From the NCBI GenBank assembly GCA_902515745.1, contig CABXWB010000001.1, positions 124,001 to 188,000 of the forward strand: a DNA stretch of 64,000 nucleotides, read 5' to 3'. The notes below the pieces were generated by a model. That model was not told the DNA's origin. It ran no database searches and saw nothing but the letters and a program-made list of their open reading frames with translations. Both the position numbers and the translations under genes were made by a program. Shown one piece after another: positions 1 to 64,000 of the stretch; position 1 is the first letter of the stretch; each line of letters opens with the position of its first letter. Source of the DNA: an uncultured Alphaproteobacteria bacterium (lineage in GTDB: Bacteria; Pseudomonadota; Alphaproteobacteria; HIMB59; GCA-002718135).

Positions 1-2
1 CA

Positions 3-173
3 AATTCATGTATAATGGTAAATAAGTTTGAAGATATTGATGTAAAAATGAAAGAATTACTAAATAATAATTTAAAAGTAAAAAAAATTCAAGCAAATGC
101 AATTGAGTTTTCTAATAGATCTTTCTTTGAAAAAGAAAAGCTTTTCAAAGACATCGAAAAGTACATTAATTAA
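3..173 (+). CDS. C-terminal fragment of an upstream gene, probably 3-deoxy-D-manno-octulosonic-acid transferase (KdtA/WaaA); truncated by window edge
   Basis: Open frame from base 3 (NSCIMVNKFEDIDVKMKELLNNN...KDIEKYIN*) ending at TAA 171-173, directly before lpxK; kdtA-lpxK adjacency is common. Confidence 0.55.
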   Translation, partial: NSCIMVNKFEDIDVKMKELLNNNLKVKKIQANAIEFSNRSFFEKEKLFKDIEKYIN

Positions 174-174
174 A

Positions 175-1173
175 ATGCTTAAAGCTCCTAAATTTTGGTA
201 TAAAAAAAATGACACATACTTATCAAATTCCTTATATCCACTCTCATTACTATTTAGATTTGGAACTAAAATAAGAAATTTTGTTAGTAGAAAAACATCT
301 TCTGGAATTCCAGTAATTTGTATTGGGAATATAGTAGTGGGAGGAGCTGGTAAAACACCAGTAGCTTTAAAAATTGGAAATTTATTAAAACTTAATGGCT
401 ATAATCCTCACTTTGTTTCAAGAGGCTATGGTGGAGTTGAAACGTCTAATGTTCTTGTTAAAGATTGGCACTCTGCAAAAAGTGTTGGGGATGAATCTTT
501 ATTATTGTCTGAAGTTGCACCAACGTGGATAGGCCAAGATAGAAACAGATCCTTTATTTTGGCTAGAGAAAAAGGTGCTGACTGCATAATTATGGATGAT
601 GGCTTTCAAAATCCAAGTCTTCAGAAAGATTTTTCAATTATAGTAATTAATGGTGAACAAGGATTTGGAAATAAACGAGTGATTCCATCTGGCCCTCTTA
701 GAGAAAGTATATCAAGAGGTATTTCTAGAGCAAATTTAGTAATTGTAATTGGTGAAATTGCTCAAGATGTTAAAGATAAAATTCCTAATACTGTTCCAAT
801 TATTCATGCTAAGTTCCAAATTAGTAAAGATAATAAAATTTATAAAAATCAAAAAGTGACAGCTTTTGCAGGTATTGCTTATCCTGAAAAATTTTATAAT
901 TCACTAACTGAACAAGGTGCTATTTTAGAAAAAAAAATTAGCTACCCAGATCATCATATATTTGATGAAAATGACATGTTAAATCTCGCAGAGAATGCTA
1001 ATCTTACAAAATCTGTATTGGTTACTACAAAAAAAGATTTTGTAAGAATACCAAAATCATATCGTTCTCTAGTAAGTACACTTAATGGTGAAATTAAATT
1101 TGAAGATGAAAATTTACTCAAAGAAATTTTAAGCAATGTACTAGAAAATAAAATTAATGATTTAGCAATATGA
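175..1173 (+). CDS. lpxK: Tetraacyldisaccharide 4'-kinase LpxK
   Basis: MLKAPKFWY...GNIVVGGAGKTPVALKIG...DDGFQNPSLQKDFSI. ATG at 175 preferred over ORF start 97 because 97-173 overlaps the upstream gene. Confidence 0.92.
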   Translation: MLKAPKFWYKKNDTYLSNSLYPLSLLFRFGTKIRNFVSRKTSSGIPVICIGNIVVGGAGKTPVALKIGNLLKLNGYNPHFVSRGYGGVETSNVLVKDWHSAKSVGDESLLLSEVAPTWIGQDRNRSFILAREKGADCIIMDDGFQNPSLQKDFSIIVINGEQGFGNKRVIPSGPLRESISRGISRANLVIVIGEIAQDVKDKIPNTVPIIHAKFQISKDNKIYKNQKVTAFAGIAYPEKFYNSLTEQGAILEKKISYPDHHIFDENDMLNLAENANLTKSVLVTTKKDFVRIPKSYRSLVSTLNGEIKFEDENLLKEILSNVLENKINDLAI

Positions 1174-2033
1174 AACAGGTAATTTACTTTTTACAGTATA
1201 TTGGATTTATTTTTATTTATTTTTTATATAAAATTTTACCACTAAATTTATCTGTTAAAGTTTCATCATTTTTATTTAGAACTTTTGGTAAATTTTCACG
1301 AGCCAATAAAACAGCTATAAATAATTGCAAGCATGTTTTCCCAAATCTTAAAGATGAAGAAATACAAAATATTATAAAAAAAAGTTGGAATAATCTTGGA
1401 ATGACAATTTGTGAACTGCTAAAAATTAATGATTTTTTTAAAAAAAAAAAAATAAAATATATCAATTTAGAAAATATGGAAGATTTTATTAAAAATAAAA
1501 AACAAGCAATTTTTATTAGTATTCATCAATCTAATTGGGAAATAATGATTCCAGGTTTAGATAGAATTGGAATTAATATTGGTTGTATTTATAGGCATAT
1601 AAATAATAATTTTATAGATAAACTAATACTAAATATTAGACAAAATTCGCTTGTTTCTAAAACTAGCTTTTACACTCCCAAGGGAAAGAAAAGTGCTAAA
1701 GATATTCTTGATGCTATAAATAATTCTTTATCAATTGGAGTATTAATAGATCAAAAAGATTCCTCAGGAGAAGAAGTAATGTTTTTTAATAAAAAAGTTA
1801 AAACACAAACAGGTTTTTTAAAAATAGCCAGAAAATATAATTTACCGATAGTTCCAGTACAAAATAAAAGAATGAATAATGGAAATATTGAATTAACATT
1901 TTTAGAGCCATTTTATCATAATAATTTAGAAATAAATGATACTCAAATGATGGAAGAAATTCATAAAAAGATTGAAGAGTGGATTAAAGCAGATCCATCT
2001 CAATGGCTCTGGCAACATAATAGATTTAGTTAA
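1170..2033 (+). CDS. Lipid A biosynthesis acyltransferase, LpxL/HtrB family
   Basis: HX4E-type motif (HQSNWE), size, overlap with lpxK. Confidence 0.85.
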   Translation: MKQVIYFLQYIGFIFIYFLYKILPLNLSVKVSSFLFRTFGKFSRANKTAINNCKHVFPNLKDEEIQNIIKKSWNNLGMTICELLKINDFFKKKKIKYINLENMEDFIKNKKQAIFISIHQSNWEIMIPGLDRIGINIGCIYRHINNNFIDKLILNIRQNSLVSKTSFYTPKGKKSAKDILDAINNSLSIGVLIDQKDSSGEEVMFFNKKVKTQTGFLKIARKYNLPIVPVQNKRMNNGNIELTFLEPFYHNNLEINDTQMMEEIHKKIEEWIKADPSQWLWQHNRFS

Positions 2034-3357
2034 TTTTTGTTACCTTAATATCAATTGTACCATCAACAATTTTCACAGATAATTGATCATCAGTAGAAAT
2101 TTTTTTTCTTGTCTTAATAATTTTATTTTTATCCATCAAAATTGAGTATCCTTTTTTAAGATTTGAAGAAATAGAATTTGAATTGAGCAATCTTATATTT
2201 AATTTATACTTCTCTAGCTTATCTTTATAATTATTTGTTATGTTTAAATTAAGATTTTTTGAGAGATTATTAATCTTTGTTTGTTTCAAGTTTATTGATG
2301 ACTCTGGTGAAATAATAGATTTCCCTAAGTTAAGAAGATTCAATTTTGATATACTAAATTTATTTTCAATTGATAATGTTAAATTTTTAAAATCGTCTAA
2401 AAGCTTCTCCTTATAATTATTAACTATCAAGCTTGGAGATTTAAGAAATTTATTTAAATATTCATAATTTTCTTTTTTGGATTGAATTTGTGAATTTACT
2501 TTGGTGTTTAATCTAAGTTGTAAATTTTTAATTTTTTCTACCAATTCATATTTTACTGGAGTAGCTTTTTCAGCTGCTGCAGTTGGTGTAGACGCTCTCA
2601 AATCTGATACTAAATCAATTATTGTTGTATCTGTTTCATGACCTATTGCTGAAATAATTGGTATTTTCGATTTAAAAACACTTGTTGCAAGATTTTCATC
2701 ATTAAATGCCATTAAGTCTTCAGTACTACCTCCACCTCTAGCAACAATTAGAACATCTGGTTTACTAGATTTAAGTTTGTTGAAACCTTCGATAGCATTT
2801 ATAATGCTTTCTGCTGCGTCAACACCCTGTACAGAAACAGGCCATATATCTAAAGGCATTGGAAAACGATCATTCACTCTATTAATTATGTCATGTACTA
2901 CGGAGCCAGTCGGAGAGGTAATAATACCTAATCTCTCAGGCAAAAAAGGTAATGGGATTTTTTTATCTTCATCAAAATAGCCTTTTTTTTGAAGTCTTTT
3001 TTTTCTTTCTTCAATAAGTTTTAGAAGTGCTCCCTCTCCTGCAATTTCAATTTTATCAATATCTATCTGGTAGGTAGTTTTATAGCGAGACCAAGTGGTG
3101 ATTCTCCCGGTTGCAATTATTTCTAGCCCTATTTCTGGATTTATATCTAAATATTTTTTTTTCTGATCCCAAATAACTCCACTTAAAATTGAATCTTCGT
3201 CTTTAAGTGTTAGATAAATTTGCCCTCTTGTTGCGGTTTTTACCTCAGAAATTTCTCCTTTAATTCTTACATAATTAAAATTGGACTCAATTACTTCTTT
3301 AAACGCTTGATTAAATTCTGAAACTTCAAATTCTGGTATATTAATTTTATCTATCAT
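2026..3357 (-). CDS. xseA: Exodeoxyribonuclease VII large subunit
   Basis: N-terminal OB-type region (VRIKGEISEVK...GQIYLTLKD) and VARGGGSTEDLMAFNDE...SAIGHETD. Confidence 0.95.
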   Translation of the reverse strand: MIDKINIPEFEVSEFNQAFKEVIESNFNYVRIKGEISEVKTATRGQIYLTLKDEDSILSGVIWDQKKKYLDINPEIGLEIIATGRITTWSRYKTTYQIDIDKIEIAGEGALLKLIEERKKRLQKKGYFDEDKKIPLPFLPERLGIITSPTGSVVHDIINRVNDRFPMPLDIWPVSVQGVDAAESIINAIEGFNKLKSSKPDVLIVARGGGSTEDLMAFNDENLATSVFKSKIPIISAIGHETDTTIIDLVSDLRASTPTAAAEKATPVKYELVEKIKNLQLRLNTKVNSQIQSKKENYEYLNKFLKSPSLIVNNYKEKLLDDFKNLTLSIENKFSISKLNLLNLGKSIISPESSINLKQTKINNLSKNLNLNITNNYKDKLEKYKLNIRLLNSNSISSNLKKGYSILMDKNKIIKTRKKISTDDQLSVKIVDGTIDIKVTKIN

Positions 3358-3802
3358 GTTTATTTTTAAAAAATTTTTTTAATAAATTACTACATTCTTT
3401 TTCCATAATGCCACCATAAATAGTTGGCATAAATATATTTTCTCTTTGAAAAGCAACTCGGAGTTTTTCAATTCCTCCATTTTTTTCATCGTATGCCCCA
3501 AAATATAGATCTTTAATATGTACTTCACTTATTGCGCTAGCGCACATTGTGCATGGTTCCAAGGTAACAAATAATGTCATATTTTCTAAATATTTAAGTT
3601 TTAGTCTTTCGCAAGTTTCTTGAATAAGATTTAATTCACAATGTTTGATAGCATTTTTATTTTTATTTACTGTGTTGTAGCTTCTGGCTACAATCTTGTT
3701 CGTTGTATTATCAACAAGTATTCCTCCAACTGGAACCTCATTTAAATTATAAGCTTTATCTGCTTCAATAATTGCTTCTTTCATAAAAAAATCAACGTTC
3801 AT
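3347..3802 (-). CDS. tadA: tRNA-specific adenosine deaminase TadA
   Basis: Deaminase motifs HCEL and EPCTMCASAI; start MNVDFFMKEAI at 3802 preferred to the longer ORF start at 3814. Confidence 0.88.
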   Translation of the reverse strand: MNVDFFMKEAIIEADKAYNLNEVPVGGILVDNTTNKIVARSYNTVNKNKNAIKHCELNLIQETCERLKLKYLENMTLFVTLEPCTMCASAISEVHIKDLYFGAYDEKNGGIEKLRVAFQRENIFMPTIYGGIMEKECSNLLKKFFKNKHDR

Positions 3803-3842
3803 TCTGGAACACACTTATGTTGTACATTATAGTTGAATTATA

Positions 3843-4541
3843 ATGAAAAAACCAATTATTGGAATAACTCTTGATAGTGAAAAAAAGAAAACATACTCAA
3901 AATTTCCATGGTATGCATTGAGGGAAAATTACTTAACTTCCTTAACAAAATTTAATGCTATTCCATTTCCTTTGTTACATGAAAAAAAATATATTGATGA
4001 TTTTTGTCATTTAATAGATGGTTTAATTATTACTGGAGGAGATTTTGATATTCATCCTAAATTATATAAAACAAGTAACACTCAATCTAAAAATATTAAA
4101 AATAAGAGAACGAATTTTGAATTAAATATTTTTAATAAATTTTTTAAATACAACAAACCTATATTAGGAATTTGTGGTGGTGCACAACTTATCAATGTTG
4201 CATGTGGTGGAACATTAATACAAGATTTAAAAAGAGATCCGATAAACCATGAACAAGTGAATCCAAGAAATCAAACTAGTCATAGTGTTAATATTTCAAA
4301 AAATACTCAACTTTATAAAATATGTGGGGCTCAAAAAATAAATGTTAATAGTGCACATCATCAGTCAATAAAAAAAGTAGGTAAGTACTTAAATGTTTCG
4401 TGTGCAGCAAATGATGGTGTTACTGAAGGAATAGAGCATAAAAAACACAAATGGTGTATTGGCTTACAATGGCATCCTGAATTTTTAATTACAAAATATG
4501 ATATAAAAATAATTAAAAATTTTATTAGTGAAACAAAGTGA
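3843..4541 (+). CDS. Class I glutamine amidotransferase, gamma-glutamyl-GABA hydrolase (PuuD)-like
   Basis: GICGGAQLINVACGG nucleophile, NSAHHQS, GLQWHPEF. Confidence 0.85.
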   Translation: MKKPIIGITLDSEKKKTYSKFPWYALRENYLTSLTKFNAIPFPLLHEKKYIDDFCHLIDGLIITGGDFDIHPKLYKTSNTQSKNIKNKRTNFELNIFNKFFKYNKPILGICGGAQLINVACGGTLIQDLKRDPINHEQVNPRNQTSHSVNISKNTQLYKICGAQKINVNSAHHQSIKKVGKYLNVSCAANDGVTEGIEHKKHKWCIGLQWHPEFLITKYDIKIIKNFISETK

Positions 4542-5230
4542 ATATTAGAATTTCAAAATATCTATCAAGTGCTGGAATTTGTTCACGAAGAGATGCAGAA
4601 AAATTAATTGTAGAAAAAAAAATTAAAATTAATAATCAAGTATGTGTTCATCCAAGTCATAAAGTAAGTAATTTAGATATAATTAAAGTTAATAATAAAA
4701 TTGTTAAAAAAGCTAATAAAGTTGAAGTATGGAAGTTATACAAACCAATTAAATATATTTGTAGTACAAAAGATAATTTAGGTAGAAAAAAAATTTTTGA
4801 TTTATTACCAAAAAATGTCGGTCAATTAATAAGCGTTGGAAGATTAGATTATATGAGCGAAGGATTGATCTTACTAACTAATAATGGTGATTATTCAAGA
4901 TATTTAGAACATCCATCTTCAAACATTGAGCGGATCTATAGAGTTTGTATAAATAGCAATGTACAAAATACTGATTTACAAAAAATAAATAAAGGTATTA
5001 CAATTAAAGATATAAATTATAAAAAAATTAAAGTTACCTTTGAAAAAAAATTAAAAAATCATAATTGGTTAATTTTTAAACTTAAAGAAGGAAAAAATAG
5101 AGAAATTAGAAATATTTGTAATTATTTTTCATGGAATATAGTTAAATTAATAAGAATTGGATATGGCCCTTATAAGCTTGGAAGACTTAAAGAAGGGCAA
5201 TTTCAAAAATTAAATTCAAGTAGCAAATGA
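4538..5230 (+). CDS. Pseudouridine synthase, RsuA/RluB family
   Basis: N-terminal S4-like domain (RISKYLSSAGICSRRDAEKLI) and GRLDYMSEGLILLTNNG. Confidence 0.9.
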   Translation: MNIRISKYLSSAGICSRRDAEKLIVEKKIKINNQVCVHPSHKVSNLDIIKVNNKIVKKANKVEVWKLYKPIKYICSTKDNLGRKKIFDLLPKNVGQLISVGRLDYMSEGLILLTNNGDYSRYLEHPSSNIERIYRVCINSNVQNTDLQKINKGITIKDINYKKIKVTFEKKLKNHNWLIFKLKEGKNREIRNICNYFSWNIVKLIRIGYGPYKLGRLKEGQFQKLNSSSK

Positions 5231-5787
5231 TACGGATTACTGGAGGAAAGTTTAAGCAAAAAAAATTAGCTAGTATTAATGATTTTGTAAGACCAACTTC
5301 TTCTCTAAAAAGAGAAGCTTTTTTTTCAATTATTGAAAGTTATGCAATTAAACATTCTATCGAATTATATAAAAATAAAATTTTTTTAGATCTTTTTGCA
5401 GGAATTGGCACAATGGGTTTAGAAGCAATTTCTAGAGGCATGAGTGAAGTAATTTTTTTTGAGAATAATATTGAAGTTCTTAAAATTTTAAAAAAAAATT
5501 GTTTAAGTATTTGTACAAATAATGAATTTAAAATTTATGAAGAAGACCTTATTCATTCTAAATTAGAAATAAAATTTCAAAATATTTCAGTTGTTTATAT
5601 TGATCCACCATATGCAAAGTATAAATTAACAAATCTTTTAGAAAATTTATCAAGTAATATTAAAAATACTACCGTGATTGGTTTAGAAACAGGTGTAAAA
5701 GATAATATTGTAATTCCAGAAAATTTAAATCTGCTTCAAAAAAAGACTTACGGTAAAACAATAATTTATATTTTTAAATTATCTTAA
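5227..5787 (+). CDS. rsmD: 16S rRNA (guanine966-N2)-methyltransferase RsmD
   Basis: MIRITGGKFKQKKL...RPTSSLKREAFFSI...LDLFAGIGTMGLEAISRG...YIDPPYA. Confidence 0.92.
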   Translation: MIRITGGKFKQKKLASINDFVRPTSSLKREAFFSIIESYAIKHSIELYKNKIFLDLFAGIGTMGLEAISRGMSEVIFFENNIEVLKILKKNCLSICTNNEFKIYEEDLIHSKLEIKFQNISVVYIDPPYAKYKLTNLLENLSSNIKNTTVIGLETGVKDNIVIPENLNLLQKKTYGKTIIYIFKLS

Positions 5788-6978
5788 ATAAGTTTTAGTT
5801 AGTTTTTTACCTTGTTCAACAGCAGGTTGATCGAAAGGATCAACATCTAAATACATACAGGAAGCAATTGTTTCTATTATACTAAAAGATAATAATTTAC
5901 CTAAGTTTTGTTCATCTATTTTAGGAATATAGATTTCTCTAAAACTAAAATTATTTAATTTAAAAGTTTCAATGGTTGCGCGCTGTTCAGCTTCCATGAG
6001 ATCTCCCATCGTTTTATCTTTAAAATAGTCAATATCTGTATTTTCAAACATATTATTATTAATTTTTATGCCCTTATTTGAATGATCTGTTGTGATAAAG
6101 GTGAAATATTTATCTTTAGGTCCATCTAAATACAGTTGTAATTGACTATGCTGATCAGTGGTCCCTACTGAATGAATTGCTGTAATACCTTTATTATTTT
6201 TTCCAATACTTTCTGCCCAAAGTTGCAGATACCATTTTCCAAAAAAATAAAGTGAATCAGAATATGTCATTAAAACATTATTAGTAAATTTTACATTTTC
6301 TTTTTGAGTTAAATATCTTCCAAGATTGTAAGGTTTGTAATTATCAATATTATTAATTACTTCAGATACACCACCAAAAAGTGCATCTATATTTAATCCA
6401 GAAATGATTGCAGGAACTATACCAACATTGGTAAATATAGAATATCTGCCTCCAACATCTTTATGATGCTCTAATAGTAAACAATTATTATCTTTTGCAA
6501 TTTTAAAAAGTGGTGATTCTTTAAATTCAGTTATGATTAGAGTATTTGAAAAAAAATCTTCAACTTTGTTAGCTTCTATTGCCTTTTGATAGAGACATGA
6601 AAATTGAGATAATGTCTCCGGTGTAGTACCCGATTTTGAAATAACCAAGAAACCAGTTAGCTCAAAATTAATATTTTGAAAATTTTTTTCAAAATTAATA
6701 GGGTCAACATTATCATAAAATTCTAAGATAATTTTATTATTGAAAATAATATTATTTAATGCTCTAGCTCCTAGATTTGAACCTCCTGTACCAAATACAA
6801 TTATTTTTTCCTTTTTCTCTTTAAATTGTTTTGAAATTTTTATGGTTTCTTCTAATAAATTTTTATCTGATACAATATTCAGAGAAGGAAGTTTTTCTAT
6901 TAAATTAGTTATACTTTGATCAGTATCTTTATTTTGAGTGATTTTGTCAAAATTTGAATTAAAGTATTTTATTTCCAT
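5779..6978 (-). CDS. pgi: Glucose-6-phosphate isomerase
   Basis: VFGTGGSNLGARAL, ISKSGTTPETLSQF, GTTDQHSQLQLYLDGPKD. Confidence 0.9.
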   Translation of the reverse strand: MEIKYFNSNFDKITQNKDTDQSITNLIEKLPSLNIVSDKNLLEETIKISKQFKEKKEKIIVFGTGGSNLGARALNNIIFNNKIILEFYDNVDPINFEKNFQNINFELTGFLVISKSGTTPETLSQFSCLYQKAIEANKVEDFFSNTLIITEFKESPLFKIAKDNNCLLLEHHKDVGGRYSIFTNVGIVPAIISGLNIDALFGGVSEVINNIDNYKPYNLGRYLTQKENVKFTNNVLMTYSDSLYFFGKWYLQLWAESIGKNNKGITAIHSVGTTDQHSQLQLYLDGPKDKYFTFITTDHSNKGIKINNNMFENTDIDYFKDKTMGDLMEAEQRATIETFKLNNFSFREIYIPKIDEQNLGKLLSFSIIETIASCMYLDVDPFDQPAVEQGKKLTKTYLR

Positions 6979-6986
6979 TTATAAAA

Positions 6987-7487
6987 TTAAAAGAAGAAAA
7001 ATCTTTTTTTCTTTTTAGGTTCGCCTTCTTCGTCATCTTCATTTTCTTCTTTACTGTTGAAAAAGAAAAATCTTTTCTTCTTTTTTGGCTCTTCTATATT
7101 TTCACTTTCAACATCTGTATTATCTTGACTTATTTCATCTTCTGAGTTTCCATCAAGATCTTCTCTGATACTATTATCTACTTGATCTGCTTCAGTTTCT
7201 TTTAAAATATTGTCGATAACAGAATTTTCAGAAGGTGTTGCATCACTTTCTTCATCCAGACCAAAGAGAATTTCCTTTGCAAGCTCATTATCGGTATCAT
7301 CAATATCTTTTGATTCAATTTGATCAGGTGGTAGTAAATTAAAATTTGGTGGAATTACTAATGGAGGATTTTCAACTACATTATATTCATCTATTACTTT
7401 TCTTTCCACACCGGCACTACTTCTTATAGTATTACAAGAAGATAGAAAAATTGAGGAAATGATTATTACAAAAATAACTTTTTTCAT
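6987..7487 (-). CDS. DUF3035-like lipoprotein (BamF-like) with low-complexity C-terminus
   Basis: Lipobox-like IFLSSC; ENPPLVIPPNFNLLPP; position next to lspA; C-terminal repeated EPKKKKRFFFF. Confidence 0.65.
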   Translation of the reverse strand: MKKVIFVIIISSIFLSSCNTIRSSAGVERKVIDEYNVVENPPLVIPPNFNLLPPDQIESKDIDDTDNELAKEILFGLDEESDATPSENSVIDNILKETEADQVDNSIREDLDGNSEDEISQDNTDVESENIEEPKKKKRFFFFNSKEENEDDEEGEPKKKKRFFFF

Positions 7488-7936
7488 TTTACTGTTTTTG
7501 ATTTTATAAAAAAACTCATTATTAACATGATAATTCCAATTGTAATATAGATATCTGCTAGATTAAATGCTGGCCAATAAAAATTTTCATAATGTAGTAA
7601 GATAAAATCAACAACATAACTATTTATCAATCTATCAATGATATTCGATAAAGCCCCAATTATAACAAAGAAATAAGCCAGTTTTTCTAGTTGTTTATCT
7701 GATTTAATAAATAAATAAAAAATTAATATAACAATTAATAAGGCTATAAGTATTAATATCCAATGAGAAACATAACCAGAAAATAAACCAAAAGAAACAC
7801 CAAAGTTCTGAACATAAACTAAATCAAAATATTCATTGATTTTTATTGATTGATTTAAAAATAAATTATTCTGAATAAAAAATTTTGTTAATAAATCTAA
7901 TAATATCAAAAAAATAAATACTGCTGTTTTAATCAC
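7484..7936 (-). CDS. lspA: Lipoprotein signal peptidase II
   Basis: Membrane protein with GALSNIIDRLINSYVVDFI...FNLADIYITIG, between lipoprotein gene and ileS. Confidence 0.92.
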   Translation of the reverse strand: MIKTAVFIFLILLDLLTKFFIQNNLFLNQSIKINEYFDLVYVQNFGVSFGLFSGYVSHWILILIALLIVILIFYLFIKSDKQLEKLAYFFVIIGALSNIIDRLINSYVVDFILLHYENFYWPAFNLADIYITIGIIMLIMSFFIKSKTVK

Positions 7937-10710
7937 TTAAATATTACAGTATTACACCTGTTACAAACTTCATCATTTATTAACTTTGCCTCATATTTCC
8001 AACATCTTTGACACTTTTCTCCATTTACCTTTGATGCTTTTACAATAACATCAGAAATATCTTCAATAGAGAAACCATTGGATTTTTCGTCAATAACAAA
8101 CAAAGAAAATGATGAGGTAATTGTAATTTCATCAAACATTACTTTCTCAAGTTTTTTATAACTTTCTGCAGAAACAAAAATATCTATGTGTGCTTCAAGA
8201 CTTGAACGAATAGTTTTTTCTTCTCTAATTTTTTCAATAGCTCCAGTGGCAACTTTTCTAATATTTTTAATTATATTCCATTTTTCATTTAATTGATTAT
8301 CTTCATATTCTTTTTTACATTGTAAAAAATCTTGTAGGTGTATACTTTCTCTATTTCCCATTGCTTTCCAAGCTTCTTCAGAAGTAAAGGAAATAGATGG
8401 AGCAAACCATCTTACTAAATGATTAAAAATTATATTTAATAGAGTTCTAGTAGACCTTCTTTTAACCGACTCTTTACTATCACAATATATTGTGTCTTTT
8501 CTAATATCAAAATAAAAAGCTGAAAGATCACTTGAACAAAAGTTCAGTAGTGTAGTAAACATCAAGTGAAAGTTAAATGTTGATACACATTTTTGAACGA
8601 CTTTATCAACTTCACACAACCGATGTAGAAGATATCTTTCTAATTCTGGAAACTCACTCTCATCAATAGCTTCTTCTTTAGTAAAATCACTTAAATTGCC
8701 TATTAAAAAACGAAAGGTATTTCTTATTCTTCTATAAGACTCAGCTTGTGATTGTAGAATAGCATTATCAAGTTTAAGATCATCATAATAATCAGAAGCA
8801 ACGACCCACAATCTTAAAATATCTACTCCATATTTTTTTAATATATCATCTGGAGAAATAACATTACCTAAAGATTTAGACATTTTACGTCCTCTTCCAT
8901 CAACAACAAATCCGTGTGTTAGAACACTTTCATAAGGCGCTTTACCTCTTGTGCCAGAAGACTCTAAAAGAGATGAATGAAACCATCCTCTGTGTTGATC
9001 ACTGCCTTCTAAGTACATTGATGCAGGCCATTTCAAATCTTCTCTTTGTTCTAGGCAAAAAGCATGTGTAGAGCCGCTGTCAAACCATACTTCAACTACA
9101 TCTTTTACCTGTTCATAATCATCAAGTGAATATTCATCTCCTAAAAACCTTTGTGGATCTTCGGTAAACCAAGTATTGCTTCCTTCTTTTTCATATATGT
9201 CTGCTATTCTATTGATAATATTTTCATCTCTTAAAGGTTGACCCGTTTTTTTATTTACAAATAATGGTAAAGGTACACCCCAAACTCTTTGTCTAGATAC
9301 ACACCAATCTGGTCTAGTTTCAATCATTGATCTAAGCCTTGTTTGGCCTTGAGGAGGATAGAAAATAGTTTCATCAATTGATTTAAGAGCAATGTCTCTT
9401 AAATTATTTTTTTCCATAGAAATGAACCATTGTGGAGTATTTCTATAAATAAGAGGTGCTTTAGACCTCCATGAATGTGGGTAGCTATGACGAAGCGTTC
9501 CTTTAAATAATAATTTTGAAAATTCTTCTAATTTATCTGCAATTTTGTGATCTACTTTATAAATATGTTCACCTTCAAAACCAACGGCATTTTGATTATA
9601 TTTACCATCATCTTGAACTGTCTGTATGATATCAACATTATTTTCTATCCCTAAAACATAGTCGTCATCTCCATGTCCAGGAGCTATATGTACAACTCCT
9701 GTACCCTGTTCTAAGTTTACAAAATCCCCATGAAATGGTTTTACTATAAAATCGTATCCCAATTGTTTAAATGGATGTTCACATTCACAAGAAGATAAAT
9801 TATCTCCTTTAAATTTCTTTTTTGTACTAAATTTTTTTATTCCAATTTCACTAGTTACACTTTCTAAAAGTTCTGATGCAAATATTAATTTATCATTTTT
9901 TTTGACTAAACTATTTTCTTCTAATTCTTCAACAACAATAAGTGAATAATCTAATTCTTTACCATAAGCCAGAGCTCTGTTACCTGGGATCGTCCAAGGA
10001 GTTGTTGTCCAAATGACAATATTAGAATCAATTAAATCTTTATCGGTAGAATTTTTAATTAAAAATTTAACATATATAGTGTTGGACGTATGATCTTCAT
10101 ATTCAACTTCAGCGTCAGCTAGAGCTGTCTTTTCTACAACAGACCAGAGAACTGGTTTTGCTCCTTTATATAAACTTTCATCAAGTAAAAATTTTCCAAG
10201 CTCTCGAACAATTTGTGCTTCTGCTTGATTTGACATTGTGAGATATGGATTTTCCCAATCCCCTTCAACACCAAGCCGTCTAAATTCTTTTTTTTGTATC
10301 TCGATCCATTTTTCTGCAAACTCTCTACACTCATTTCTAAATTGAACAGTTGGGACATCATCCTTGTTCTTTCCTTTTTTTCTATATTCTTCTTCTATTT
10401 TCCATTCAATTGGTAAACCGTGACAATCCCATCCAGGAACATAAATAGAGTCTTTACCAGCCATTTGTTGTGTTCGCACAATGACATCTTTTAAAATTTT
10501 ATTAAGAGCTGTTCCCATATGAATATGTCCATTTGCATATGGTGGACCATCATGAAGAACAAATTTTTCTCTACCTTTAGATTTATCTCTTAGCTTTTTA
10601 AAAATATTTTCTTTATCCCACTCCTCTATTATTGTAGGTTCTTTTGAAGGAAGGTTAGCTCTCATTTCAAAAGATGTTTTAGGAAGAAAAATCGTATCTT
10701 TATATTCCAT
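7933..10710 (-). CDS. ileS: Isoleucyl-tRNA synthetase
   Basis: DGPPYANGHIHMGTALNK, GRKMSKSLGN, C-terminal zinc motif CQRCWKYE...CNRC. Confidence 0.98.
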   Translation of the reverse strand: MEYKDTIFLPKTSFEMRANLPSKEPTIIEEWDKENIFKKLRDKSKGREKFVLHDGPPYANGHIHMGTALNKILKDVIVRTQQMAGKDSIYVPGWDCHGLPIEWKIEEEYRKKGKNKDDVPTVQFRNECREFAEKWIEIQKKEFRRLGVEGDWENPYLTMSNQAEAQIVRELGKFLLDESLYKGAKPVLWSVVEKTALADAEVEYEDHTSNTIYVKFLIKNSTDKDLIDSNIVIWTTTPWTIPGNRALAYGKELDYSLIVVEELEENSLVKKNDKLIFASELLESVTSEIGIKKFSTKKKFKGDNLSSCECEHPFKQLGYDFIVKPFHGDFVNLEQGTGVVHIAPGHGDDDYVLGIENNVDIIQTVQDDGKYNQNAVGFEGEHIYKVDHKIADKLEEFSKLLFKGTLRHSYPHSWRSKAPLIYRNTPQWFISMEKNNLRDIALKSIDETIFYPPQGQTRLRSMIETRPDWCVSRQRVWGVPLPLFVNKKTGQPLRDENIINRIADIYEKEGSNTWFTEDPQRFLGDEYSLDDYEQVKDVVEVWFDSGSTHAFCLEQREDLKWPASMYLEGSDQHRGWFHSSLLESSGTRGKAPYESVLTHGFVVDGRGRKMSKSLGNVISPDDILKKYGVDILRLWVVASDYYDDLKLDNAILQSQAESYRRIRNTFRFLIGNLSDFTKEEAIDESEFPELERYLLHRLCEVDKVVQKCVSTFNFHLMFTTLLNFCSSDLSAFYFDIRKDTIYCDSKESVKRRSTRTLLNIIFNHLVRWFAPSISFTSEEAWKAMGNRESIHLQDFLQCKKEYEDNQLNEKWNIIKNIRKVATGAIEKIREEKTIRSSLEAHIDIFVSAESYKKLEKVMFDEITITSSFSLFVIDEKSNGFSIEDISDVIVKASKVNGEKCQRCWKYEAKLINDEVCNRCNTVIFK

Positions 10711-11639
10711 TACAGTTTATGATATTTTTTAGCTTTATTTATATCTTTATTGATTTGCTTAGTTAATTCTTCAAAATTATTAAATTTTTGTTCAGACCTA
10801 ATAAATGTAAGGAATTCAACAGTCAATTCTTTACCATATATTTCTTCACTAAAATTAAACATATGTGTCTCTAAAAGGAGTTTACTGCCATCGACTGTTG
10901 GTCTTAAACCAAAATTTGAAACACCTTGATATTTTTTGCCTTCTAATAGCACGTCCACACAATAAACACCTCTTTTTGGCAATATGTGTTGATCTGGTAT
11001 CATATTAGCAGTCGGAAAATTGATTTCTCTAGCTCTTTTATCACCCTCAATTATTGTTCCATGCATATGCCAAGACCTGCCTAAAGACTCTGTAACATCT
11101 TCCATATAACCATCTTTTATTTGTGATCGAATTATTGAAGATGAATATTTATCAGATTTATCTGCAAGCATAATAGGATCGATTAAATGAATATTAAAAT
11201 TATTTTTTTCAGCATATTTTTCTAATGTTTTAAAATTACCTTTTCTGTCTTTTCCAAACTTAAAGTCACTACCTATAACTAAGTATTTAATATTTAATTT
11301 ATCAATAAGAATTTTAGTTACAAAATCATCAGCTGATAATATTGATAGATTGTTATCAAAAGAAAAATCTATAAATATGTCTAAACCCAATCTTTCAAGA
11401 AAATTTATTTTATCGCTTTGAGTATAAATATTAAAAGGCTCATTAATTTGATTAAAGTAAACACGAGGATGAGGATTAAAACTCATTATGGAAGATAATA
11501 AATTATTGTTTGATGCAATCTCCTTAATTTTATTTATTATTTCTTGATGCCCTTTATGTATTCCATCAAAATTACCTATTGCGAGACAAAGGTTTAATTT
11601 TTCAAAATCTAATGCTGTATCTAATTTATAAATTTTCAT
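10710..11639 (-). CDS. ribF: Bifunctional riboflavin kinase/FAD synthetase
   Basis: AIGNFDGIHKGHQEII, FDFGK-like FKFGKDRKG, INFPTAN, RGVYCV. Confidence 0.95.
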   Translation of the reverse strand: MKIYKLDTALDFEKLNLCLAIGNFDGIHKGHQEIINKIKEIASNNNLLSSIMSFNPHPRVYFNQINEPFNIYTQSDKINFLERLGLDIFIDFSFDNNLSILSADDFVTKILIDKLNIKYLVIGSDFKFGKDRKGNFKTLEKYAEKNNFNIHLIDPIMLADKSDKYSSSIIRSQIKDGYMEDVTESLGRSWHMHGTIIEGDKRAREINFPTANMIPDQHILPKRGVYCVDVLLEGKKYQGVSNFGLRPTVDGSKLLLETHMFNFSEEIYGKELTVEFLTFIRSEQKFNNFEELTKQINKDINKAKKYHKL

Positions 11640-11681
11640 AATATTTATAAATCAATTAGTATAGAAACTTATGGCTAGTAA

Positions 11682-12995
11682 CTACAAATATTTATTTAAG
11701 ATATTTTCTAGATATTCTTGTCTTCCTGAACGAGGTTCTGGTTCAATATTATCATCGATTACTTTTTTATTTATATCATCTAATGCAGTATCTTTATTAT
11801 GAATAAACTGGCCCAAATTTTTATTCCAGTCTTCATATCTATCTTCAATAAACTTAGGAATAACATTATCATTCATTAATTTTTCAACAGCAATAAGTGT
11901 TTTTGCACAAACATCCATACCCCCAATGTGAGCATGAAATAAATCTTCAGCATCAATAGATTGTCTTCTTATTTTTGCATCAAAGTTCATGCCTCCTTGG
12001 TCTAAACCGCCATTCTTAAAAATAAAATAAAATGACATAATTAAGTCGGCAGGATTATTTGGGAATTGATCCGTATCCCAACCTATTAAAGTATCACCTC
12101 TATTAATATCAATACTTCCTAAGGCACTGTTAGAAGTTGCATAAGCAATTTCATGTTCAAAATTATGACCAGATAAAGTTGCATGATTAACTTCAACATT
12201 TAATTTAATTTCATTTTCTAAACCTGCCTTCCGTAAAAACGCTAAGCAAGTTGCAGAGTCAAAATCATATTGATGTTTAGTTGGTTCATGAGGTTTTGGT
12301 TCCAATAAAATTTGACCTTTAAATCCTATCTTGTGTTTATAATTAACAACTAATTCTAAAAATCTTTGAAGATTAGCTGTTTCCTTAGTCATGTCAGTAT
12401 TAAGAATAGTTTCGTATCCTTCTCTTCCACCCCAAAGAACGTAGTTTTGACCCCCCAATCTCATCGTTGCATCCATACAATCTTTTACTTGTGCAGCTTT
12501 ATATGCAAAAACTTCTGGGTCTGGATTGGTCGAAGCTCCACTCATATATCTTTTATGGGAAAAAGCATTTGCTGTTCCCCACAATAATTTCATTCCTGAG
12601 TCATTAATTTTTTGTTCCATTAAATCTATAATATGAAAGAAATTTTTTTGTGTCTCAGCATAATTTGAACCTTCAGGAGAAATATCTCTATCGTGAAAGC
12701 AGAAAAAAGGTGTTTTTATTTTAGTGAAAAAATCAAATGCAGCATCGAGTTTCATTTCAGCCATTTTCATTTCATCACCTGCTTGCATCCAAGGTCTATC
12801 AAAAGTTTGACCACCAAATGGGTCAAGGCCAGGCCATGTAAATGTGTGCCAGTAACAAGTTGCAAATCTTAAATGTTCTTTCATTGTTTTTCCCAAAACA
12901 ACTTTATCTTCATCATAGAATTTAAATGCTAACGGGTTAGAACTATTTTCTCCTTCATATTTTATTTCAGGAATATTTTTAAAATAATTTGTCAT
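11682..12995 (-). CDS. xylA: Xylose isomerase
   Basis: TFTWPGLDPFGGQTFDRPW, FCFHDRDISPEG, LLEPKPHEPTKHQYDFD, NVEVNHATLSGH. Confidence 0.95.
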   Translation of the reverse strand: MTNYFKNIPEIKYEGENSSNPLAFKFYDEDKVVLGKTMKEHLRFATCYWHTFTWPGLDPFGGQTFDRPWMQAGDEMKMAEMKLDAAFDFFTKIKTPFFCFHDRDISPEGSNYAETQKNFFHIIDLMEQKINDSGMKLLWGTANAFSHKRYMSGASTNPDPEVFAYKAAQVKDCMDATMRLGGQNYVLWGGREGYETILNTDMTKETANLQRFLELVVNYKHKIGFKGQILLEPKPHEPTKHQYDFDSATCLAFLRKAGLENEIKLNVEVNHATLSGHNFEHEIAYATSNSALGSIDINRGDTLIGWDTDQFPNNPADLIMSFYFIFKNGGLDQGGMNFDAKIRRQSIDAEDLFHAHIGGMDVCAKTLIAVEKLMNDNVIPKFIEDRYEDWNKNLGQFIHNKDTALDDINKKVIDDNIEPEPRSGRQEYLENILNKYL

Positions 12996-13019
12996 ATCTT
13001 CTCCCTAAATTATCTTACT

Positions 13020-13733
13020 CTATCTTGATGCCCAAAGCAAACCACGATGATAAATTTTTCTCATTTCAGGATGATTTAATTCATGTGCGAAATGTCCAAG
13101 AGAAGTGTAAAAAATTTTACCTTTTCCAATTTTTCTTTTCCATACAACTGGCATTTCTACACCCTTTATCCATTCAGTTTGATATTGGTCATCTCCAGGC
13201 TTTCCAGGTTCTTGTTCTAATTTCCAAATTTCGTGGCCTTGGAAAGTAGTAGTGGCAAGAACTTCGTTCATTGGATCTACATGCATGTAATACTGTTCAG
13301 AGTGATAATCAAAATCCTCAACACCATCCATTATTGGATCATCTTTTTTAGTTATATTAACTTTATAATCATGAATACCATTAGGATGACTTACCCATTG
13401 ACCACCAGTTAAAAATTGCCAATCAATTGATTGTCTAAAAGCGTCACACATTCCTCCATGATGCCCAGCAAGACCACAACCATTTACAACTGCCTTTACA
13501 ACATTATTTACTTCGTTCTTTTTAATTTCTCCACTAGGTGAGTGATGAAAGGCCATTGTTACTATTGGTATAATTAAATCCATTTCATGAACATAATCTT
13601 GAGCAAATGCAGCAGTTGAATACTCAGATCTTATCTCATAACCATCAGGTTCTAACATTTCAGTTAAAATTTCGTTACATTTTTCTGGTTGGTGTCCAGG
13701 CCATCCCCCATAAACTATTAAAGCTTTTTTCAT
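13020..13733 (-). CDS. ThuA-like (trehalose utilisation family) protein
   Basis: ALIVYGGWPGHQPEK...GLAGHHGGMCDAFR...GKIFYTSLGHFAHELNHPEM. Confidence 0.85.
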   Translation of the reverse strand: MKKALIVYGGWPGHQPEKCNEILTEMLEPDGYEIRSEYSTAAFAQDYVHEMDLIIPIVTMAFHHSPSGEIKKNEVNNVVKAVVNGCGLAGHHGGMCDAFRQSIDWQFLTGGQWVSHPNGIHDYKVNITKKDDPIMDGVEDFDYHSEQYYMHVDPMNEVLATTTFQGHEIWKLEQEPGKPGDDQYQTEWIKGVEMPVVWKRKIGKGKIFYTSLGHFAHELNHPEMRKIYHRGLLWASR

Positions 13734-13744
13734 TTACAACTCCC

Positions 13745-14902
13745 TTATTTTAAAAATTTTCCATTCTCTGTATCTAAAAAAGATTGAGGAATGTTTGTTA
13801 TACTTTCTAGATTTACTTTTTCATCAATTTTAGCAGATTTTAGGATTGATTGCATTATCTCCAAAACGTGTAGACTTAGCTCACCACTACATCTATTAAC
13901 TTTATTTTGTTTAATTGAATCAATCATTTCACAAACTCCAATTCCTCTAAAATTAGCAGATGTAGGATCTTCGTTTGCTTTGTCATTTTTTTCTCCACCT
14001 GTTCGATTTGTATTTAATCGTCCTAGATTCATGTCATCAGTTTTAATAGTTTTCCAATCTGATTTCTTTTCATCACAAATTTTAATTTCTCCACCAAACA
14101 TGTTAGGATCAGGGATGTTGATAGCACCTTTTGTTCCAAATAATTCAATATGAGACTTATTATGTTTATAAACATCAAATGAGAAGAAAGAGTCAATTAA
14201 TGCTCCATTCCTAAATTCAATTTGAGAGATCAAAGTTGTTGGGATATCAACCTCTATTTTTTCACCTTTTCTCTCTCCACTCCCAATTTCTCTTTGAGAG
14301 TAAACTGTTCGAGATTGACTATAGACACTTTTGACAGGTCCCAATAAGTTTACTAATGCTGAAAAATAGTATGGCCCCATATCTAAAACCGGACCTCCAC
14401 CATATTTGTAATAAAAGTCTGGGTTTGGATGCCAAATTTCATGGCCCACTACACCCATTGAAATACTACCTAAAACTATTTCCCCTATTGTGCCATCCTC
14501 AATGACTTGCTTTGATTTTTGTATTCCAGCACCTAAGAAAGTATCAGGGGCACTACCTACATATAAATTTTTAGATTTAGCTAAATTTAATAACTCTTTT
14601 CCTTCGTCAAATTCAATGGAGATAGGTTTTTCAGAATAAGAATGCTTACCTGAATTTAAAATTGATTTTGAAACTTCAAAATGTGCATTTGGAATGGTAA
14701 GATTTATTACCAATTGAATATCTTCATTAGACAATAATTCTTCAACGGATAAACTTATTATTCCATATTTTTCAGAATATTTCTTTGATGCTATAGGGTT
14801 TAAATCTGCGCAAGCAATAATTTCAAAGTTATTAAAAAAATTTTTTGCATTGTGGAAGTATATATCTGCTATATTTCCACAACCTATTACACCAACTTTC
14901 AT
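13745..14902 (-). CDS. Gfo/Idh/MocA family oxidoreductase
   Basis: GVIGCGNIADIY N-terminal Rossmann motif; EKPIS; paralogous to 35621-36772. Confidence 0.9.
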   Translation of the reverse strand: MKVGVIGCGNIADIYFHNAKNFFNNFEIIACADLNPIASKKYSEKYGIISLSVEELLSNEDIQLVINLTIPNAHFEVSKSILNSGKHSYSEKPISIEFDEGKELLNLAKSKNLYVGSAPDTFLGAGIQKSKQVIEDGTIGEIVLGSISMGVVGHEIWHPNPDFYYKYGGGPVLDMGPYYFSALVNLLGPVKSVYSQSRTVYSQREIGSGERKGEKIEVDIPTTLISQIEFRNGALIDSFFSFDVYKHNKSHIELFGTKGAINIPDPNMFGGEIKICDEKKSDWKTIKTDDMNLGRLNTNRTGGEKNDKANEDPTSANFRGIGVCEMIDSIKQNKVNRCSGELSLHVLEIMQSILKSAKIDEKVNLESITNIPQSFLDTENGKFLK

Positions 14903-15084
14903 TATTTTTGTCTATATGATTTTTTATGTAATTCAATTGCTTTTGAATTCACTTTCTTCATTATATTTGTGAGATCAGTATAAAAGTTTTCATTGCTTGA
15001 TACATCTCCTATTTCTGCAGTATCCCATTGTTCAAGTATTCCACAATGATGCCAATCAATCATATAATTTTTTTTAATCTTCAT
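14902..15084 (-). CDS. Small (60 aa) ORF of unknown function
   Basis: In-frame ORF MKIKKNYMIDWHHCGILEQWDTAEIG...; its stop overlaps the ATG of the downstream Gfo/Idh gene. Confidence 0.5.
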   Translation of the reverse strand: MKIKKNYMIDWHHCGILEQWDTAEIGDVSSNENFYTDLTNIMKKVNSKAIELHKKSYRQK

Positions 15085-15155
15085 AATGTAAATTGAAAAT
15101 AATATTTTTGATAAATTTAAGACTTATAATTTCAACCTTTATAATATATTCTAAA

Positions 15156-15980
15156 CTATTCTTTAACTGCACCACCTGTTAGGCCCGCTACAATAAATCT
15201 CTGAAGAGCTAAGAAAAAAACTACAGCAGGTATTAAAGTAAGGGAAACAAAAGCTAATATTTTTGGCCAATCTGTAATGTATTCTCCTCTAAAAACCATA
15301 ATTCCAAGTGGCCAAGAATATAAATTTTCATTATTTATCATAATTAATGGTAGTAAATAATTATTCCAACTACCTACAAGATTGATTACGGCCACAGTTG
15401 CAATAATTGGTGTTGAGAGTGGTAAAGTAAATTTAAAGTAAAACTGTGAATATGTGCATCCATCAACGAAAGCAGCATCAAAAAGCTCAGAGGGCATTTG
15501 TCTAAAAAAACCTCTAAATAATATAATAGCAAAAGCCAAACCAAAAGCAATTTGTGGAAGAATAACTGCCCAAACTGACCCTAACAAACCAAGGTCTCTA
15601 ACTCTAAGAAAAAGAGGGAGGATGGCAGTTGCAAACGGGAAGGTTAAACCAAGTATAAAATAATTAAACAAAAATCTACTTCCAACAAACTTCATATGAG
15701 CAAAAACAAATGCTGTCATTGAAGCTAATAAAATTACTAGAAAAGTTGTTCCTGCTGCATATAAAACTGAATTCCAAGTAAATAGCCAAAACTTATTATC
15801 CACTAAAAGACTAGTGTAATTCCCAACAATCCATTCCGTTGGTAGTCCTAGTGAGTTAGTTCTTAAATCACCAATTGTTTTAAATCCTCCAGCAATAGAG
15901 ACGTAAAGAGGAATAAAAATAATTCCTGCTAATAAAAAAAGAAATAAATACATGTAGTAAGATCTAAAATTACTAAACAT
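15156..15980 (-). CDS. Carbohydrate ABC transporter permease (CUT1, MalG-like)
   Basis: Multi-TM, EAA-like motif (PSELFDAAFVDGCTYSQFYFKFTLPLSTP). ATG at 15980 forms TAATG overlap with the upstream permease; ORF start 16031 would overlap by 52 nt. Confidence 0.9.
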   Translation of the reverse strand: MFSNFRSYYMYLFLFLLAGIIFIPLYVSIAGGFKTIGDLRTNSLGLPTEWIVGNYTSLLVDNKFWLFTWNSVLYAAGTTFLVILLASMTAFVFAHMKFVGSRFLFNYFILGLTFPFATAILPLFLRVRDLGLLGSVWAVILPQIAFGLAFAIILFRGFFRQMPSELFDAAFVDGCTYSQFYFKFTLPLSTPIIATVAVINLVGSWNNYLLPLIMINNENLYSWPLGIMVFRGEYITDWPKILAFVSLTLIPAVVFFLALQRFIVAGLTGGAVKE

Positions 15981-16864
15981 TAATCTTTCCTCATTAAAGT
16001 TCTTTGATAAGTAATTGCTATTGTGAAACAAATTAGGAAAATAACAACACCTATTGCACTTCCAAATCCAAACTTCATTCTCATGACCCCAAAATAATAT
16101 AAATAAGTAACCATTGAATGTGTTTGGTTAGATGGGCCGCCACCAGTCAAAGGCATAATTATATCAAACAATTGAAGAGCTCCTAAAATAGATAGAAATA
16201 CTGATAACCTTATTGTTGGTAAAATAATTGGAATTTTAATTCTCCACGCTGTAGTAACTGGTCCTGCTCCATCTACCTTTGCTGCCTCTAAAACTTCTTT
16301 AGAAATATTTTGTAGACCAGCAATATATATCATCATATGTATTCCAAAGTATTTCCAAAAAATAACAATATATAAGGCAATCATTGCAGTTTCTTTTTCA
16401 GCAATCATATGAGGTGGATCGGCTCCAAAAAAATTCCAAATTGCTGCAACCATTCCGTAGTTTCCATCATAAATATACGCCCAAATTAATCCTGTAACTA
16501 TTTCTGCGAGAATATATGGAAGAAAAAAAACTGTTCTAAAAAAATTAGCACCTCTTATTTTGTCAGAAATCATTAAAGCGACCAACAAAGCAAAAGGTAA
16601 TTGAATAAATAGAGAAATAGCAATGATGTAAAAGTTATTTTTTAATGAAAGAATAAATGTCTTATTTTTGAAAAGATATTTATAGTTTTTTAAACCAACA
16701 TATTTATTAGGATCTCCATAACCATCCCATCTATAAAAACTATAATATGCTGCTTCAACAATAGGTAATACAACAAAAAGTGTAAAAATTGTTAACGCAG
16801 GAATTATAAATATTACAAGTGTTGAATACTTGCTTAAAAGAGCGTTATACTTGGCAGAATTCAT
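15980..16864 (-). CDS. Carbohydrate ABC transporter permease (CUT1, MalF-like)
   Basis: ISKEVLEAAKVDGAGPVTTAWRIKIPIILPTI EAA motif; multi-TM. Confidence 0.9.
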   Translation of the reverse strand: MNSAKYNALLSKYSTLVIFIIPALTIFTLFVVLPIVEAAYYSFYRWDGYGDPNKYVGLKNYKYLFKNKTFILSLKNNFYIIAISLFIQLPFALLVALMISDKIRGANFFRTVFFLPYILAEIVTGLIWAYIYDGNYGMVAAIWNFFGADPPHMIAEKETAMIALYIVIFWKYFGIHMMIYIAGLQNISKEVLEAAKVDGAGPVTTAWRIKIPIILPTIRLSVFLSILGALQLFDIIMPLTGGGPSNQTHSMVTYLYYFGVMRMKFGFGSAIGVVIFLICFTIAITYQRTLMRKD

Positions 16865-16874
16865 ATATTTGTTT

Positions 16875-16902
16875 GAGAAGGCTTTTATAAAAAAGCCTTC
16901 TC
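16875..16902 (-). other. Perfect intercistronic hairpin between SBP and permease genes
   Basis: gagaaggctttt-ataa-aaaagccttctc, 12-bp stem with 4-nt loop; no long U-tract on the transcribed strand. Confidence 0.8.
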
Positions 16903-16910
16903 TTTAGATA

Positions 16911-18164
16911 TTATTGATTAAATTCCCAAGATTCTTGGACTTGTTGTGCAGCCTCTTCAGCAGAAATAATTCCTGCAGCAAGATCAGTAGACACATCATT
17001 AACAACTCTTCCAATATCCGGACCTAAAAATTGGTCATAAAAAATTTGGTGATATTGAGAATTTCCTATGTTGTTTGCAACTTGAGCAAGTATTGGGTTA
17101 GTAATTGATTTATCCGCACCCTTTACAACTGGAAGGTAAGCACCTTTTGCAGCATCCTCATTTTGAATATCTGCTGAAACCAAGTGCATTAAAAATTCTA
17201 CAGCTGAGTCTGGTGCAGTTTTAGAAACTAACCATCCATTGATACCTCCAAGAGTATCAGCAGAATCACCAAGTGCTCCTGGAGTCATTGGCATACTAAA
17301 GATACCCATATTGTCATCTCCTAAACCTTCTCCACTTGCACTATTAGATTTTTGAGATGGATACATCCAATTACCCATAAAAGCCATTGCACATTTTCCA
17401 TCACCGAAAAATCCAGCTTGATCAGGCCAAGTATGACTTAACCAACCATCTTGAAAAGGTTCTAGTTCTACAAGTTCTAACATTTGTTCACCTGATTTAA
17501 TGTACTCAGGTCTATCCCAACCCCCATTTTCAAGTGACTCAAGGAATAATGCTTCACCACCATTTCTTATGTGTAAATGTGTCCAAATAAAATGAACCGG
17601 CCATTTATCTTTTCCACCTATACAAATTGGAGTTATACCAGCAGATTTAATTTGTTTAACTGCTGATAGTAGATCATCCCACATTTTGATACCATCAACA
17701 TCAACACCAGCTTGATTCATTAAATCTTTATTATACCACCAAGTAACTTGCGAAACATTTCTTGGCACACCAACTCTTTGTCCTTTATATACAAATGCAT
17801 TTGCAGCTGCTGCACTAAGTGTAGATAGATATTCATCAGTTATAACATCTGAAATATCTCTTAAGAAACCTGCTTCAGCTTGTGCATACATAACACCGCC
17901 ACCCCAACTATTGAATATATCTGGTCTGTCGTCAGACTGTAACATTGTTGGAAGCTTAGCTTTAAATGATTCATTTTCGAGATACATCATCTCAACTGTA
18001 TGTCCAGTTTTTGCCTCAAATTCTTCTATTGCTCTTACAAAGTTTGGATACTCTGGAGAACTTTCACCAGTTAAATGTAACCATTTAATTGTATCTGCTT
18101 GAACAGAACTAAAGAAGAATAAAGATACTGAACCTATGATAAATTTTAATAAATTTTTCATCAT
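16911..18164 (-). CDS. Extracellular sugar-binding protein of ABC transporter (CUT1)
   Basis: Signal peptide MMKNLLKFIIGSVSLFFFSSVQA; FEAKTGHTVEM. ggagga precedes ATG 18164/18161; ORF start 18218 is probably too long. Confidence 0.88.
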   Translation of the reverse strand: MMKNLLKFIIGSVSLFFFSSVQADTIKWLHLTGESSPEYPNFVRAIEEFEAKTGHTVEMMYLENESFKAKLPTMLQSDDRPDIFNSWGGGVMYAQAEAGFLRDISDVITDEYLSTLSAAAANAFVYKGQRVGVPRNVSQVTWWYNKDLMNQAGVDVDGIKMWDDLLSAVKQIKSAGITPICIGGKDKWPVHFIWTHLHIRNGGEALFLESLENGGWDRPEYIKSGEQMLELVELEPFQDGWLSHTWPDQAGFFGDGKCAMAFMGNWMYPSQKSNSASGEGLGDDNMGIFSMPMTPGALGDSADTLGGINGWLVSKTAPDSAVEFLMHLVSADIQNEDAAKGAYLPVVKGADKSITNPILAQVANNIGNSQYHQIFYDQFLGPDIGRVVNDVSTDLAAGIISAEEAAQQVQESWEFNQ

Positions 18165-18264
18165 TCCTCCTAAATTTTTTTTATTTTTACTCAGATAAGT
18201 AATATAATCAACAACCATATTGTCTTTTTTTTAGATAAAAAACATATAAAAATTAATACTAAAA

Positions 18265-19770
18265 ATGCACAAGAAACCAAATATTTTAATCTTTAATCCA
18301 GATCAGTGGAGAGGGGACATGTTAGGATATCTTGGTTATCCTGGAGCTAAAACACCAAATTTAGATAACATTATAAATAATGATGCAATTGCATTTAAGA
18401 ATGCATTCTGCCAAGCTACAGTGTGTACTCCAAGTCGTTGTTCATTTATGACTGGTTGGTACCCACATGTTCACGGTCATAGAACGATGCATTACATGCT
18501 ACATACTGATCAAGGTGATTCGAGCATATTATCAGAATTAAAAAATAAAGATTATTTTATTTGGTGGGGTGGAAAAAATGACTTGATAGCAGGACAAGAA
18601 GGATATCGTAATCATTGTGATATTTATTTTGAACCAACAGATAATGATTTTAAAAAATGGAACTACGCTCAACAACCAGGTACTCATGGTGGAGACCTAT
18701 CATGGAGAGGTCCCAATGATGGAGATAATTATTATAGCTTCTTTAAAGGAAAATTAGATAAAAAAGATAAAGATATTTATTTCGATGATGATTGGTCCAT
18801 GGTTTATGGGGCATTAGATTTTATTGAAGATTATAAAAAAGAAAAACCATTCTGTTTATTTTTACCACTTGGATATCCACATCCACCCTATTGCGTTGAA
18901 GATCCATGGTTCTCTTCGATTGATAGAAATATAATTCCTGAAAGATATCAATACAAAACATGGGAGGACAAACCAAGTCTCTTAAAAGGAATAATGGATG
19001 GTCAACAAATGCAAAATTGGACCGATGATCGTTGGAATGAATTGCGCGCTGTTTATCTTGGTATGTGTGCAAGAGTTGATTACCAATTTGGCCTTTTAGT
19101 GAAAAAATTAAAGCAAAATAATATGTATGATAATACTTTAATTATTTTTCTATCAGATCATGGTGATTTCACTGGTGATTACAATCTCGTTGAAAAAACT
19201 CAAAATACTTTTCAAGATTGTCTGACTAATGTTCCTCTAATAATTAAACCGCCTAAAAGTGAGAACACGCTTAATGGTGTGAGTGATACAATGGTTGAAT
19301 TGATTGACGTGGCAGGTACAATATATGACTATAGCAATATAGAACCCTCATATTGGCATTTTGGAAAGAGTATTAAAAATTTTATCGATCAAAAAATTAA
19401 TAGTCATAGAGAAGAAGTATTTACTGAGGGTGGTAGACTTAGATTAGAAAGACAAGCCAGCGAAAACCAAAGCCTACAACTACCTCATGGTCTTTATTAT
19501 CCTAGAGTAAGTTTACAGGGTAAAGAAGATGAAATTTTAATGCATACCAAAGCTACAATGTGCAGAAATAAAAAATTTAAATATATAAAAAGAGCTTACG
19601 AAAAAGATGAGCTCTATAATTTAATTGAAGATCCTGGAGAAATTCATAATGTTATTGATGATAAACAATACTCATCAGAGCTTAAGAAGCTAAAAGATAA
19701 AATGTTGTCATGGTATCAAGAAACTTGTGATGTTGTTCCCTTAAAAGGTGATGAAAGAGATTTTAACTAA
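18265..19770 (+). CDS. Sulfatase (type I, Cys-type), no evident signal peptide
   Basis: N-terminal KKPNILIFNPDQWRGD; maturation motif CTPSR; FLSDHGDFTGDY. Confidence 0.9.
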   Translation: MHKKPNILIFNPDQWRGDMLGYLGYPGAKTPNLDNIINNDAIAFKNAFCQATVCTPSRCSFMTGWYPHVHGHRTMHYMLHTDQGDSSILSELKNKDYFIWWGGKNDLIAGQEGYRNHCDIYFEPTDNDFKKWNYAQQPGTHGGDLSWRGPNDGDNYYSFFKGKLDKKDKDIYFDDDWSMVYGALDFIEDYKKEKPFCLFLPLGYPHPPYCVEDPWFSSIDRNIIPERYQYKTWEDKPSLLKGIMDGQQMQNWTDDRWNELRAVYLGMCARVDYQFGLLVKKLKQNNMYDNTLIIFLSDHGDFTGDYNLVEKTQNTFQDCLTNVPLIIKPPKSENTLNGVSDTMVELIDVAGTIYDYSNIEPSYWHFGKSIKNFIDQKINSHREEVFTEGGRLRLERQASENQSLQLPHGLYYPRVSLQGKEDEILMHTKATMCRNKKFKYIKRAYEKDELYNLIEDPGEIHNVIDDKQYSSELKKLKDKMLSWYQETCDVVPLKGDERDFN

Positions 19771-20687
19771 TACAATTCATTCTCAATTCTAGTAAGCCAA
19801 TAATCAATATCTAAATTTTTATTACCAGTGAGCATTCTCCAGAACTTAATTGTATTGATTTTATCTAATCGATTTGTATCTGCCTCTTGCCAAGGATATG
19901 ATTTCATTAAAATATCATTGACTGTTTTTTCTTGATTTTCATCTGTCCAATACAATGCTTTATTAGGAAGTGGTTTATATTTTTTTTCAGGATCCCATAA
20001 TAATTCCTGTTTTTCTGTTGGTTGCAATCTAACTTTGAACATGTACCTAATTTCATCTGAAAAATTAACACCTGCACCATGCCACAAGCCATTATGAAAA
20101 ATCCCAATTGTACCTGCCTTACAAACTATATTTTTCTGTCCTTTAATATTTTGGTATTTAGCAATTCCCATTTCGTTTACAATTCTGAGATGTGTACCAG
20201 GATGATATCTTGTGCCACCCATTTCTTTTGTAACATCAGTTGGGAAATAGAATAATTGAATATCAAATGTAATTCTTGGATCAATTGTGCTGTCTTGATG
20301 ATTAACTTGAGACATCTGTCTTTGATTAGTTTTTTTAAAGTATTTTGTTGGGAATGTTAGATGAAGAAATTGATGATCAACTACAGACTCAGATCCAACT
20401 AAACTATTAATTGCTCCTGCTACAACTTCATTTTGGAAAATTTTTTCTAAAGGAGATTTGTGTTGATACGCATTCTTGAGTGGTGTTCCTGCAGGAATTC
20501 TTGGAATGCTGCTAGAGGCTTTAATATTTTGAAAATACTTTTGCATATTATCGACGTTTTCAATATCGGTATGTCCAATATCGTTTAAAAATTCTTTATT
20601 AGTTTCATTATCTATTAATCCATCAAAAAATAAGCATCCACTATTAGCAAACTCTGCCATTTGCTCGGTTGATAATAATTGTACCAT
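19767..20687 (-). CDS. Phytanoyl-CoA dioxygenase (PhyH) family Fe(II)/2OG oxygenase
   Basis: HQD motif (VNHQDSTIDPR) and distal H...R (GLWHGAGVNFSDEIRYMFKVRLQP). Confidence 0.8.
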   Translation of the reverse strand: MVQLLSTEQMAEFANSGCLFFDGLIDNETNKEFLNDIGHTDIENVDNMQKYFQNIKASSSIPRIPAGTPLKNAYQHKSPLEKIFQNEVVAGAINSLVGSESVVDHQFLHLTFPTKYFKKTNQRQMSQVNHQDSTIDPRITFDIQLFYFPTDVTKEMGGTRYHPGTHLRIVNEMGIAKYQNIKGQKNIVCKAGTIGIFHNGLWHGAGVNFSDEIRYMFKVRLQPTEKQELLWDPEKKYKPLPNKALYWTDENQEKTVNDILMKSYPWQEADTNRLDKINTIKFWRMLTGNKNLDIDYWLTRIENELY

Positions 20688-20688
20688 C

Positions 20689-20967
20689 TTAAAAATCTCC
20701 TTCTTCTATTTTTTCAAAAAAAAATTCATGTTTTAAATATGAAGTCCTAAATTCCTCTCCTGGATGCTCTGGGATGGCTTGACTTGATTGAAATAATCTC
20801 CACCCATCTAATAATGCGTCGAGCCCCGTAGGATAAGGAGGCTCGTCACTATCACCTGTCATATGGAGTTTTTGACCAGTACCATCAAAAGTAGCCCATG
20901 AAATAACTTCTGCTTCTAGACTTGGGAACTTTAAATAAAGAACTAAAACTTTTTGTCTTTTGGGCAT
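20689..20967 (-). CDS. Small (92 aa) protein of unknown function
   Basis: Packed with 1-nt spacing between sulfatase and PhyH genes; MPKRQKVLVLYLKFPSLEAEVISWATFDGTG... Confidence 0.75.
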   Translation of the reverse strand: MPKRQKVLVLYLKFPSLEAEVISWATFDGTGQKLHMTGDSDEPPYPTGLDALLDGWRLFQSSQAIPEHPGEEFRTSYLKHEFFFEKIEEGDF

Positions 20968-22479
20968 TTAATTTTCTTTAAAATAATTTTTTAATAATTC
21001 TTTTGGTGGATCATATGTTTTAATTTCACTCAGCATAAGATTTTTATATTTGTTTATTAAATCCTCATCATTAATAGGATGTAGTTGGCCGGGATCTTCC
21101 TTCAAATTATAAAGTGCGCATTTAGTATCTTCTAGTGATTTATGTGGATCTGATTTTCTAAGAATTCTGTTAACTTTCATGACTGGAATATTCTTAGTAA
21201 AGTTAAACGGTTCATGCATAGTAGCAGTTTGCAATTCTTCATGTGAAAAAAATTGCCTCATATTTGTTGGCATCAATGTATACTGAAATCTACTTCTATC
21301 GTATTGATCAAAATTTTCTGGGAAATGAAAATATGAATAGTCTCCATCAGAAATGTTTATACCCCCACCCCAGTATCCATACAAAGCGAAATGTTCATTT
21401 TCACTATCTTTATCTAAAAAGTTTAGTAATGATTTGCCTTTAACTTCTTTAGGAAGATTATGACCGTGCATTGTCATGAATGTTGGCATCAGATCAATGT
21501 TTTGAGTTACAACATTTCTTTGCTCTCCCGAATATTGTTTGTATTCAGGGTGATAAAAATAGAAAGGTATATTTGCAATTTCATTATACAATGGCATTCT
21601 ATTTTTAGCCCACCAATCATGTTCTCCAAGCATGAAGCCATGATCAGTTGTTAAGATTAATGCAGTGTCATTCCATAAGTTATTTTCATCAAAATAATCT
21701 AAAATAGTACCAAGCAAATAATCACATAGTCCAACTAAAGCAATGTAATTGGCTTTTAACTCTGCAACCTCATCATCTGTCTCTTTGACTCTGTCATACT
21801 GAGGCCAATCTAATCTTGGGCCTGTATAATTTGTTTTTAATTTCTCTCTAAATCGCTCTGGTGCAAAAAAAGGTTCATGAGGATCAAAGGTTTCTAGTTG
21901 AAGAAACCAATTATCAGCATCTTTATTAATATTGATAAAGTCTAAACCAGATTCAAAGCATTTAACCGAAGGAAAATCTTTTTCATCTTTAATAAACTCA
22001 CTATTGATTGCATAATGATAGTATCCTGTTTCTCTATTAGTTAAATTTAATTGAGATTGATGATATTTTTCTCTTAATTTTTCAAGCGGTGGTTGTACCA
22101 TGGCTTTCCATGGGTCGCTTTCTTGTCCTCTAATAAAATCCCAAGAATTAAATCGATTATGATAAGTTGCACCGCCATCCTCAAAATAATGATAATGATC
22201 AGTTACTAGATGAGTGTATGTATCATTAAGACGTAAAATTTCTGGAAATGAATTATCAAATGGTTCTAGTGGTCCCCATGCACGATGCAAAAAACTTAAT
22301 CGTCCTGAATGCATGTCTCTTCTTGCAGGCATACAAGGCATACTACCAATATAATGATTATTAAATTGGACTGATTTTTCTGCTAATCGATTAAAATTTG
22401 GCGTTTCAATATATTTACCACCATAAGAATTTAACATTCTTTTATTTAATGAATCAAATAAAAGGAAAACTGTTTTCAT
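20968..22479 (-). CDS. Sulfatase (Cys-type), no evident signal peptide
   Basis: MKTVFLLFDSLNKRML; motif CMPAR; LTTDHGFMLGEHDWW. Confidence 0.9.
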   Translation of the reverse strand: MKTVFLLFDSLNKRMLNSYGGKYIETPNFNRLAEKSVQFNNHYIGSMPCMPARRDMHSGRLSFLHRAWGPLEPFDNSFPEILRLNDTYTHLVTDHYHYFEDGGATYHNRFNSWDFIRGQESDPWKAMVQPPLEKLREKYHQSQLNLTNRETGYYHYAINSEFIKDEKDFPSVKCFESGLDFININKDADNWFLQLETFDPHEPFFAPERFREKLKTNYTGPRLDWPQYDRVKETDDEVAELKANYIALVGLCDYLLGTILDYFDENNLWNDTALILTTDHGFMLGEHDWWAKNRMPLYNEIANIPFYFYHPEYKQYSGEQRNVVTQNIDLMPTFMTMHGHNLPKEVKGKSLLNFLDKDSENEHFALYGYWGGGINISDGDYSYFHFPENFDQYDRSRFQYTLMPTNMRQFFSHEELQTATMHEPFNFTKNIPVMKVNRILRKSDPHKSLEDTKCALYNLKEDPGQLHPINDEDLINKYKNLMLSEIKTYDPPKELLKNYFKEN

Positions 22480-22509
22480 GGAAATAGATTAATATGAAAT
22501 AAATAATTA

Positions 22510-23877
22510 TTAAAGTTTTTTCTTTAATCGATGAAAAGAATCAGGATTTAATCCCATTTGACCAGGATTATTTACATTGTTAGCTTTTTTAATTTTGGAT
22601 GTAATATTTTCAACTTTTTGAATTTTGTTTTTAATCTTTTTTCTTAATGAGGCTGTAATTTCATCATAAGTACTAATGCCAATTAGATTATTTAATTCAT
22701 ATGGATCGGCATCAAGATCATAAAGGTTTGTTTCAGTGTATTGGTTAGATGAAGGTTTATCACTCCCATTAGAATCATGATCAGCAATACAATATTTCCA
22801 TTTTTCAGTTCTTAGGCTTCTAGCTAATTGACTTTCGCTAATTTGAATAAAAATTTCGTTTTCCCATTTTTTGGAAGTTTTATTTACCAAAGGCAATACT
22901 GATCTACCATCACAATGAGAAGTGTTTTTAACTTTTGCCAAGTCCAATATTGTTGCATGAATATCTAGAATGTTAGTTAGTTCTTTTATACGTCCACCTT
23001 GCTGAAAAACATTTCCTATCAAAGACGTAGGAACCCGTATTGAACTTTCATGACATGAACGTTTATATTCTCTATTTCGTGTTTTAAAATTATTTCCATG
23101 ATCAGATGTAAAAATAATTGCACTATCATCAAATAATTTTAAACTTTTGATGACATCAATCATTCTGCCATAAGCTTCATCTATTCTCTTCACCATTCCA
23201 TAGTAACCACCTAAATGCCGAGGAGAAGATCCAACTAGAGATGAAAGATCTGGTGGTGACCACTTACCTGTGTATTTTTCTCTGTATCCAATAGGTGGTG
23301 GATAATCATCTGTATTATTTTGATGATGTGGCTCAATAAGAGAAACGAAAAGAAAAAATGGTTTTTTTTGATTTAGTTTTATAAAATTTATAGCTGCATC
23401 AGTTATTGCATCAACTCTATATCCTGGAAGAAATACTTTTTTATTTTGTCCATCGTAAACATATGTTTCATAAGCATCAGATGTAAATTCTAATAGATTT
23501 GATCCTAACCAATAATCATAACCACCTCTATCCTCTTTTTTAACTGGTTCAGAAGAGCCAAGGTGCCACTTTCCAATATATCCAGTAGCATATCCTTCTT
23601 TGGATAAATATTTTGCTAGAGTTTTAATATTTTTTTTTAAAGGTATTCTATTTTTAAAACATCCAGTTTTTGTTGCATACATTCCTGATTGTAATGAAGC
23701 TCTTGCAGGCCCACAAACTGGTTGACATGTAAATGAATTATAAAGATGTGTAGCTTCGACTGCATAATGATCGAAGTTCTCCATCAAGGATAATGGATTG
23801 CCATGTAAACCAGAAGTATCCCAGCGTTGTTGATCAGTGAAAAATACAATAATATTTGGTTTAGATTTAATATTCAT
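22510..23877 (-). CDS. Sulfatase (Cys-type), no evident signal peptide
   Basis: KPNIIVFFTDQQRWD; motif CGPAR; FTSDHGNNFKTR. Confidence 0.9.
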   Translation of the reverse strand: MNIKSKPNIIVFFTDQQRWDTSGLHGNPLSLMENFDHYAVEATHLYNSFTCQPVCGPARASLQSGMYATKTGCFKNRIPLKKNIKTLAKYLSKEGYATGYIGKWHLGSSEPVKKEDRGGYDYWLGSNLLEFTSDAYETYVYDGQNKKVFLPGYRVDAITDAAINFIKLNQKKPFFLFVSLIEPHHQNNTDDYPPPIGYREKYTGKWSPPDLSSLVGSSPRHLGGYYGMVKRIDEAYGRMIDVIKSLKLFDDSAIIFTSDHGNNFKTRNREYKRSCHESSIRVPTSLIGNVFQQGGRIKELTNILDIHATILDLAKVKNTSHCDGRSVLPLVNKTSKKWENEIFIQISESQLARSLRTEKWKYCIADHDSNGSDKPSSNQYTETNLYDLDADPYELNNLIGISTYDEITASLRKKIKNKIQKVENITSKIKKANNVNNPGQMGLNPDSFHRLKKKL

Positions 23878-23889
23878 TATGATTTAGAT

Positions 23890-25389
23890 TTATTTACTAA
23901 AAGGTTTTCCTTTATATTTCCTAAGATTGTCAGCATGTTTTTTTCTGTCTGTTTTTTCAAGACGCTCAACATATGTATTCCAGACTTTTGAATAAATATT
24001 TGCATGATGAGGACCGCCTTCTCTAATTACACCTTGAAGAGGGTCTCCTCTATCAGCCTCATACATATTTTCTTCAATCCACTCATCGATTAAAAACATT
24101 CCATGCGCTACGAGATCTTTATGCTGATCTGCTAGGTTATTCAACTCATGCGGATCCTTTTCAATATCGAAAAGCATATATTTTGGAAAATCTTTTAATC
24201 CAGTATCGTACGTTCTTATCAGTAACCAATTATCCCATCTTACAGATCTTTGACAACTCCAAGCACCATGACTAATAACTAAATAATCTCTTCCATTTGA
24301 TGATTTACTATTAGTTAAATTTTCAGTGAAATTAATACCGTCCCATCTGTCAGGTTGTGAAGATGAAGTAATTTGAGAAATAGTTGACGTTAAATCTAAA
24401 TTATAAAATTTATTTTCTACAGTACTTCCTTCATTTGTATCTGTTATCCCCGGCCATCTAATTATTAATGGAACTCTATTAGTTATATGATCAGCTGTTT
24501 GGTGATCTCCCCACACATTTAACTCGCCTTGATTTTCTCCGTGGTCTGCTGAAATAATTATTGCCGTATCATCCCAAAGATTCATTTTTTTTAAATCTTC
24601 AAAAACTTTATTTAAATAAAAATCTGCGTATTTAATTCCAGTATCATATGCATCAATTTGTTCTTTAGCATCAGAAGTATTTTTAATTTCACCCACTCCC
24701 ATTGTATACTTTCCTCCAAGATCTTCATTAAATCCTGGAACTTCTCTAGCGCTATGCGGTCCGAAACTATTCCTTTGTTTTTTAATTAATTCTTCTGTCA
24801 CCCATTCTTCGATAGGATCATCTTTAAAAGGATTTCCAAAGTCTTCAGGCGTATCATACGGAGTATGAGGATCCCACATATTTACATGTAAGAACCAATT
24901 TTCTTTTTCTCCATTATTATCTAACCACTTTTTTATAACAGGGTAGACTTCATCAGCATTTTCTAAACCACCTTTTCCCGTGTCATATGTTTCCGTAAAA
25001 CCAAACCAAACTTGATAAGCTGTATGTCTTTCAGGGAAAGGACTGATACTTGCTGTATAATATCCTGCATCTCGAAGAACTTTTCCGAGAGATGTAAAAG
25101 CATATTCTCCTCTTAAACCTCCTTTAAATTCTCTATTCCAAATATTTTTTCTAGGAGCAATATCAGAGAATTCACCACCATGATTAACAACTCCAGTTTT
25201 GAAACCAAAATTACCTCCAAACAAAGCAGTTCTACTTGGTAGGCAAGGTGTGTCAGTCGAATAAAAATTTGTAAACTTAACCCCTTCTTTTGCTATTGCG
25301 TCAATGGTAGGAGATGTATTTCTGTGATAACCATAACATCCCAAGTGATCAGGTCTTAAAGAGTCTATGTCTACGTATAAAATTCTCAT
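23890..25389 (-). CDS. Sulfatase (Cys-type), no evident signal peptide
   Basis: MRILYVDIDSLRPDHLGCYGY; motif CLPSR; ISADHGENQGEL. Confidence 0.9.
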   Translation of the reverse strand: MRILYVDIDSLRPDHLGCYGYHRNTSPTIDAIAKEGVKFTNFYSTDTPCLPSRTALFGGNFGFKTGVVNHGGEFSDIAPRKNIWNREFKGGLRGEYAFTSLGKVLRDAGYYTASISPFPERHTAYQVWFGFTETYDTGKGGLENADEVYPVIKKWLDNNGEKENWFLHVNMWDPHTPYDTPEDFGNPFKDDPIEEWVTEELIKKQRNSFGPHSAREVPGFNEDLGGKYTMGVGEIKNTSDAKEQIDAYDTGIKYADFYLNKVFEDLKKMNLWDDTAIIISADHGENQGELNVWGDHQTADHITNRVPLIIRWPGITDTNEGSTVENKFYNLDLTSTISQITSSSQPDRWDGINFTENLTNSKSSNGRDYLVISHGAWSCQRSVRWDNWLLIRTYDTGLKDFPKYMLFDIEKDPHELNNLADQHKDLVAHGMFLIDEWIEENMYEADRGDPLQGVIREGGPHHANIYSKVWNTYVERLEKTDRKKHADNLRKYKGKPFSK

Positions 25390-25405
25390 CTTTATCCTTT
25401 CTTAA

Positions 25406-26947
25406 TTAAGCGCCTGAAACTCTTTTCATTTTTGATGTTTCATCTTTTAATGTGGCTTGTGCAAACTTAAATAATAAATCTTTTTTTAATGTTTGTGCAT
25501 TCGTGTTATCCCATAAATTATTATATTCGTTTGGATCATTTTCTAAATCAAAAAGTTCACCGTAGTTAGCTTCTCGGTAAATAGAAATTTTATAGTTATC
25601 ATTTATGTAAGTTTTTAAATGTGGCATTCTTGGATTATGTCTATTTTCAACAAATATATGTGAACGGATACTTTCCTTGTTGCCATAAAATACATCCGTT
25701 TGATCCACTCCTTGCATTTGACTTGGTATATCAATGCCCGCAACTTTTAAAAATGTTGGCGCAAGATCAACTAAACTTAACAAAGATGATGATGAAGAAT
25801 TTTCAGGTACTTTACCAGGCCATCTAACAATAAAGGGTAAGCGGAGCATATCTTCATAGTGGAAAGGTCCTTTAGCAATTAAACCATGCTGTCCTATAAA
25901 GTGACCATGATCAGTAGTAAAAATAATTATGGTATTATCAAGTTCACCCATTTGATCTAACTTATTAATTATTTTTCCAATATTCTTATCCATAAAACTA
26001 ACCATGCCATAATAAATAGCCATGTCTTTCTTTAATTCTTCCATAGGATACAGATGACTCATGCATCCATGAGCGTTAAATGGTGAATGCCAATTTTCGA
26101 AATCAGGATTTGTTGTTTGTGTTTTTCCAAAATGTGGTGGATTTAATTCGTGTTCACCTTCTTTTAACGTGCCAGGTGACATGTCTTCTGAATTATACAT
26201 TGATGCCCATGGTTCACTTAATACATACGGTGGATGTGGATCTTGAAAACTTGTCCAAAGAAAAAATGGCTTGTCATCTTTTTGTTGATCTAAAAATTCA
26301 ATTGATCTTTCGGCTGTCCAATTTGTGTAGTGATGTTTTTCGTCTAACTTCCAAACCCTATCCGGTCTCGCCCAGTAGTCATATTCACGAGCAATAGGAG
26401 GGGCGTATTTAGAAGTTTCACCAGGTACTGGTTGAAAATACTCTTTCCAATCACTAAGACCGTTTTGTTCCATCCAAATTGCATAATGTTGACCTACATG
26501 ACTTTCATCTGCATGATTACGTGCTAGCTCAATATGTTCAAAGCCATACCAAGGTCCTTTAAAATTTTTCCAAAATTCTAAATCTCTTAAAGTTGGTTGT
26601 CCTTCTATAGATACCTGACCTGGAACTGAAGTTAATGGCTGGAAATGTGCTTTACCAATTAAACCAGTAGAGTAACCATTTTTGTATAAAAGTTCTCCAA
26701 TAGTTTCTACTTCTTCATCTAATTTTACACCAATTGTCCACGCTCCATGAGAGGAAGGATATTGCCCAGTAATAATACTTGCTCTTGATGGTGTACAAAC
26801 TGGTGATGGACAATAAGCTCTTGTAAAATTCATTCCTTCATCACAAAGCTTATCTAAATACGGTGTTTGTATTTTTGAATTAAATTTTCCTATTGTATCA
26901 TGATGCTGTTGATCTGAAGTTATTAATAAAATATTAGGTCTTTTCAT
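25406..26947 (-). CDS. Sulfatase (Cys-type), no evident signal peptide
   Basis: KRPNILLITSDQQHHDT; motif CTPSR; FTTDHGHFIGQHGL. Confidence 0.92.
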   Translation of the reverse strand: MKRPNILLITSDQQHHDTIGKFNSKIQTPYLDKLCDEGMNFTRAYCPSPVCTPSRASIITGQYPSSHGAWTIGVKLDEEVETIGELLYKNGYSTGLIGKAHFQPLTSVPGQVSIEGQPTLRDLEFWKNFKGPWYGFEHIELARNHADESHVGQHYAIWMEQNGLSDWKEYFQPVPGETSKYAPPIAREYDYWARPDRVWKLDEKHHYTNWTAERSIEFLDQQKDDKPFFLWTSFQDPHPPYVLSEPWASMYNSEDMSPGTLKEGEHELNPPHFGKTQTTNPDFENWHSPFNAHGCMSHLYPMEELKKDMAIYYGMVSFMDKNIGKIINKLDQMGELDNTIIIFTTDHGHFIGQHGLIAKGPFHYEDMLRLPFIVRWPGKVPENSSSSSLLSLVDLAPTFLKVAGIDIPSQMQGVDQTDVFYGNKESIRSHIFVENRHNPRMPHLKTYINDNYKISIYREANYGELFDLENDPNEYNNLWDNTNAQTLKKDLLFKFAQATLKDETSKMKRVSGA

Positions 26948-26949
26948 GT

Positions 26950-27801
26950 TTACCCTTTTACAGCTCCTTGGACACCTTCAACAAAATATTTTTGCATAAA
27001 CAAAAATAAAATAATTATAGGCAAAATAGTTATAACAGATGCAGCTGCCATACCAGACCAATCGACAAAGTATTCTCCTTTAAAAGCATACACACCTACA
27101 GATAATGTTCTAATATCAGGATTACCAAGAGTAATAACTACAGGTAGTAGAAAATCATTCCATGCATGTAAAACTTGTAAGATAGAAACAGTTGCTACAA
27201 CTGGCTTGGTTAATGGTAACATAATCATAATAAAAGTTCTGATAAATCCAGCTCCATCCATTTTTGCAGCTTCTTCGAGCTCGACGGGTATTCTTGAAAA
27301 GTATCCAGCAAATAATAAAATATATATTACAGGCGTATGACCAGCAGTTGCGATTGTTAAGCCGATTAAATTTTTAGATATTTTTAAATCTGTTAATAAA
27401 TCAAAAACTGGAATTATAGTATAACCTTGAGGAATAAAAATTGTGGCAATTAAAATTCCAATAAGTATTTTTTTTCCAGGAAAAGCATATCTTCCAATCA
27501 CATAACCAAACATTCCGGTTGTGATCACTACTATGACAACTGAAACAACAGTAATTATAAGAGTATTAAAAAAATACCTTCCCATGTTGGCTCCAAACCA
27601 AGCTCTCTCAAAATTTTCCCATATAAGCTTATCTGGTATTAAGCCTAGGCCACCCCAAATTTCGAAATCAGTTTTTAGAGAAGCAGAAAGAACCCATAAA
27701 AGAGGGTATATCCAGAAGAAAGAAAAAATAAGAAAGAATACAGTAATTGTCAAATATCTAACTTGGTTTTTTTCAGCGATAAAATTTAAATATTTGCTCA
27801 T
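26950..27801 (-). CDS. Carbohydrate ABC transporter permease (CUT1, MalG-like)
   Basis: IPVELEEAAKMDGAGFIRTFIMIMLPLTKP EAA motif. ATG at 27801 overlaps the upstream stop (ATGA); ORF start 27885 is likely too long. Confidence 0.9.
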   Translation of the reverse strand: MSKYLNFIAEKNQVRYLTITVFFLIFSFFWIYPLLWVLSASLKTDFEIWGGLGLIPDKLIWENFERAWFGANMGRYFFNTLIITVVSVVIVVITTGMFGYVIGRYAFPGKKILIGILIATIFIPQGYTIIPVFDLLTDLKISKNLIGLTIATAGHTPVIYILLFAGYFSRIPVELEEAAKMDGAGFIRTFIMIMLPLTKPVVATVSILQVLHAWNDFLLPVVITLGNPDIRTLSVGVYAFKGEYFVDWSGMAAASVITILPIIILFLFMQKYFVEGVQGAVKG

Positions 27802-28712
27802 ATTCTTCGAGTTCTCCTCATCCAAAATCCCTGAAGTGCTGTAATGAATAATACAGCTACACCCCAAAATACACCCGCAGCGCAAGCATATCCAAGCCTT
27901 GGCATTGTCCCGGCATCTGTGACAAATGCAGTTCTAAAAATATAAACTTCCATGACCTCACTACTAAAGAAAGGTCCTCCTGCGGTCATTGTTTCAATTA
28001 ATGGAAAAACATTTAAAGCACTAACCGCCTCAACTAAAATTATTACTATAGCAAAAGGTAATACTATCGGTAAAATTATATGAATCCATAATCTGTAGCC
28101 TTGTGCACCATCAATTTTGGCTGCATCATAAACATCTTGTGGAACTGTTTGTAAAGCTGCCAACCAGTACATCATTGTAATACCAAGCCATTTCCAAACG
28201 TACACACCCATTACAGTTGGCAATACTGTGTCTGGATTACCAAGAAAATCAATTGGAGCAGAAGTTAAATTTGTTGCCATTAAAAATTTATTAGCAGGCC
28301 CATTAAATGGACTAAAAATAAAAGTCATAACTATACCAATAATAGCAATTGCAGTTACAACTGGCATGAAAATTACTGTTCTAAAAAAAGGAGACAATTT
28401 TAAAACCTGATTGTTTAAGAATACAGCAATGATGAATCCTAAAATTATTTTTACAGGAACAGTGCCAAACATAAAAATAAAGGAACGATAAAAAGCATTC
28501 CAAAAAAATGGATCATTTATTGCTTCAGCATAATTTTGGAAACCAATGAATTTGGCTTCTTTAGTAAAACCACTCCAGTCCAACAATGAAAAGTACCAAG
28601 ACATTCCAATTGGGTACAAAACAAACATTCCTGTAAGAATTGAACACGGTAAAACGAACAAGTAACACCATCGTGCTTCGTACATTTGCTGGGTTAATGA
28701 TTTTTTATTCAT
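27798..28712 (-). CDS. Carbohydrate ABC transporter permease (CUT1, MalF-like)
   Basis: VPQDVYDAAKIDGAQGYRLWIHIILPIVLP EAA motif. Confidence 0.9.
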   Translation of the reverse strand: MNKKSLTQQMYEARWCYLFVLPCSILTGMFVLYPIGMSWYFSLLDWSGFTKEAKFIGFQNYAEAINDPFFWNAFYRSFIFMFGTVPVKIILGFIIAVFLNNQVLKLSPFFRTVIFMPVVTAIAIIGIVMTFIFSPFNGPANKFLMATNLTSAPIDFLGNPDTVLPTVMGVYVWKWLGITMMYWLAALQTVPQDVYDAAKIDGAQGYRLWIHIILPIVLPFAIVIILVEAVSALNVFPLIETMTAGGPFFSSEVMEVYIFRTAFVTDAGTMPRLGYACAAGVFWGVAVLFITALQGFWMRRTRRI

Positions 28713-28719
28713 AATAGAA

Positions 28720-28744
28720 AAAGGCGAATTAAAAATTCGCCTTT
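28720..28744 (-). other. Perfect intercistronic hairpin between SBP and permease genes
   Basis: aaaggcgaatt-aaa-aattcgccttt, 11-bp stem; short T-run on the minus strand. Confidence 0.8.
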
Positions 28745-28756
28745 AAATAATTTTTT

Positions 28757-30289
28757 TTATAATTCAGCGTACTTAGCTGCACCGTAATTAGAGCTAGTAT
28801 CCCAATTTGGAAATACCCAATCATCACGAGTTACATTAGCACCGTCCGCTCTTGCTTCATCAACTGCTTTATCAAGTGCATCTTCATATCTTTGGTTACA
28901 ATCTTTAAGCTGTGCTTCGACACCTTTAAGTTGACCAGTATAAAGACCTTGAATAACTAGAGCTAAAGATGGGTCTGGCATTCTTGATTTTGCAGCAACA
29001 ATACCAACATCTTTATTTCTAACAATTGGATTAGGTCCAACAAGAAGATTTTCGTTGAACATTTTAAGAGCTTGAGCTGAAGGTCCAGTTAGACCAGCCT
29101 TTGCAACAGCTGCTGGGCTTATTGCAGGATCTGCTGCACCAACAGTTTGTGCCCAGTAAATTTGACCTTGCTCAGTTCCCATAAATCTAACTAAGTCACC
29201 TGCAAAAGGTCCCATTTTACTATCTTTACTTAACCATAAAGTGTTTGATCCACCCTCAGCTATATAAAGAGGCTCTGCTTTCTTTCCATCAGGAACAGGT
29301 TCACTAGCTATACCATACTCCCAGTTTGGAGCATCTTTAGCCCATGTTCCAATACACCAAGGTCCTTGGAAAATCATTCCTGCAGCACCTTGAGGCATAA
29401 GAGCTCGTGCTTGAGGAGCATTCATACTCATAACACCTGGGAATGCACTTCCATCAGATTTTAGTTGTAATAAAAGCTCAACAGCTTCCATGTATTGATC
29501 AGAAGCAATTACAAATTTACCAGTTTTAAAACTAATATGTCTATTTGTAAATCCGCCTCTTCCACTATGAGCTCCAGCAACCTGTCCAAAAGTATGAACC
29601 ACATCTTCCCAACGATTTACCTGGTTACCACCAATGATCCAGCCATAGTATTGACCTTTACCATTTGCAGTTATTTTTTTAGCTGCATCTCTTATTTCAG
29701 AATATGTCATTCTTCCTGCTTGAGGATCATAACCTGCTTCACTCATGTATTTACTGCTATATAAAAGACAAGTACCTGTTCTTTTATTTGCTGTTAAACA
29801 TACACCATAAGTTTTACCATCAAACTGATTAACACCTGGTAAATAAACACCGCTAGGGAATCCAGCTAACCATTCATCAATGTTATGAATGTAGTCATCC
29901 CAAGGCTGAACCCATCCCTCAGCAACAGCAACACCAGGGTCCATGTTCAAAGGAATTTGGAATACATCATGAACAGTTCCATTTCTTACTGCTAGAGGAA
30001 CAATTTTATTTATTTCTTTCCACGGTAAGCCATCATATTCAATAGTTATACCTCTTGAAGCTGCATATTCTGGAAATATTTTTTTCCAAAAAACACCTTT
30101 CATATCTCCACTGTCAATCCACCTCATATTACCACCCGTAGTTGGAAGTGGTTTTAATGGGTCAGGAATATCATATTGACCTGCGAACAACTGTGAAGGA
30201 ATTGATGTAGCAGACATTACTGCACCGGCTGCTAGAGCTCCTTTCATAACTGTTCTTCTGGAGATTTTTAATTGATTTTTTTTCTTCAT
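28757..30289 (-). CDS. Extracellular solute-binding protein of ABC transporter with Tat-like signal
   Basis: N-terminus KISRRTVMKGALAAGAVMSATSIPSQLFA (twin Arg + hydrophobic core); SBP-like body. Confidence 0.85.
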   Translation of the reverse strand: MKKKNQLKISRRTVMKGALAAGAVMSATSIPSQLFAGQYDIPDPLKPLPTTGGNMRWIDSGDMKGVFWKKIFPEYAASRGITIEYDGLPWKEINKIVPLAVRNGTVHDVFQIPLNMDPGVAVAEGWVQPWDDYIHNIDEWLAGFPSGVYLPGVNQFDGKTYGVCLTANKRTGTCLLYSSKYMSEAGYDPQAGRMTYSEIRDAAKKITANGKGQYYGWIIGGNQVNRWEDVVHTFGQVAGAHSGRGGFTNRHISFKTGKFVIASDQYMEAVELLLQLKSDGSAFPGVMSMNAPQARALMPQGAAGMIFQGPWCIGTWAKDAPNWEYGIASEPVPDGKKAEPLYIAEGGSNTLWLSKDSKMGPFAGDLVRFMGTEQGQIYWAQTVGAADPAISPAAVAKAGLTGPSAQALKMFNENLLVGPNPIVRNKDVGIVAAKSRMPDPSLALVIQGLYTGQLKGVEAQLKDCNQRYEDALDKAVDEARADGANVTRDDWVFPNWDTSSNYGAAKYAEL

Positions 30290-30386
30290 TTAATCCTCCC
30301 TATTAATATTGAGTAAACATTAGGGATATTTCACAAAATAACAATTGAAAATAAATTTAAAATTATGTTAATATTTATTAATAAAT

Positions 30387-30812
30387 ATGAAGTATTTGCA
30401 CACAATGGTTAGAGTTGAAAATATTGAAAAGTCTTTAGATTTTTACTGTAACAAACTTGGTCTAAAAGAGGTGCGACGTGTTGACAATGAAAAAGGTCGC
30501 TTTACATTAATTTTTTTAGCAGCTGAAAACAGTGATGAAAAAACTGGGCTATTAGAATTAACTTATAATTGGGATCCAGAAAAATATACAGGTGGACGAA
30601 ACTTTGGTCACCTAGCTTATAGTGTAAAAAATATTTATGAAGTTTGTGAAAAATTAATGAACAATGGTGTCACTATTAATAGACCTCCTCGCGATGGACA
30701 TATGGCATTTGTTCGTTCTCCAGATGGAATTTCTCTAGAAATTTTACAAGAGGGTGAGTCACTTCCAGAACAGGAGCCATGGAAGTCAATGGAGAATTCT
30801 GGTTCTTGGTAA
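30387..30812 (+). CDS. Glyoxalase I family (lactoylglutathione lyase-like)
   Basis: YLHTMVRVENIEKSLDFYCNKLGLKEVRR...FGHLAYSVKNIYE...FVRSPDGISLEIL. Confidence 0.85.
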   Translation: MKYLHTMVRVENIEKSLDFYCNKLGLKEVRRVDNEKGRFTLIFLAAENSDEKTGLLELTYNWDPEKYTGGRNFGHLAYSVKNIYEVCEKLMNNGVTINRPPRDGHMAFVRSPDGISLEILQEGESLPEQEPWKSMENSGSW

Positions 30813-30813
30813 C

Positions 30814-31797
30814 CTAATTATTTAATTTTACTTTATAATACTTATCTGGATTTGTTGCTAAGGCTATTACTGAAGGTAAAACTTTTCTATAAAAATCAAA
30901 AAGGCTATTAAAGGGTTTTGGAAGTTCTGAATCAATTTCTTTACGAAGTTTCTTTAAATTATACGAAGGTACCATTGGATACATATGATGCTCTAAATGA
31001 TATTCCATATGCCAATACAAAAAACTTAAAATAGGATTTATTCTTACTGAATATGTACTTAAACGATGATCTTTTGTATCTACTTTTGCTGCTAAATGTT
31101 GTGTTACATTAACAGCAAACCAGATCGGTTTACCAATGTATGTCGGTAAAATGATATATACAATTGGTAAGATGGAACTAATGTAAAAAGAATAAACAAT
31201 TACTAGCGCCCATAGCAAAACGTATAATCTGGAATTCCATATTATTTTTTTCTTTTCATCTTTAGGCGCAGTTATCTCAATGACTGGGGAAAATTTTCCA
31301 AAGGCATGTTTTAAAACTTCGTACTTAATAAGTTTATGAGGATAAAGTAAATCAGTTAGTGGAATAAAGTTTAAAAAGAAAGCTATCAGTTCTACGGGTC
31401 TTGAGACTTGTATTTCATGATCATAGTCATCTTCTGTTTGTAGAGTTTTTGAATGATGAAATGTATGACTCCATCTCCATCGAAACCCTTCAAAGTCACA
31501 CATGAAAGAGCTAATGTGATAAAAAATTTCATTTATCCAACGTGTTTTGAATGCTGTTCGGTGAACGGTTTCATGCCAGTTAGCTACACTGAATGCATAA
31601 ATTGTTCCGTATATAAAAAAGAATAAATATGTCCACCATGTTCCTAAAGTTAGATATGCTAGATAACCTGATGTGAATAATAATAAAAAGTAAAAAAAGA
31701 AATGAAGTAACCCTGGTAAATCTTTTTTCTTACTTAAATTTTTTAAAGTTTTTTTATCGATTTTTGGTTTGTACCAATCATCAAGATTAACTTCCAT
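30814..31797 (-). CDS. Membrane fatty-acid-desaturase-superfamily di-iron protein
   Basis: His boxes HETVH, HTFHH, HLEHH; several hydrophobic segments. Confidence 0.85.
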   Translation of the reverse strand: MEVNLDDWYKPKIDKKTLKNLSKKKDLPGLLHFFFYFLLLFTSGYLAYLTLGTWWTYLFFFIYGTIYAFSVANWHETVHRTAFKTRWINEIFYHISSFMCDFEGFRWRWSHTFHHSKTLQTEDDYDHEIQVSRPVELIAFFLNFIPLTDLLYPHKLIKYEVLKHAFGKFSPVIEITAPKDEKKKIIWNSRLYVLLWALVIVYSFYISSILPIVYIILPTYIGKPIWFAVNVTQHLAAKVDTKDHRLSTYSVRINPILSFLYWHMEYHLEHHMYPMVPSYNLKKLRKEIDSELPKPFNSLFDFYRKVLPSVIALATNPDKYYKVKLNN

Positions 31798-31816
31798 ATT
31801 TAGATTTTTAGTTTTT

Positions 31817-32752
31817 TTAAGTGTCCCAACGTTCTAACCAAGATCCGTCTACTGAAGAATCAAAAGCATCTTTTTTAGAAGTACCTCTAAACTTGGTATG
31901 TTGTTCCTCATATCCTTGAAACCAAGCATTCCAATCAGCAGTGTAATTTTCATCATCTGATTTTCTCATAATTATTGGATCAACTAATCCTGTATGAAAA
32001 CCAGCTTCATCTTTTGGATTTTGAAATCTAAGATCTACACTCCATCTTACATCATCAGACATATTTTCAAGTGAACGATGTGGAACTAACTGATGGAGAA
32101 AAAGAACAGAGCCAGCCTTCATTTCACAAGTAACAACTTTTTCATCAGGAATATCTTTGTCTTCAATAAATAAATACCAAGAGTCTTTAACGGACCCATC
32201 CTTTTTTTCTAGCTTGTGATTTAAAACTTTTTCTGGTCTATGTCCTCCAGGAACAACTTGCATACATCCATTATGTTTATTTACATCAAGAAATGGAATC
32301 CATGCAGCAGGCTGAGTAGTTTTTTCTGCTCCATCTTTTAAATAAGCAGAATCTTGATGCCATGGAACTGTCATCCTAGCCGTCTGAGGTGTTTTAGATC
32401 TAATATTCCAAACTGGATGTCCTGAAATATCTTTTCCAACCCAATTTTCAACCATATCTAAAAGTTTTTTTGATCCCCATAGATTAGCAAGTGCTGGTTT
32501 TAATTCACCTCTATGATGAATTAATACGGACGATCCTTTAAAATCTTTTTCTAAAGCTGCTAATCTTTTGAATACATCTTTATCTTCATGTTTGTTTGTA
32601 ATTTTACCTGCTTGAAAAGCTTTATTAGCAAAATCCTCAACAATTTCTTCAAATTCATTTAAAATAGGATTTAATTCATCCATATTAAATACGTTCTCAA
32701 CTATTGTATAACCTTCTTCATTGTATTGTTTTATCTGCGCATCACTAATCAT
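31817..32752 (-). CDS. Phytanoyl-CoA dioxygenase (PhyH) family protein
   Basis: VPWHQDSAYL...HKHNGCMQVVPGGHR...LFLHQLVPHRSLENMSDDVRWSVDLRFQ. ATG 32752 (MISDAQIKQY) preferred. Confidence 0.88.
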   Translation of the reverse strand: MISDAQIKQYNEEGYTIVENVFNMDELNPILNEFEEIVEDFANKAFQAGKITNKHEDKDVFKRLAALEKDFKGSSVLIHHRGELKPALANLWGSKKLLDMVENWVGKDISGHPVWNIRSKTPQTARMTVPWHQDSAYLKDGAEKTTQPAAWIPFLDVNKHNGCMQVVPGGHRPEKVLNHKLEKKDGSVKDSWYLFIEDKDIPDEKVVTCEMKAGSVLFLHQLVPHRSLENMSDDVRWSVDLRFQNPKDEAGFHTGLVDPIIMRKSDDENYTADWNAWFQGYEEQHTKFRGTSKKDAFDSSVDGSWLERWDT

Positions 32753-32766
32753 AATTCCTCCCAAAA

Positions 32767-33504
32767 TTATCCATTCACTAACAAATCAGTTAGATGATCT
32801 ATTGTCGTATCTTTTTTTTTCATATCAGCAATTTTTTCACCCCTAGCCATTACACATAAATGATCAGCAATTGGGTATACATGACTTAAGTTGTGAGTAA
32901 TAAATATTGATGTCACTCCTTGGCTTTTCAATCCTTCCACGAACTTTAGTACTTTATTTGTTTCTTTTACGGATAGGTGGTTTGTTGGTTCATCTAATAT
33001 TAAAACTTTTGATTTAAAATACATTGCTCTTGCAATGACAACACCTTGTCTCTCACCTCCTGATAATTGGTTGACTGGAGTATCTGGAGATCGAAGATGT
33101 AGTTCTACATCTGTTAATGCTTTCATAGCATCATCCTGCATAGTTTTAGTTTTCATTAAACCAAAGGAGCCAACATTATATTGAGTCTGTTCACGTCCAA
33201 TAAAAATATTTCTTGCAATAGACATTTCAGGAATCAAAGCTGAATACTGATAAATTGTTTCAATACCTAAATTCATTGCTTCTTTTGTAGATTTAAATTT
33301 AACCTTATTGCCTTCAAAATATATATGACCTGAATCAGGTTGATGTGCACCAGATAAAATTTTAATTAATGTTGATTTACCAGCGCCGTTATCTCCAATA
33401 AGACCAACAACCGAATCTTTTTTTATCTTCAAGCTTAAATCTTTTAAAGCATGGACTCCAGAATAGTATTTGTTTAAACCCTCGCAAACTATTATATCTT
33501 CCAT
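32767..33504 (-). CDS. Sugar ABC transporter ATPase (CUT2-like, single ABC domain)
   Basis: Walker A GDNGAGKST, signature LSGGERQ, Walker B VLILDEPT. Confidence 0.92.
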   Translation of the reverse strand: MEDIIVCEGLNKYYSGVHALKDLSLKIKKDSVVGLIGDNGAGKSTLIKILSGAHQPDSGHIYFEGNKVKFKSTKEAMNLGIETIYQYSALIPEMSIARNIFIGREQTQYNVGSFGLMKTKTMQDDAMKALTDVELHLRSPDTPVNQLSGGERQGVVIARAMYFKSKVLILDEPTNHLSVKETNKVLKFVEGLKSQGVTSIFITHNLSHVYPIADHLCVMARGEKIADMKKKDTTIDHLTDLLVNG

Positions 33505-33506
33505 CT

Positions 33507-34487
33507 TTAATCCTCTGCCTTGTTTTGACCAATTCGTGTTGCTCTTCTACTTATATAAGTATTAAACACTACGGCTATGATAATTAAAGAGCCTAAACCT
33601 GCTCTGAACCATTCCGCATCTATTCTAGCCATAATGATTCCACTTTCCAAAAATCTGATTAGTATTGCGCCAATGACCGCACCAAAAACTGTTCCAATAC
33701 CTCCAAATAAACTGACACCGCCAATAACTGCTGCAGCAATTGACTCAAGCTCTAATAAGTATCCTTGAGATGGCAGTGGTGCTTCTAATCTAAATGTTTG
33801 AATCATTCCAGCAAAGCCAGCTAAGAAACCACATAAGATGAAACAAAACATTTTAACATTTCCAGTCTTTATTCCCATTGAAGATGCTGCATTTTGATCT
33901 CCGCCAGTTGCATAGATCCAGTTACCAACATTACTTCTGTGAAGCATAACACCTAGAACAACAGCCACTAAAAGAGCCCAATACAAGGAAGCTCTAAATA
34001 ATTCAAATTGATAAACGAATAATTCATTTGGTAAAATATGAGGAAATGGTGGTGGAAATCCTGCAGTTGCTACAGTTGTAAGACTTCTAGCAATGTAAAG
34101 CATTCCAAGAGTTGCAATAAAAGAAGGGATTCCAAATCTTAAGGTAATAAATCCATTAACAAAACCAACTATCATACCAATCATCAATCCTAGAAAAATA
34201 GCAAACCAAGGTGGTATCCCTTGATGCACCATTTGTACAATAGTCATAGGTACTAATGCAAAGACTGAGCCTACAGATAAATCAAATTCACCTGAGATCA
34301 TTAATATTGCAATCCCAATAGCAACAATAATATATTCGGGTGTGATACCCATAACTATTCTTATATTTCTTGCATCTAAAAATCTTTCATTGGCAATATA
34401 AAATCCAATCATTATTGCTAGAAACATTAAGAAAGTTGCTACTTCTGGTCTTACTAATAAACTTCTAAGACTAAAATTTTTACTCAT
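33507..34487 (-). CDS. Sugar ABC transporter permease (CUT2, RbsC-like)
   Basis: GEFDLSVGSVFAL, AAVIGGVSLFGGIGTVFGAVIGA. Confidence 0.92.
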   Translation of the reverse strand: MSKNFSLRSLLVRPEVATFLMFLAIMIGFYIANERFLDARNIRIVMGITPEYIIVAIGIAILMISGEFDLSVGSVFALVPMTIVQMVHQGIPPWFAIFLGLMIGMIVGFVNGFITLRFGIPSFIATLGMLYIARSLTTVATAGFPPPFPHILPNELFVYQFELFRASLYWALLVAVVLGVMLHRSNVGNWIYATGGDQNAASSMGIKTGNVKMFCFILCGFLAGFAGMIQTFRLEAPLPSQGYLLELESIAAAVIGGVSLFGGIGTVFGAVIGAILIRFLESGIIMARIDAEWFRAGLGSLIIIAVVFNTYISRRATRIGQNKAED

Positions 34488-34508
34488 ATTTTTTTTATTT
34501 TAAAAAAA

Positions 34509-34536
34509 AACCAGGCTCTATTTAAAGAGCCTGGTT
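34509..34536 (-). terminator. Hairpin with T-run on minus strand downstream of SBP gene
   Basis: aaccaggctct-atttaa-agagcctggtt, 11-bp stem, followed on the minus strand by a run of Ts. Confidence 0.75.
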
Positions 34537-34543
34537 AAGATAT

Positions 34544-35509
34544 TTATCTAACTGACATTCCTTTGAATGATCTGATTGTTTCAACATCAGAAGGACCAAT
34601 CATAGCTTTACCAGTGTTGATATCTAGTGCACTTAAACCATACTTATTCATTAAGTATAATTGGTGAACTGACATGTAACCTTGGTAGTATGGCTGTTGG
34701 TCAACTGTTAGTTGAACATAACCTTTGTCCATTTCTTCGAAAACTACATCAACTAAGTCAAAACCAGCAAGAAGAATTTCGCCTGGTCCATAACCTAAGT
34801 TTCTTACAGCTTGAGCTGCACCAGCTTCCCAGAAACCTACATCAAGATATGCAGTTGTATTTGGGTTAGCTTGTACATATGCTGCAACTCTGTTTCCAAC
34901 AGTTGAAAGATCGAGACCTGACTCAATTTTTTCATATGTTACATTTCTATCTGGATTTGCTGCTTTATAATCATCCATGAATCGAGCTATACCATTACCT
35001 CTAGTATAAGCCCAAGATTGGTTCATATCTGCAACACCAATTAAAACGTGAACATCACCATCAGGGAACATTTCAGAAAGTTTAGCGGTTAGTTCATAAC
35101 CAGCTGCTTCTAAGTCCTGTCCTACATAAGCAAGTCTATTACTACCTGCAGCTCCTTCTGGATCATCAGTATTAGCTGTAATAACTGGGATACCAGCCGC
35201 TAAAGCTTCATCGACAGCTGCATCAAAAAGTGTAGGGTTTGTAATTGTAGTTACAATACCATCAACACCTTGAGCAATTGATGATTCAAAGTTTTGAAGT
35301 TGTTCTTGTTGATCACCATCACCTGTTAGTGTTAACATTTGGCAATCTGCATTAATTTGTGCACATGCATCTTTAAATCCTTTATGAACTGCTGCCCAAA
35401 AAGCATTGTTAGTGTCACTATGCATAACAAAGTTAAATTTATATTCTGCTTTTGCTGAAGTAGCAAAAAGAGCTACTGAAGCAAGAATAATTGAAGCAAT
35501 TTTTTTCAT
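34544..35509 (-). CDS. Sugar ABC transporter substrate-binding protein (RbsB-like)
   Basis: Signal peptide MKKIASIILASVALFATSAKA; periplasmic-binding-protein fold sequence. Confidence 0.9.
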   Translation of the reverse strand: MKKIASIILASVALFATSAKAEYKFNFVMHSDTNNAFWAAVHKGFKDACAQINADCQMLTLTGDGDQQEQLQNFESSIAQGVDGIVTTITNPTLFDAAVDEALAAGIPVITANTDDPEGAAGSNRLAYVGQDLEAAGYELTAKLSEMFPDGDVHVLIGVADMNQSWAYTRGNGIARFMDDYKAANPDRNVTYEKIESGLDLSTVGNRVAAYVQANPNTTAYLDVGFWEAGAAQAVRNLGYGPGEILLAGFDLVDVVFEEMDKGYVQLTVDQQPYYQGYMSVHQLYLMNKYGLSALDINTGKAMIGPSDVETIRSFKGMSVR

Positions 35510-35620
35510 GCATTCCTCCTATTTTAGCCATTCCCTAACAAGAATAGGTACGTAAAACAAGCAGAAACATGGCCATTTTGAATGTAAAATTATCGCACTG
35601 AGGAATAAAATTTAAATTTT

Positions 35621-36772
35621 TTAAGCTTTTTTTAAGATCTGTCTCACAAAATCATCATGCATTGGTTCTGGCTTCACACAAGAAGATCTTAGTTCTACTT
35701 CTACTTTATAAATTGATGAAATCATTGCACACTCAATTACATCAAGAACATGAAGAGCCAATTCTCCATTACATCTATGCATTCTATTATTTTCAATCGC
35801 ATCAATCATTTCAGCTAGCCCAATACCTCTATAATTTGCTTGTTCTGGAGCCTCATTGCTTCTGCCACTATGATTAACTATGTTTGTCTTTCCAAGAGGC
35901 TTATCTTCAACACTAATATCTTTCCACTCAGATCCAAATTCTCCTGCTATAGATACTGGTCCACCAAACATGTTAGGATCAGGAACTACAATTGATCCCT
36001 TTGTTCCATAGAGTTCCATGTGATTACGCTTATGATTTAAAACATCAAAAGAAATAAATCCCTGGATGATAGCTTTATTTTGAAACTCGATATTAAACAT
36101 ATAAGAAGTTGGAATTTCTACATTAAAAGTTTCTCCTTTTTTTGGTCCAGCTTTATATTCTCTTTTTTCAGAAAACTTTGCGCCTCTTCCTCTTATATTT
36201 TTAACTGGACCAAGAAGGTTTACTAGTGTCGTAAAAAAATATGGACCCATATCTATGACTGGGCCTCCTCCTTCTTGAAACCAAGACTCTGGACTTGGAT
36301 GGAAATCTTGCACACCTGGAAATGCAAATATAAAATTACCTGTTAGAACTTGTCCAATATCATTATTGTCAATTAAATTACGAGTAAGCTGTCCTCCTCC
36401 ACCTAAAAAAGTGTCTGGTGCATTTCCAATGTATAGGCTATTTTTTTTTGCTAAATTTAATAATTCTTGTGCATCATCAAACTTAACACTCATTGGTTTT
36501 TCACAATAAACATGTTTATTTGCCTGAAGAGCTCTTTTAGATATTTCATAGTGCGCTTGAGGAATTGTGAGATTAAGAATAATATCTACATTCTTGTCAT
36601 TAAGTATTTCATCAACTGATAGAGGAATAATTTTATATTGCTCAGCTGTTTTTTTAGCGGCATCTAAATTGATATCAGCACAAGCAACAAAATTTATATT
36701 GTTAAAATATTCCTGAGCCCGGAAATAGGTTTCCGCAATATTACCACATCCAATAAGTCCAATATTTTTCAT
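35621..36772 (-). CDS. Gfo/Idh/MocA family oxidoreductase
   Basis: GLIGCGNIAETYF, CEKPMSV; high similarity to 13745-14902 product. Confidence 0.9.
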   Translation of the reverse strand: MKNIGLIGCGNIAETYFRAQEYFNNINFVACADINLDAAKKTAEQYKIIPLSVDEILNDKNVDIILNLTIPQAHYEISKRALQANKHVYCEKPMSVKFDDAQELLNLAKKNSLYIGNAPDTFLGGGGQLTRNLIDNNDIGQVLTGNFIFAFPGVQDFHPSPESWFQEGGGPVIDMGPYFFTTLVNLLGPVKNIRGRGAKFSEKREYKAGPKKGETFNVEIPTSYMFNIEFQNKAIIQGFISFDVLNHKRNHMELYGTKGSIVVPDPNMFGGPVSIAGEFGSEWKDISVEDKPLGKTNIVNHSGRSNEAPEQANYRGIGLAEMIDAIENNRMHRCNGELALHVLDVIECAMISSIYKVEVELRSSCVKPEPMHDDFVRQILKKA

Positions 36773-36820
36773 AAATTGACCATATAAATCAATTGCAAAA
36801 AATGGAATAGTAAAAAAAAA

Positions 36821-36839
36821 GGCCGTAAAAATTACGGCC
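36821..36839 (-). terminator. Intrinsic-terminator-like hairpin downstream of SBP gene
   Basis: ggccgtaa-aaa-ttacggcc followed on the minus strand by nine Ts. Confidence 0.8.
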
Positions 36840-36862
36840 CTTAAAAATAAATTTGCTATGAC

Positions 36863-37780
36863 TTACATAAAGTCTGAAGCATTTTCTTTGGTCACTAATA
36901 CAGTTCCAGTATCAATGTTATCTGGAATGCTTTCACCATTAGCTAATTTAAGTGCGTTTTCTACACCCATATATCCCATGTTGTATGAGAATTGAGCGAT
37001 AGTAGCTGACATTTCACCAGCCATTACACTTGCAGCAGCATCAGGGTTAGCATCAAATCCAACAACCACAACATCATCTAGCATGTCAGCATTTTTTAAT
37101 GCTTGGATAGCCCCTAGACCCATATTGTCATTAGAAGCAAAGATTGCTTTTAGATTTGGGTTACCGGTTAAGATGTCTTCAGTTACTGACATACCTTGTG
37201 CAGTGTCCCAGTTAGCTGGAAGTTCAGCAACAATGTTCATGCCACATGCTTCAAGACCTTTGTGAGATCCCTCTGCTCTGTGTTGACCAGTAGTTTGCGT
37301 GATCATTCCTTGAAGAATTGCAACATCAGAACCACTTGGAACATTATCACAAATGTATTGAGCAGCTAGAGCAGCACCATTGATATTATTTGTACCAATG
37401 AAAGTTACACCTTCATTTATTCCATTAGTATCAATGTATACAACTGGAACACCTGAAGCCATTGCATCATCAAGAATTGGCGCAACTGCATTCGGGTCAG
37501 TTGGTGCGATTGCAATACCGTCAACACCTTTAGCAATTTGGTCTTCAATTTGAGCTACCTGAGCCATAACATCACTCTCTTGAGGTGGTGAAAGGATAAT
37601 TAGATTTACACCTAATTCTTCAGCAGCATCTTTTGCACCAGCTTCAACTGAAGCCCAAAATGGGTTTCCAGCACCTGGTCCTTTTGTACTTAGCATTATT
37701 GTTTTTGCGTGTGAGCCTGCAAGAAGACTGCCTGAAAAAAGCAATAAAGAAGTAGTAATTATAGAAATAAAAAATTTCAT
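36863..37780 (-). CDS. Sugar ABC transporter substrate-binding protein (RbsB-like)
   Basis: Signal peptide MKFFISIITTSLLLFSGSLLAGSHA; AKGVDGIAIAPTDPNAVAPILDDAMASGVPVVYID. Confidence 0.92.
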   Translation of the reverse strand: MKFFISIITTSLLLFSGSLLAGSHAKTIMLSTKGPGAGNPFWASVEAGAKDAAEELGVNLIILSPPQESDVMAQVAQIEDQIAKGVDGIAIAPTDPNAVAPILDDAMASGVPVVYIDTNGINEGVTFIGTNNINGAALAAQYICDNVPSGSDVAILQGMITQTTGQHRAEGSHKGLEACGMNIVAELPANWDTAQGMSVTEDILTGNPNLKAIFASNDNMGLGAIQALKNADMLDDVVVVGFDANPDAAASVMAGEMSATIAQFSYNMGYMGVENALKLANGESIPDNIDTGTVLVTKENASDFM

Positions 37781-37869
37781 TTTTCCTCCTAAAATATTTT
37801 TTTAACCATTAATGAAAAATGAAATTCTAATCAAGGGGCTGTTTGTCAGAAAGTGATTATTTTTTGATA

Positions 37870-38877
37870 TTATGTTCTGGTTGCAAGTTGTCTTCTTAGG
37901 ACATCAATATAAACCGCCAAAATAATAATTGACCCAATAAGAACTTGTTGCCAGAAAACACTAACATTCATTAAATTAAGACCATTTCGCAGTATACCCA
38001 TAATCATAACTCCAGCAAATACCCCTAATACCGTTCCTCTGCCTCCAAAGAAACTTGCTCCACCTATGATGACTGCAGCAATAGCATCTAACTCAGATTG
38101 CAGACCAGCGTTAGGATAGGCTGAATTAGTTCTTCCTGCTAAAATTAAACCACCGATTCCCGCTAAGAAACCACATAAAGTGTAAACAATTATCAAAATT
38201 CGATCAACATTAATTCCTGCTGCTCTTGCTGCGCCAGGGTTGCCTCCAATAGCATATATCCATTTCCCAATTCTAGTATGATTTAAGAAAACCCAGAAGA
38301 TAAAAAATATAACAATCATTAAAATCAAACTAGTAGGTATATACTCTCTGGCCCCTTCTCCAAAAAAAGCATCGAGTTTAATTTTACCATTCCCAATTAC
38401 TCTTATTTGTTCAGCAAATCCTGTAATTGGAACACCACCAGAAATTAAATTTCCTATTCCTCTAAAAATATACAGAGTGCCAAGCGTCATTATAAAAGGG
38501 TGAGGCATGCGAAGAAGTGTTATTCCGATACCATTGAACATACCGCATAAAAATCCTATTGCAGGAGCAACTAACATAACAACATACCATGGCATTCCAG
38601 CTTTTGATGCAATCGCAAGTCCCATCAAGGATAACATGATAATCGATCCAACTGATAAATCTATACCTGCAGTAACAATAACCATGAAGACTCCAAGTGC
38701 CAACATCGACTGCCAAGAAACTTGTTTAAAAATATTTGTTACATTTCTCCATGATAAAAAAACATCTGGCTGCAATAAATGTAGAACTGCAATCATTATT
38801 AAAATAAGTAATAATATTCCATATCTTTCAAAAAATGGAATGAGTCTTACAAATAGAGATTCTTGATTTTTATCCAT
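37870..38877 (-). CDS. Sugar ABC transporter permease (CUT2, RbsC-like)
   Basis: TAGIDLSVGSIIML, AAVIIGGASFFGGRGTVLGVFAGVMIMGILRNGLNL. Confidence 0.93.
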   Translation of the reverse strand: MDKNQESLFVRLIPFFERYGILLLILIMIAVLHLLQPDVFLSWRNVTNIFKQVSWQSMLALGVFMVIVTAGIDLSVGSIIMLSLMGLAIASKAGMPWYVVMLVAPAIGFLCGMFNGIGITLLRMPHPFIMTLGTLYIFRGIGNLISGGVPITGFAEQIRVIGNGKIKLDAFFGEGAREYIPTSLILMIVIFFIFWVFLNHTRIGKWIYAIGGNPGAARAAGINVDRILIIVYTLCGFLAGIGGLILAGRTNSAYPNAGLQSELDAIAAVIIGGASFFGGRGTVLGVFAGVMIMGILRNGLNLMNVSVFWQQVLIGSIIILAVYIDVLRRQLATRT

Positions 38878-39623
38878 TAGTCTTTCTTACCCATTATCCA
38901 GCCAATGACTTCATCTCTTGAAGTATTTTTTAATTCAGATTCTGCAAAATTTGTTCCTTGAAATAATGCCATTACTCGATCACAGACTGTGAATATATCA
39001 TCCATTCTATGGCTAATTACAATTACGCTAACACCTAATTTTTTTAAGTTTAAAATTAAATCTAAAACTTTTCCAACTTCCTTGACTGCAAGTGCTGCTG
39101 TTGGCTCATCCATTAAAACAATTTTTGCATTGAAGGCTGTTGCCCTTGCAATAGCCACGGCTTGTCTTTGTCCCCCAGATAATTCTTCAACCTTCTGATC
39201 GGCACTTTTTACATTTATTTTTAATTTTGCTAAATGCTCTTCAGTTAATTGTTTTCTTTTTTTATGATCTAAAAAATTAAAAGGACCGACTTTTCTCGTT
39301 GGCTCTCTTCCTAAAAAAATATTATCTCCAATAGGAAGATTTCCTGCAAGTGCTAAATCTTGATAGACCATTTCTAAGCCTAAATTTTGAGAGTCTCTTG
39401 GGCTACTTAATGTAACTTTTTCTTTATCAAAAAAAAGTGATCCTTCACTAGGCTTGTACAAACCCGATAAAACTTTCATCAATGTTGATTTACCAGCACC
39501 ATTATCACCAACTACACCCAGAACCTCACCTTTATTCAATTGAAGATTTACGTTTTCAAGAGCTGTTATAGTACCAAAAAATTTTGAAACTGATTTTGCT
39601 TCTAGCACTAATTGATCAGACAT
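38877..39623 (-). CDS. Sugar ABC transporter ATPase (CUT2-like, single ABC domain)
   Basis: Walker A GDNGAGKST, LSGGQRQAVAIARA, LMDEPTAALAV. Confidence 0.93.
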   Translation of the reverse strand: MSDQLVLEAKSVSKFFGTITALENVNLQLNKGEVLGVVGDNGAGKSTLMKVLSGLYKPSEGSLFFDKEKVTLSSPRDSQNLGLEMVYQDLALAGNLPIGDNIFLGREPTRKVGPFNFLDHKKRKQLTEEHLAKLKINVKSADQKVEELSGGQRQAVAIARATAFNAKIVLMDEPTAALAVKEVGKVLDLILNLKKLGVSVIVISHRMDDIFTVCDRVMALFQGTNFAESELKNTSRDEVIGWIMGKKD

Positions 39624-39644
39624 AATTGTGTTTTTAAATAAATT

Positions 39645-40673
39645 TTAATTAATATCAACTGGTTTTGATCGTAAAAATTTAACAGATTCCCTCTCTGCTT
39701 TTTTACACAAACGTGGAGGTAACCCTTTAGAAATTAGTTTCAAATCTTGAATAACTAATTCTCCCATTTCTTTAAACGCAGAATCTAAAGCACCAGCTCT
39801 ATGAGGTGAGAAAATAACATTTTTAAGTTTTCTTAGTTTATGATTTTTTGGAAAAGGCTCTTGAGGAAAAACATCTATTGCTGCAAACACATTTCTGTTT
39901 TTTAAAAATGTATAAAAATTATCAAAATTTATTATCGCTGCTCTACTCATTAACACAATCACCGAACCATTTTTTATTAGTTTTAACTTTGATGTATTTA
40001 TCATTGATTGATTGGATGAAGTAATAGATGCTAAAACATATATAACATCTGATTTTTTTAGTAATGTGTTAAGATTATTTGGTTTAACATCAAATCTCTC
40101 AATTTCTTTATTAGGAACCCAAGGATCATATGCAACTATATTCTTAGAAAATACCCTTAAATGAGGAGTTAACGATTTTGCAAGATCTCCAAAACCAATT
40201 AAACCAAATGTTTTATTTTTTAATAAAAAATTTTTTTGACTAATTGCTCCTCCATATTTTTCTTTACTTATAACAAAGTCTGAATGAGCAATATGAATAC
40301 TCCTAGCAATAGATAAAGTAAGCCCCAAAGCCATTTCTGCAACTGGTTGAGCAAATACAGGAGAAGTTGCAAGAACGTGTATTCCATTATTAAAACAATA
40401 TTCATAATCCATATTATCCATGAAATTACTTTCAACATTAAATATGGCTTTAAGCTTTATTGATTTAGAAATTAACGAAGTGGGTAAATTAGGTTGGCCA
40501 AAAATATATTCTGTATTTGGTAAATTTTTTTCATAAAAATTTTTTTTATTTTTTTTTGGAGCAACAACTAGGTTAAAGTTTTGTTTTAGATATTTTAAAT
40601 TTGAGTCAGAAAATATTAAATCCATTGTCCTTGGATATGGATCCACAAGAATAACAGGTTTTTTTTTACGCAT
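39645..40673 (-). CDS. D-isomer-specific 2-hydroxyacid dehydrogenase family
   Basis: Rossmann GLIGFGDLAKSL; Arg in LMSRAAIINF; Glu in FPQEP; His in SPHRAG. Confidence 0.88.
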   Translation of the reverse strand: MRKKKPVILVDPYPRTMDLIFSDSNLKYLKQNFNLVVAPKKNKKNFYEKNLPNTEYIFGQPNLPTSLISKSIKLKAIFNVESNFMDNMDYEYCFNNGIHVLATSPVFAQPVAEMALGLTLSIARSIHIAHSDFVISKEKYGGAISQKNFLLKNKTFGLIGFGDLAKSLTPHLRVFSKNIVAYDPWVPNKEIERFDVKPNNLNTLLKKSDVIYVLASITSSNQSMINTSKLKLIKNGSVIVLMSRAAIINFDNFYTFLKNRNVFAAIDVFPQEPFPKNHKLRKLKNVIFSPHRAGALDSAFKEMGELVIQDLKLISKGLPPRLCKKAERESVKFLRSKPVDIN

Positions 40674-40710
40674 ATTTAAATTTTTTTATTTTAAAAAATT
40701 TTAAAATTAC

Positions 40711-42555
40711 TTAAACACCTTTTCGTTGTTTATTTTTTCCATCTATAAATTCTTCATAAGCAGCTTTATTTTCTTTTGTGGAAGAAACCTGAAGTGTTGG
40801 ACTGTCCCAAAAAGCTGTACCTTCTAACCATTCATACCCATCTGTTTTCATTGAAATTACGTATGTTTTATCAGATGCTTTAGCTCTTTTAAAAGCAGCT
40901 TCTAATTCTGAGGTAGACTTTACAGTTTCAGCATTTGCACCCATACTTTTTGCATGAGCCTCGAAGTCAACAAACTGAAGGTTAGTAGCTCCAGCAGCAT
41001 TTAAATTACAAAGGTATTCTTTACCTCCTTTTGCAAGTTGAAGTCTGTTAATAACCATATGACCACCATTATCACATACTACAATGATCAATTTTTTATC
41101 ATATAAAACTGAGCTATAAATATCACTGTTTTGAAGAAGATAAGATCCGTCTCCAACAAATACGACAACATCCTGGTCAGGTTTTGCCATTTTAATTCCT
41201 AAGGCACCTGATATTTCATATCCCATACAACTAAAACCCCATTCAGTTTCAAAAGTATTAATTTCTTTTGGTTTCCAAATTTGAACAACTTCTCCAACTA
41301 ATCCACCAGCTGCTGTTACAACAATGTCAGAAGGGTCGGAGTTTCTATAGACGGCTCCTACTGCATGAGCATATGATGGTAATTCTTGATTTGTTGGTCC
41401 ACTTTCTTTAGCAACATATTCTTCCCATTTATTTTTTTCTTCAATTGCTCTTTGATACCAACCATTAGGAGCTTTCCAATCCCCTAAAGCTTTTGATAAT
41501 TCCTTTAATCCAATTTTTGCATCACTTACTACAGGAAAAGCTCGATGTTTAACTGTATCAAATCTCGATGTATTAACTGATACAAGTTTAAAATTTTCAT
41601 TTTGAAAATTTGTCCAAGATGCAGTTGTAAAATCTGCCAATTTAGTACCGATTGCTAAAGCTAGGTCTGTATCTCTGGATAAATTATTTGCTGATCCTTC
41701 ACCCAAGCCTCCAGTAGCACCTATGTAATAAGGATCATCTTTATGCATACAGCCGATTCCCATGACTGTTGCAATAACAGGAATATTGTGTTTTTTTGCA
41801 AAAGAAGAAATTTCCTCCTCAGCTTCAGAATATAATACGCCACCGCCAGAAATAATAATTGGTTGTTTTGAATTTTTTAAATTTTCGGCAGCAATATTAA
41901 TTTGTTTAGGATCAGGATGAATAGTTCTTATCTCATGAATAATTTCTTCAAAAAAAATCTCAGGGTATTCATATGCCTCACCTTGAACATCTTGCGACAT
42001 CGAAATTACAGCTGGTCCACAGTCAGATGGATCGAGCATTGTATTTATTGCTTGTGGTAAAGAAGATAAAATCTGCTCTGGTCTTGTGATTCTATCAAAG
42101 TATCTAGATACAGATCTAAAAGCATCATTTTGTGTTTCAGAAGGAGAGTTAAAATGCTCAACTTGTTGTAAAACTGGATCAGGAAATCTACTTGAAAAAG
42201 TATCACCAGGTAAAAGTAAAATTGGAAGTCTGTTACTTAAAGCTACTGCAGAGGCTGTAACCATATTTGTTGCACCAGGTCCTACTGAAGAAGTTGCAAC
42301 AAATATTTGTTTCCTGCGTTTTGCTCTTGAATAGGCAATACCCGTTAGGGCCATATTTTGTTCATGATGTCCTCTATATGCTGGTAAATCATTTTGAAAT
42401 TCTTCCATCGCTTGACCAATGCACGCAACATTACCATGTCCATAAATTCCAAATGCTCCAGGGAATAATGGTTCTTTTTTTCCATTAATCAAAATTTTTT
42501 GGACAGTTAAATACTTAATTAATGCATGGGAGCATGACATTTTTATGGTTTTCAT
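40711..42555 (-). CDS. iolD: ThDP-dependent enzyme, IolD-like (trihydroxycyclohexane-1,2-dione hydrolase)
   Basis: FPGAFGIYGHGNVACIGQAMEEF...YRGHHEQNMA...FVGDGSYLLQNSDIYSSV...NGGHMVINRLQ. Confidence 0.85.
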   Translation of the reverse strand: MKTIKMSCSHALIKYLTVQKILINGKKEPLFPGAFGIYGHGNVACIGQAMEEFQNDLPAYRGHHEQNMALTGIAYSRAKRRKQIFVATSSVGPGATNMVTASAVALSNRLPILLLPGDTFSSRFPDPVLQQVEHFNSPSETQNDAFRSVSRYFDRITRPEQILSSLPQAINTMLDPSDCGPAVISMSQDVQGEAYEYPEIFFEEIIHEIRTIHPDPKQINIAAENLKNSKQPIIISGGGVLYSEAEEEISSFAKKHNIPVIATVMGIGCMHKDDPYYIGATGGLGEGSANNLSRDTDLALAIGTKLADFTTASWTNFQNENFKLVSVNTSRFDTVKHRAFPVVSDAKIGLKELSKALGDWKAPNGWYQRAIEEKNKWEEYVAKESGPTNQELPSYAHAVGAVYRNSDPSDIVVTAAGGLVGEVVQIWKPKEINTFETEWGFSCMGYEISGALGIKMAKPDQDVVVFVGDGSYLLQNSDIYSSVLYDKKLIIVVCDNGGHMVINRLQLAKGGKEYLCNLNAAGATNLQFVDFEAHAKSMGANAETVKSTSELEAAFKRAKASDKTYVISMKTDGYEWLEGTAFWDSPTLQVSSTKENKAAYEEFIDGKNKQRKGV

Positions 42556-42652
42556 AATTTCCTCAAACTTATAAAATTATCATATTACATAAAGGAAAAA
42601 TTTAAAGAGTTAAACAATGTATTTTTTTAATTTTTTATAATATAAAATCACA

Positions 42653-43618
42653 ATGAAAGTAGGAATTGTAGGAGATATTCATCCAAGTGGGTATGAATTT
42701 TTTGATAAAAATAATATTGAGTATTTCGTAACAAATAACATAGAAGAAAATAATTTAACTAAGGAATTATCAGATGTCGATGGGATAATTATCCGAACAG
42801 CAGAATTAAATGAAAATATTCTTTCAAAAAGTCAAAACCTTAAAATTGTAGCAAGACATGGAGTAGGTTATGACAATGTTGACACAGAATATTTAAATAA
42901 AAACAAAATCGCTATGGCAATTACTGGTAGAGCAAATGCAGTAAGTGTAGCTGAGCATGTGATGACAATGATGTTAAATCTTACAAAAAATATTTCTAAA
43001 TCTGATAAACTAATACGAGATAATAAATTTAAAGAAAAAGCAAATTTACCAAATTTTTTTGAACTCTATAATAAAAAAATTCTAATAATGGGTTTTGGAA
43101 GAATAGGAAAGGCTCTTGCAAAAAGATGTTTAGGGTTTGATATGGAAATATTTGTTCATGACCCATTTATTAGTGAAAATGAAATTACAAGTAATAATTG
43201 TATTCCAATAAATAAAGATGAAGGTTTTAAAATTGCTGATTACATCAGTATCCATCTACCTCTAAACGATAAAACAAAAAATTTAATTTCTTCAAATGAA
43301 TTCAAAATTTTCAAATCTAATTTAATATTAATTAACACAGCTCGAGGAGGTATTATTAATGAAGATGATTTATTTGATGCATTAAATAATAATAGAATAT
43401 TTGGGGCAGGAATTGATGTCTTTGAACAAGAACCTCCCACAAATGATCACAAATTATTTTCATTGGAAAATATTATTTTAACTCCTCATAATGCCGCTCT
43501 TACATTAGAGTGTAGGAAAAGAATGGCTGTTGAATGCTGCGAAAATGTTTTTAACTTTTTATCTAAAAGTAAAAACTTAATAGAAAGTAATATAATTAAT
43601 TTGGATATATTAAGTTAA
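42653..43618 (+). CDS. D-3-phosphoglycerate dehydrogenase-like 2-hydroxyacid dehydrogenase
   Basis: VARHGVGYDNVD, GFGRIGKALAKR, NTARGGIINEDDL, EPPTNDHKLF. Confidence 0.9.
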   Translation: MKVGIVGDIHPSGYEFFDKNNIEYFVTNNIEENNLTKELSDVDGIIIRTAELNENILSKSQNLKIVARHGVGYDNVDTEYLNKNKIAMAITGRANAVSVAEHVMTMMLNLTKNISKSDKLIRDNKFKEKANLPNFFELYNKKILIMGFGRIGKALAKRCLGFDMEIFVHDPFISENEITSNNCIPINKDEGFKIADYISIHLPLNDKTKNLISSNEFKIFKSNLILINTARGGIINEDDLFDALNNNRIFGAGIDVFEQEPPTNDHKLFSLENIILTPHNAALTLECRKRMAVECCENVFNFLSKSKNLIESNIINLDILS

Positions 43619-43935
43619 AGATTTAGGTAAAGATTTCCATCCTCTTCGGTGACATCATATATCCTTAATGGATTTTGATCTAAATCTGTAATAGGATCTC
43701 CAGAGACAATACTAAATTTATTTCCACAAGATGGACATTCAAGTTCTTCGGCTTCAATGCTTGCTTCACTTAATAGAGATCTTTCCGCACATGGACAATT
43801 ACCTTCAGTTGCAAAAAAACCTGATTCAATTCTATAAATTGCATAATTAACATCTTCATGTTCAAAATTCTCAACTGAACCAACATCTATATCATCAACT
43901 TCTCCTATAAAAATTGGTTCGATTTCATCATTCAT
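43615..43935 (-). CDS. Rieske-like small ferredoxin with CPC...CPSC in place of CPH...CPxH
   Basis: Rieske-type length and layout (GNCPCAERSLLSEASIEAEELECPSCGNKFSIVSGDP); both canonical His positions read as Cys when checked at codon level (tgt). Confidence 0.75.
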   Translation of the reverse strand: MNDEIEPIFIGEVDDIDVGSVENFEHEDVNYAIYRIESGFFATEGNCPCAERSLLSEASIEAEELECPSCGNKFSIVSGDPITDLDQNPLRIYDVTEEDGNLYLNL

Positions 43936-43995
43936 AAAAAAATTGTAAAATAAAATTTAACTAGAATAAATAATTTTTTTTAAAAAATTGTGAAT

Positions 43996-45150
43996 TTATC
44001 TGAATTTTAGATTTTTTCTTGTTAGCTCTTTTACGTTAGAAACACCCATTAATTTCATATCTCTTTCAATTTCACTGCGTAAATTGGACAAACTTTTTTC
44101 AACACCCTTTTGACCACCAGCAGCAAGAGCATATAAATACATTCTTCCTCCAGAACAGGCTTTGGCACCTAGAGATAACGCTTTTAAAACATGAGTACCT
44201 CTTCTAATACCACCTTCACAGATAACATCTATTTTATCTCCAACAGCATCTACAATTTCAGCAAGTTGATCGAATGGTGATCTTGAGCCATCTAATTGCC
44301 TTCCCCCGTGGTTAGAAATCATTATTGCTGATGCTCCAACATCTACAGCTTTTTTAGCATCATCTACTGACATTATTCCTTTGATAGCAAATTGACGTCC
44401 CCAGTCTTGATTAATTTTTTCAATATCTTTCCAACTTAATGAGTTATCAAGCATTTTTGTAAAGTAGTCACCAATAGTCGTCATTACAGTTGTGCCTTCG
44501 TTTATATGATCTTTTAGATTGCTCAACTCCCATTTTGGTTTTGTAAAATAATCTATTGCCCATTTTGGATGAACCATAAAACTTGCAACACTATTTAGTT
44601 TTAGTTTCATAGGAATAGTAAAACCGGTATATAAATCTCTTTCACGATTTCCACCAACTGCAGTATCTACAGTTACAGCCATTGCTTCAAAATTGGATTC
44701 CTTACACCTTTCTATTAGAGCTTTATTTAACCCTTTATCTTTATGAACATATAATTGAAATAATTTTGGTGTTTTTACTAAATTTGATATTTCTTCAATG
44801 CTAGCAGTTCCTAAAGATGAAATTCCGAACATTGTTCCAAATTTTTCAGCCGCTTTAGCAACACCAATCTCTCCCTCGTAATGAAATAGTCTTTGAAGAG
44901 CAGTCGGCGCACAATACAATGGCATATCTAATTTTTGACCCATTACTGTGGTCGACATGTCTACTTTATCAACACCACTTAAAACATTGGGAATTAAATC
45001 GCACTGCTCATAAGCATCAGTATTTCTTTTATAAGTTATTTCATCATCAGCAGCGCCGTCAATATAGTGAAAAATAGGACTGGGTAATCTTTTTTTTGCT
45101 AAGTTTCTAAAGTCTTTAACGTTGTGACAATTATTTATACTTCCAAACAT
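43996..45150 (-). CDS. FMN-dependent alpha-hydroxyacid dehydrogenase (L-lactate dehydrogenase LldD-like)
   Basis: IMISNHGGRQLDGSRSPFDQL, EGGIRRGTHVLKALSLGAKA. Confidence 0.9.
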   Translation of the reverse strand: MFGSINNCHNVKDFRNLAKKRLPSPIFHYIDGAADDEITYKRNTDAYEQCDLIPNVLSGVDKVDMSTTVMGQKLDMPLYCAPTALQRLFHYEGEIGVAKAAEKFGTMFGISSLGTASIEEISNLVKTPKLFQLYVHKDKGLNKALIERCKESNFEAMAVTVDTAVGGNRERDLYTGFTIPMKLKLNSVASFMVHPKWAIDYFTKPKWELSNLKDHINEGTTVMTTIGDYFTKMLDNSLSWKDIEKINQDWGRQFAIKGIMSVDDAKKAVDVGASAIMISNHGGRQLDGSRSPFDQLAEIVDAVGDKIDVICEGGIRRGTHVLKALSLGAKACSGGRMYLYALAAGGQKGVEKSLSNLRSEIERDMKLMGVSNVKELTRKNLKFR

Positions 45151-45998
45151 TATGCTTGAATAGTTTTTTGAGTTTGTTCTCCTAAACCTTCAATACCAAG
45201 TTTCATCACATCACCTGCTTTTAAAAAAACTTGTGGGTTCATTCCCATTCCAACCCCAGGGGGTGTTCCGGTCGAAATAATATCACCTGGTTGCAATGAC
45301 ATAAACTGACTTAAATAGCTGATTAAAAAATTTACTCCGTAAACCATCGTATTAGTAGACCCATCCTGCATTCTTTTACCGTTAACATCAAGCCACATTT
45401 TTAAATTTTGTGGATCTGGAACTTCATCAGTAGTTACAAGGTAAGGACCTATTGGACCAAAAGTATCACAAGATTTGCCTTTCACCCATTGACCTGAATG
45501 TTCTATTTGAAACTCTCTTTCACTTAAATCATTGACAACACAATATCCAGCAATGTGAGACTGTGATTCACTTTCAGAAATATATTTTGCCTCTTTTCCT
45601 ATAATAACTCCGAGCTCAACTTCCCAATCTGATTTAACTGATTTTTTGGGTATTTCTACATCATCATTTGGGCCAATAACTGCACTTGTTGCTTTAGCGA
45701 ATATGATAGGTTCCGGTGGTACTTTTTGGCCTGTTTCCTCTGCGTGATCAGAATAATTAAGACCAATACATATAAATTTTCCAATGCTATCTTTAGAAAC
45801 ACAAGGTGCAAACCCATCATTCATTTCAACTAAAGGTAAAGATGTAAGGTCAGTTTTTTTTACTTCATTAAGTTTGTCTATAGTTACGTTTTTGTTATCC
45901 CAATCTTTTACTAAAGAAGAAGCGTCACGAATATTGCCTTCTTGATCAAGTAATCCAGGTTTTATTTCTTTACCAATTCTGAATCTCAAAATTTTCAT
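45150..45998 (-). CDS. Fumarylacetoacetate hydrolase family, 2,4-diketo-3-deoxy-L-fuconate hydrolase-like
   Basis: MKILRFRIGKEIKPGLLDQEGNIRDAS; CIGLNYSDHAEE; WEVELGVIIG; TGTPPGVGMG. ATG 45998 preferred to ORF start 46010. Confidence 0.8.
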   Translation of the reverse strand: MKILRFRIGKEIKPGLLDQEGNIRDASSLVKDWDNKNVTIDKLNEVKKTDLTSLPLVEMNDGFAPCVSKDSIGKFICIGLNYSDHAEETGQKVPPEPIIFAKATSAVIGPNDDVEIPKKSVKSDWEVELGVIIGKEAKYISESESQSHIAGYCVVNDLSEREFQIEHSGQWVKGKSCDTFGPIGPYLVTTDEVPDPQNLKMWLDVNGKRMQDGSTNTMVYGVNFLISYLSQFMSLQPGDIISTGTPPGVGMGMNPQVFLKAGDVMKLGIEGLGEQTQKTIQA

Positions 45999-46735
45999 TA
46001 TAAAGTCCATCCTCCATCAATTAAATTTAAAGTGCCAGTAACAAAATCTGATTCATCACTTGCTAAATATGTTGCAAGAGATGCAATTTCTTCTGGCTGT
46101 GCTAATCTTCCCATAGCCTGCCTAGCAATAAAATCTGACCGTGCCTTTTTTGGATCCTCAGCCATATTAACTCTACCCTCCCAAGAAGGTGTTTCAACAG
46201 TTCCTGGTAAAATGGCGTTACAGCGAATACCGTCTTTGACGTGATCAATGGCTATAGCTTTTACAAATCCGTTGAGTGCAGCTTTGGTTGTGCCATAGAT
46301 AAATCTATTAGGAGCACCTTTTACATTTGAAGCAGCAGAGGAAACAATAACGATACTTCCTTTTTTCTTTTTAAGCATTTTTGGTAAGAGATTATGAGTC
46401 ATTAAATATGCAGAAAAAACATTTACATTTATTGATCTTGAAAATTCATTTTCATCACAATCAAGAATGGTACCATGATGAACAAAACCCACAGCATGAA
46501 ATAAAACATCTATCTTATCTACAGTTGAACAAAAAGCCTCAACCTCATTTTTATTCGTAGCATCTAATTTAATGATTTGAATATTATTATTTTCTTTTTT
46601 TAAATCTTTGAGCGTATCTTCATTAATATCAGTTGCTAATACTGAAGCTCCCTCATTTGCAAATCTCAATGCTGTGGCTTTTCCTATTCCTTGAGCAGCG
46701 GCAGTAACAATAATATTTTTTTTATCTAGTCTCAT
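45998..46735 (-). CDS. Short-chain dehydrogenase/reductase (2-keto-3-deoxy-L-fuconate dehydrogenase-like)
   Basis: TAAAQGIGKATA, YGTTKAALNGF, CNAILPGTVETPSWEGR. Confidence 0.82.
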   Translation of the reverse strand: MRLDKKNIIVTAAAQGIGKATALRFANEGASVLATDINEDTLKDLKKENNNIQIIKLDATNKNEVEAFCSTVDKIDVLFHAVGFVHHGTILDCDENEFSRSINVNVFSAYLMTHNLLPKMLKKKKGSIVIVSSAASNVKGAPNRFIYGTTKAALNGFVKAIAIDHVKDGIRCNAILPGTVETPSWEGRVNMAEDPKKARSDFIARQAMGRLAQPEEIASLATYLASDESDFVTGTLNLIDGGWTL

Positions 46736-46869
46736 AAATTGAAAGATTTATTTTTTTTAGCATTAACAGACTTTATTTTGAATTCAACAAATAAACAAGT
46801 GTGCGATATTACTCATTTATAAAATTTATCAATTTTAAATTAGGTAATAATAATTTATTATATATCCAT

Positions 46870-47853
46870 ATGAATTTTCTTTTAACTGGGGGTGCAGGAT
46901 ATATTGGAAGTCATGCAGCTCTTTGTCTGCTGGATGCTGGTCATAATGTTCATATTATCGATAATTTATCTACAGGAGATGAAAAATTAATTCCTAAAGA
47001 GGCAGAATTCACAAGATGTAATATTGACGATGAAGAAAATATTTCAAGTATTTTAAATTCAAATAACTTTGACTTACTAATGCACTTTGCAGGTTTTATA
47101 CAAGTAGAAGAGTCTGTAAAATTTCCTGAAAAGTATTTTAAAAATAATACAGAGAATGCAATTAAACTTTTTAAAATTTGTAAGAAAAATGGTTTGGATA
47201 AAATAGTATTTTCATCAACCGCCGCTGCATACGGATTAGTAGGGGAAAATAAATTAATAGATGAAAGCACAAATTTAAATCCTCAAAATCCTTACGCTGA
47301 GTCAAAGATCAATACTGAAAAATTCTTATTTGAAAATAAAAACAATTTTAAATTTGTTATATTAAGATACTTTAATGTTGCTGGTGCAGACAAAAATTTA
47401 AGGTCTGGGCAAATTTCAAAACGATCTACTCATTTAATTAAAATATTATCCGAGGTTGCTATTGGGAAAAGAGATCATATCGAAATTTATGGTAATGATT
47501 ATAATACTCCAGATGGAACAGCTATAAGAGATTATATACACGTCTCAGATCTTGCTGATATTCATCTAGAAGTAGCCAAATATCTAATAGAAAAGTTAGA
47601 ATCTAATTTGTTTAATTGTGGTTATGGAAATGGATTCAGTGTTTTAGATGTTGTAAACACTGCAAATAAAATCTGTCAGAATAAAATTAATTATAAATTT
47701 TCTGAAAGGAGAGACGGAGACGTTGAAATATTAATTGCTGATACTTCAAAAATATCAAAGCATATTCAATGGCAGCCTAAGTATAATGATCTTAAGGAAA
47801 TAATTAATTCATCAATTAAGTGGGAAGAGAAGATAAATGCCAGAAATTCATAA
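46870..47853 (+). CDS. galE: UDP-glucose 4-epimerase
   Basis: MNFLLTGGAGYIGSHAALCLLDAGH; NPYAESKINTEKFL; RYFNVAGAD. ATG 46870 preferred to 46801. Confidence 0.95.
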   Translation: MNFLLTGGAGYIGSHAALCLLDAGHNVHIIDNLSTGDEKLIPKEAEFTRCNIDDEENISSILNSNNFDLLMHFAGFIQVEESVKFPEKYFKNNTENAIKLFKICKKNGLDKIVFSSTAAAYGLVGENKLIDESTNLNPQNPYAESKINTEKFLFENKNNFKFVILRYFNVAGADKNLRSGQISKRSTHLIKILSEVAIGKRDHIEIYGNDYNTPDGTAIRDYIHVSDLADIHLEVAKYLIEKLESNLFNCGYGNGFSVLDVVNTANKICQNKINYKFSERRDGDVEILIADTSKISKHIQWQPKYNDLKEIINSSIKWEEKINARNS

Positions 47854-48886
47854 AAGGATATTTAAAAGAAATGATGATAAAGAGCTTTTACTTTTTGGCT
47901 ACAAGCAGCACAGTGAATCTCCAAGCCAGCAGCTTGATGTGAGTGATATTCCAGAACCTCATATGAGATGGAATCCTTCAAGAGAAGAGTGGGTTACATA
48001 CTCAGCAGGAAGAAAAAATAGAACATCATTCCCACCAAAAGAATATTGTCCATTATGTCCAGGAGGAAATTTAAACTATCCAACAGAAATACCTTTTTCA
48101 GACTTTGAAATTGCAGTCTTTCCTAATAGGTGGGCAAGTTTTAATTCAATGGGGAAAAATATATCTTTAGAAAATATTCCAACTAGACCATCAAAAGGTG
48201 AGTGTGAAGTTGTGGTATATTCTTCAGAACATCTAAGTACTGTTTCTGAAATGCCCCTAAATAGAATAGAATTACTAACTCAAGTTTGGATAGACCGATA
48301 TAAGGAATTACAAAAAAATCCAGATATTAAATATGTACTTCCTTTTGAAAATAGGGGGGAAGAATGTGGTGTAACTCTACACCACCCACATGGTCAAATT
48401 TATGCTTATCCATTTATTCCTCCAGTAATTGAAACAGAGATTAGAGCATTCAAAAAAGAAAATTTTTTAATTAAAATAATGAATGAGTTAGAGGAAAAAT
48501 ATTATGTGTATCAGAACGAACATTTTATTGCCGCAGTTCCTCCCTTTGCAAGGTATGCTTATGAAGTTTGGATAATACCAAAAGATCAAATTGAGGGTCC
48601 TTGGAAATTTAGTGATGGTCAAATAGAGGATTTTTCAAAATGTATACAAAAAGTTGTAAAAGGTTATGACTCTTTTCTTAATAAAAGATGTCCTTATATA
48701 ATGGGCTTACATGCTTCTCCTGAACTTAATGATAATAGTTTTCATTTCCATGTTGAGTTTTATCCTCCTTTACGACATGGTGATAAACCAAAAATTTTAG
48801 CTGGATCAGAATCAATGGCAGGTGTTTTTATAATGGATGTATTGCCAGAGGATTCTGCTAAAGTATTAAGAAAACATATGTCATGA
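47837..48886 (+). CDS. galT: Galactose-1-phosphate uridylyltransferase
   Basis: CPLCPGG, HHPHGQIYAYPFIPP active-site HPH, HFHVEFYPP. Confidence 0.95.
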   Translation: MPEIHKRIFKRNDDKELLLFGYKQHSESPSQQLDVSDIPEPHMRWNPSREEWVTYSAGRKNRTSFPPKEYCPLCPGGNLNYPTEIPFSDFEIAVFPNRWASFNSMGKNISLENIPTRPSKGECEVVVYSSEHLSTVSEMPLNRIELLTQVWIDRYKELQKNPDIKYVLPFENRGEECGVTLHHPHGQIYAYPFIPPVIETEIRAFKKENFLIKIMNELEEKYYVYQNEHFIAAVPPFARYAYEVWIIPKDQIEGPWKFSDGQIEDFSKCIQKVVKGYDSFLNKRCPYIMGLHASPELNDNSFHFHVEFYPPLRHGDKPKILAGSESMAGVFIMDVLPEDSAKVLRKHMS

Positions 48887-49302
48887 AAACAATTGAAGAA
48901 AAAATAAATTACTACAAAGAAAGTCTCGATTTGTTTGATGATGGAATGGATAAATATAAATTTTTAATAGACCAAGCAAAAAATGCAAAAAATTTTCCAG
49001 AGGAGTTTAGAAATGATACTTTTAAGGTTTCAGGCTGCCAGGCACAGGTATGGTTGGTTCCTAGATTAAATGAAAATAAGCTTTCATTTTACTATGACTC
49101 TGATGCTTTTATTTCTAAAGGAATGGTTACTATATTGTGTGATATTTATGGTGATAGAAATCCTCTAGAAATTAAGAATTCAGATTTCGATCACTTAAAT
49201 ATTTTAGAACTTGATACGCTTTTAACACCAGGAAGAAGAAATGGTGTATATTCAATGCTAGAAAAAATAAAAGAGTACGCAAAGTCATACTCAAAAAATT
49301 AG
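48883..49302 (+). CDS. SufE-family protein
   Basis: FKVSGCQAQVWLVP catalytic Cys region; size 139 aa. Confidence 0.88.
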   Translation: MKTIEEKINYYKESLDLFDDGMDKYKFLIDQAKNAKNFPEEFRNDTFKVSGCQAQVWLVPRLNENKLSFYYDSDAFISKGMVTILCDIYGDRNPLEIKNSDFDHLNILELDTLLTPGRRNGVYSMLEKIKEYAKSYSKN

Positions 49303-49303
49303 A

Positions 49304-49912
49304 ATGTTTTACGAACCTAAAAATGGACATCCTTTTAAAATAGATCCTTACAAAGCCCTTGTGTTTCCAAGACCTATTGGCTGGATTTCTTCATTAAGTA
49401 AACAGGGAATTCCAAATTTAGCTCCCTACTCATACTTTAATGCTGTTGCAGATGAACCTCCTCAAGTGATGTTTTGTTCAAATGGCGATTCTGCCTATGG
49501 TGGCTTTAAGGATTCACTTTCAAATATACTTGCAACAAAAGAGTTTGTTGTTAATTTTGCAACTTCTAAAACGAGAGATGCAATGAATATAAGTTCATCA
49601 AATTATAAACCTAATGAAGATGAGTTCGTTGCTGCAAGGTTGAAGAAAAGAAAATCTAAACTTGTTAAAGCTCCATCTGTTAATGATAGTCCAGTTAATC
49701 TTGAATGTAGGTTACTTAAAACATTAAAACTCAAAACAAACTCTAAAAAACTTTCTACAATGGTTATAGGAGAGGTTATTGGAATTTATATTAACAATAA
49801 ATTTATAAAAAATAAAAGAGTAGATAGTGTATCTATGCGTTATATTTCACGTATGGGTTATTCCGAATATTCAACAGTGTCTTCAAAATTTAATTTAAGG
49901 CGTCCAAAATAA
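49304..49912 (+). CDS. Flavin reductase-like (FMN-binding split-barrel) protein
   Basis: ALVFPRPIGWISSLSKQGIPNLAPYSYFNAVADEPPQVMF. Confidence 0.87.
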   Translation: MFYEPKNGHPFKIDPYKALVFPRPIGWISSLSKQGIPNLAPYSYFNAVADEPPQVMFCSNGDSAYGGFKDSLSNILATKEFVVNFATSKTRDAMNISSSNYKPNEDEFVAARLKKRKSKLVKAPSVNDSPVNLECRLLKTLKLKTNSKKLSTMVIGEVIGIYINNKFIKNKRVDSVSMRYISRMGYSEYSTVSSKFNLRRPK

Positions 49913-49932
49913 ATATTTCCTGATTGAATAAA

Positions 49933-50712
49933 ATGAATTTTTATCAACCATTTTCTCTTCCAAAATTAATGGTTGCTCCAAATGGTTCAAGGCGAATGAA
50001 AACAGACCATGAAAGTATTCCAATAACAATTGATGAAATTTGTAAAACAGCTGAGGCTTGTTATAATTCAGGCGCTGAAGCTCTACATTTTCACGTAAGA
50101 GATAATGATGGTTTACATGTTTTAGATGCTGGACTTTATAAAGAAGCTTTAAGAGAATTAGAATCTATTGTTCCTAAAATGCATTTGCAAATAACGACTG
50201 AAGCAATAGGTATTTATTCACCCGAACAAATGCGGAATTTGATCTATAATGTAGAGACCCCTGGAATATCAATAGGCATAAAAGAAATGATACCTTCTGG
50301 CAATCCTTCAAATGAAGATATTAAAGTCTATAAATATTTAGTTGAAAAAGGGACAAAAATTCAACATATTTGTTACTTTCCTGAAGAACTTGAAATACTT
50401 TCAAAGTTAATAAAAGTAGCAGAACTTCCAAATGAAAATACCTGGTGTATGTTTACAATTGGACATTATACTGGACGTAAAAGTGATCCAAACTTAATCC
50501 CTAATTTTATAGATTCTAAGAAAAAAAATGGAATAAATGGTGACTGGGCTATTTGTGCTTTTAGTGTTGAAGAAAAAGAATGTATTAAAAAAGCAATTGG
50601 CCTAAATGGAAACATAAGAGTAGGTTTTGAAAACTCCATTCATATGCTTGATGGCAGTGTAGCTCTTAATAATGAATCAAAAGTAAAAGAAGTAATAGAA
50701 TTTATTAATTAA
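49933..50712 (+). CDS. Beta-keto acid cleavage enzyme (BKACE / 3-keto-5-aminohexanoate cleavage family)
   Basis: KLMVAPNGSRR, ALHFHVRDNDG, IRVGFENSIHM. ATG 49933 preferred to TTG 49924. Confidence 0.85.
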   Translation: MNFYQPFSLPKLMVAPNGSRRMKTDHESIPITIDEICKTAEACYNSGAEALHFHVRDNDGLHVLDAGLYKEALRELESIVPKMHLQITTEAIGIYSPEQMRNLIYNVETPGISIGIKEMIPSGNPSNEDIKVYKYLVEKGTKIQHICYFPEELEILSKLIKVAELPNENTWCMFTIGHYTGRKSDPNLIPNFIDSKKKNGINGDWAICAFSVEEKECIKKAIGLNGNIRVGFENSIHMLDGSVALNNESKVKEVIEFIN

Positions 50713-52168
50713 AATTTTTTAGATTATTTTTAATTAAGTTATCTAAAGAATTTTTTTTCTTAAAAGTCTGTAATATATATCTATCAGGCCTAACAAGGAT
50801 TGCATCTGCATTAAATGTTTTTAAGATTTTAGATAATTCCTTGTATGAACTTTCTTTTACTATTTTAATTTTGTTTGACATTTTTTTTAATTTTAACTTT
50901 TTTGAAACTACTAATATTGGTTCAAATGAAAATAATTCATCAAAAGATTTAGATTTAGAAATATTAAATTTAGGAAAAATTCTACCTCTATTTTTATCAG
51001 ATTTAGATCCTAAACCAGGACCAAGTTCTGGTTTTATAGATTTCATACTTTTTGAACCATCACTCTGATCAAATACAGTATTTGAAATTTTATAAGATCT
51101 TACTGCATTGATAAACTCACCCATTTTCATTGTAGTTTCAATATATTCTTTTACATTTGAAAATCGTTCTTTTTGATAGGAATTAAGTAGTATTTCATTA
51201 TGGGTTTTTTTAACACAATGAATAATTTTCCAACTTAGATTTGATACGTCTCTTACTCCAGCACACATTCCTTGTCCCATAAAAGGAGGCATAAGATGCG
51301 CTGCATCTCCTGCTATAAAAACTCTTCCTTTTCGCCATTTATTCGCAATTGCTGACTGAAATGTATAGATTGCTTTTCTTTCTATTATAGCTTCAGTTGG
51401 CTTTAACCAGGGTTTCAAAAATTTCCAAATAAAATCATCTGTAACAACTTTTTTTTCATTCTCATTTTTTTTGAGAGCAAATTCCCACCTTCTTCTTTTT
51501 CCGACATTTCTACAATATGTTGCTGGTCTTTTCGGGTTAGAATATTGAATTGTTCTATCAGGAAGATTTTTATTTTTTTTAAGAATAAGATCTATTACTG
51601 CCCATTTTTGGGTAAAACCTAGATTTTTGAATTTTGAGTTTATTGATTGTCTAGTAATTGAATTAGCACCATCACACCCAATCAAATACTTACTTTTTAC
51701 TATTTTACTTTTTAAAGTTTCTGTATCTTGGAAACTTACTTCTACAAAATCTTTTAAGTTTTTAATTTTTGTTACATTTGCATTTTGTATAGATTTAAAT
51801 TTTTTGTATGACTTTAAATGATGGCGAACTACACGTTCGAAGTCTGGTTGATGAAATCTATAACTGGGATAACATCCATTTTCAGTTATTTCTTTTGGTC
51901 TTGGCCAATCTAGTAAAACATTATTATTTTCATCAACGAATTTAGTTCCTTTATTAATTATGGTATATTTTCTAAACTTTTGTTTAATACCAATTGTCTC
52001 AAAAACTCTCATAATTTCATCATCAAAATGAACTGCTCGAGGCAAAGGATATAAATTTTTTTCCTTTTCCAACATGAGAACCGACAAATTACTTTTTGCA
52101 AGCAAACTAGCTAGTGTTCCACCTGTTGGTCCAAAGCCTATAATAATTACATCAAAGAAATTATTCAT
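50705..52168 (-). CDS. FAD-dependent aromatic hydroxylase (MhpA-like)
   Basis: IIGFGPTGGTLASLLAKS, GCDGANSITRQ, FIAGDAAHLMPPFMGQGMCAGVRDVSNLSWK. Confidence 0.88.
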   Translation of the reverse strand: MNNFFDVIIIGFGPTGGTLASLLAKSNLSVLMLEKEKNLYPLPRAVHFDDEIMRVFETIGIKQKFRKYTIINKGTKFVDENNNVLLDWPRPKEITENGCYPSYRFHQPDFERVVRHHLKSYKKFKSIQNANVTKIKNLKDFVEVSFQDTETLKSKIVKSKYLIGCDGANSITRQSINSKFKNLGFTQKWAVIDLILKKNKNLPDRTIQYSNPKRPATYCRNVGKRRRWEFALKKNENEKKVVTDDFIWKFLKPWLKPTEAIIERKAIYTFQSAIANKWRKGRVFIAGDAAHLMPPFMGQGMCAGVRDVSNLSWKIIHCVKKTHNEILLNSYQKERFSNVKEYIETTMKMGEFINAVRSYKISNTVFDQSDGSKSMKSIKPELGPGLGSKSDKNRGRIFPKFNISKSKSFDELFSFEPILVVSKKLKLKKMSNKIKIVKESSYKELSKILKTFNADAILVRPDRYILQTFKKKNSLDNLIKNNLKNFN

Positions 52169-52177
52169 TTATTGTAA

Positions 52178-53152
52178 TTACTTTTTATTTTGAATATTTG
52201 AGTAAAGCCAAGGACAGTCAATAAATAATGGGGCTTGCTTTCCTTGTGAAGCGGTATCTAATCTTTTTTCTCTAAATTTAAGTCTATCTTCATCTGACAT
52301 ATAGAGTCTTTCATGCCCCCAAAAGCTAGGACCTTCAAATGTCTCTATTGGTTTCCATGTTTTGGGATCTATAATTCTTCCTCCCCAGCCATTTTCAATA
52401 AAAAAACCTGAAGGTGTATGAGAATAAAATGAGGTCATATAATCATTTGTATGTCTACCTAAAGTATAAGCAATAGTATCATCTTTATATTGCAAAAGAT
52501 CATATCCCTGGCCAACATCATCAAGGCTATTATATTCAACCATGAAGTGATGGAAGCCTTCTCGACCAGATCCAAAGAAAGCAAAACTGTGATGCCTACC
52601 GTTAACGTGAAAAAAACAAAGTGAGATTGGTGTATTACTATAATCGCTAATTTTAAAATCTAATATATCTGTATAAAAAGGTATCAGAGATTTTACATCT
52701 TTGACATGGATTACAATATGCCCCATTCCATAAGGACCAGTTTTAAAACCTGATATCGGACGCCCAGGTATAAACGGATCTTCATCTTTCATCGGTCCAT
52801 AAACAATTTCTATTCTGTTACCTTGAGGATCGTGAAAAAAAATTAGTTCCTCTACAAATCTTTTGTCACATAAATTTTTATCAGCATAAATAACATCAAT
52901 GTTATTTTTCTGGAGTCTAGTTGCATACATTTCAATGTCATCTTTGGACTCAACTTCCCAACCCATAAATGCCATGTTGTCTCCTGTGTCACCAGTAATA
53001 GCAAGTCGCTGTTTGTGATCATCCATTCTAAAACTAAGGGTACCTTTAGCACGATCAACTTGCTGCATGCCCAAACATTTCTGGGTGTATTCTGACCAGT
53101 CTTCTATTTTGTCTGAATTAACACCTATGTAACTTAAAGAATTTATTGCCAT
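52178..53152 (-). CDS. Type I extradiol dioxygenase-like VOC protein (BphC-like)
   Basis: GHIVIHV, HHSFAFF, YTLGRHTNDYMTSFYSHTPSGFFIENGWGG; two tandem VOC domains. Confidence 0.85.
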   Translation of the reverse strand: MAINSLSYIGVNSDKIEDWSEYTQKCLGMQQVDRAKGTLSFRMDDHKQRLAITGDTGDNMAFMGWEVESKDDIEMYATRLQKNNIDVIYADKNLCDKRFVEELIFFHDPQGNRIEIVYGPMKDEDPFIPGRPISGFKTGPYGMGHIVIHVKDVKSLIPFYTDILDFKISDYSNTPISLCFFHVNGRHHSFAFFGSGREGFHHFMVEYNSLDDVGQGYDLLQYKDDTIAYTLGRHTNDYMTSFYSHTPSGFFIENGWGGRIIDPKTWKPIETFEGPSFWGHERLYMSDEDRLKFREKRLDTASQGKQAPLFIDCPWLYSNIQNKK

Positions 53153-53158
53153 TTTTTT

Positions 53159-53184
53159 GAGCCTATAAAAATATTTATAGGCTC
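53159..53184 (-). other. Perfect intercistronic hairpin between DctP-type SBP gene and dioxygenase gene
   Basis: gagcctataaa-aata-tttataggctc, 11-bp stem; no U-tract on the minus strand. Confidence 0.8.
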
Positions 53185-53202
53185 ACAATATATTGTTTTT
53201 AA

Positions 53203-54222
53203 CTAGCCATCAATATCTGCGATAACTTCTCTCGCTCTATTTAAAACAGCCTGCCCGTCTAATCCTTTACCTTGCATTTCATCAAGCCACTCAGACTCAA
53301 CTGGAGCAAGTATAGATTTATATTCGGCTAAAACATCATCAGATGCAATGGTAATTACATGACCATCTAATCCCATTACTTCATCTTTCATTTTAGCATT
53401 TTGAGCATCAATTAAGCTTGCAGCCCAATCACCAAAAGCATGACCACTATTATTATCAATGACTTTTTTTAGATTATCAGGAAGACTATTATATTTATCT
53501 TCATTCATTATTAATCCAAATGTTGCATTACTAATATTTAACTCAGTATGATACTTTGTTACATCCTGTAATCTAAATGATCCAATTGCGGTGTAAGGAA
53601 ATGGTGTCCCATCAAGCACTCCTTTTTGAAGAGCTTCTTGAGTTCCAGGAGCAGGAACTTTAACTCCAGTAGCTCCAAGTTTTGCAAGAATATCAGCTAC
53701 CATTTTACTAGGAACTCTGATTTTTTTACCAGCAAAGTCAGATGGATTTACAACATTATCTTCTTTCATATGAATATGGTACCCAGGATTAGAGTGAAGG
53801 CCTATTAATTTAATACCTTCCATTTCTTTATCTAGATAACCCTCATCATATAAAATATTTAATGCTTTTGAACCTGCTGCAGAGGTTTTAGTTAAGAATG
53901 GTAATTCAATTACTGAACTTAAAGGAAATTGTCCTCCAATATAACCAAGAACAGTCCAAGAAATATCAGCTACTCCTCCTTTAACAATATCATATTGTTT
54001 GGGTGGTCCCCCTAATACTCCTCCAGCAAAAACTTTTACATCAAGTTCTCCACCAGATTCCATATTTACTTTCTCTGCCCAAGCAGCCAAAATTTTATCA
54101 GCTATAAATGCCTTAGGTGGTTCGAAAGTTGCTAATTTAAGTTCTATTGAGTCTGCCGATGCAGAAGAAATAAAACCAAAAGTAAAAACTCCAAACAAAA
54201 AAGCTATTAAAGTTTTTTTCAT
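53203..54222 (-). CDS. TRAP transporter substrate-binding protein DctP
   Basis: Signal peptide; LKLATFEPPKAFIADKILAAWAEKVNMESGGELDVKVF; KIRVPSKMVADILAKLGATGV. Confidence 0.92.
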   Translation of the reverse strand: MKKTLIAFLFGVFTFGFISSASADSIELKLATFEPPKAFIADKILAAWAEKVNMESGGELDVKVFAGGVLGGPPKQYDIVKGGVADISWTVLGYIGGQFPLSSVIELPFLTKTSAAGSKALNILYDEGYLDKEMEGIKLIGLHSNPGYHIHMKEDNVVNPSDFAGKKIRVPSKMVADILAKLGATGVKVPAPGTQEALQKGVLDGTPFPYTAIGSFRLQDVTKYHTELNISNATFGLIMNEDKYNSLPDNLKKVIDNNSGHAFGDWAASLIDAQNAKMKDEVMGLDGHVITIASDDVLAEYKSILAPVESEWLDEMQGKGLDGQAVLNRAREVIADIDG

Positions 54223-54307
54223 TTTGCGTCCTCCCTTAAAAGATGTCTGAGGCTAACTGCTATGAAAAAAAATGTCTATATTTTATTTATTTAATTTATT
54301 ATCAGTA

Positions 54308-55162
54308 TTAAATAACTTCGTTTTGGAGAGTATTGGATAAAGTTCCAATCTCTGAAATGGAAATATCTACTTTATCACCCTCTTTAAGATAAATCGGAGG
54401 ATTTCTTTTAAATCCTACACCACCAGGGGTACCAGTTACTAATACATCTCCTGCTCTCCAGGGAAGTGCTTTTGAGACATAAGAAATTAAAAAGGGAAGA
54501 TCGAAAATTAACTGACTCAAAGAAGCGCTCTGCATTACTTCACCGTTTAAGAATGTTTCAATTGTTAGTTTTTTATAATCATCTATGTCTTGAGCCATCA
54601 CCATATGAGGTCCAAAACTTCCAGTTTTTTTAAAATTTTTTCCCATTCCAAAGGTTGATTTTGTATGGCGTTGCCAATCTCTAACTGATCCATCATTGTA
54701 ACAAGAATAGCCAGCGATACAATCTAAGGCATTATCTTCATTGATATGACTTCCTGTATCTTTCATTATCAGAGCCATTTCACCTTCAAAGTCAAGTTTA
54801 TCAGATACTTTAGGTATTATCATATCTTGTAAATGAGCAGTTTGACTATCTTTAAATCGTTGAAAAGTTACTGGATTATCTGCAACTGTCTTTTCAGTTT
54901 CTTTAACATGATCATGATAATTTAAACCAACACATATAATTTTGCTGGGATTAGGAATTACAGGTAAAAGTTTTATGGAACTAAGATCAATTTCTCCAGG
55001 GTTATTCTTTGCGTAATTTCTTCCCTCTTCAAGACCATTTGATTTAATTAATTCTTTTAGAGAATTTGTATTATTAATTTGTCCTGTTAGATCTGTAACT
55101 TTATTGTCGGAAACTATTCCAAATCTTTCTTCATTATTAATTAAAAAGGAAATATAATTCAT
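54308..55162 (-). CDS. Fumarylacetoacetate hydrolase family protein
   Basis: ICVGLNYHDHVKETEK, DFEGEMALIM, VTGTPGGVGFKRNPP. Confidence 0.9.
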   Translation of the reverse strand: MNYISFLINNEERFGIVSDNKVTDLTGQINNTNSLKELIKSNGLEEGRNYAKNNPGEIDLSSIKLLPVIPNPSKIICVGLNYHDHVKETEKTVADNPVTFQRFKDSQTAHLQDMIIPKVSDKLDFEGEMALIMKDTGSHINEDNALDCIAGYSCYNDGSVRDWQRHTKSTFGMGKNFKKTGSFGPHMVMAQDIDDYKKLTIETFLNGEVMQSASLSQLIFDLPFLISYVSKALPWRAGDVLVTGTPGGVGFKRNPPIYLKEGDKVDISISEIGTLSNTLQNEVI

Positions 55163-55199
55163 AGTTTTGTATGTTATTGTTATATACTGATAATTCTAT

Positions 55200-55685
55200 A
55201 TGCAAGCGAAAATAGATAAGATATTCAATTATTCTGCAATTGGTGCTTGTATAGTTTTATTTTTTTTAGCTGTTCTTACTTTTTGTGATGTCTTTGGCAG
55301 AAGATTTCTAAACTCACCTGTAATGGGAACAATTGAAATAGTTGAAGTAGGAATGGCTTTGGTTGCGTTTTTAGCAATGCCAAGAGCATTTTTTTTAAAC
55401 TCTCATGTATCAGCTGATTTTATAAATCAAATTGATAATAATTTATTAAAAAAAATTATTATTATTTTAAAATTTATATTCATGATTTCTATTATGTCCA
55501 TGATGGCGTATGCAACTACTTTAAGTGCATTAGAATTTACTAACAATGGAAGAGTTACACTTGAGCTTGAATTATATTTTTATCCTTTCTTTTATGTAAT
55601 TGCAGCAGCAATGTGGATTAGCGTCTTGGCTATAATTTTATGGTTCATTAAAAGTGTATTCGAGGAATTCAGCAAAGAGGTGTAA
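55200..55685 (+). CDS. TRAP transporter small permease DctQ
   Basis: Four hydrophobic segments; DVFGRRFLNSPVMGTIEIVEVGM; directly upstream of DctM. Confidence 0.9.
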   Translation: MQAKIDKIFNYSAIGACIVLFFLAVLTFCDVFGRRFLNSPVMGTIEIVEVGMALVAFLAMPRAFFLNSHVSADFINQIDNNLLKKIIIILKFIFMISIMSMMAYATTLSALEFTNNGRVTLELELYFYPFFYVIAAAMWISVLAIILWFIKSVFEEFSKEV

Positions 55686-56992
55686 TGGATTATGATCCAA
55701 TCATAAATGGTGGTTTAGCATTTGCTGCAGTCTTAGCTTTGATGGCATTAAATATTCCTATTGGAATTTCAATGTTAGTTGTAGGATTTATTGGTTTTGC
55801 TTTCATTTCAGGTTTTGATCCAGCAATTCTTGTTTTAGGTTTTGCTCCATATGAAGCTGTATCAAAATATTCACTTTCTGTTATGCCATTATTTGTTCTT
55901 ATGGGTAACTTGGCTAACAGCGCTAATTTATCTAGAAACTTATATGATGCTGCTTATGCAGTAGTTGGTCATTATAAAGGTGGATTGGCTATGTCTACTG
56001 TGGGAGCTTGTGGTGGTTTTGGAATGATCTGTGGTTCATCGATTGCTACAGCGGCAACTATGGCACAAATGGCAGGACCAGAAATGAAAAGGCATGGCTA
56101 CAGTGAAGCTCTTATAAGTGGTTCAATAGCTTCTGGCGGAACTTTGGGAATTATTATTCCTCCAAGTGTTATGTTAGTTATTTACGCTTATTTAACTGAA
56201 CAATCAGTTCAAGAACTTTTCTTTGCAGCTCTAATTCCAGGAGCAATTGCAGTGGTGCTCTATATGATAACAATTAGAATTTTTCTTTATATCTATCCAT
56301 CACATGGTGGTTATGGAAAAAAAATGCCTATCAATGAAAGACTTGCTGCAATATGGAAAGTAATTCCAATTTTTTTTATTTTTGTTGTTATCATGGCAGG
56401 CTTATACTTAGGATTTTTTACGGCAACAGAAAGTGCTGCTGTTGGAGTAATATTAGTTATCATTCTCATTTTTCTTAAAGGTGATTTAACAATTAAGATG
56501 TTAACTGACGCAACTTGGTCTACTATAAGAACAGTTGGCTCATTATATTTAATAGTTGTTGGTGCTAGTATGTTCAACTTTCTTATTACAGTCACTCAAA
56601 TGCCTTTTACTGTTGTTGATTTTATAGATAGTCTAGCTCTAACACCACTTGGTATAATTTTAGTTATTTGTGCAATTTATATTGTTCTTGGAACTTTAAT
56701 GGACTCACTAGCAATGTTATTTTTAACTATTCCAGTTTTCTATCCAGTAATTGTTGACGCTGGTATTGATCCAGTATGGTTTGGAATTTTTGCTGTGATT
56801 GTTGTTGAGCTTGGTCTTGTATCACCTCCAGTTGGAATGAATCTTTTTGTAATTAAAGGTGTAATGCAATCTACTCCTTTAAAAACAATTTGGTTTGGAA
56901 CTGTGCCTTTTTTATTTGCAGATATGATAAGAGTAGCACTAATAATTATTTTTCCTGCGATATGTCTATATTTACCAAGTTTGATGAATTGA
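55685..56992 (+). CDS. TRAP transporter large permease DctM
   Basis: LNIPIGISM, PLFVLMGNLA, GSSIATAATMAQMAGPEMKRHGY, PSVMLVIYAYLTEQS. Confidence 0.94.
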   Translation: MDYDPIINGGLAFAAVLALMALNIPIGISMLVVGFIGFAFISGFDPAILVLGFAPYEAVSKYSLSVMPLFVLMGNLANSANLSRNLYDAAYAVVGHYKGGLAMSTVGACGGFGMICGSSIATAATMAQMAGPEMKRHGYSEALISGSIASGGTLGIIIPPSVMLVIYAYLTEQSVQELFFAALIPGAIAVVLYMITIRIFLYIYPSHGGYGKKMPINERLAAIWKVIPIFFIFVVIMAGLYLGFFTATESAAVGVILVIILIFLKGDLTIKMLTDATWSTIRTVGSLYLIVVGASMFNFLITVTQMPFTVVDFIDSLALTPLGIILVICAIYIVLGTLMDSLAMLFLTIPVFYPVIVDAGIDPVWFGIFAVIVVELGLVSPPVGMNLFVIKGVMQSTPLKTIWFGTVPFLFADMIRVALIIIFPAICLYLPSLMN

Positions 56993-58576
56993 TTACCAAA
57001 CTCCTATCATTACACCACCTTCACTTTTGACATCCTGACCTTTTAAAACAAATTTTTCTTCAACAGTAAGTAAGTTTTTTCTATTAATTAGTCTTTTTAA
57101 TAATAAGTCTTTTAATTCTGTTCTAATTTTTTCATAATCCTGATCTTGTCCTAAATCTTTAAATTCATTAGGGTCTCTTTCGAGGTTGAAGAGTTGGGGA
57201 CTAAAACCTTTGTAATAAATATATTTCCATTTTTCAGTTCTTATCATAAATGCTCTGGCTTCATGTGGACCTAATTCTAATTCATCTCTTGCTGAATGAA
57301 GCCCATAATCAATCTCACTAAATACAGACTTACGCCAATCATCTAATTGATTACCTCTTATTATGGGCAATAGTGATCTTCCTTCAAGTCTATGAGTGCT
57401 TGTTGAACAATTAAGTGCTTCTAAAAAAGTTGGTAAAAGATCAATAGACTCGACAAGTTTATTTTCTCTTTGACCTCTAGTAGGATCAGCATTATCTGAT
57501 GGGTCGTAAATAATAAGAGGGACTTTCACACTTTGTTCATGAAATAGTTCTTTTTCTCCTAGCCAATGATCTCCAAGATAATCACCATGATCAGAAGTAA
57601 AAACAATCATAGTGTTTTGAAAAAGTTTATTTTGTTCCATGAATTCAAATAATCTTCCAAGGTTGTCGTCAATTTGTTTAATTAAGCCCATATATCCAGT
57701 TATTACAGCCTCTCTAACTTCCTTTTTTGAAAATACCTTAGATACGCGAGCATTTGTAAAAGCTCGATAAACTGCATGTTGAATATTTTTTTCTTTTTCA
57801 TCTCTTACAACTTCATAAAATTGATTTGGTGAATACATATTGTGGTATGGAGAAGGAGCGATATAAGGCCAATGTGGTTTTATAAAAGATAAATGAAGCA
57901 TCCATTGATCATCTTTATTTTCATTCATAAAATCTATAGCTCTATTAGTCATGTATGCTGTTTCAGAATGCTCTTCATGAATTCTTGCTTGCTTATTTGA
58001 GTTTCTTAATTTCCATCCACTTAGTAAATCACCATTTGGTCCTTCAGCAGAATTAGCCCAAGTTTCCCATGGATTATCTCCTTCATAACCCAGACTATTT
58101 AGCCATTTGTTATAAGTTAATGCTGTTGAGTAATTTTTAACCCAGTTGTTTGGATGTAATCCATCATCTCTTTCATAAGGATCAAAACCAGGTTCACTTA
58201 CTATCATGCCAATATCTGTTTCTTTTGTTAAACCTAATCTTTCCATCCCATCCTTATCAGGCTTCATGTGAGTTTTTCCAACAACTGCCGTTTTGATATT
58301 ATCTTTTCTTAAATAATCACCTATAGTTAGCTCACCAATCGGAAGTGGAACTTGATTAAGTGTTGCTCCATGACTAAAGACTGTTCTACCAGTGTAAAAA
58401 GAAGCTCGTGAGGGACCACAAATTGGAGATTGTACAAAAGCTGATTCAAACAAAAGACCTTCTTTTGCAAGTTTATCAATATTCGGAGTTTTAAGATATG
58501 GATGTCCATAACATGACAAATAATCCCATCTAAGTTGATCAGCCATGATAAATAAAATATTTTTTGTTTTTTTCAT
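56993..58576 (-). CDS. Sulfatase (Cys-type), no evident signal peptide
   Basis: KNILFIMADQLRWDYLSCYGHPYL; motif CGPSR; FTSDHGDYLGDHWLGEK. Confidence 0.92.
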   Translation of the reverse strand: MKKTKNILFIMADQLRWDYLSCYGHPYLKTPNIDKLAKEGLLFESAFVQSPICGPSRASFYTGRTVFSHGATLNQVPLPIGELTIGDYLRKDNIKTAVVGKTHMKPDKDGMERLGLTKETDIGMIVSEPGFDPYERDDGLHPNNWVKNYSTALTYNKWLNSLGYEGDNPWETWANSAEGPNGDLLSGWKLRNSNKQARIHEEHSETAYMTNRAIDFMNENKDDQWMLHLSFIKPHWPYIAPSPYHNMYSPNQFYEVVRDEKEKNIQHAVYRAFTNARVSKVFSKKEVREAVITGYMGLIKQIDDNLGRLFEFMEQNKLFQNTMIVFTSDHGDYLGDHWLGEKELFHEQSVKVPLIIYDPSDNADPTRGQRENKLVESIDLLPTFLEALNCSTSTHRLEGRSLLPIIRGNQLDDWRKSVFSEIDYGLHSARDELELGPHEARAFMIRTEKWKYIYYKGFSPQLFNLERDPNEFKDLGQDQDYEKIRTELKDLLLKRLINRKNLLTVEEKFVLKGQDVKSEGGVMIGVW

Positions 58577-58597
58577 TATATAATTTCAGTTCAATTT

Positions 58598-58894
58598 TTA
58601 ATATTCGACACCCTCTGTAATAATTAAGGAACGATCACAAACTTGTGAGTTAAGATATTTTTTAGCGACAGCATATTCATTAGAATTATAGAATTTTTCT
58701 GCATCCTTTAGTGATGGAAACTCTGCTATTACTACACGGTTAATCATCTTTCCTTCAAGATTTTTTATTTTTCCACCTCTACTAATAATTTTTGCTCCAG
58801 CTTTTAAAAGAGCTGGTCCTGCTAAATCTGCATATTTTTTGTACTCATCTTGGTTTTTCACATCAACCGTTCCAACCCAATATGCTTTTGGCAT
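58598..58894 (-). CDS. DUF1330 family protein
   Basis: AYWVGTVDVKNQDEYKKYADLAGPALLKAGAKIISRGGK...EFPSLKDAEKFYNSNEY. Confidence 0.85.
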   Translation of the reverse strand: MPKAYWVGTVDVKNQDEYKKYADLAGPALLKAGAKIISRGGKIKNLEGKMINRVVIAEFPSLKDAEKFYNSNEYAVAKKYLNSQVCDRSLIITEGVEY

Positions 58895-59170
58895 TAAAAC
58901 CTCCTGTAGTTATATTTAAATATTATAAAAAAAATCATTATGAAATTTTTGTATTATTAAATTTATTTTTATTTTTTGAAAATATTAACATAAATAAAAA
59001 TTTACACTTGGTAAAAAAAACGAGCAACTAAGTACTTTTATTTTGTGCACTGATATTGTTGATATATTTTAATTTAAAAACGTTGACCTATGGTTGACTT
59101 ATGCTCTGATTTATTCAATTAACTTAATAGACTTAGCTTTCAAAACCAAGTAATACATTGAAAATAATAT

Positions 59171-59232
59171 GGGAGTATGGCGGAACTGGTAGACGCGCCG
59201 GATTCAAAATCATGTCACTTCGGTGGTGTGGG
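59171..59232 (+). pseudogene. 5' fragment of tRNA-Leu(CAA), degenerate
   Basis: 62 nt matching the intact tRNA at 60053 except ccgg->catg (2 mismatches disrupting the anticodon stem); homology stops at the T-stem/T-loop boundary. Confidence 0.85.
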
Positions 59233-59390
59233 CATTATTAATACTGACTGTACAACCAAAAAATATTCCTAAGATAATTTTAATATAAAATTTCTTGCCT
59301 TGTTGTTGCTCTACAGTTCTAAAAAATGAGAACTTATGGCGTTTATTAAAAGACGAAAATAAAAAAAACTTAATTTGATAATATTTTTTA

Positions 59391-59413
59391 TGTGTCGGAT
59401 AACATCCGACACA
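59391..59413. other. Perfect hairpin
   Basis: tgtgtcggat-aac-atccgacaca, 10-bp stem, 3' of the lipoprotein ORF. Confidence 0.7.
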
Positions 59414-59430
59414 TTTATTAGGGTCTAAAT

Positions 59431-59787
59431 TTATTCAAATCCACACTTTTTTTGAGTTGCAACTTCTTGAAGTGCATTTACTTCACCTTTTAAGCGTCTA
59501 TACTCTTCAGCCTCAGGCCCATCATTTCCTTCAAGGAAAAGTAATGTTGGCCAAAATAAAAATAATCCTACTCCAGTCTGCCATGCATCTGCATCTGCCT
59601 CATCTTTTAATTTACTATATAATTGAGACAACCTTGTATTTTTAGTTCTAAGACCGGTTTCTACTTGAGCACAATCATAACTTGAGTAAGCTGCTGGTGA
59701 TACATATATAGCCCCTATATCATCAGGTTGACTTGCACATGAAAAAACGAAGAATGTTAGCAATAATATTGAAGCTATTTTTTTCAT
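59431..59787 (-). CDS. Putative small lipoprotein of unknown function
   Basis: MKKIASILLLTFFVFSCASQ lipobox; ggagga-type site upstream of ATG. Confidence 0.75.
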   Translation of the reverse strand: MKKIASILLLTFFVFSCASQPDDIGAIYVSPAAYSSYDCAQVETGLRTKNTRLSQLYSKLKDEADADAWQTGVGLFLFWPTLLFLEGNDGPEAEEYRRLKGEVNALQEVATQKKCGFE

Positions 59788-60052
59788 TTATCCTCCTAAA
59801 TAATCAAATTCTAATATTATTGAGCTTTTATAAAAATAACAACAATTTTAGTATTTAGATTTAAAATCTAGTTAATTTTATATTAATTTGGTAAATTGAT
59901 ATCCATTAAATTATTAAATATTTTCTTTTTTAAATTTCTTTTTCTATTAAATATTAGATCTATTTTTATTATTTGTTTGAGTTTAATATTAAAGTTTGAT
60001 TAAATACCTTGAGAGATTTAATTAGATTAAGCTATTTCTTTATAATTTACAT

Positions 60053-60137
60053 GGGAGTATGGCGGAACTGGTAGACGCGCCGGATTCAAAATCCGGTCAC
60101 TTCGGTGGTGTGGGTTCAATTCCCTCTACTCCTACCA
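60053..60137 (+). tRNA. tRNA-Leu (anticodon CAA)
   Basis: gggagta...tactcct acceptor pairing, D-arm gcg/cgc, anticodon stem ccgga-ttCAAaa-tccgg, long variable arm, ttcaatt T-loop, encoded CCA. Confidence 0.93.
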
Positions 60138-61293
60138 TATTATTTTCACGCATTATAAATAACATTAGTAAAGCAATCAAAAACATTATTACACCCAATG
60201 AATACATATTAAATGTTAAACCAAATGTTTCAGCTGAAATTCCAACAACAGCGGGGCCAAATATAGCTCCGACAAAAGCAATACTGGATACATGAGAAAT
60301 AGTAACTGGGATTGGATTTTGAGAATTTTTTACTGCTTGTCTAAATACTATAGGCATAACATTGGAAATTAACATCCCAAAAATTGTTATGGCTATAAAA
60401 ATAATAATTATATTTTGAGAAAAAATACTTATTACTAATGTTGTGGATCCAACCATTGCAAAAACTGGGCCTACGATTACTTCACCAAGTTTTGTAATTA
60501 GTTTTGACGCAAACACATTACTTATGATCTCACCTAAATTAAAAAAAATAACTATTGAACCGACTAAAAAAATTGGTGCAGAAAGATCAGTAACTAGCCA
60601 TAAAGGTGACCACTGAATAATTATTCCCATAAAAGCTATGATAAACATATTAATTGATGCAAACATGAAAATTTTATAATTTGGAATTGAAAATTTAGGA
60701 TTTTCGTCAACCACATCATATTTTATATGCAATCCAAAAAAATACATTGTCAAAGTTGATATAAAAACAAACAAACCTACAATAAAAGTAGTATAGACAG
60801 GGTCAATTTCTAAACCTAGACATAAGCTAGATATTCCTGCGCCAAAAAGAAAACCAAAATTAAAAGATGATTTAAATATTGGATTAAGAATTTTTTTTGT
60901 TTTCTCTTCTATTATCGCAACTTGCGTAAAAATATTTGGAGCTTGTATACCAATAGAAATACCCCACAACATAGATACAAAAATAAAAAAATTATAAGAA
61001 GAGAAGTAAAAAATAGAAAATGGAATAAATGCATACAATACCCTGGCAATAATTAAACAATTTGTGCTTCCTATTTTTGGTAATAAAAAACGAGTAGTTA
61101 ATTGGTTTGTAATTACATTAAAAATACCAAATAAAATAAATCCTATAGAAAATTCTGTTTTTGTCATATCAATCAAATCAAAAAGAATTGGTGAATTTAC
61201 CATGAACATACTGAAGGTAAGTGTAGCAAAAAAACCTTGTGAAAAAGTTGCATAAAATGCGGTTTTTAATTCTTTAGCTTCTATATTTTCCAT
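60097..61293 (-). CDS. MFS transporter
   Basis: About 12 hydrophobic segments, MFS-like; final codons run antisense into tRNA-Leu. Confidence 0.82.
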   Translation of the reverse strand: MENIEAKELKTAFYATFSQGFFATLTFSMFMVNSPILFDLIDMTKTEFSIGFILFGIFNVITNQLTTRFLLPKIGSTNCLIIARVLYAFIPFSIFYFSSYNFFIFVSMLWGISIGIQAPNIFTQVAIIEEKTKKILNPIFKSSFNFGFLFGAGISSLCLGLEIDPVYTTFIVGLFVFISTLTMYFFGLHIKYDVVDENPKFSIPNYKIFMFASINMFIIAFMGIIIQWSPLWLVTDLSAPIFLVGSIVIFFNLGEIISNVFASKLITKLGEVIVGPVFAMVGSTTLVISIFSQNIIIIFIAITIFGMLISNVMPIVFRQAVKNSQNPIPVTISHVSSIAFVGAIFGPAVVGISAETFGLTFNMYSLGVIMFLIALLMLFIMRENNMVGVEGIEPTPPK

Positions 61294-61368
61294 TTAAGTA
61301 ATATTTAAGATAAATTAGATTTAAAATCATTAATAGTATAAGTCAAAATTATTTAAAAAAAAAATTAA

Positions 61369-61953
61369 ATGAATTTTCTTAAAAGAACTTACAATTGGAC
61401 TTTAGAAAAAGCACAACATAAAAATGCAAAGTGGTATTTAAGTTTAATATCATTTGCAGAAAGCTCATTTTTTCCAATTCCACCAGATATAATACTTATA
61501 CCAATGGCATTAGCATCCAAAGCAAGGGCTTTATTTTATGCATTTATATGTACACTCTTTTCAGTATTAGGAGGAATACTAGGATATGCAATAGGATATT
61601 TTTTTTTTAATTCAGTAGGTATTTACATTGTTGAGCTTTATCATTTAGAAAATTCTTTTAATATATTTGAAGATTACTACAAAGAATTTGGCATTTTAAT
61701 TGTTTTAGGTGCTGGTATTACTCCCTTTCCATATAAGTTTATTACAATTGCAAGTGGTGTATTTGGATTAAATTTTTTTTTATTTATTTTTGTTTCTATT
61801 TTTGGTCGAGGATTAAGATTTTATTTAATAGCAATACTTCTTTATTTTTTTGGAGAAAAAATTAAGTTAATTATTGATAAATATTTTAATTTTTTAACTA
61901 TTGTGTTTTTTATTTTACTTGTTGGAAGTGTTTTTATAATTAGATTTTTATGA
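61369..61953 (+). CDS. YqaA family membrane protein (DedA/VTT-like)
   Basis: FAESSFFPIPPDIILIPMALASKARAL...GAGITPFPYKFITIASG. Confidence 0.85.
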   Translation: MNFLKRTYNWTLEKAQHKNAKWYLSLISFAESSFFPIPPDIILIPMALASKARALFYAFICTLFSVLGGILGYAIGYFFFNSVGIYIVELYHLENSFNIFEDYYKEFGILIVLGAGITPFPYKFITIASGVFGLNFFLFIFVSIFGRGLRFYLIAILLYFFGEKIKLIIDKYFNFLTIVFFILLVGSVFIIRFL

Positions 61954-62444
61954 TAATTCGGAATTGGACAACACTTTTATTTTTTATTTCCTTTATCTCT
62001 ATATCATCAGCATTAATTGCAGAATATTTTTTTAATCTTCAGCCATGTGAATTGTGTTTAAAGCAAAGACATCCATATTATTTAATTTTAATATGTTTGA
62101 TTTTGATATTTTTATTCAAAAATTTAAATAAAATTTGGCTTTATTTAGTAATACAGTTTGCATCAATTTACGGGCTTTTTTATTCTATGTGGCACGTGGG
62201 AGTTGAAAATAAAATTCTTAATGGACCAGCAGGTTGTTCAGCAATGCTAACAAACAGTGAAAATACTACAGACCTTAAAGCGCAGATATTATCAAAGCAG
62301 GTAATTAGTTGTGATGAAGTTATTTGGAGTTTTTTTGGAATTTCTGCTGCTTCAATTAATACGCTTGTTTTACTAGTTATTTTTATTTTAAATGCTATTT
62401 ATTTATTTAGATACTATGGTATTAAAAAAGAAAAAAGCGTCTAA
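61950..62444 (+). CDS. DsbB-family disulfide bond formation protein
   Basis: LQPCELCLKQRHPYY CxxC and later Cys pair; four TM-like segments. Confidence 0.85.
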   Translation: MIIRNWTTLLFFISFISISSALIAEYFFNLQPCELCLKQRHPYYLILICLILIFLFKNLNKIWLYLVIQFASIYGLFYSMWHVGVENKILNGPAGCSAMLTNSENTTDLKAQILSKQVISCDEVIWSFFGISAASINTLVLLVIFILNAIYLFRYYGIKKEKSV

Positions 62445-62985
62445 AAAAAATTCCTCGTCAAATAGAACTACTCATAGGGAGATTTTAGAAGAAATCATAA
62501 GAGTCGATCATGCTGGTGAATATGGTGCAACTAAAATATATGATGGGCAAATAGCAGTTTTTGGGAAGAACTCAAAACTTGGAAAAACAATTCAACATAT
62601 GGCTGACCAAGAACAAGAGCATATTGATAAATTCAATGAATTAATATTAGAACATAGAGTTAGACCAACTGCTCTGCTTCCTTTATGGAATGTTGCAGGT
62701 TATGCTCTTGGCGCATCCACCGCCTTAATGGGTGAAAAAGCTGCCATGGCGTGTACTGTTGCTGTTGAAAAAGTAATCGGTGAACATTACCAAGAACAAT
62801 TGGAGCTCTTAGGAGATGACCATAAAGATTTAAAAAAAACAATTTCAAAATTTAGAGATGATGAACTTGAACATCACGATATTGGAATAGAACATGATGC
62901 AGAAAACGCACCAGGATATAAAATTATGTCAAAGGTAATAGAGCTTGGATGTAAAACGGCGATTGCAATTTCAAAAAAAATTTAA
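62416..62985 (+). CDS. coq7: Demethoxyubiquinone hydroxylase Coq7
   Basis: IRVDHAGEYGATKIYDGQ...QEQEHIDKFNEL...DDELEHHDIG. ATG 62416 preferred to 62392. Confidence 0.92.
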   Translation: MVLKKKKASKKNSSSNRTTHREILEEIIRVDHAGEYGATKIYDGQIAVFGKNSKLGKTIQHMADQEQEHIDKFNELILEHRVRPTALLPLWNVAGYALGASTALMGEKAAMACTVAVEKVIGEHYQEQLELLGDDHKDLKKTISKFRDDELEHHDIGIEHDAENAPGYKIMSKVIELGCKTAIAISKKI

Positions 62986-63536
62986 TTTTCTAATTCTGTA
63001 TCCCAATACAAATAATCTCTCCAGGTTTCATGTAAAAAATTAGGAGGAAAATTTCTTCCATTATTTTGTAGTTGAATTGACGATGGTCGAAGAGGTTTTT
63101 TAAAAAGTTTCATATCGGTATTCTGGATAAGTTTTCTTCCCTTTTTTAAATTACAAGATGTGCATGCAGAAACTACGTTCTCCCAAGTAGTTTTTCCATG
63201 CAGACATTTTGGCACTAAATGATCAAAAGTTAATTCGTTTGCTGGAAAACGATTAGTGCAATACTGACAAGTAAAGTTATCTCTTAAAAATACATTGAAA
63301 CGAGTGAAGGCAGGTCTTCGCTGTGGAGTTACATAATCTTTAAGTGCAATTACACTTGGTAACTTAAAAGTAAGATTTGGAGAATGAACTTCATGCTCAT
63401 AATTTTCAATTACAGATACTCTTTCAAGAAAAACAGCTTTTATGGCATCTTGCCAAGAACACAAGGAAAGTGGGTAATAAGATAGTGGCCGAAAATCAGC
63501 ATTAAGAACTAAAGCTGGATTTTCTGTGGTACTCAT
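62982..63536 (-). CDS. HNH endonuclease family protein
   Basis: RDNFTCQYC...LTFDHLVPKCLHGKTTWENVVSACTSCNLKKG. Confidence 0.9.
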   Translation of the reverse strand: MSTTENPALVLNADFRPLSYYPLSLCSWQDAIKAVFLERVSVIENYEHEVHSPNLTFKLPSVIALKDYVTPQRRPAFTRFNVFLRDNFTCQYCTNRFPANELTFDHLVPKCLHGKTTWENVVSACTSCNLKKGRKLIQNTDMKLFKKPLRPSSIQLQNNGRNFPPNFLHETWRDYLYWDTELEN

Positions 63537-63600
63537 TTTAGTTTCTACTCACCCATGTCATGTTATTCAAATAGTAATATAATATTAAGATTCGATTACT

Positions 63601-64000
63601 TTAAATATTTTTTTTTATAAAATTTTGGAATAAAGTTATTGTTTCTTGCGACATTGTGTGCTCATCTTTTTCAATTAGGTAATTCTCATAATTGTAGTTA
63701 TAATTTTTTAAAACTTCAATTGACTCGTTGTAGTTGGAAATAGGTAAAACAGCATCTTGAGCACCATGAGAAATAAAAATTGGTGTTTTTAAAAATGCAT
63801 TATTAGGCTTATGTTCTTTTGATATAATTCTTGAAGATATAATTGCTAAGCCTGCCAACTTATTTTGAAGTATTTGCCCAAGTTCAAAAGCCATCATACC
63901 TCCTTGAGAAAAACCCATAACAAAACAATCGGTCGTTTTTAAATTTAAATTTTCTAACAAAAGAGAAATAGAGTTATAAATTTTTTCAACATTCTCAGAT
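63601..64000 (-). CDS. Alpha/beta hydrolase (carboxylesterase/phospholipase family), N-terminus beyond window
   Basis: GFSQGGMMAFELG nucleophile elbow; ISHGAQDAVLPISN; frame stays open to base 64000 (SENVEKIYNSISLLLENLNLK...). Confidence 0.85.
   Translation of the reverse strand, partial: SENVEKIYNSISLLLENLNLKTTDCFVMGFSQGGMMAFELGQILQNKLAGLAIISSRIISKEHKPNNAFLKTPIFISHGAQDAVLPISNYNESIEVLKNYNYNYENYLIEKDEHTMSQETITLFQNFIKKNI

Follow-up and report, generated by a model that had tools for sequence, protein, structure and literature searches.

A sugar-importer gene cluster with leaderless S1 sulfatases in a streamlined marine alphaproteobacterium with no detected canonical sulfatase maturase

Introduction

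Cytoplasmic desulfation of imported compounds has been predicted for Streptobacillus moniliformis, a fusobacterium whose GAG cluster (Smon0120-0127) takes up sulfated disaccharides through an ABC importer and encodes a sulfatase expected to act inside the cell (PMC5430744); this single sulfatase is accompanied by polysaccharide lyases and UGL. Enzymes of the choline-sulfatase (betC) type are also leaderless Cys-type S1 sulfatases dealing with an imported small molecule. The sulfatase PULs of marine Bacteroidota and Verrucomicrobiota likewise cluster several S1 sulfatases with uptake genes, but there the enzymes are exported, so that desulfation precedes uptake.

'Ca. Indicimonas' (AEGEAN169 clade II), which belongs to the same wider lineage as the organism studied here, has been reported to use fucose through an operon with GH29 and to carry 2-8 sulfatases per genome, and the clade was described as not enriched in sulfatases (PMC11366302). 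The text of that report is silent on an operon of the present kind, on a cytoplasmic location of the enzymes, on the p92-PhyH module described below and on sulfatase maturation. A putative FGE is present in S. meliloti, while the machinery activating Cys-type sulfatases in E. coli and other FGE-less bacteria has been called elusive (PMC6189696).

We analyzed a window of 64,000 nucleotides (the whole stretch of DNA considered) from an uncultured alphaproteobacterium of the AG-337-I02/AEGEAN-169 lineage (HIMB59). As in Streptobacillus, its locus pairs a CUT1-like ABC importer with sulfatases predicted to be cytoplasmic and to act after import; unlike the Streptobacillus cluster, it holds four sulfatases plus a fifth, apparently of different subfamilies, no lyase or dedicated glycoside hydrolase gene, and is found in a streamlined marine alphaproteobacterium. 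Import with cytoplasmic desulfation and the occurrence of sulfatases in this clade are already known; the unexpected feature is the lack of a known maturase.

Gene Organization of the Locus

The host genome is streamlined (1.6 Mb), carries eight conserved Cys-type sulfatases and is 89.7% complete, so that the absence of a single gene, as deduced from genome searches, is weak for this genome alone. Nine minus-strand ORFs run head to tail from 19767 to 30289 with tiny gaps or overlaps, at the places given in the initial annotation (Table 1), and comprise a CUT1-type importer, four S1 sulfatases, a 92-aa protein (p92) and a PhyH oxygenase (PhyH1). The S_CMPAR stop and the p92 ATG abut at 20968/20967, a gap of 1 nt separates p92 from PhyH1, and permB overlaps permA by 4 nt when read from the in-frame ATG at 27801, the automatic TTG start at 27885 being probably wrong. 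S_plus is convergent with PhyH1 and is adjoined by a second CUT1 set (15156-18218), consisting of a binding protein with a signal-like N-terminus and two permeases. S_plus, this second importer and the hairpin at 28720-28744 had all been missed in the initial annotation.

Table 1. Features of the locus, with positions in the window.
Feature	Position	Strand	Evidence
SBP1, CUT1 solute-binding protein, 510 aa, Tat-like signal	28757..30289	-	PF01547 66.5 bits, PF13416; TAT_signal E 2.6e-4
Terminator-like hairpin after SBP1 gene	28720..28744	-	AAAGGCGAATTTTTAATTCGCCTTT + T-run
permA, CUT1 permease (UgpA/MalF type)	27798..28712	-	PF00528; NF007852 below cut-off
permB, CUT1 permease	26950..27801	-	PF00528; start corrected from translation
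S_CTPSR sulfatase, 513 aa, leaderless, GKAH kept	25406..26947	-	PF00884 189 bits
S_CLPSR sulfatase, 499 aa, leaderless, without K-x-H	23890..25389	-	PF00884 138 bits
S_CGPAR sulfatase, 455 aa, leaderless, GKWH kept	22510..23877	-	PF00884 161 bits
S_CMPAR sulfatase, 503 aa, leaderless, K-x-H position atypical	20968..22479	-	PF00884 98 bits
p92, 92 aa, conserved PhyH partner	20689..20967	-	no Pfam/NCBIfam family
PhyH1, Fe(II)/2-oxoglutarate oxygenase	19767..20687	-	PF05721 46.7 bits; HxD...H + Arg conserved
S_plus, fifth sulfatase, 501 aa, CTPSR, leaderless	18265..19770	+	PF00884 114 bits
SBP2, second CUT1 solute-binding protein	16911..18218	-	sequence + ABC similarity; adjoins S_plus in relatives
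permC, CUT1-type permease	15980..16864	-	synteny
permD, CUT1-type permease	15156..16031	-	synteny
SDR, FAH-family hydrolase, FMN-dependent (L-lactate-type) dehydrogenase	43996..46735	-	NF053535 385 bits (below cut-off 500), SDR, FMN_dh 432 bits

Pfam searches returned the CUT1 composition for the block, one SBP_bac_1 protein and two BPD_transp_1 permeases. No transport ATPase gene occurs inside the block itself; a MalK/UgpC-type ATPase with OB_MalK and TOBE_2 domains is encoded on host contig C2, in a sister sulfatase cassette (L098), and may be shared with the permeases of the block. The SBP1 and permA genes are separated by an 11-bp terminator-like hairpin. It is retained by every one of the 14 relatives examined and shows a compensatory A-T/G-C change, and an Rfam search of positions 15000-31000, hairpin included, returned no match. 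A terminator might have split the block in two; this conserved hairpin is, however, a typical SBP-biased attenuation element and does not truly split it.

Conservation and Modularity

The order of the block recurs in about 17 related genomes and the four sulfatases show dN/dS values of 0.02-0.06, indicating strong purifying selection, so that the block is not due to chance. It is nonetheless a composite of two or more modules that are also found independently, module A extending from SBP1 to S_CGPAR and module B comprising S_CMPAR-p92-PhyH1, S_plus and SBP2, and, since they can occur apart, the two may serve different substrates.

This modularity raises the possibility, which we regard as real but doubtful, that the locus is a mere collection site into which independent catabolic cassettes recombine, hypervariable and placed between xylA-thuA and the glyoxalase/desaturase genes, in which co-direction is incidental and the importer, the sulfatases and p92-PhyH1 act on different substrates. 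Modules do come and go: p92-PhyH1 lies behind another CUT1 importer with no adjoining sulfatase in L090, L092, L107, L109 and L115, a third importer separates S_CMPAR from p92 in six relatives (L088, L089, L091, L093, L094 and L108), and GMC oxidoreductase/lyase genes are inserted among the sulfatases of L078 and L079. Synonymous divergence is also uneven, with dS values against L087 of 0.18 for S_CTPSR vs 1.0 for SBP1. On the other hand, the genes of module A follow one fixed order, almost without spacing, in most relatives, and the arrangement S_CMPAR-p92-PhyH1-S_plus-SBP2, with S_plus adjoining p92-PhyH1 as in closer relatives, is retained at 56-81% identity in the more distant L169.

The Sulfatases

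All four sulfatases exceeded the PF00884 cut-off by a wide margin (98-189 bits vs 25) and bear the active-site signature C/S-x-P/A-x-R of type I (S1) sulfatases, their C-x-P-x-R motifs having been correctly read as CTPSR, CLPSR, CGPAR and CMPAR. The motif is present in 17/17 orthologues of S_CTPSR and 19/19 of S_CGPAR, while the 23 orthologues of S_CMPAR have CMPAR in 22 cases and CIPAR in one; the metal-site Asp and DHG occur in all eight sulfatases of the host genome. The sulfatase-type GK-x-H, whose K and H we take to be general-acid residues equivalent to PAS K113/H115, is found in S_CTPSR and S_CGPAR; S_CLPSR and S_CMPAR either lack it or have it displaced. The four proteins apparently belong to different subfamilies and are at most 27% identical to each other, which makes distinct regiospecificities plausible. 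Only distant PDB neighbours were retrieved, the nearest to S_CTPSR being the S1_30A structure 9ihk. Among 395 genomes of the class, S_CTPSR had no orthologue outside the genus at E values of 1e-80 or lower. An S_CLPSR match in L180 was rejected, as it was located inside an amidohydrolase.

Phosphonate monoester hydrolases (PMH) and phosphodiesterases belong to the same superfamily and share C-x-P-x-R, S_CMPAR has a phosphonate monoester hydrolase (4upk) as its best PDB match, and the habitat is low in phosphate; the enzymes might then scavenge phosphorus instead of carbon. We consider this unlikely, because the four proteins score 97-188 bits against the PehA model (NF045661, cut-off 900), S_CTPSR and S_CGPAR retain the sulfatase-type GK-x-H, and the importer is of the sugar type with no phosphate genes nearby. 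The Y-x-T motif typical of PMH was observed only in another host protein, S_511 on contig C4. The family assignment that would have overturned the initial annotation was not obtained, and all four enzymes presumably remove sulfate and not phosphate or phosphonate esters, even though only two of them retain GK-x-H. They also differ from the choline-sulfatase type, with 95-198 bits against TIGR03417 (cut-off 433).

None of the four carries a signal peptide, as previously annotated. Hydrophobicity analysis showed that the N-termini are not hydrophobic, the first catalytic strand falls in residues 1-15, and each start is preceded, within a few codons, by an in-frame stop, which excludes a leader arising from an earlier start. 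The sulfatase signal peptides of secreted-sulfatase PULs are therefore missing, and the enzymes of the block cannot be exported by a cleavable leader. The locus was rightly distinguished from the usual secreted type, but it is not unprecedented given the Streptobacillus cluster.

Proposed Function and Substrate

The presence of an importer and leaderless sulfatases in one conserved cluster argues that a small solute is imported and then desulfated in the cytoplasm. We judge it reasonably probable that the block is a scavenging locus for the intact import of a small sulfated sugar, its stepwise desulfation in the cytoplasm and a fucose-type oxidation. The carbohydrate would be captured by the Tat/Sec-exported CUT1 binding protein and taken up whole through the two permeases, with energy from the shared MalK-type ATPase encoded elsewhere, and the sulfatases might then remove sulfates one position at a time. 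The initial proposal of intact import and stepwise desulfation is in this respect retained.

The host genome encodes a leaderless GH29, a fuconolactonase, a fuconate-dehydratase-like MR_MLE protein and an aldo/keto reductase in one operon, and no PAPS reductase was found in it. These two observations make a sulfated sugar of the fucose type, serving as a carbon source, the likeliest substrate, and the latter suggests that sulfate is waste. Desulfation would release a sugar, most probably fucose or some other deoxyhexose, to be oxidized through the non-phosphorylating fucose pathway with the help of the cytoplasmic GH29 fucosidase. The genes at 43996..46735 likely complete a non-phosphorylating route of deoxyhexose (fucose/rhamnose) breakdown and may be tied to the block. 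Against this reading, the fucose genes are either 14 kb distant or on a separate contig, genes for inositol and xylose are nearer to the block, and the block has no transport ATPase or glycoside hydrolase gene of its own.

The locus suggests that free-living oligotrophs may import sulfated sugars whole and desulfate them intracellularly, thus keeping the product private, which, if true, would shift the expected consumers of sulfated algal sugars in nutrient-poor water.

Sulfatase Maturation

Maturation had been left out of the initial annotation. Sulfatases are carried by 51 of the 61 genus genomes scanned (185 in total), yet no anSME was detected in any of 101 genus genomes (TIGR03942, cut-off 349 bits; best score 75, others at most 34), and most of the sulfatase-rich relatives gave no TIGR03942 match whatsoever. 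FGE-fold proteins occur in 17/101 genus genomes and not in that of the host. The Cu site of FGE is a bis-thiolate formed by two cysteines (PMC12123546); all 14 FGE-fold sequences read, from distinct genomes, lack Cu-binding cysteines between GGS and GFR. Two candidates were discarded: the FGE-like proteins beside 424-434-aa sulfatases in 17 relatives, devoid of active-site cysteines and absent from the host genome, and a SPASM radical SAM protein (L122), scoring 26.6 bits as anSME and located beside NeuB-like genes.

While S. meliloti has a putative FGE, the host genus is without a canonical one. Since neither FGE nor anSME is found, we lean slightly towards the view that this genus of abundant ocean bacteria, in which a genome may carry as many as eight Cys-type sulfatases, activates their cysteines by another formylglycine route, perhaps related to that of E. 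coli, or uses them unmodified. With its eight conserved Cys-type sulfatases and its lack of a known maturase, a genome this small keeps the list of candidates short and is well suited as a test case.

The p92-PhyH1 Pair

PhyH1 has the PF05721 domain, the HxD...H triad and the Arg of 2-oxoglutarate oxygenases, and its fold matches SptF/PHYHD1. No Pfam or NCBIfam family was found for p92, and its AlphaFold model (pLDDT 83, pTM 0.74) gave no PDB fold match with E below 1. The two genes are adjacent in 34 of 35 loci from Proteobacteria and Actinobacteria, usually with no sulfatase neighbours, as in Streptomyces, Kribbella and Caulobacter. The sulfatase-p92-PhyH order recurs in relatives, but the pair mostly stands apart from sulfatases, so that PhyH has no specific tie to desulfation and the earlier view of a dedicated oxidative step is not supported. 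That the pair is the missing maturase, oxidizing the active-site cysteine, is extremely improbable: its oxygenase chemistry, its position beside the sulfatases and the occurrence of p92 in 19/19 genus genomes having at least five sulfatases are outweighed by its distribution, on which the idea was rejected, with 21 genus genomes carrying sulfatases without p92 (incompleteness aside) and the sulfatase-free loci above. The pair is more probably a separate accessory oxygenase module inserted beside several sugar importers of the genus; in L095 and L096 it adjoins the fucose operon, with a CUT1 importer and GH29.

Gene content of the block

Re-reading of the sequence confirmed all nine gene positions of the initial annotation. 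Pfam searches of the encoded proteins returned SBP_bac_1 (binding protein SBP1) and two BPD_transp_1 permeases (permA, permB), making up a CUT1 importer, four sulfatases (98-189 bits), named here by active-site motif, and a PhyH 2-oxoglutarate oxygenase (PhyH1), and gave no family for the 92-aa protein p92. The proposed lack of signal peptides held: in-frame stops before the starts of the six window sulfatases exclude any upstream leader. The genome (1.62 Mb, 89.7% complete), whose contig C1 holds the window at 124001-188000, encodes eight proteins of the sulfatase family, every one of Cys type and without a leader at its first start. The same block was found in named single-cell genomes including AG-337-I02 and AG-893-F05, which we place in the AEGEAN-169/HIMB59 lineage, two names applied in the literature to one wider group. 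Import followed by cytoplasmic desulfation was already known in outline (PMC5430744), and sulfatase counts and fucose use have been published for the wider lineage (PMC11366302), in a text that leaves sulfatase location, operon and maturation unmentioned; the leaderless locus with five sulfatases is new here.

Promoter-like matches numbered 55 versus 64 expected from shuffles and, being no more frequent than in shuffled sequence, carry no information. A terminator-like hairpin with a T-run lies within the 44-nt gap 3' of the SBP1 gene; it was kept in 14/14 relatives compared, where one stem pair covaries (GGCGAA...TTCGCC to GGCGAG...CTCGCC). Hairpins after binding-protein genes usually reduce expression of the genes that follow instead of terminating the operon. 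The conserved hairpin weakens the single-operon proposal, yet does not overturn it.

Coordinates of the features discussed (window positions unless a locus is named)
Feature	Position	Remarks
Nine-gene block	19767-30289	minus strand
S_plus, fifth sulfatase	18265-19770	plus strand, convergent with PhyH1
Second CUT1 importer	15156-18218	module B
Second PhyH oxygenase	31817-32764	106 bits
Putative inositol-like cluster	32767-42555	adjoins block
Second import-plus-sulfatase unit	50705-58894	
PehA-like sulfatase	56993-58576	CGPSR, leaderless; in unit 50705-58894
GHL6-domain putative glycoside hydrolase	L088:6533-8593	
Sulfatase cassette	L098:6498-13665	contig C2
Leaderless S1 enzyme	L099:7889-9424	contig C4

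Sulfatase maturation

Full activity of type I sulfatases depends on FGE or anSME, which convert the active-site Cys to formylglycine. A PF03781 profile search for FGE gave no match in the genome. An FGE-fold protein (PF03781) occurs in 17 of 101 genus genomes, and in all 14 distinct genomes whose sequence was read its copper-ligand stretch, which we presume to be where the two copper ligands of true FGE fall, contains no Cys. The anSME profile TIGR03942 was above cut-off in 0/101 genus genomes; of its matches of about 30 bits in 330-aa frames, most are MoaA-sized. One SPASM radical-SAM protein of the genome lies beside NeuB-like genes, and the others found there are, by our own assignment, MoaA, MiaB, MtaB and LipA. 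Sulfatases totalled 185, with at least one in 51 of the 61 genus genomes scanned; the chance of incompleteness hiding one universal maturase in all 51 is about 10^-32, independence being assumed.

These data incline us slightly towards a maturation system other than FGE or anSME, or turnover with plain Cys. The first option resembles E. coli, whose sulfatase-activating machinery is not identified, and the second S. meliloti choline sulfatase, for which plain-Cys turnover was shown at a low rate (PMC6189696). No paper on sulfatase maturation in the AEGEAN-169/HIMB59 group was found in the literature outside subscription journals, and the genus-wide lack of known maturases is new here. FGE-fold proteins without copper-binding cysteines (L100-L104, L116, L203-L211) are possibly sulfatase partners; in the neighbourhoods examined, their genes lie next to those of a CUT1 importer and of a leaderless Cys-type sulfatase of 424 aa.

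Modular composition

Comparison of forty loci, drawn from relatives and the genome itself, showed that the block is a composite of module A (SBP1-permA-permB-S_CTPSR-S_CLPSR-S_CGPAR) and module B (S_CMPAR-p92-PhyH1 with the convergent S_plus and a second CUT1 importer). The module B order occurs without module A in L086 and in the more distant L169 (identity 56-81%). A third CUT1 importer sits between S_CMPAR and p92 in certain relatives, and in others precedes p92-PhyH1 with no adjoining sulfatase. The site, flanked by xylA-thuA on one side and a glyoxalase/desaturase pair on the other, behaves like a hypervariable docking position. Against relative L087, dS was 0.18 for S_CTPSR and 1.0 for SBP1, therefore parts of the block were exchanged separately. 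A dN/dS of 0.02-0.06 marks the four block sulfatases as functional genes.

GMC oxidoreductase and HpcH/HpaI-type lyase genes are inserted between S_CLPSR and S_CGPAR in L078 and L079. In L088 the GHL6-domain protein adjoins the third CUT1 importer and p92-PhyH1, and similar 686/687-aa frames occur in L091, L092 and L107-L109.

The p92-PhyH pair

A collection scan returned at least 364 p92 relatives. Outside the clade, a PhyH1 homologue (33-56% identical) directly adjoins p92 in 34 of 35 loci (L168-L202), L185 being the sole exception. The p92 gene comes first in proteobacteria, the PhyH gene in actinobacteria. PhyH1 retains HxD...H plus Arg in 16/16 aligned sequences, and its structure model is similar to SptF and human PHYHD1. 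p92 shows 27 invariant positions across 34 sequences and a moderately confident alpha/beta model, for which no PDB match was found. In our reading p92 is a partner dedicated to the oxygenase; this widespread gene couple is new here. PhyH had been proposed to give an oxidative step alongside desulfation, but a specific role in this pathway is not supported. Outside the clade the pair has different neighbours from locus to locus (phosphotransferase, polysaccharide deacetylase, enolase-superfamily protein) and so is no desulfation module. In the genus the pair adjoins sugar importers, and in L095/L096 a fucose operon (fuconolactonase-like protein, MR_MLE dehydratase, SDR, GntR regulator, CUT1 importer, GH29). 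The second PhyH oxygenase of the window, unrelated to PhyH1, adjoins a fatty-acid desaturase.

Likely substrate

The fucose operon of L095/L096 is also present on contig C4 of the genome, where its GH29 is leaderless, and the window holds an SDR-FAH-FMN dehydrogenase set of the type ending the non-phosphorylating fucose/rhamnose pathway. No PAPS reductase was found in the 89.7% complete genome, therefore the sulfate set free is probably not a sulfur source. Taken together, these three observations favour a sulfated fucose-type mono- or oligosaccharide, a tentative best guess to which we give somewhat less than an even chance. Xylose (true XylA) and inositol (IolD) genes also lie near the block; the putative inositol-like catabolic cluster holds two sets of ribose-type ABC importers and a Gfo/Idh/MocA oxidoreductase, and its IolD is a true one (TIGR04377, 763 bits, cut-off 715).

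Other sulfatase units

The L098 cassette, on contig C2 of the genome, encodes a 434-aa sulfatase together with a 499-aa protein that matches no Pfam family, and a CUT1 importer with its MalK-type ATPase. The L099 enzyme, encoded on contig C4 of the genome and with Y-x-T replacing K-x-H, adjoins an oligopeptide-type ABC importer and is likely a phosphonate monoester hydrolase or phosphodiesterase. The PehA-like sulfatase neighbours apparent TRAP transporter genes, a FAH-family hydrolase, an extradiol-dioxygenase-like protein and a FAD monooxygenase, and its unit looks like one for aryl-sulfate import and ring degradation.

Follow-up and report, generated by a model that had tools for sequence, protein, structure and literature searches.

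Rieske clusters are held by two cysteines and two histidines, and the histidine ligands set a high, pH-dependent potential. What does a protein of this fold bind, and what does it do, when cysteines replace both histidines? The question is raised by an ORF in the window (the whole 64,000-nucleotide stretch of an uncultured alphaproteobacterium analyzed here; Table 1). Its product, which contains EGNCPCAERSLLSEASIEAEELECPSCGNKFSIVSGD (translation of 43615-43935, minus strand), is small and acidic, with no signal peptide visible in its sequence. C47, C49, C67, and C70 are its sole cysteines, all encoded by TGT, and their spacing has a P of ~3e-5 under random placement. All ORFs of the window were checked, and no other was found to have a CxC...CxxC motif. 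An identical copy is present in single-cell record AG-461-E22, which is possibly the window's own genome or one very near it. Within the open-access subset of the literature, we found no natural Rieske proteins with four cysteine ligands (here, Cys4).

Table 1. Cys4 gene, its ligand loops, and the neighboring genes in the window
Feature	Position	Strand	Remarks
Cys4 Rieske-fold protein, 106 aa	43615..43935	-	ORF with ATG start; coordinates include the stop codon
First ligand loop, C47-x-C49	43789..43797	-	TGT CCA TGT (C47, 43795-43797; C49, 43789-43791); aligns with Rieske C-x-H
Second ligand loop, C67-x-x-C70	43726..43737	-	TGT CCA TCT TGT (C67, 43735-43737; C70, 43726-43728), then G71; aligns with Rieske C-x-x-H
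Residues 50-54, after C49	43774..43788	-	Cys4 clade one residue longer than collected CxH homologues
LldD-family FMN 2-hydroxyacid dehydrogenase	43996..45150	-	Separated from the downstream Cys4 gene by 60 bp; ORF and profile match
FAH-family hydrolase	45150..46010	-	Scores highest with the 2,4-didehydro-3-deoxy-L-rhamnonate hydrolase model, at 385 bits (cut-off, 500)
SDR-family dehydrogenase	45998..46735	-	First operon gene; ORF and profile match
D-2-hydroxyacid dehydrogenase-like gene	42653..43618	+	Convergent; 4-bp overlap of its end with the Cys4 stop; conserved neighbor outside the operon

Sequence profiles and structure models place the product among relatives of the Rieske ferredoxins. 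Pfam model PF00355 matched it at 25.5 bits (cut-off, 20.3), and PF13806 (Rieske_2) gave 25.6 bits, short of its cut-off of 27. Several Rieske ferredoxin subfamily models, including those of the HcaC/MocE NCBIfam subfamilies, also matched, all well below their curated cut-offs (36.3 versus 136.15 bits for the MocE-family ferredoxin model TIGR02377); the model of the NirD small subunit, TIGR02378, gave 38.4 versus 74.65 bits. A profile search of solved structures retrieved Rieske ferredoxins, and the best solved relatives by sequence were CarAc (E value, 5e-9) and BphA3 (E value, 1e-6). The Cys4 protein shares length, fold, and ligand loop positions with these and with the HcaC/MocE families at 22 to 26% identity. 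When it was aligned to CarAc, BphA3, and others, the cysteine ligands were matched by C47 and C67 and the histidine ligands by C49 and C70. An AlphaFold (AF2) model with 21 relatives in the input had a pLDDT of 82 and matched BphA3 and CarAc in Foldseek with TM scores of 0.85 to 0.88 and deviations of 1.4 to 1.6 A. A second model, of a diverged allele, was of low confidence (67, and below 50 at residues 50 to 54) and gave the same structure matches. The ORF product is thus predicted to have the Rieske fold. It should, however, be called a Rieske-fold Cys4 protein and not a Rieske protein, because the defining CxH/CxxH set of two cysteines and two histidines is CxC/CxxC in the window and in all of its 57 distinct relatives. 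The original prediction of a Rieske-like protein was borne out by these profiles, including the PF00355 score above its cut-off, and by both models; that cysteines replace both histidines was confirmed by codon reading and alignment, and the position of the gene, last after SDR-FAH-LldD, recurs in the loci of relatives.

Homologues were gathered at every rank from genus to phylum. In a first set, 50 of 50 distinct sequences were 106 amino acids long with the four cysteines invariant, and when four further genera from that family were included, the CxC/CxxC pattern was seen in 57 of 57 distinct sequences. These represent five genera, all of a single family of marine Alphaproteobacteria in order HIMB59/AEGEAN-169 (one genus of HIMB59, the AEGEAN-169 group, is named AG-337-I02 [PMC8692485]). 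The normal CxH/CxxH ligands occurred only in weaker homologues (34/34). In the tree, the Cys4 sequences form one clade (support, 99/100) on a long stem of ~2.2 changes per site, for which no sister group was resolved, and the dN/dS ratios of unsaturated Cys4 gene pairs (0.04 to 0.31) indicate purifying selection. Sequencing error, a proviso of the original prediction, and an isolated mutation are ruled out because the motif is constant in the 57 distinct homologues. The invariant cysteines, the single clade, and the dN/dS ratios are most simply explained by one old histidine-to-cysteine replacement kept by selection, and conservation of the all-cysteine ligand set by descent is supported. No Cys4 gene is present in the genomes that we placed in the order's second family. 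Beyond the family, profile searches revealed only CxH/CxxH relatives in 385 genomes sampled at the class level and 399 at the phylum level, a thin sampling with a first-look filter that can miss weak matches. At the thresholds used, no relatives turned up in viral contigs or in collections of phages and plasmids, and there was no PHROG match, so a phage or plasmid origin was rejected.

Allelic variation was also observed in the family. An extra cysteine at residue 81 (SGDC), after the second ligand loop, is present in 17 of 50 sequences, which form one allele group (L067, L068, L070, and others). At loci L041 and L078, the Cys4 genes differ by ~29%, whereas the flanking FAH and LldD genes are 97 to 99% identical; this pair and a second one, L037 and L068, suggest that Cys4 alleles have been replaced by recombination.

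The closest precedent for the ligand set is Sulfolobus ARF, for which the authors' review describes four variants (PMC2946596): (i) H64C alone yields a low-potential [2Fe-2S] cluster with three cysteines and one histidine; (ii) H44C takes up no cluster; (iii) in H44C/H64C, cluster assembly is largely impaired; and (iv) H44I/K45C/H64C, with CxxC in loop 1, forms a rubredoxin-like mononuclear site. The double mutant has the same CxC...CxxC pattern on a Rieske fold as the Cys4 family. However, it is a laboratory product whose cluster is mostly unassembled, whereas the Cys4 family persists across genera and has other changes in its loops as well. A conserved natural Cys4 version is surprising because the equivalent archaeal double mutant largely lacks a cluster.

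The loops themselves can be read in two directions. No natural Cys4 member departs from CxC in loop 1, and according to a bond-length estimate that ignores backbone direction, the distance from iron to C-beta is 3.1 to 3.5 A for cysteine versus 3.4 to 3.6 A for histidine bound through N-delta. Since these distances are close, cysteines at the histidine positions can reach the same iron, and the invariant CxC spacing and the estimate together favor a binuclear cluster. The glycine that follows C70 and the failed ARF double mutant favor a zinc or iron knuckle instead. We prefer an all-cysteine [2Fe-2S] cluster of lower potential, to which we give about an even chance, over mononuclear zinc or iron. 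That loop changes evolved in the natural protein allow a full cluster, making it a carrier of low potential that works specifically for a sugar-acid pathway, is a tentative reading that we place somewhat below an even chance. Against a [2Fe-2S] cluster, loop residues have moved away from what is usual in Rieske proteins: the x of CxL is T, S, or P in every sequence with both histidines (HH rows) versus eight kinds of residue in Cys4 proteins, and the proline of CPx is present in 24 of 57 Cys4 sequences. The distance between C49 and C67, 17 in the Cys4 clade versus 16 in all 34 collected CxH relatives, was dropped as a marker of cluster type because canonical BphA3 also has a spacing of 17.

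The gene neighborhood suggests in which pathway such a protein would act. The gene order SDR-FAH-LldD-Cys4, followed by the convergent 2-hydroxyacid dehydrogenase gene, is conserved, and the four genes are likely an operon because they are closely spaced with no terminator-like site found between them. The non-phosphorylative route of L-fucose breakdown ends in pyruvate and L-lactate (PMC13406643). As judged from family membership, the operon apparently encodes its lower half, and LldD plausibly oxidizes the lactate formed. The fit to this route rests on the FAH match, on an enolase-family dehydratase gene directly upstream of SDR-FAH in two genomes (G148 and G065), and on an apparent L-fucose utilization cluster outside the window (L219:187-5112 on G000:C4), which encodes an alpha-L-fucosidase, a rhaM-type mutarotase, an amidohydrolase, an enolase-family dehydratase, and an aldo/keto reductase and adjoins a sugar ABC transporter. 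Within the window, a gene for an apparent inositol pathway enzyme, IolD (40711-42555; 763 bits, over the equivalog cut-off), lies beside a sugar ABC transporter and is conserved next to the Cys4 operon.

Unlike the oxygenase-type Rieske ferredoxins, which keep both histidines, the Cys4 protein has no oxygenase or ferredoxin reductase encoded beside it. A MocE-family paralogue in the same genome (G000:C1:93.8-94.1 kb; L199:6314-6631) is 28% identical, acidic, and ~105 amino acids long, but it has canonical CTH...CPMH ligands and scores essentially at the MocE cut-off (136.0 versus 136.15 bits). This paralogue and one further Rieske protein on contig C4 were the only matches in a PF00355 search of the genome. 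No Rieske oxygenase partner was found in that search, a tentative result because the Cys4 gene itself was missed. In L199:3404-8905, on G000:C1 and outside the window, the MocE ferredoxin is accompanied by two fatty-acid-desaturase-like proteins, a fatty acid hydroxylase-like protein, and a reductase-like protein whose N-terminal part is missing from the ORF read.

Taken together, a lineage of Rieske-type [2Fe-2S] ferredoxins in one family of HIMB59-order marine Alphaproteobacteria exchanged both histidine ligands for cysteines, in what was apparently a single event at the clade's base, and this state has been kept since. The product would be a small, acidic, cytosolic Rieske-fold protein with a [2Fe-2S] cluster held by four cysteines, each ligand loop giving one cysteine to each iron. 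The loss of the neutral, protonatable imidazoles would lower the potential, and the protein could serve the lower L-fucose (2-keto-3-deoxy-L-fuconate) pathway, either carrying single electrons at low potential or sensing redox state. In its entirety, with cluster type, potential, and role all inferred, we regard this explanation as the best available and its probability as just short of even. Against it, no redox enzyme of the operon is strictly needed for the Cys4 gene to be kept, as one genome has the gene without LldD (G143, see below).

The strongest competitor is a single zinc ion bound by the four cysteines in a structural or redox-switched site, with no electron transfer and, for example, a role as partner of the FAH or SDR enzyme in its assembly or regulation. 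The Cys4 sequences have glycine after the last cysteine in 56 of 57 cases, versus 10 of 35 HH rows, and small residues ahead of C70, so that the C-x-x-C-G of loop 2 looks like a rubredoxin or zinc-type knuckle. The glycine was discarded as proof of the zinc type, being common in canonical Rieske ferredoxins and only enriched here. Zinc ribbon models matched weakly, below their cut-offs and confined to the second knuckle (LysW, 14.4 versus 27 bits; Trm112, 13.5 versus 22 bits). Hsp33, a redox-switch protein of unrelated fold with longer motif spacing, binds zinc and has nothing but the motifs in common with the Cys4 protein. Its CxC and CxxC motifs are conserved (PMC7423844). The resemblance of Rieske cluster loops to rubredoxin and zinc ribbons and the largely cluster-free ARF double mutant also speak for zinc (PMC2946596), but the mononuclear ARF site was obtained with CxxC in loop 1, whereas the Cys4 proteins are invariantly CxC. 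The association of the Cys4 gene with FAH, a non-redox enzyme, would fit zinc as well. On balance, we consider zinc rather unlikely.

That association also bears on the original prediction that the protein is an electron partner of LldD. As acceptor or donor for this flavoenzyme, it could carry any of the cofactors considered here. The Cys4 gene lies immediately 3' of LldD in nearly all loci at a nearly fixed spacing, and apart from LldD the operon encodes no obvious flavin redox enzyme. However, G143 has SDR-FAH-Cys4 with the Cys4 gene directly after FAH (L137, G143:C46), and LldD was not found in this 91%-complete genome; conversely, LldD occurs without the Cys4 gene in many sister-family genomes and in G149 (33 of 162 genomes of the order show this state, mostly of the sister family), and G065 retains SDR-FAH-LldD without Cys4. 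An in-frame TGA interrupts LldD in G001 (G001:C10:33668-34552, L091), either a pseudogene or an assembly error, next to an intact Cys4 gene. Among 162 genomes of the order, Cys4 and FAH occurred together in 84 of the 86 Cys4 genomes, the locus being at a contig end in the two exceptions (G102 and G105), and three genomes had FAH without Cys4 (G147 and G052, with the locus at a contig end, and G065). The Cys4 gene therefore tracks FAH better than LldD, in counts that are confounded by shared ancestry and adjacency and are not independent, as the LldD-only genomes are mostly of one family and neighbors are lost together in incomplete genomes. The co-occurrence counts, G065, and G143 make LldD unlikely as an obligate partner; the proposed partnership in general is weakened, and we now regard it as doubtful.

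A mononuclear Fe(Cys)4 site of the rubredoxin type has an engineered precedent in the ARF triple variant and would suit the all-cysteine set and the C-x-x-C-G knuckle, but rubredoxins have two C-x-x-C knuckles, whereas loop 1 is CxC, and the profile search of solved structures gave no rubredoxin match up to an E value of 1; we consider it very improbable. Least probable of all is loss of the metal, with the cysteine pairs as disulfides or thiols on a Rieske fold without a cluster, as in NirD, whose model (TIGR02378) scores 38 bits on the Cys4 protein, since a lost site should drift, whereas the four cysteines do not vary at the ligand positions of 57 sequences that evolve under purifying selection, and stable disulfides are unlikely in a protein with no visible signal peptide.

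The Cys4 family in these abundant ocean bacteria, with its fold retained and both ligands changed, is a natural experiment on the role of the Rieske histidines, and it also bears on how one fold selects [2Fe-2S], iron, or zinc. Because little cluster was assembled in the corresponding ARF mutant, comparison of the natural proteins with it should reveal which second-shell changes are needed. For the organisms themselves, the Cys4 protein is an uncharacterized component of sugar breakdown in AEGEAN-169/HIMB59.
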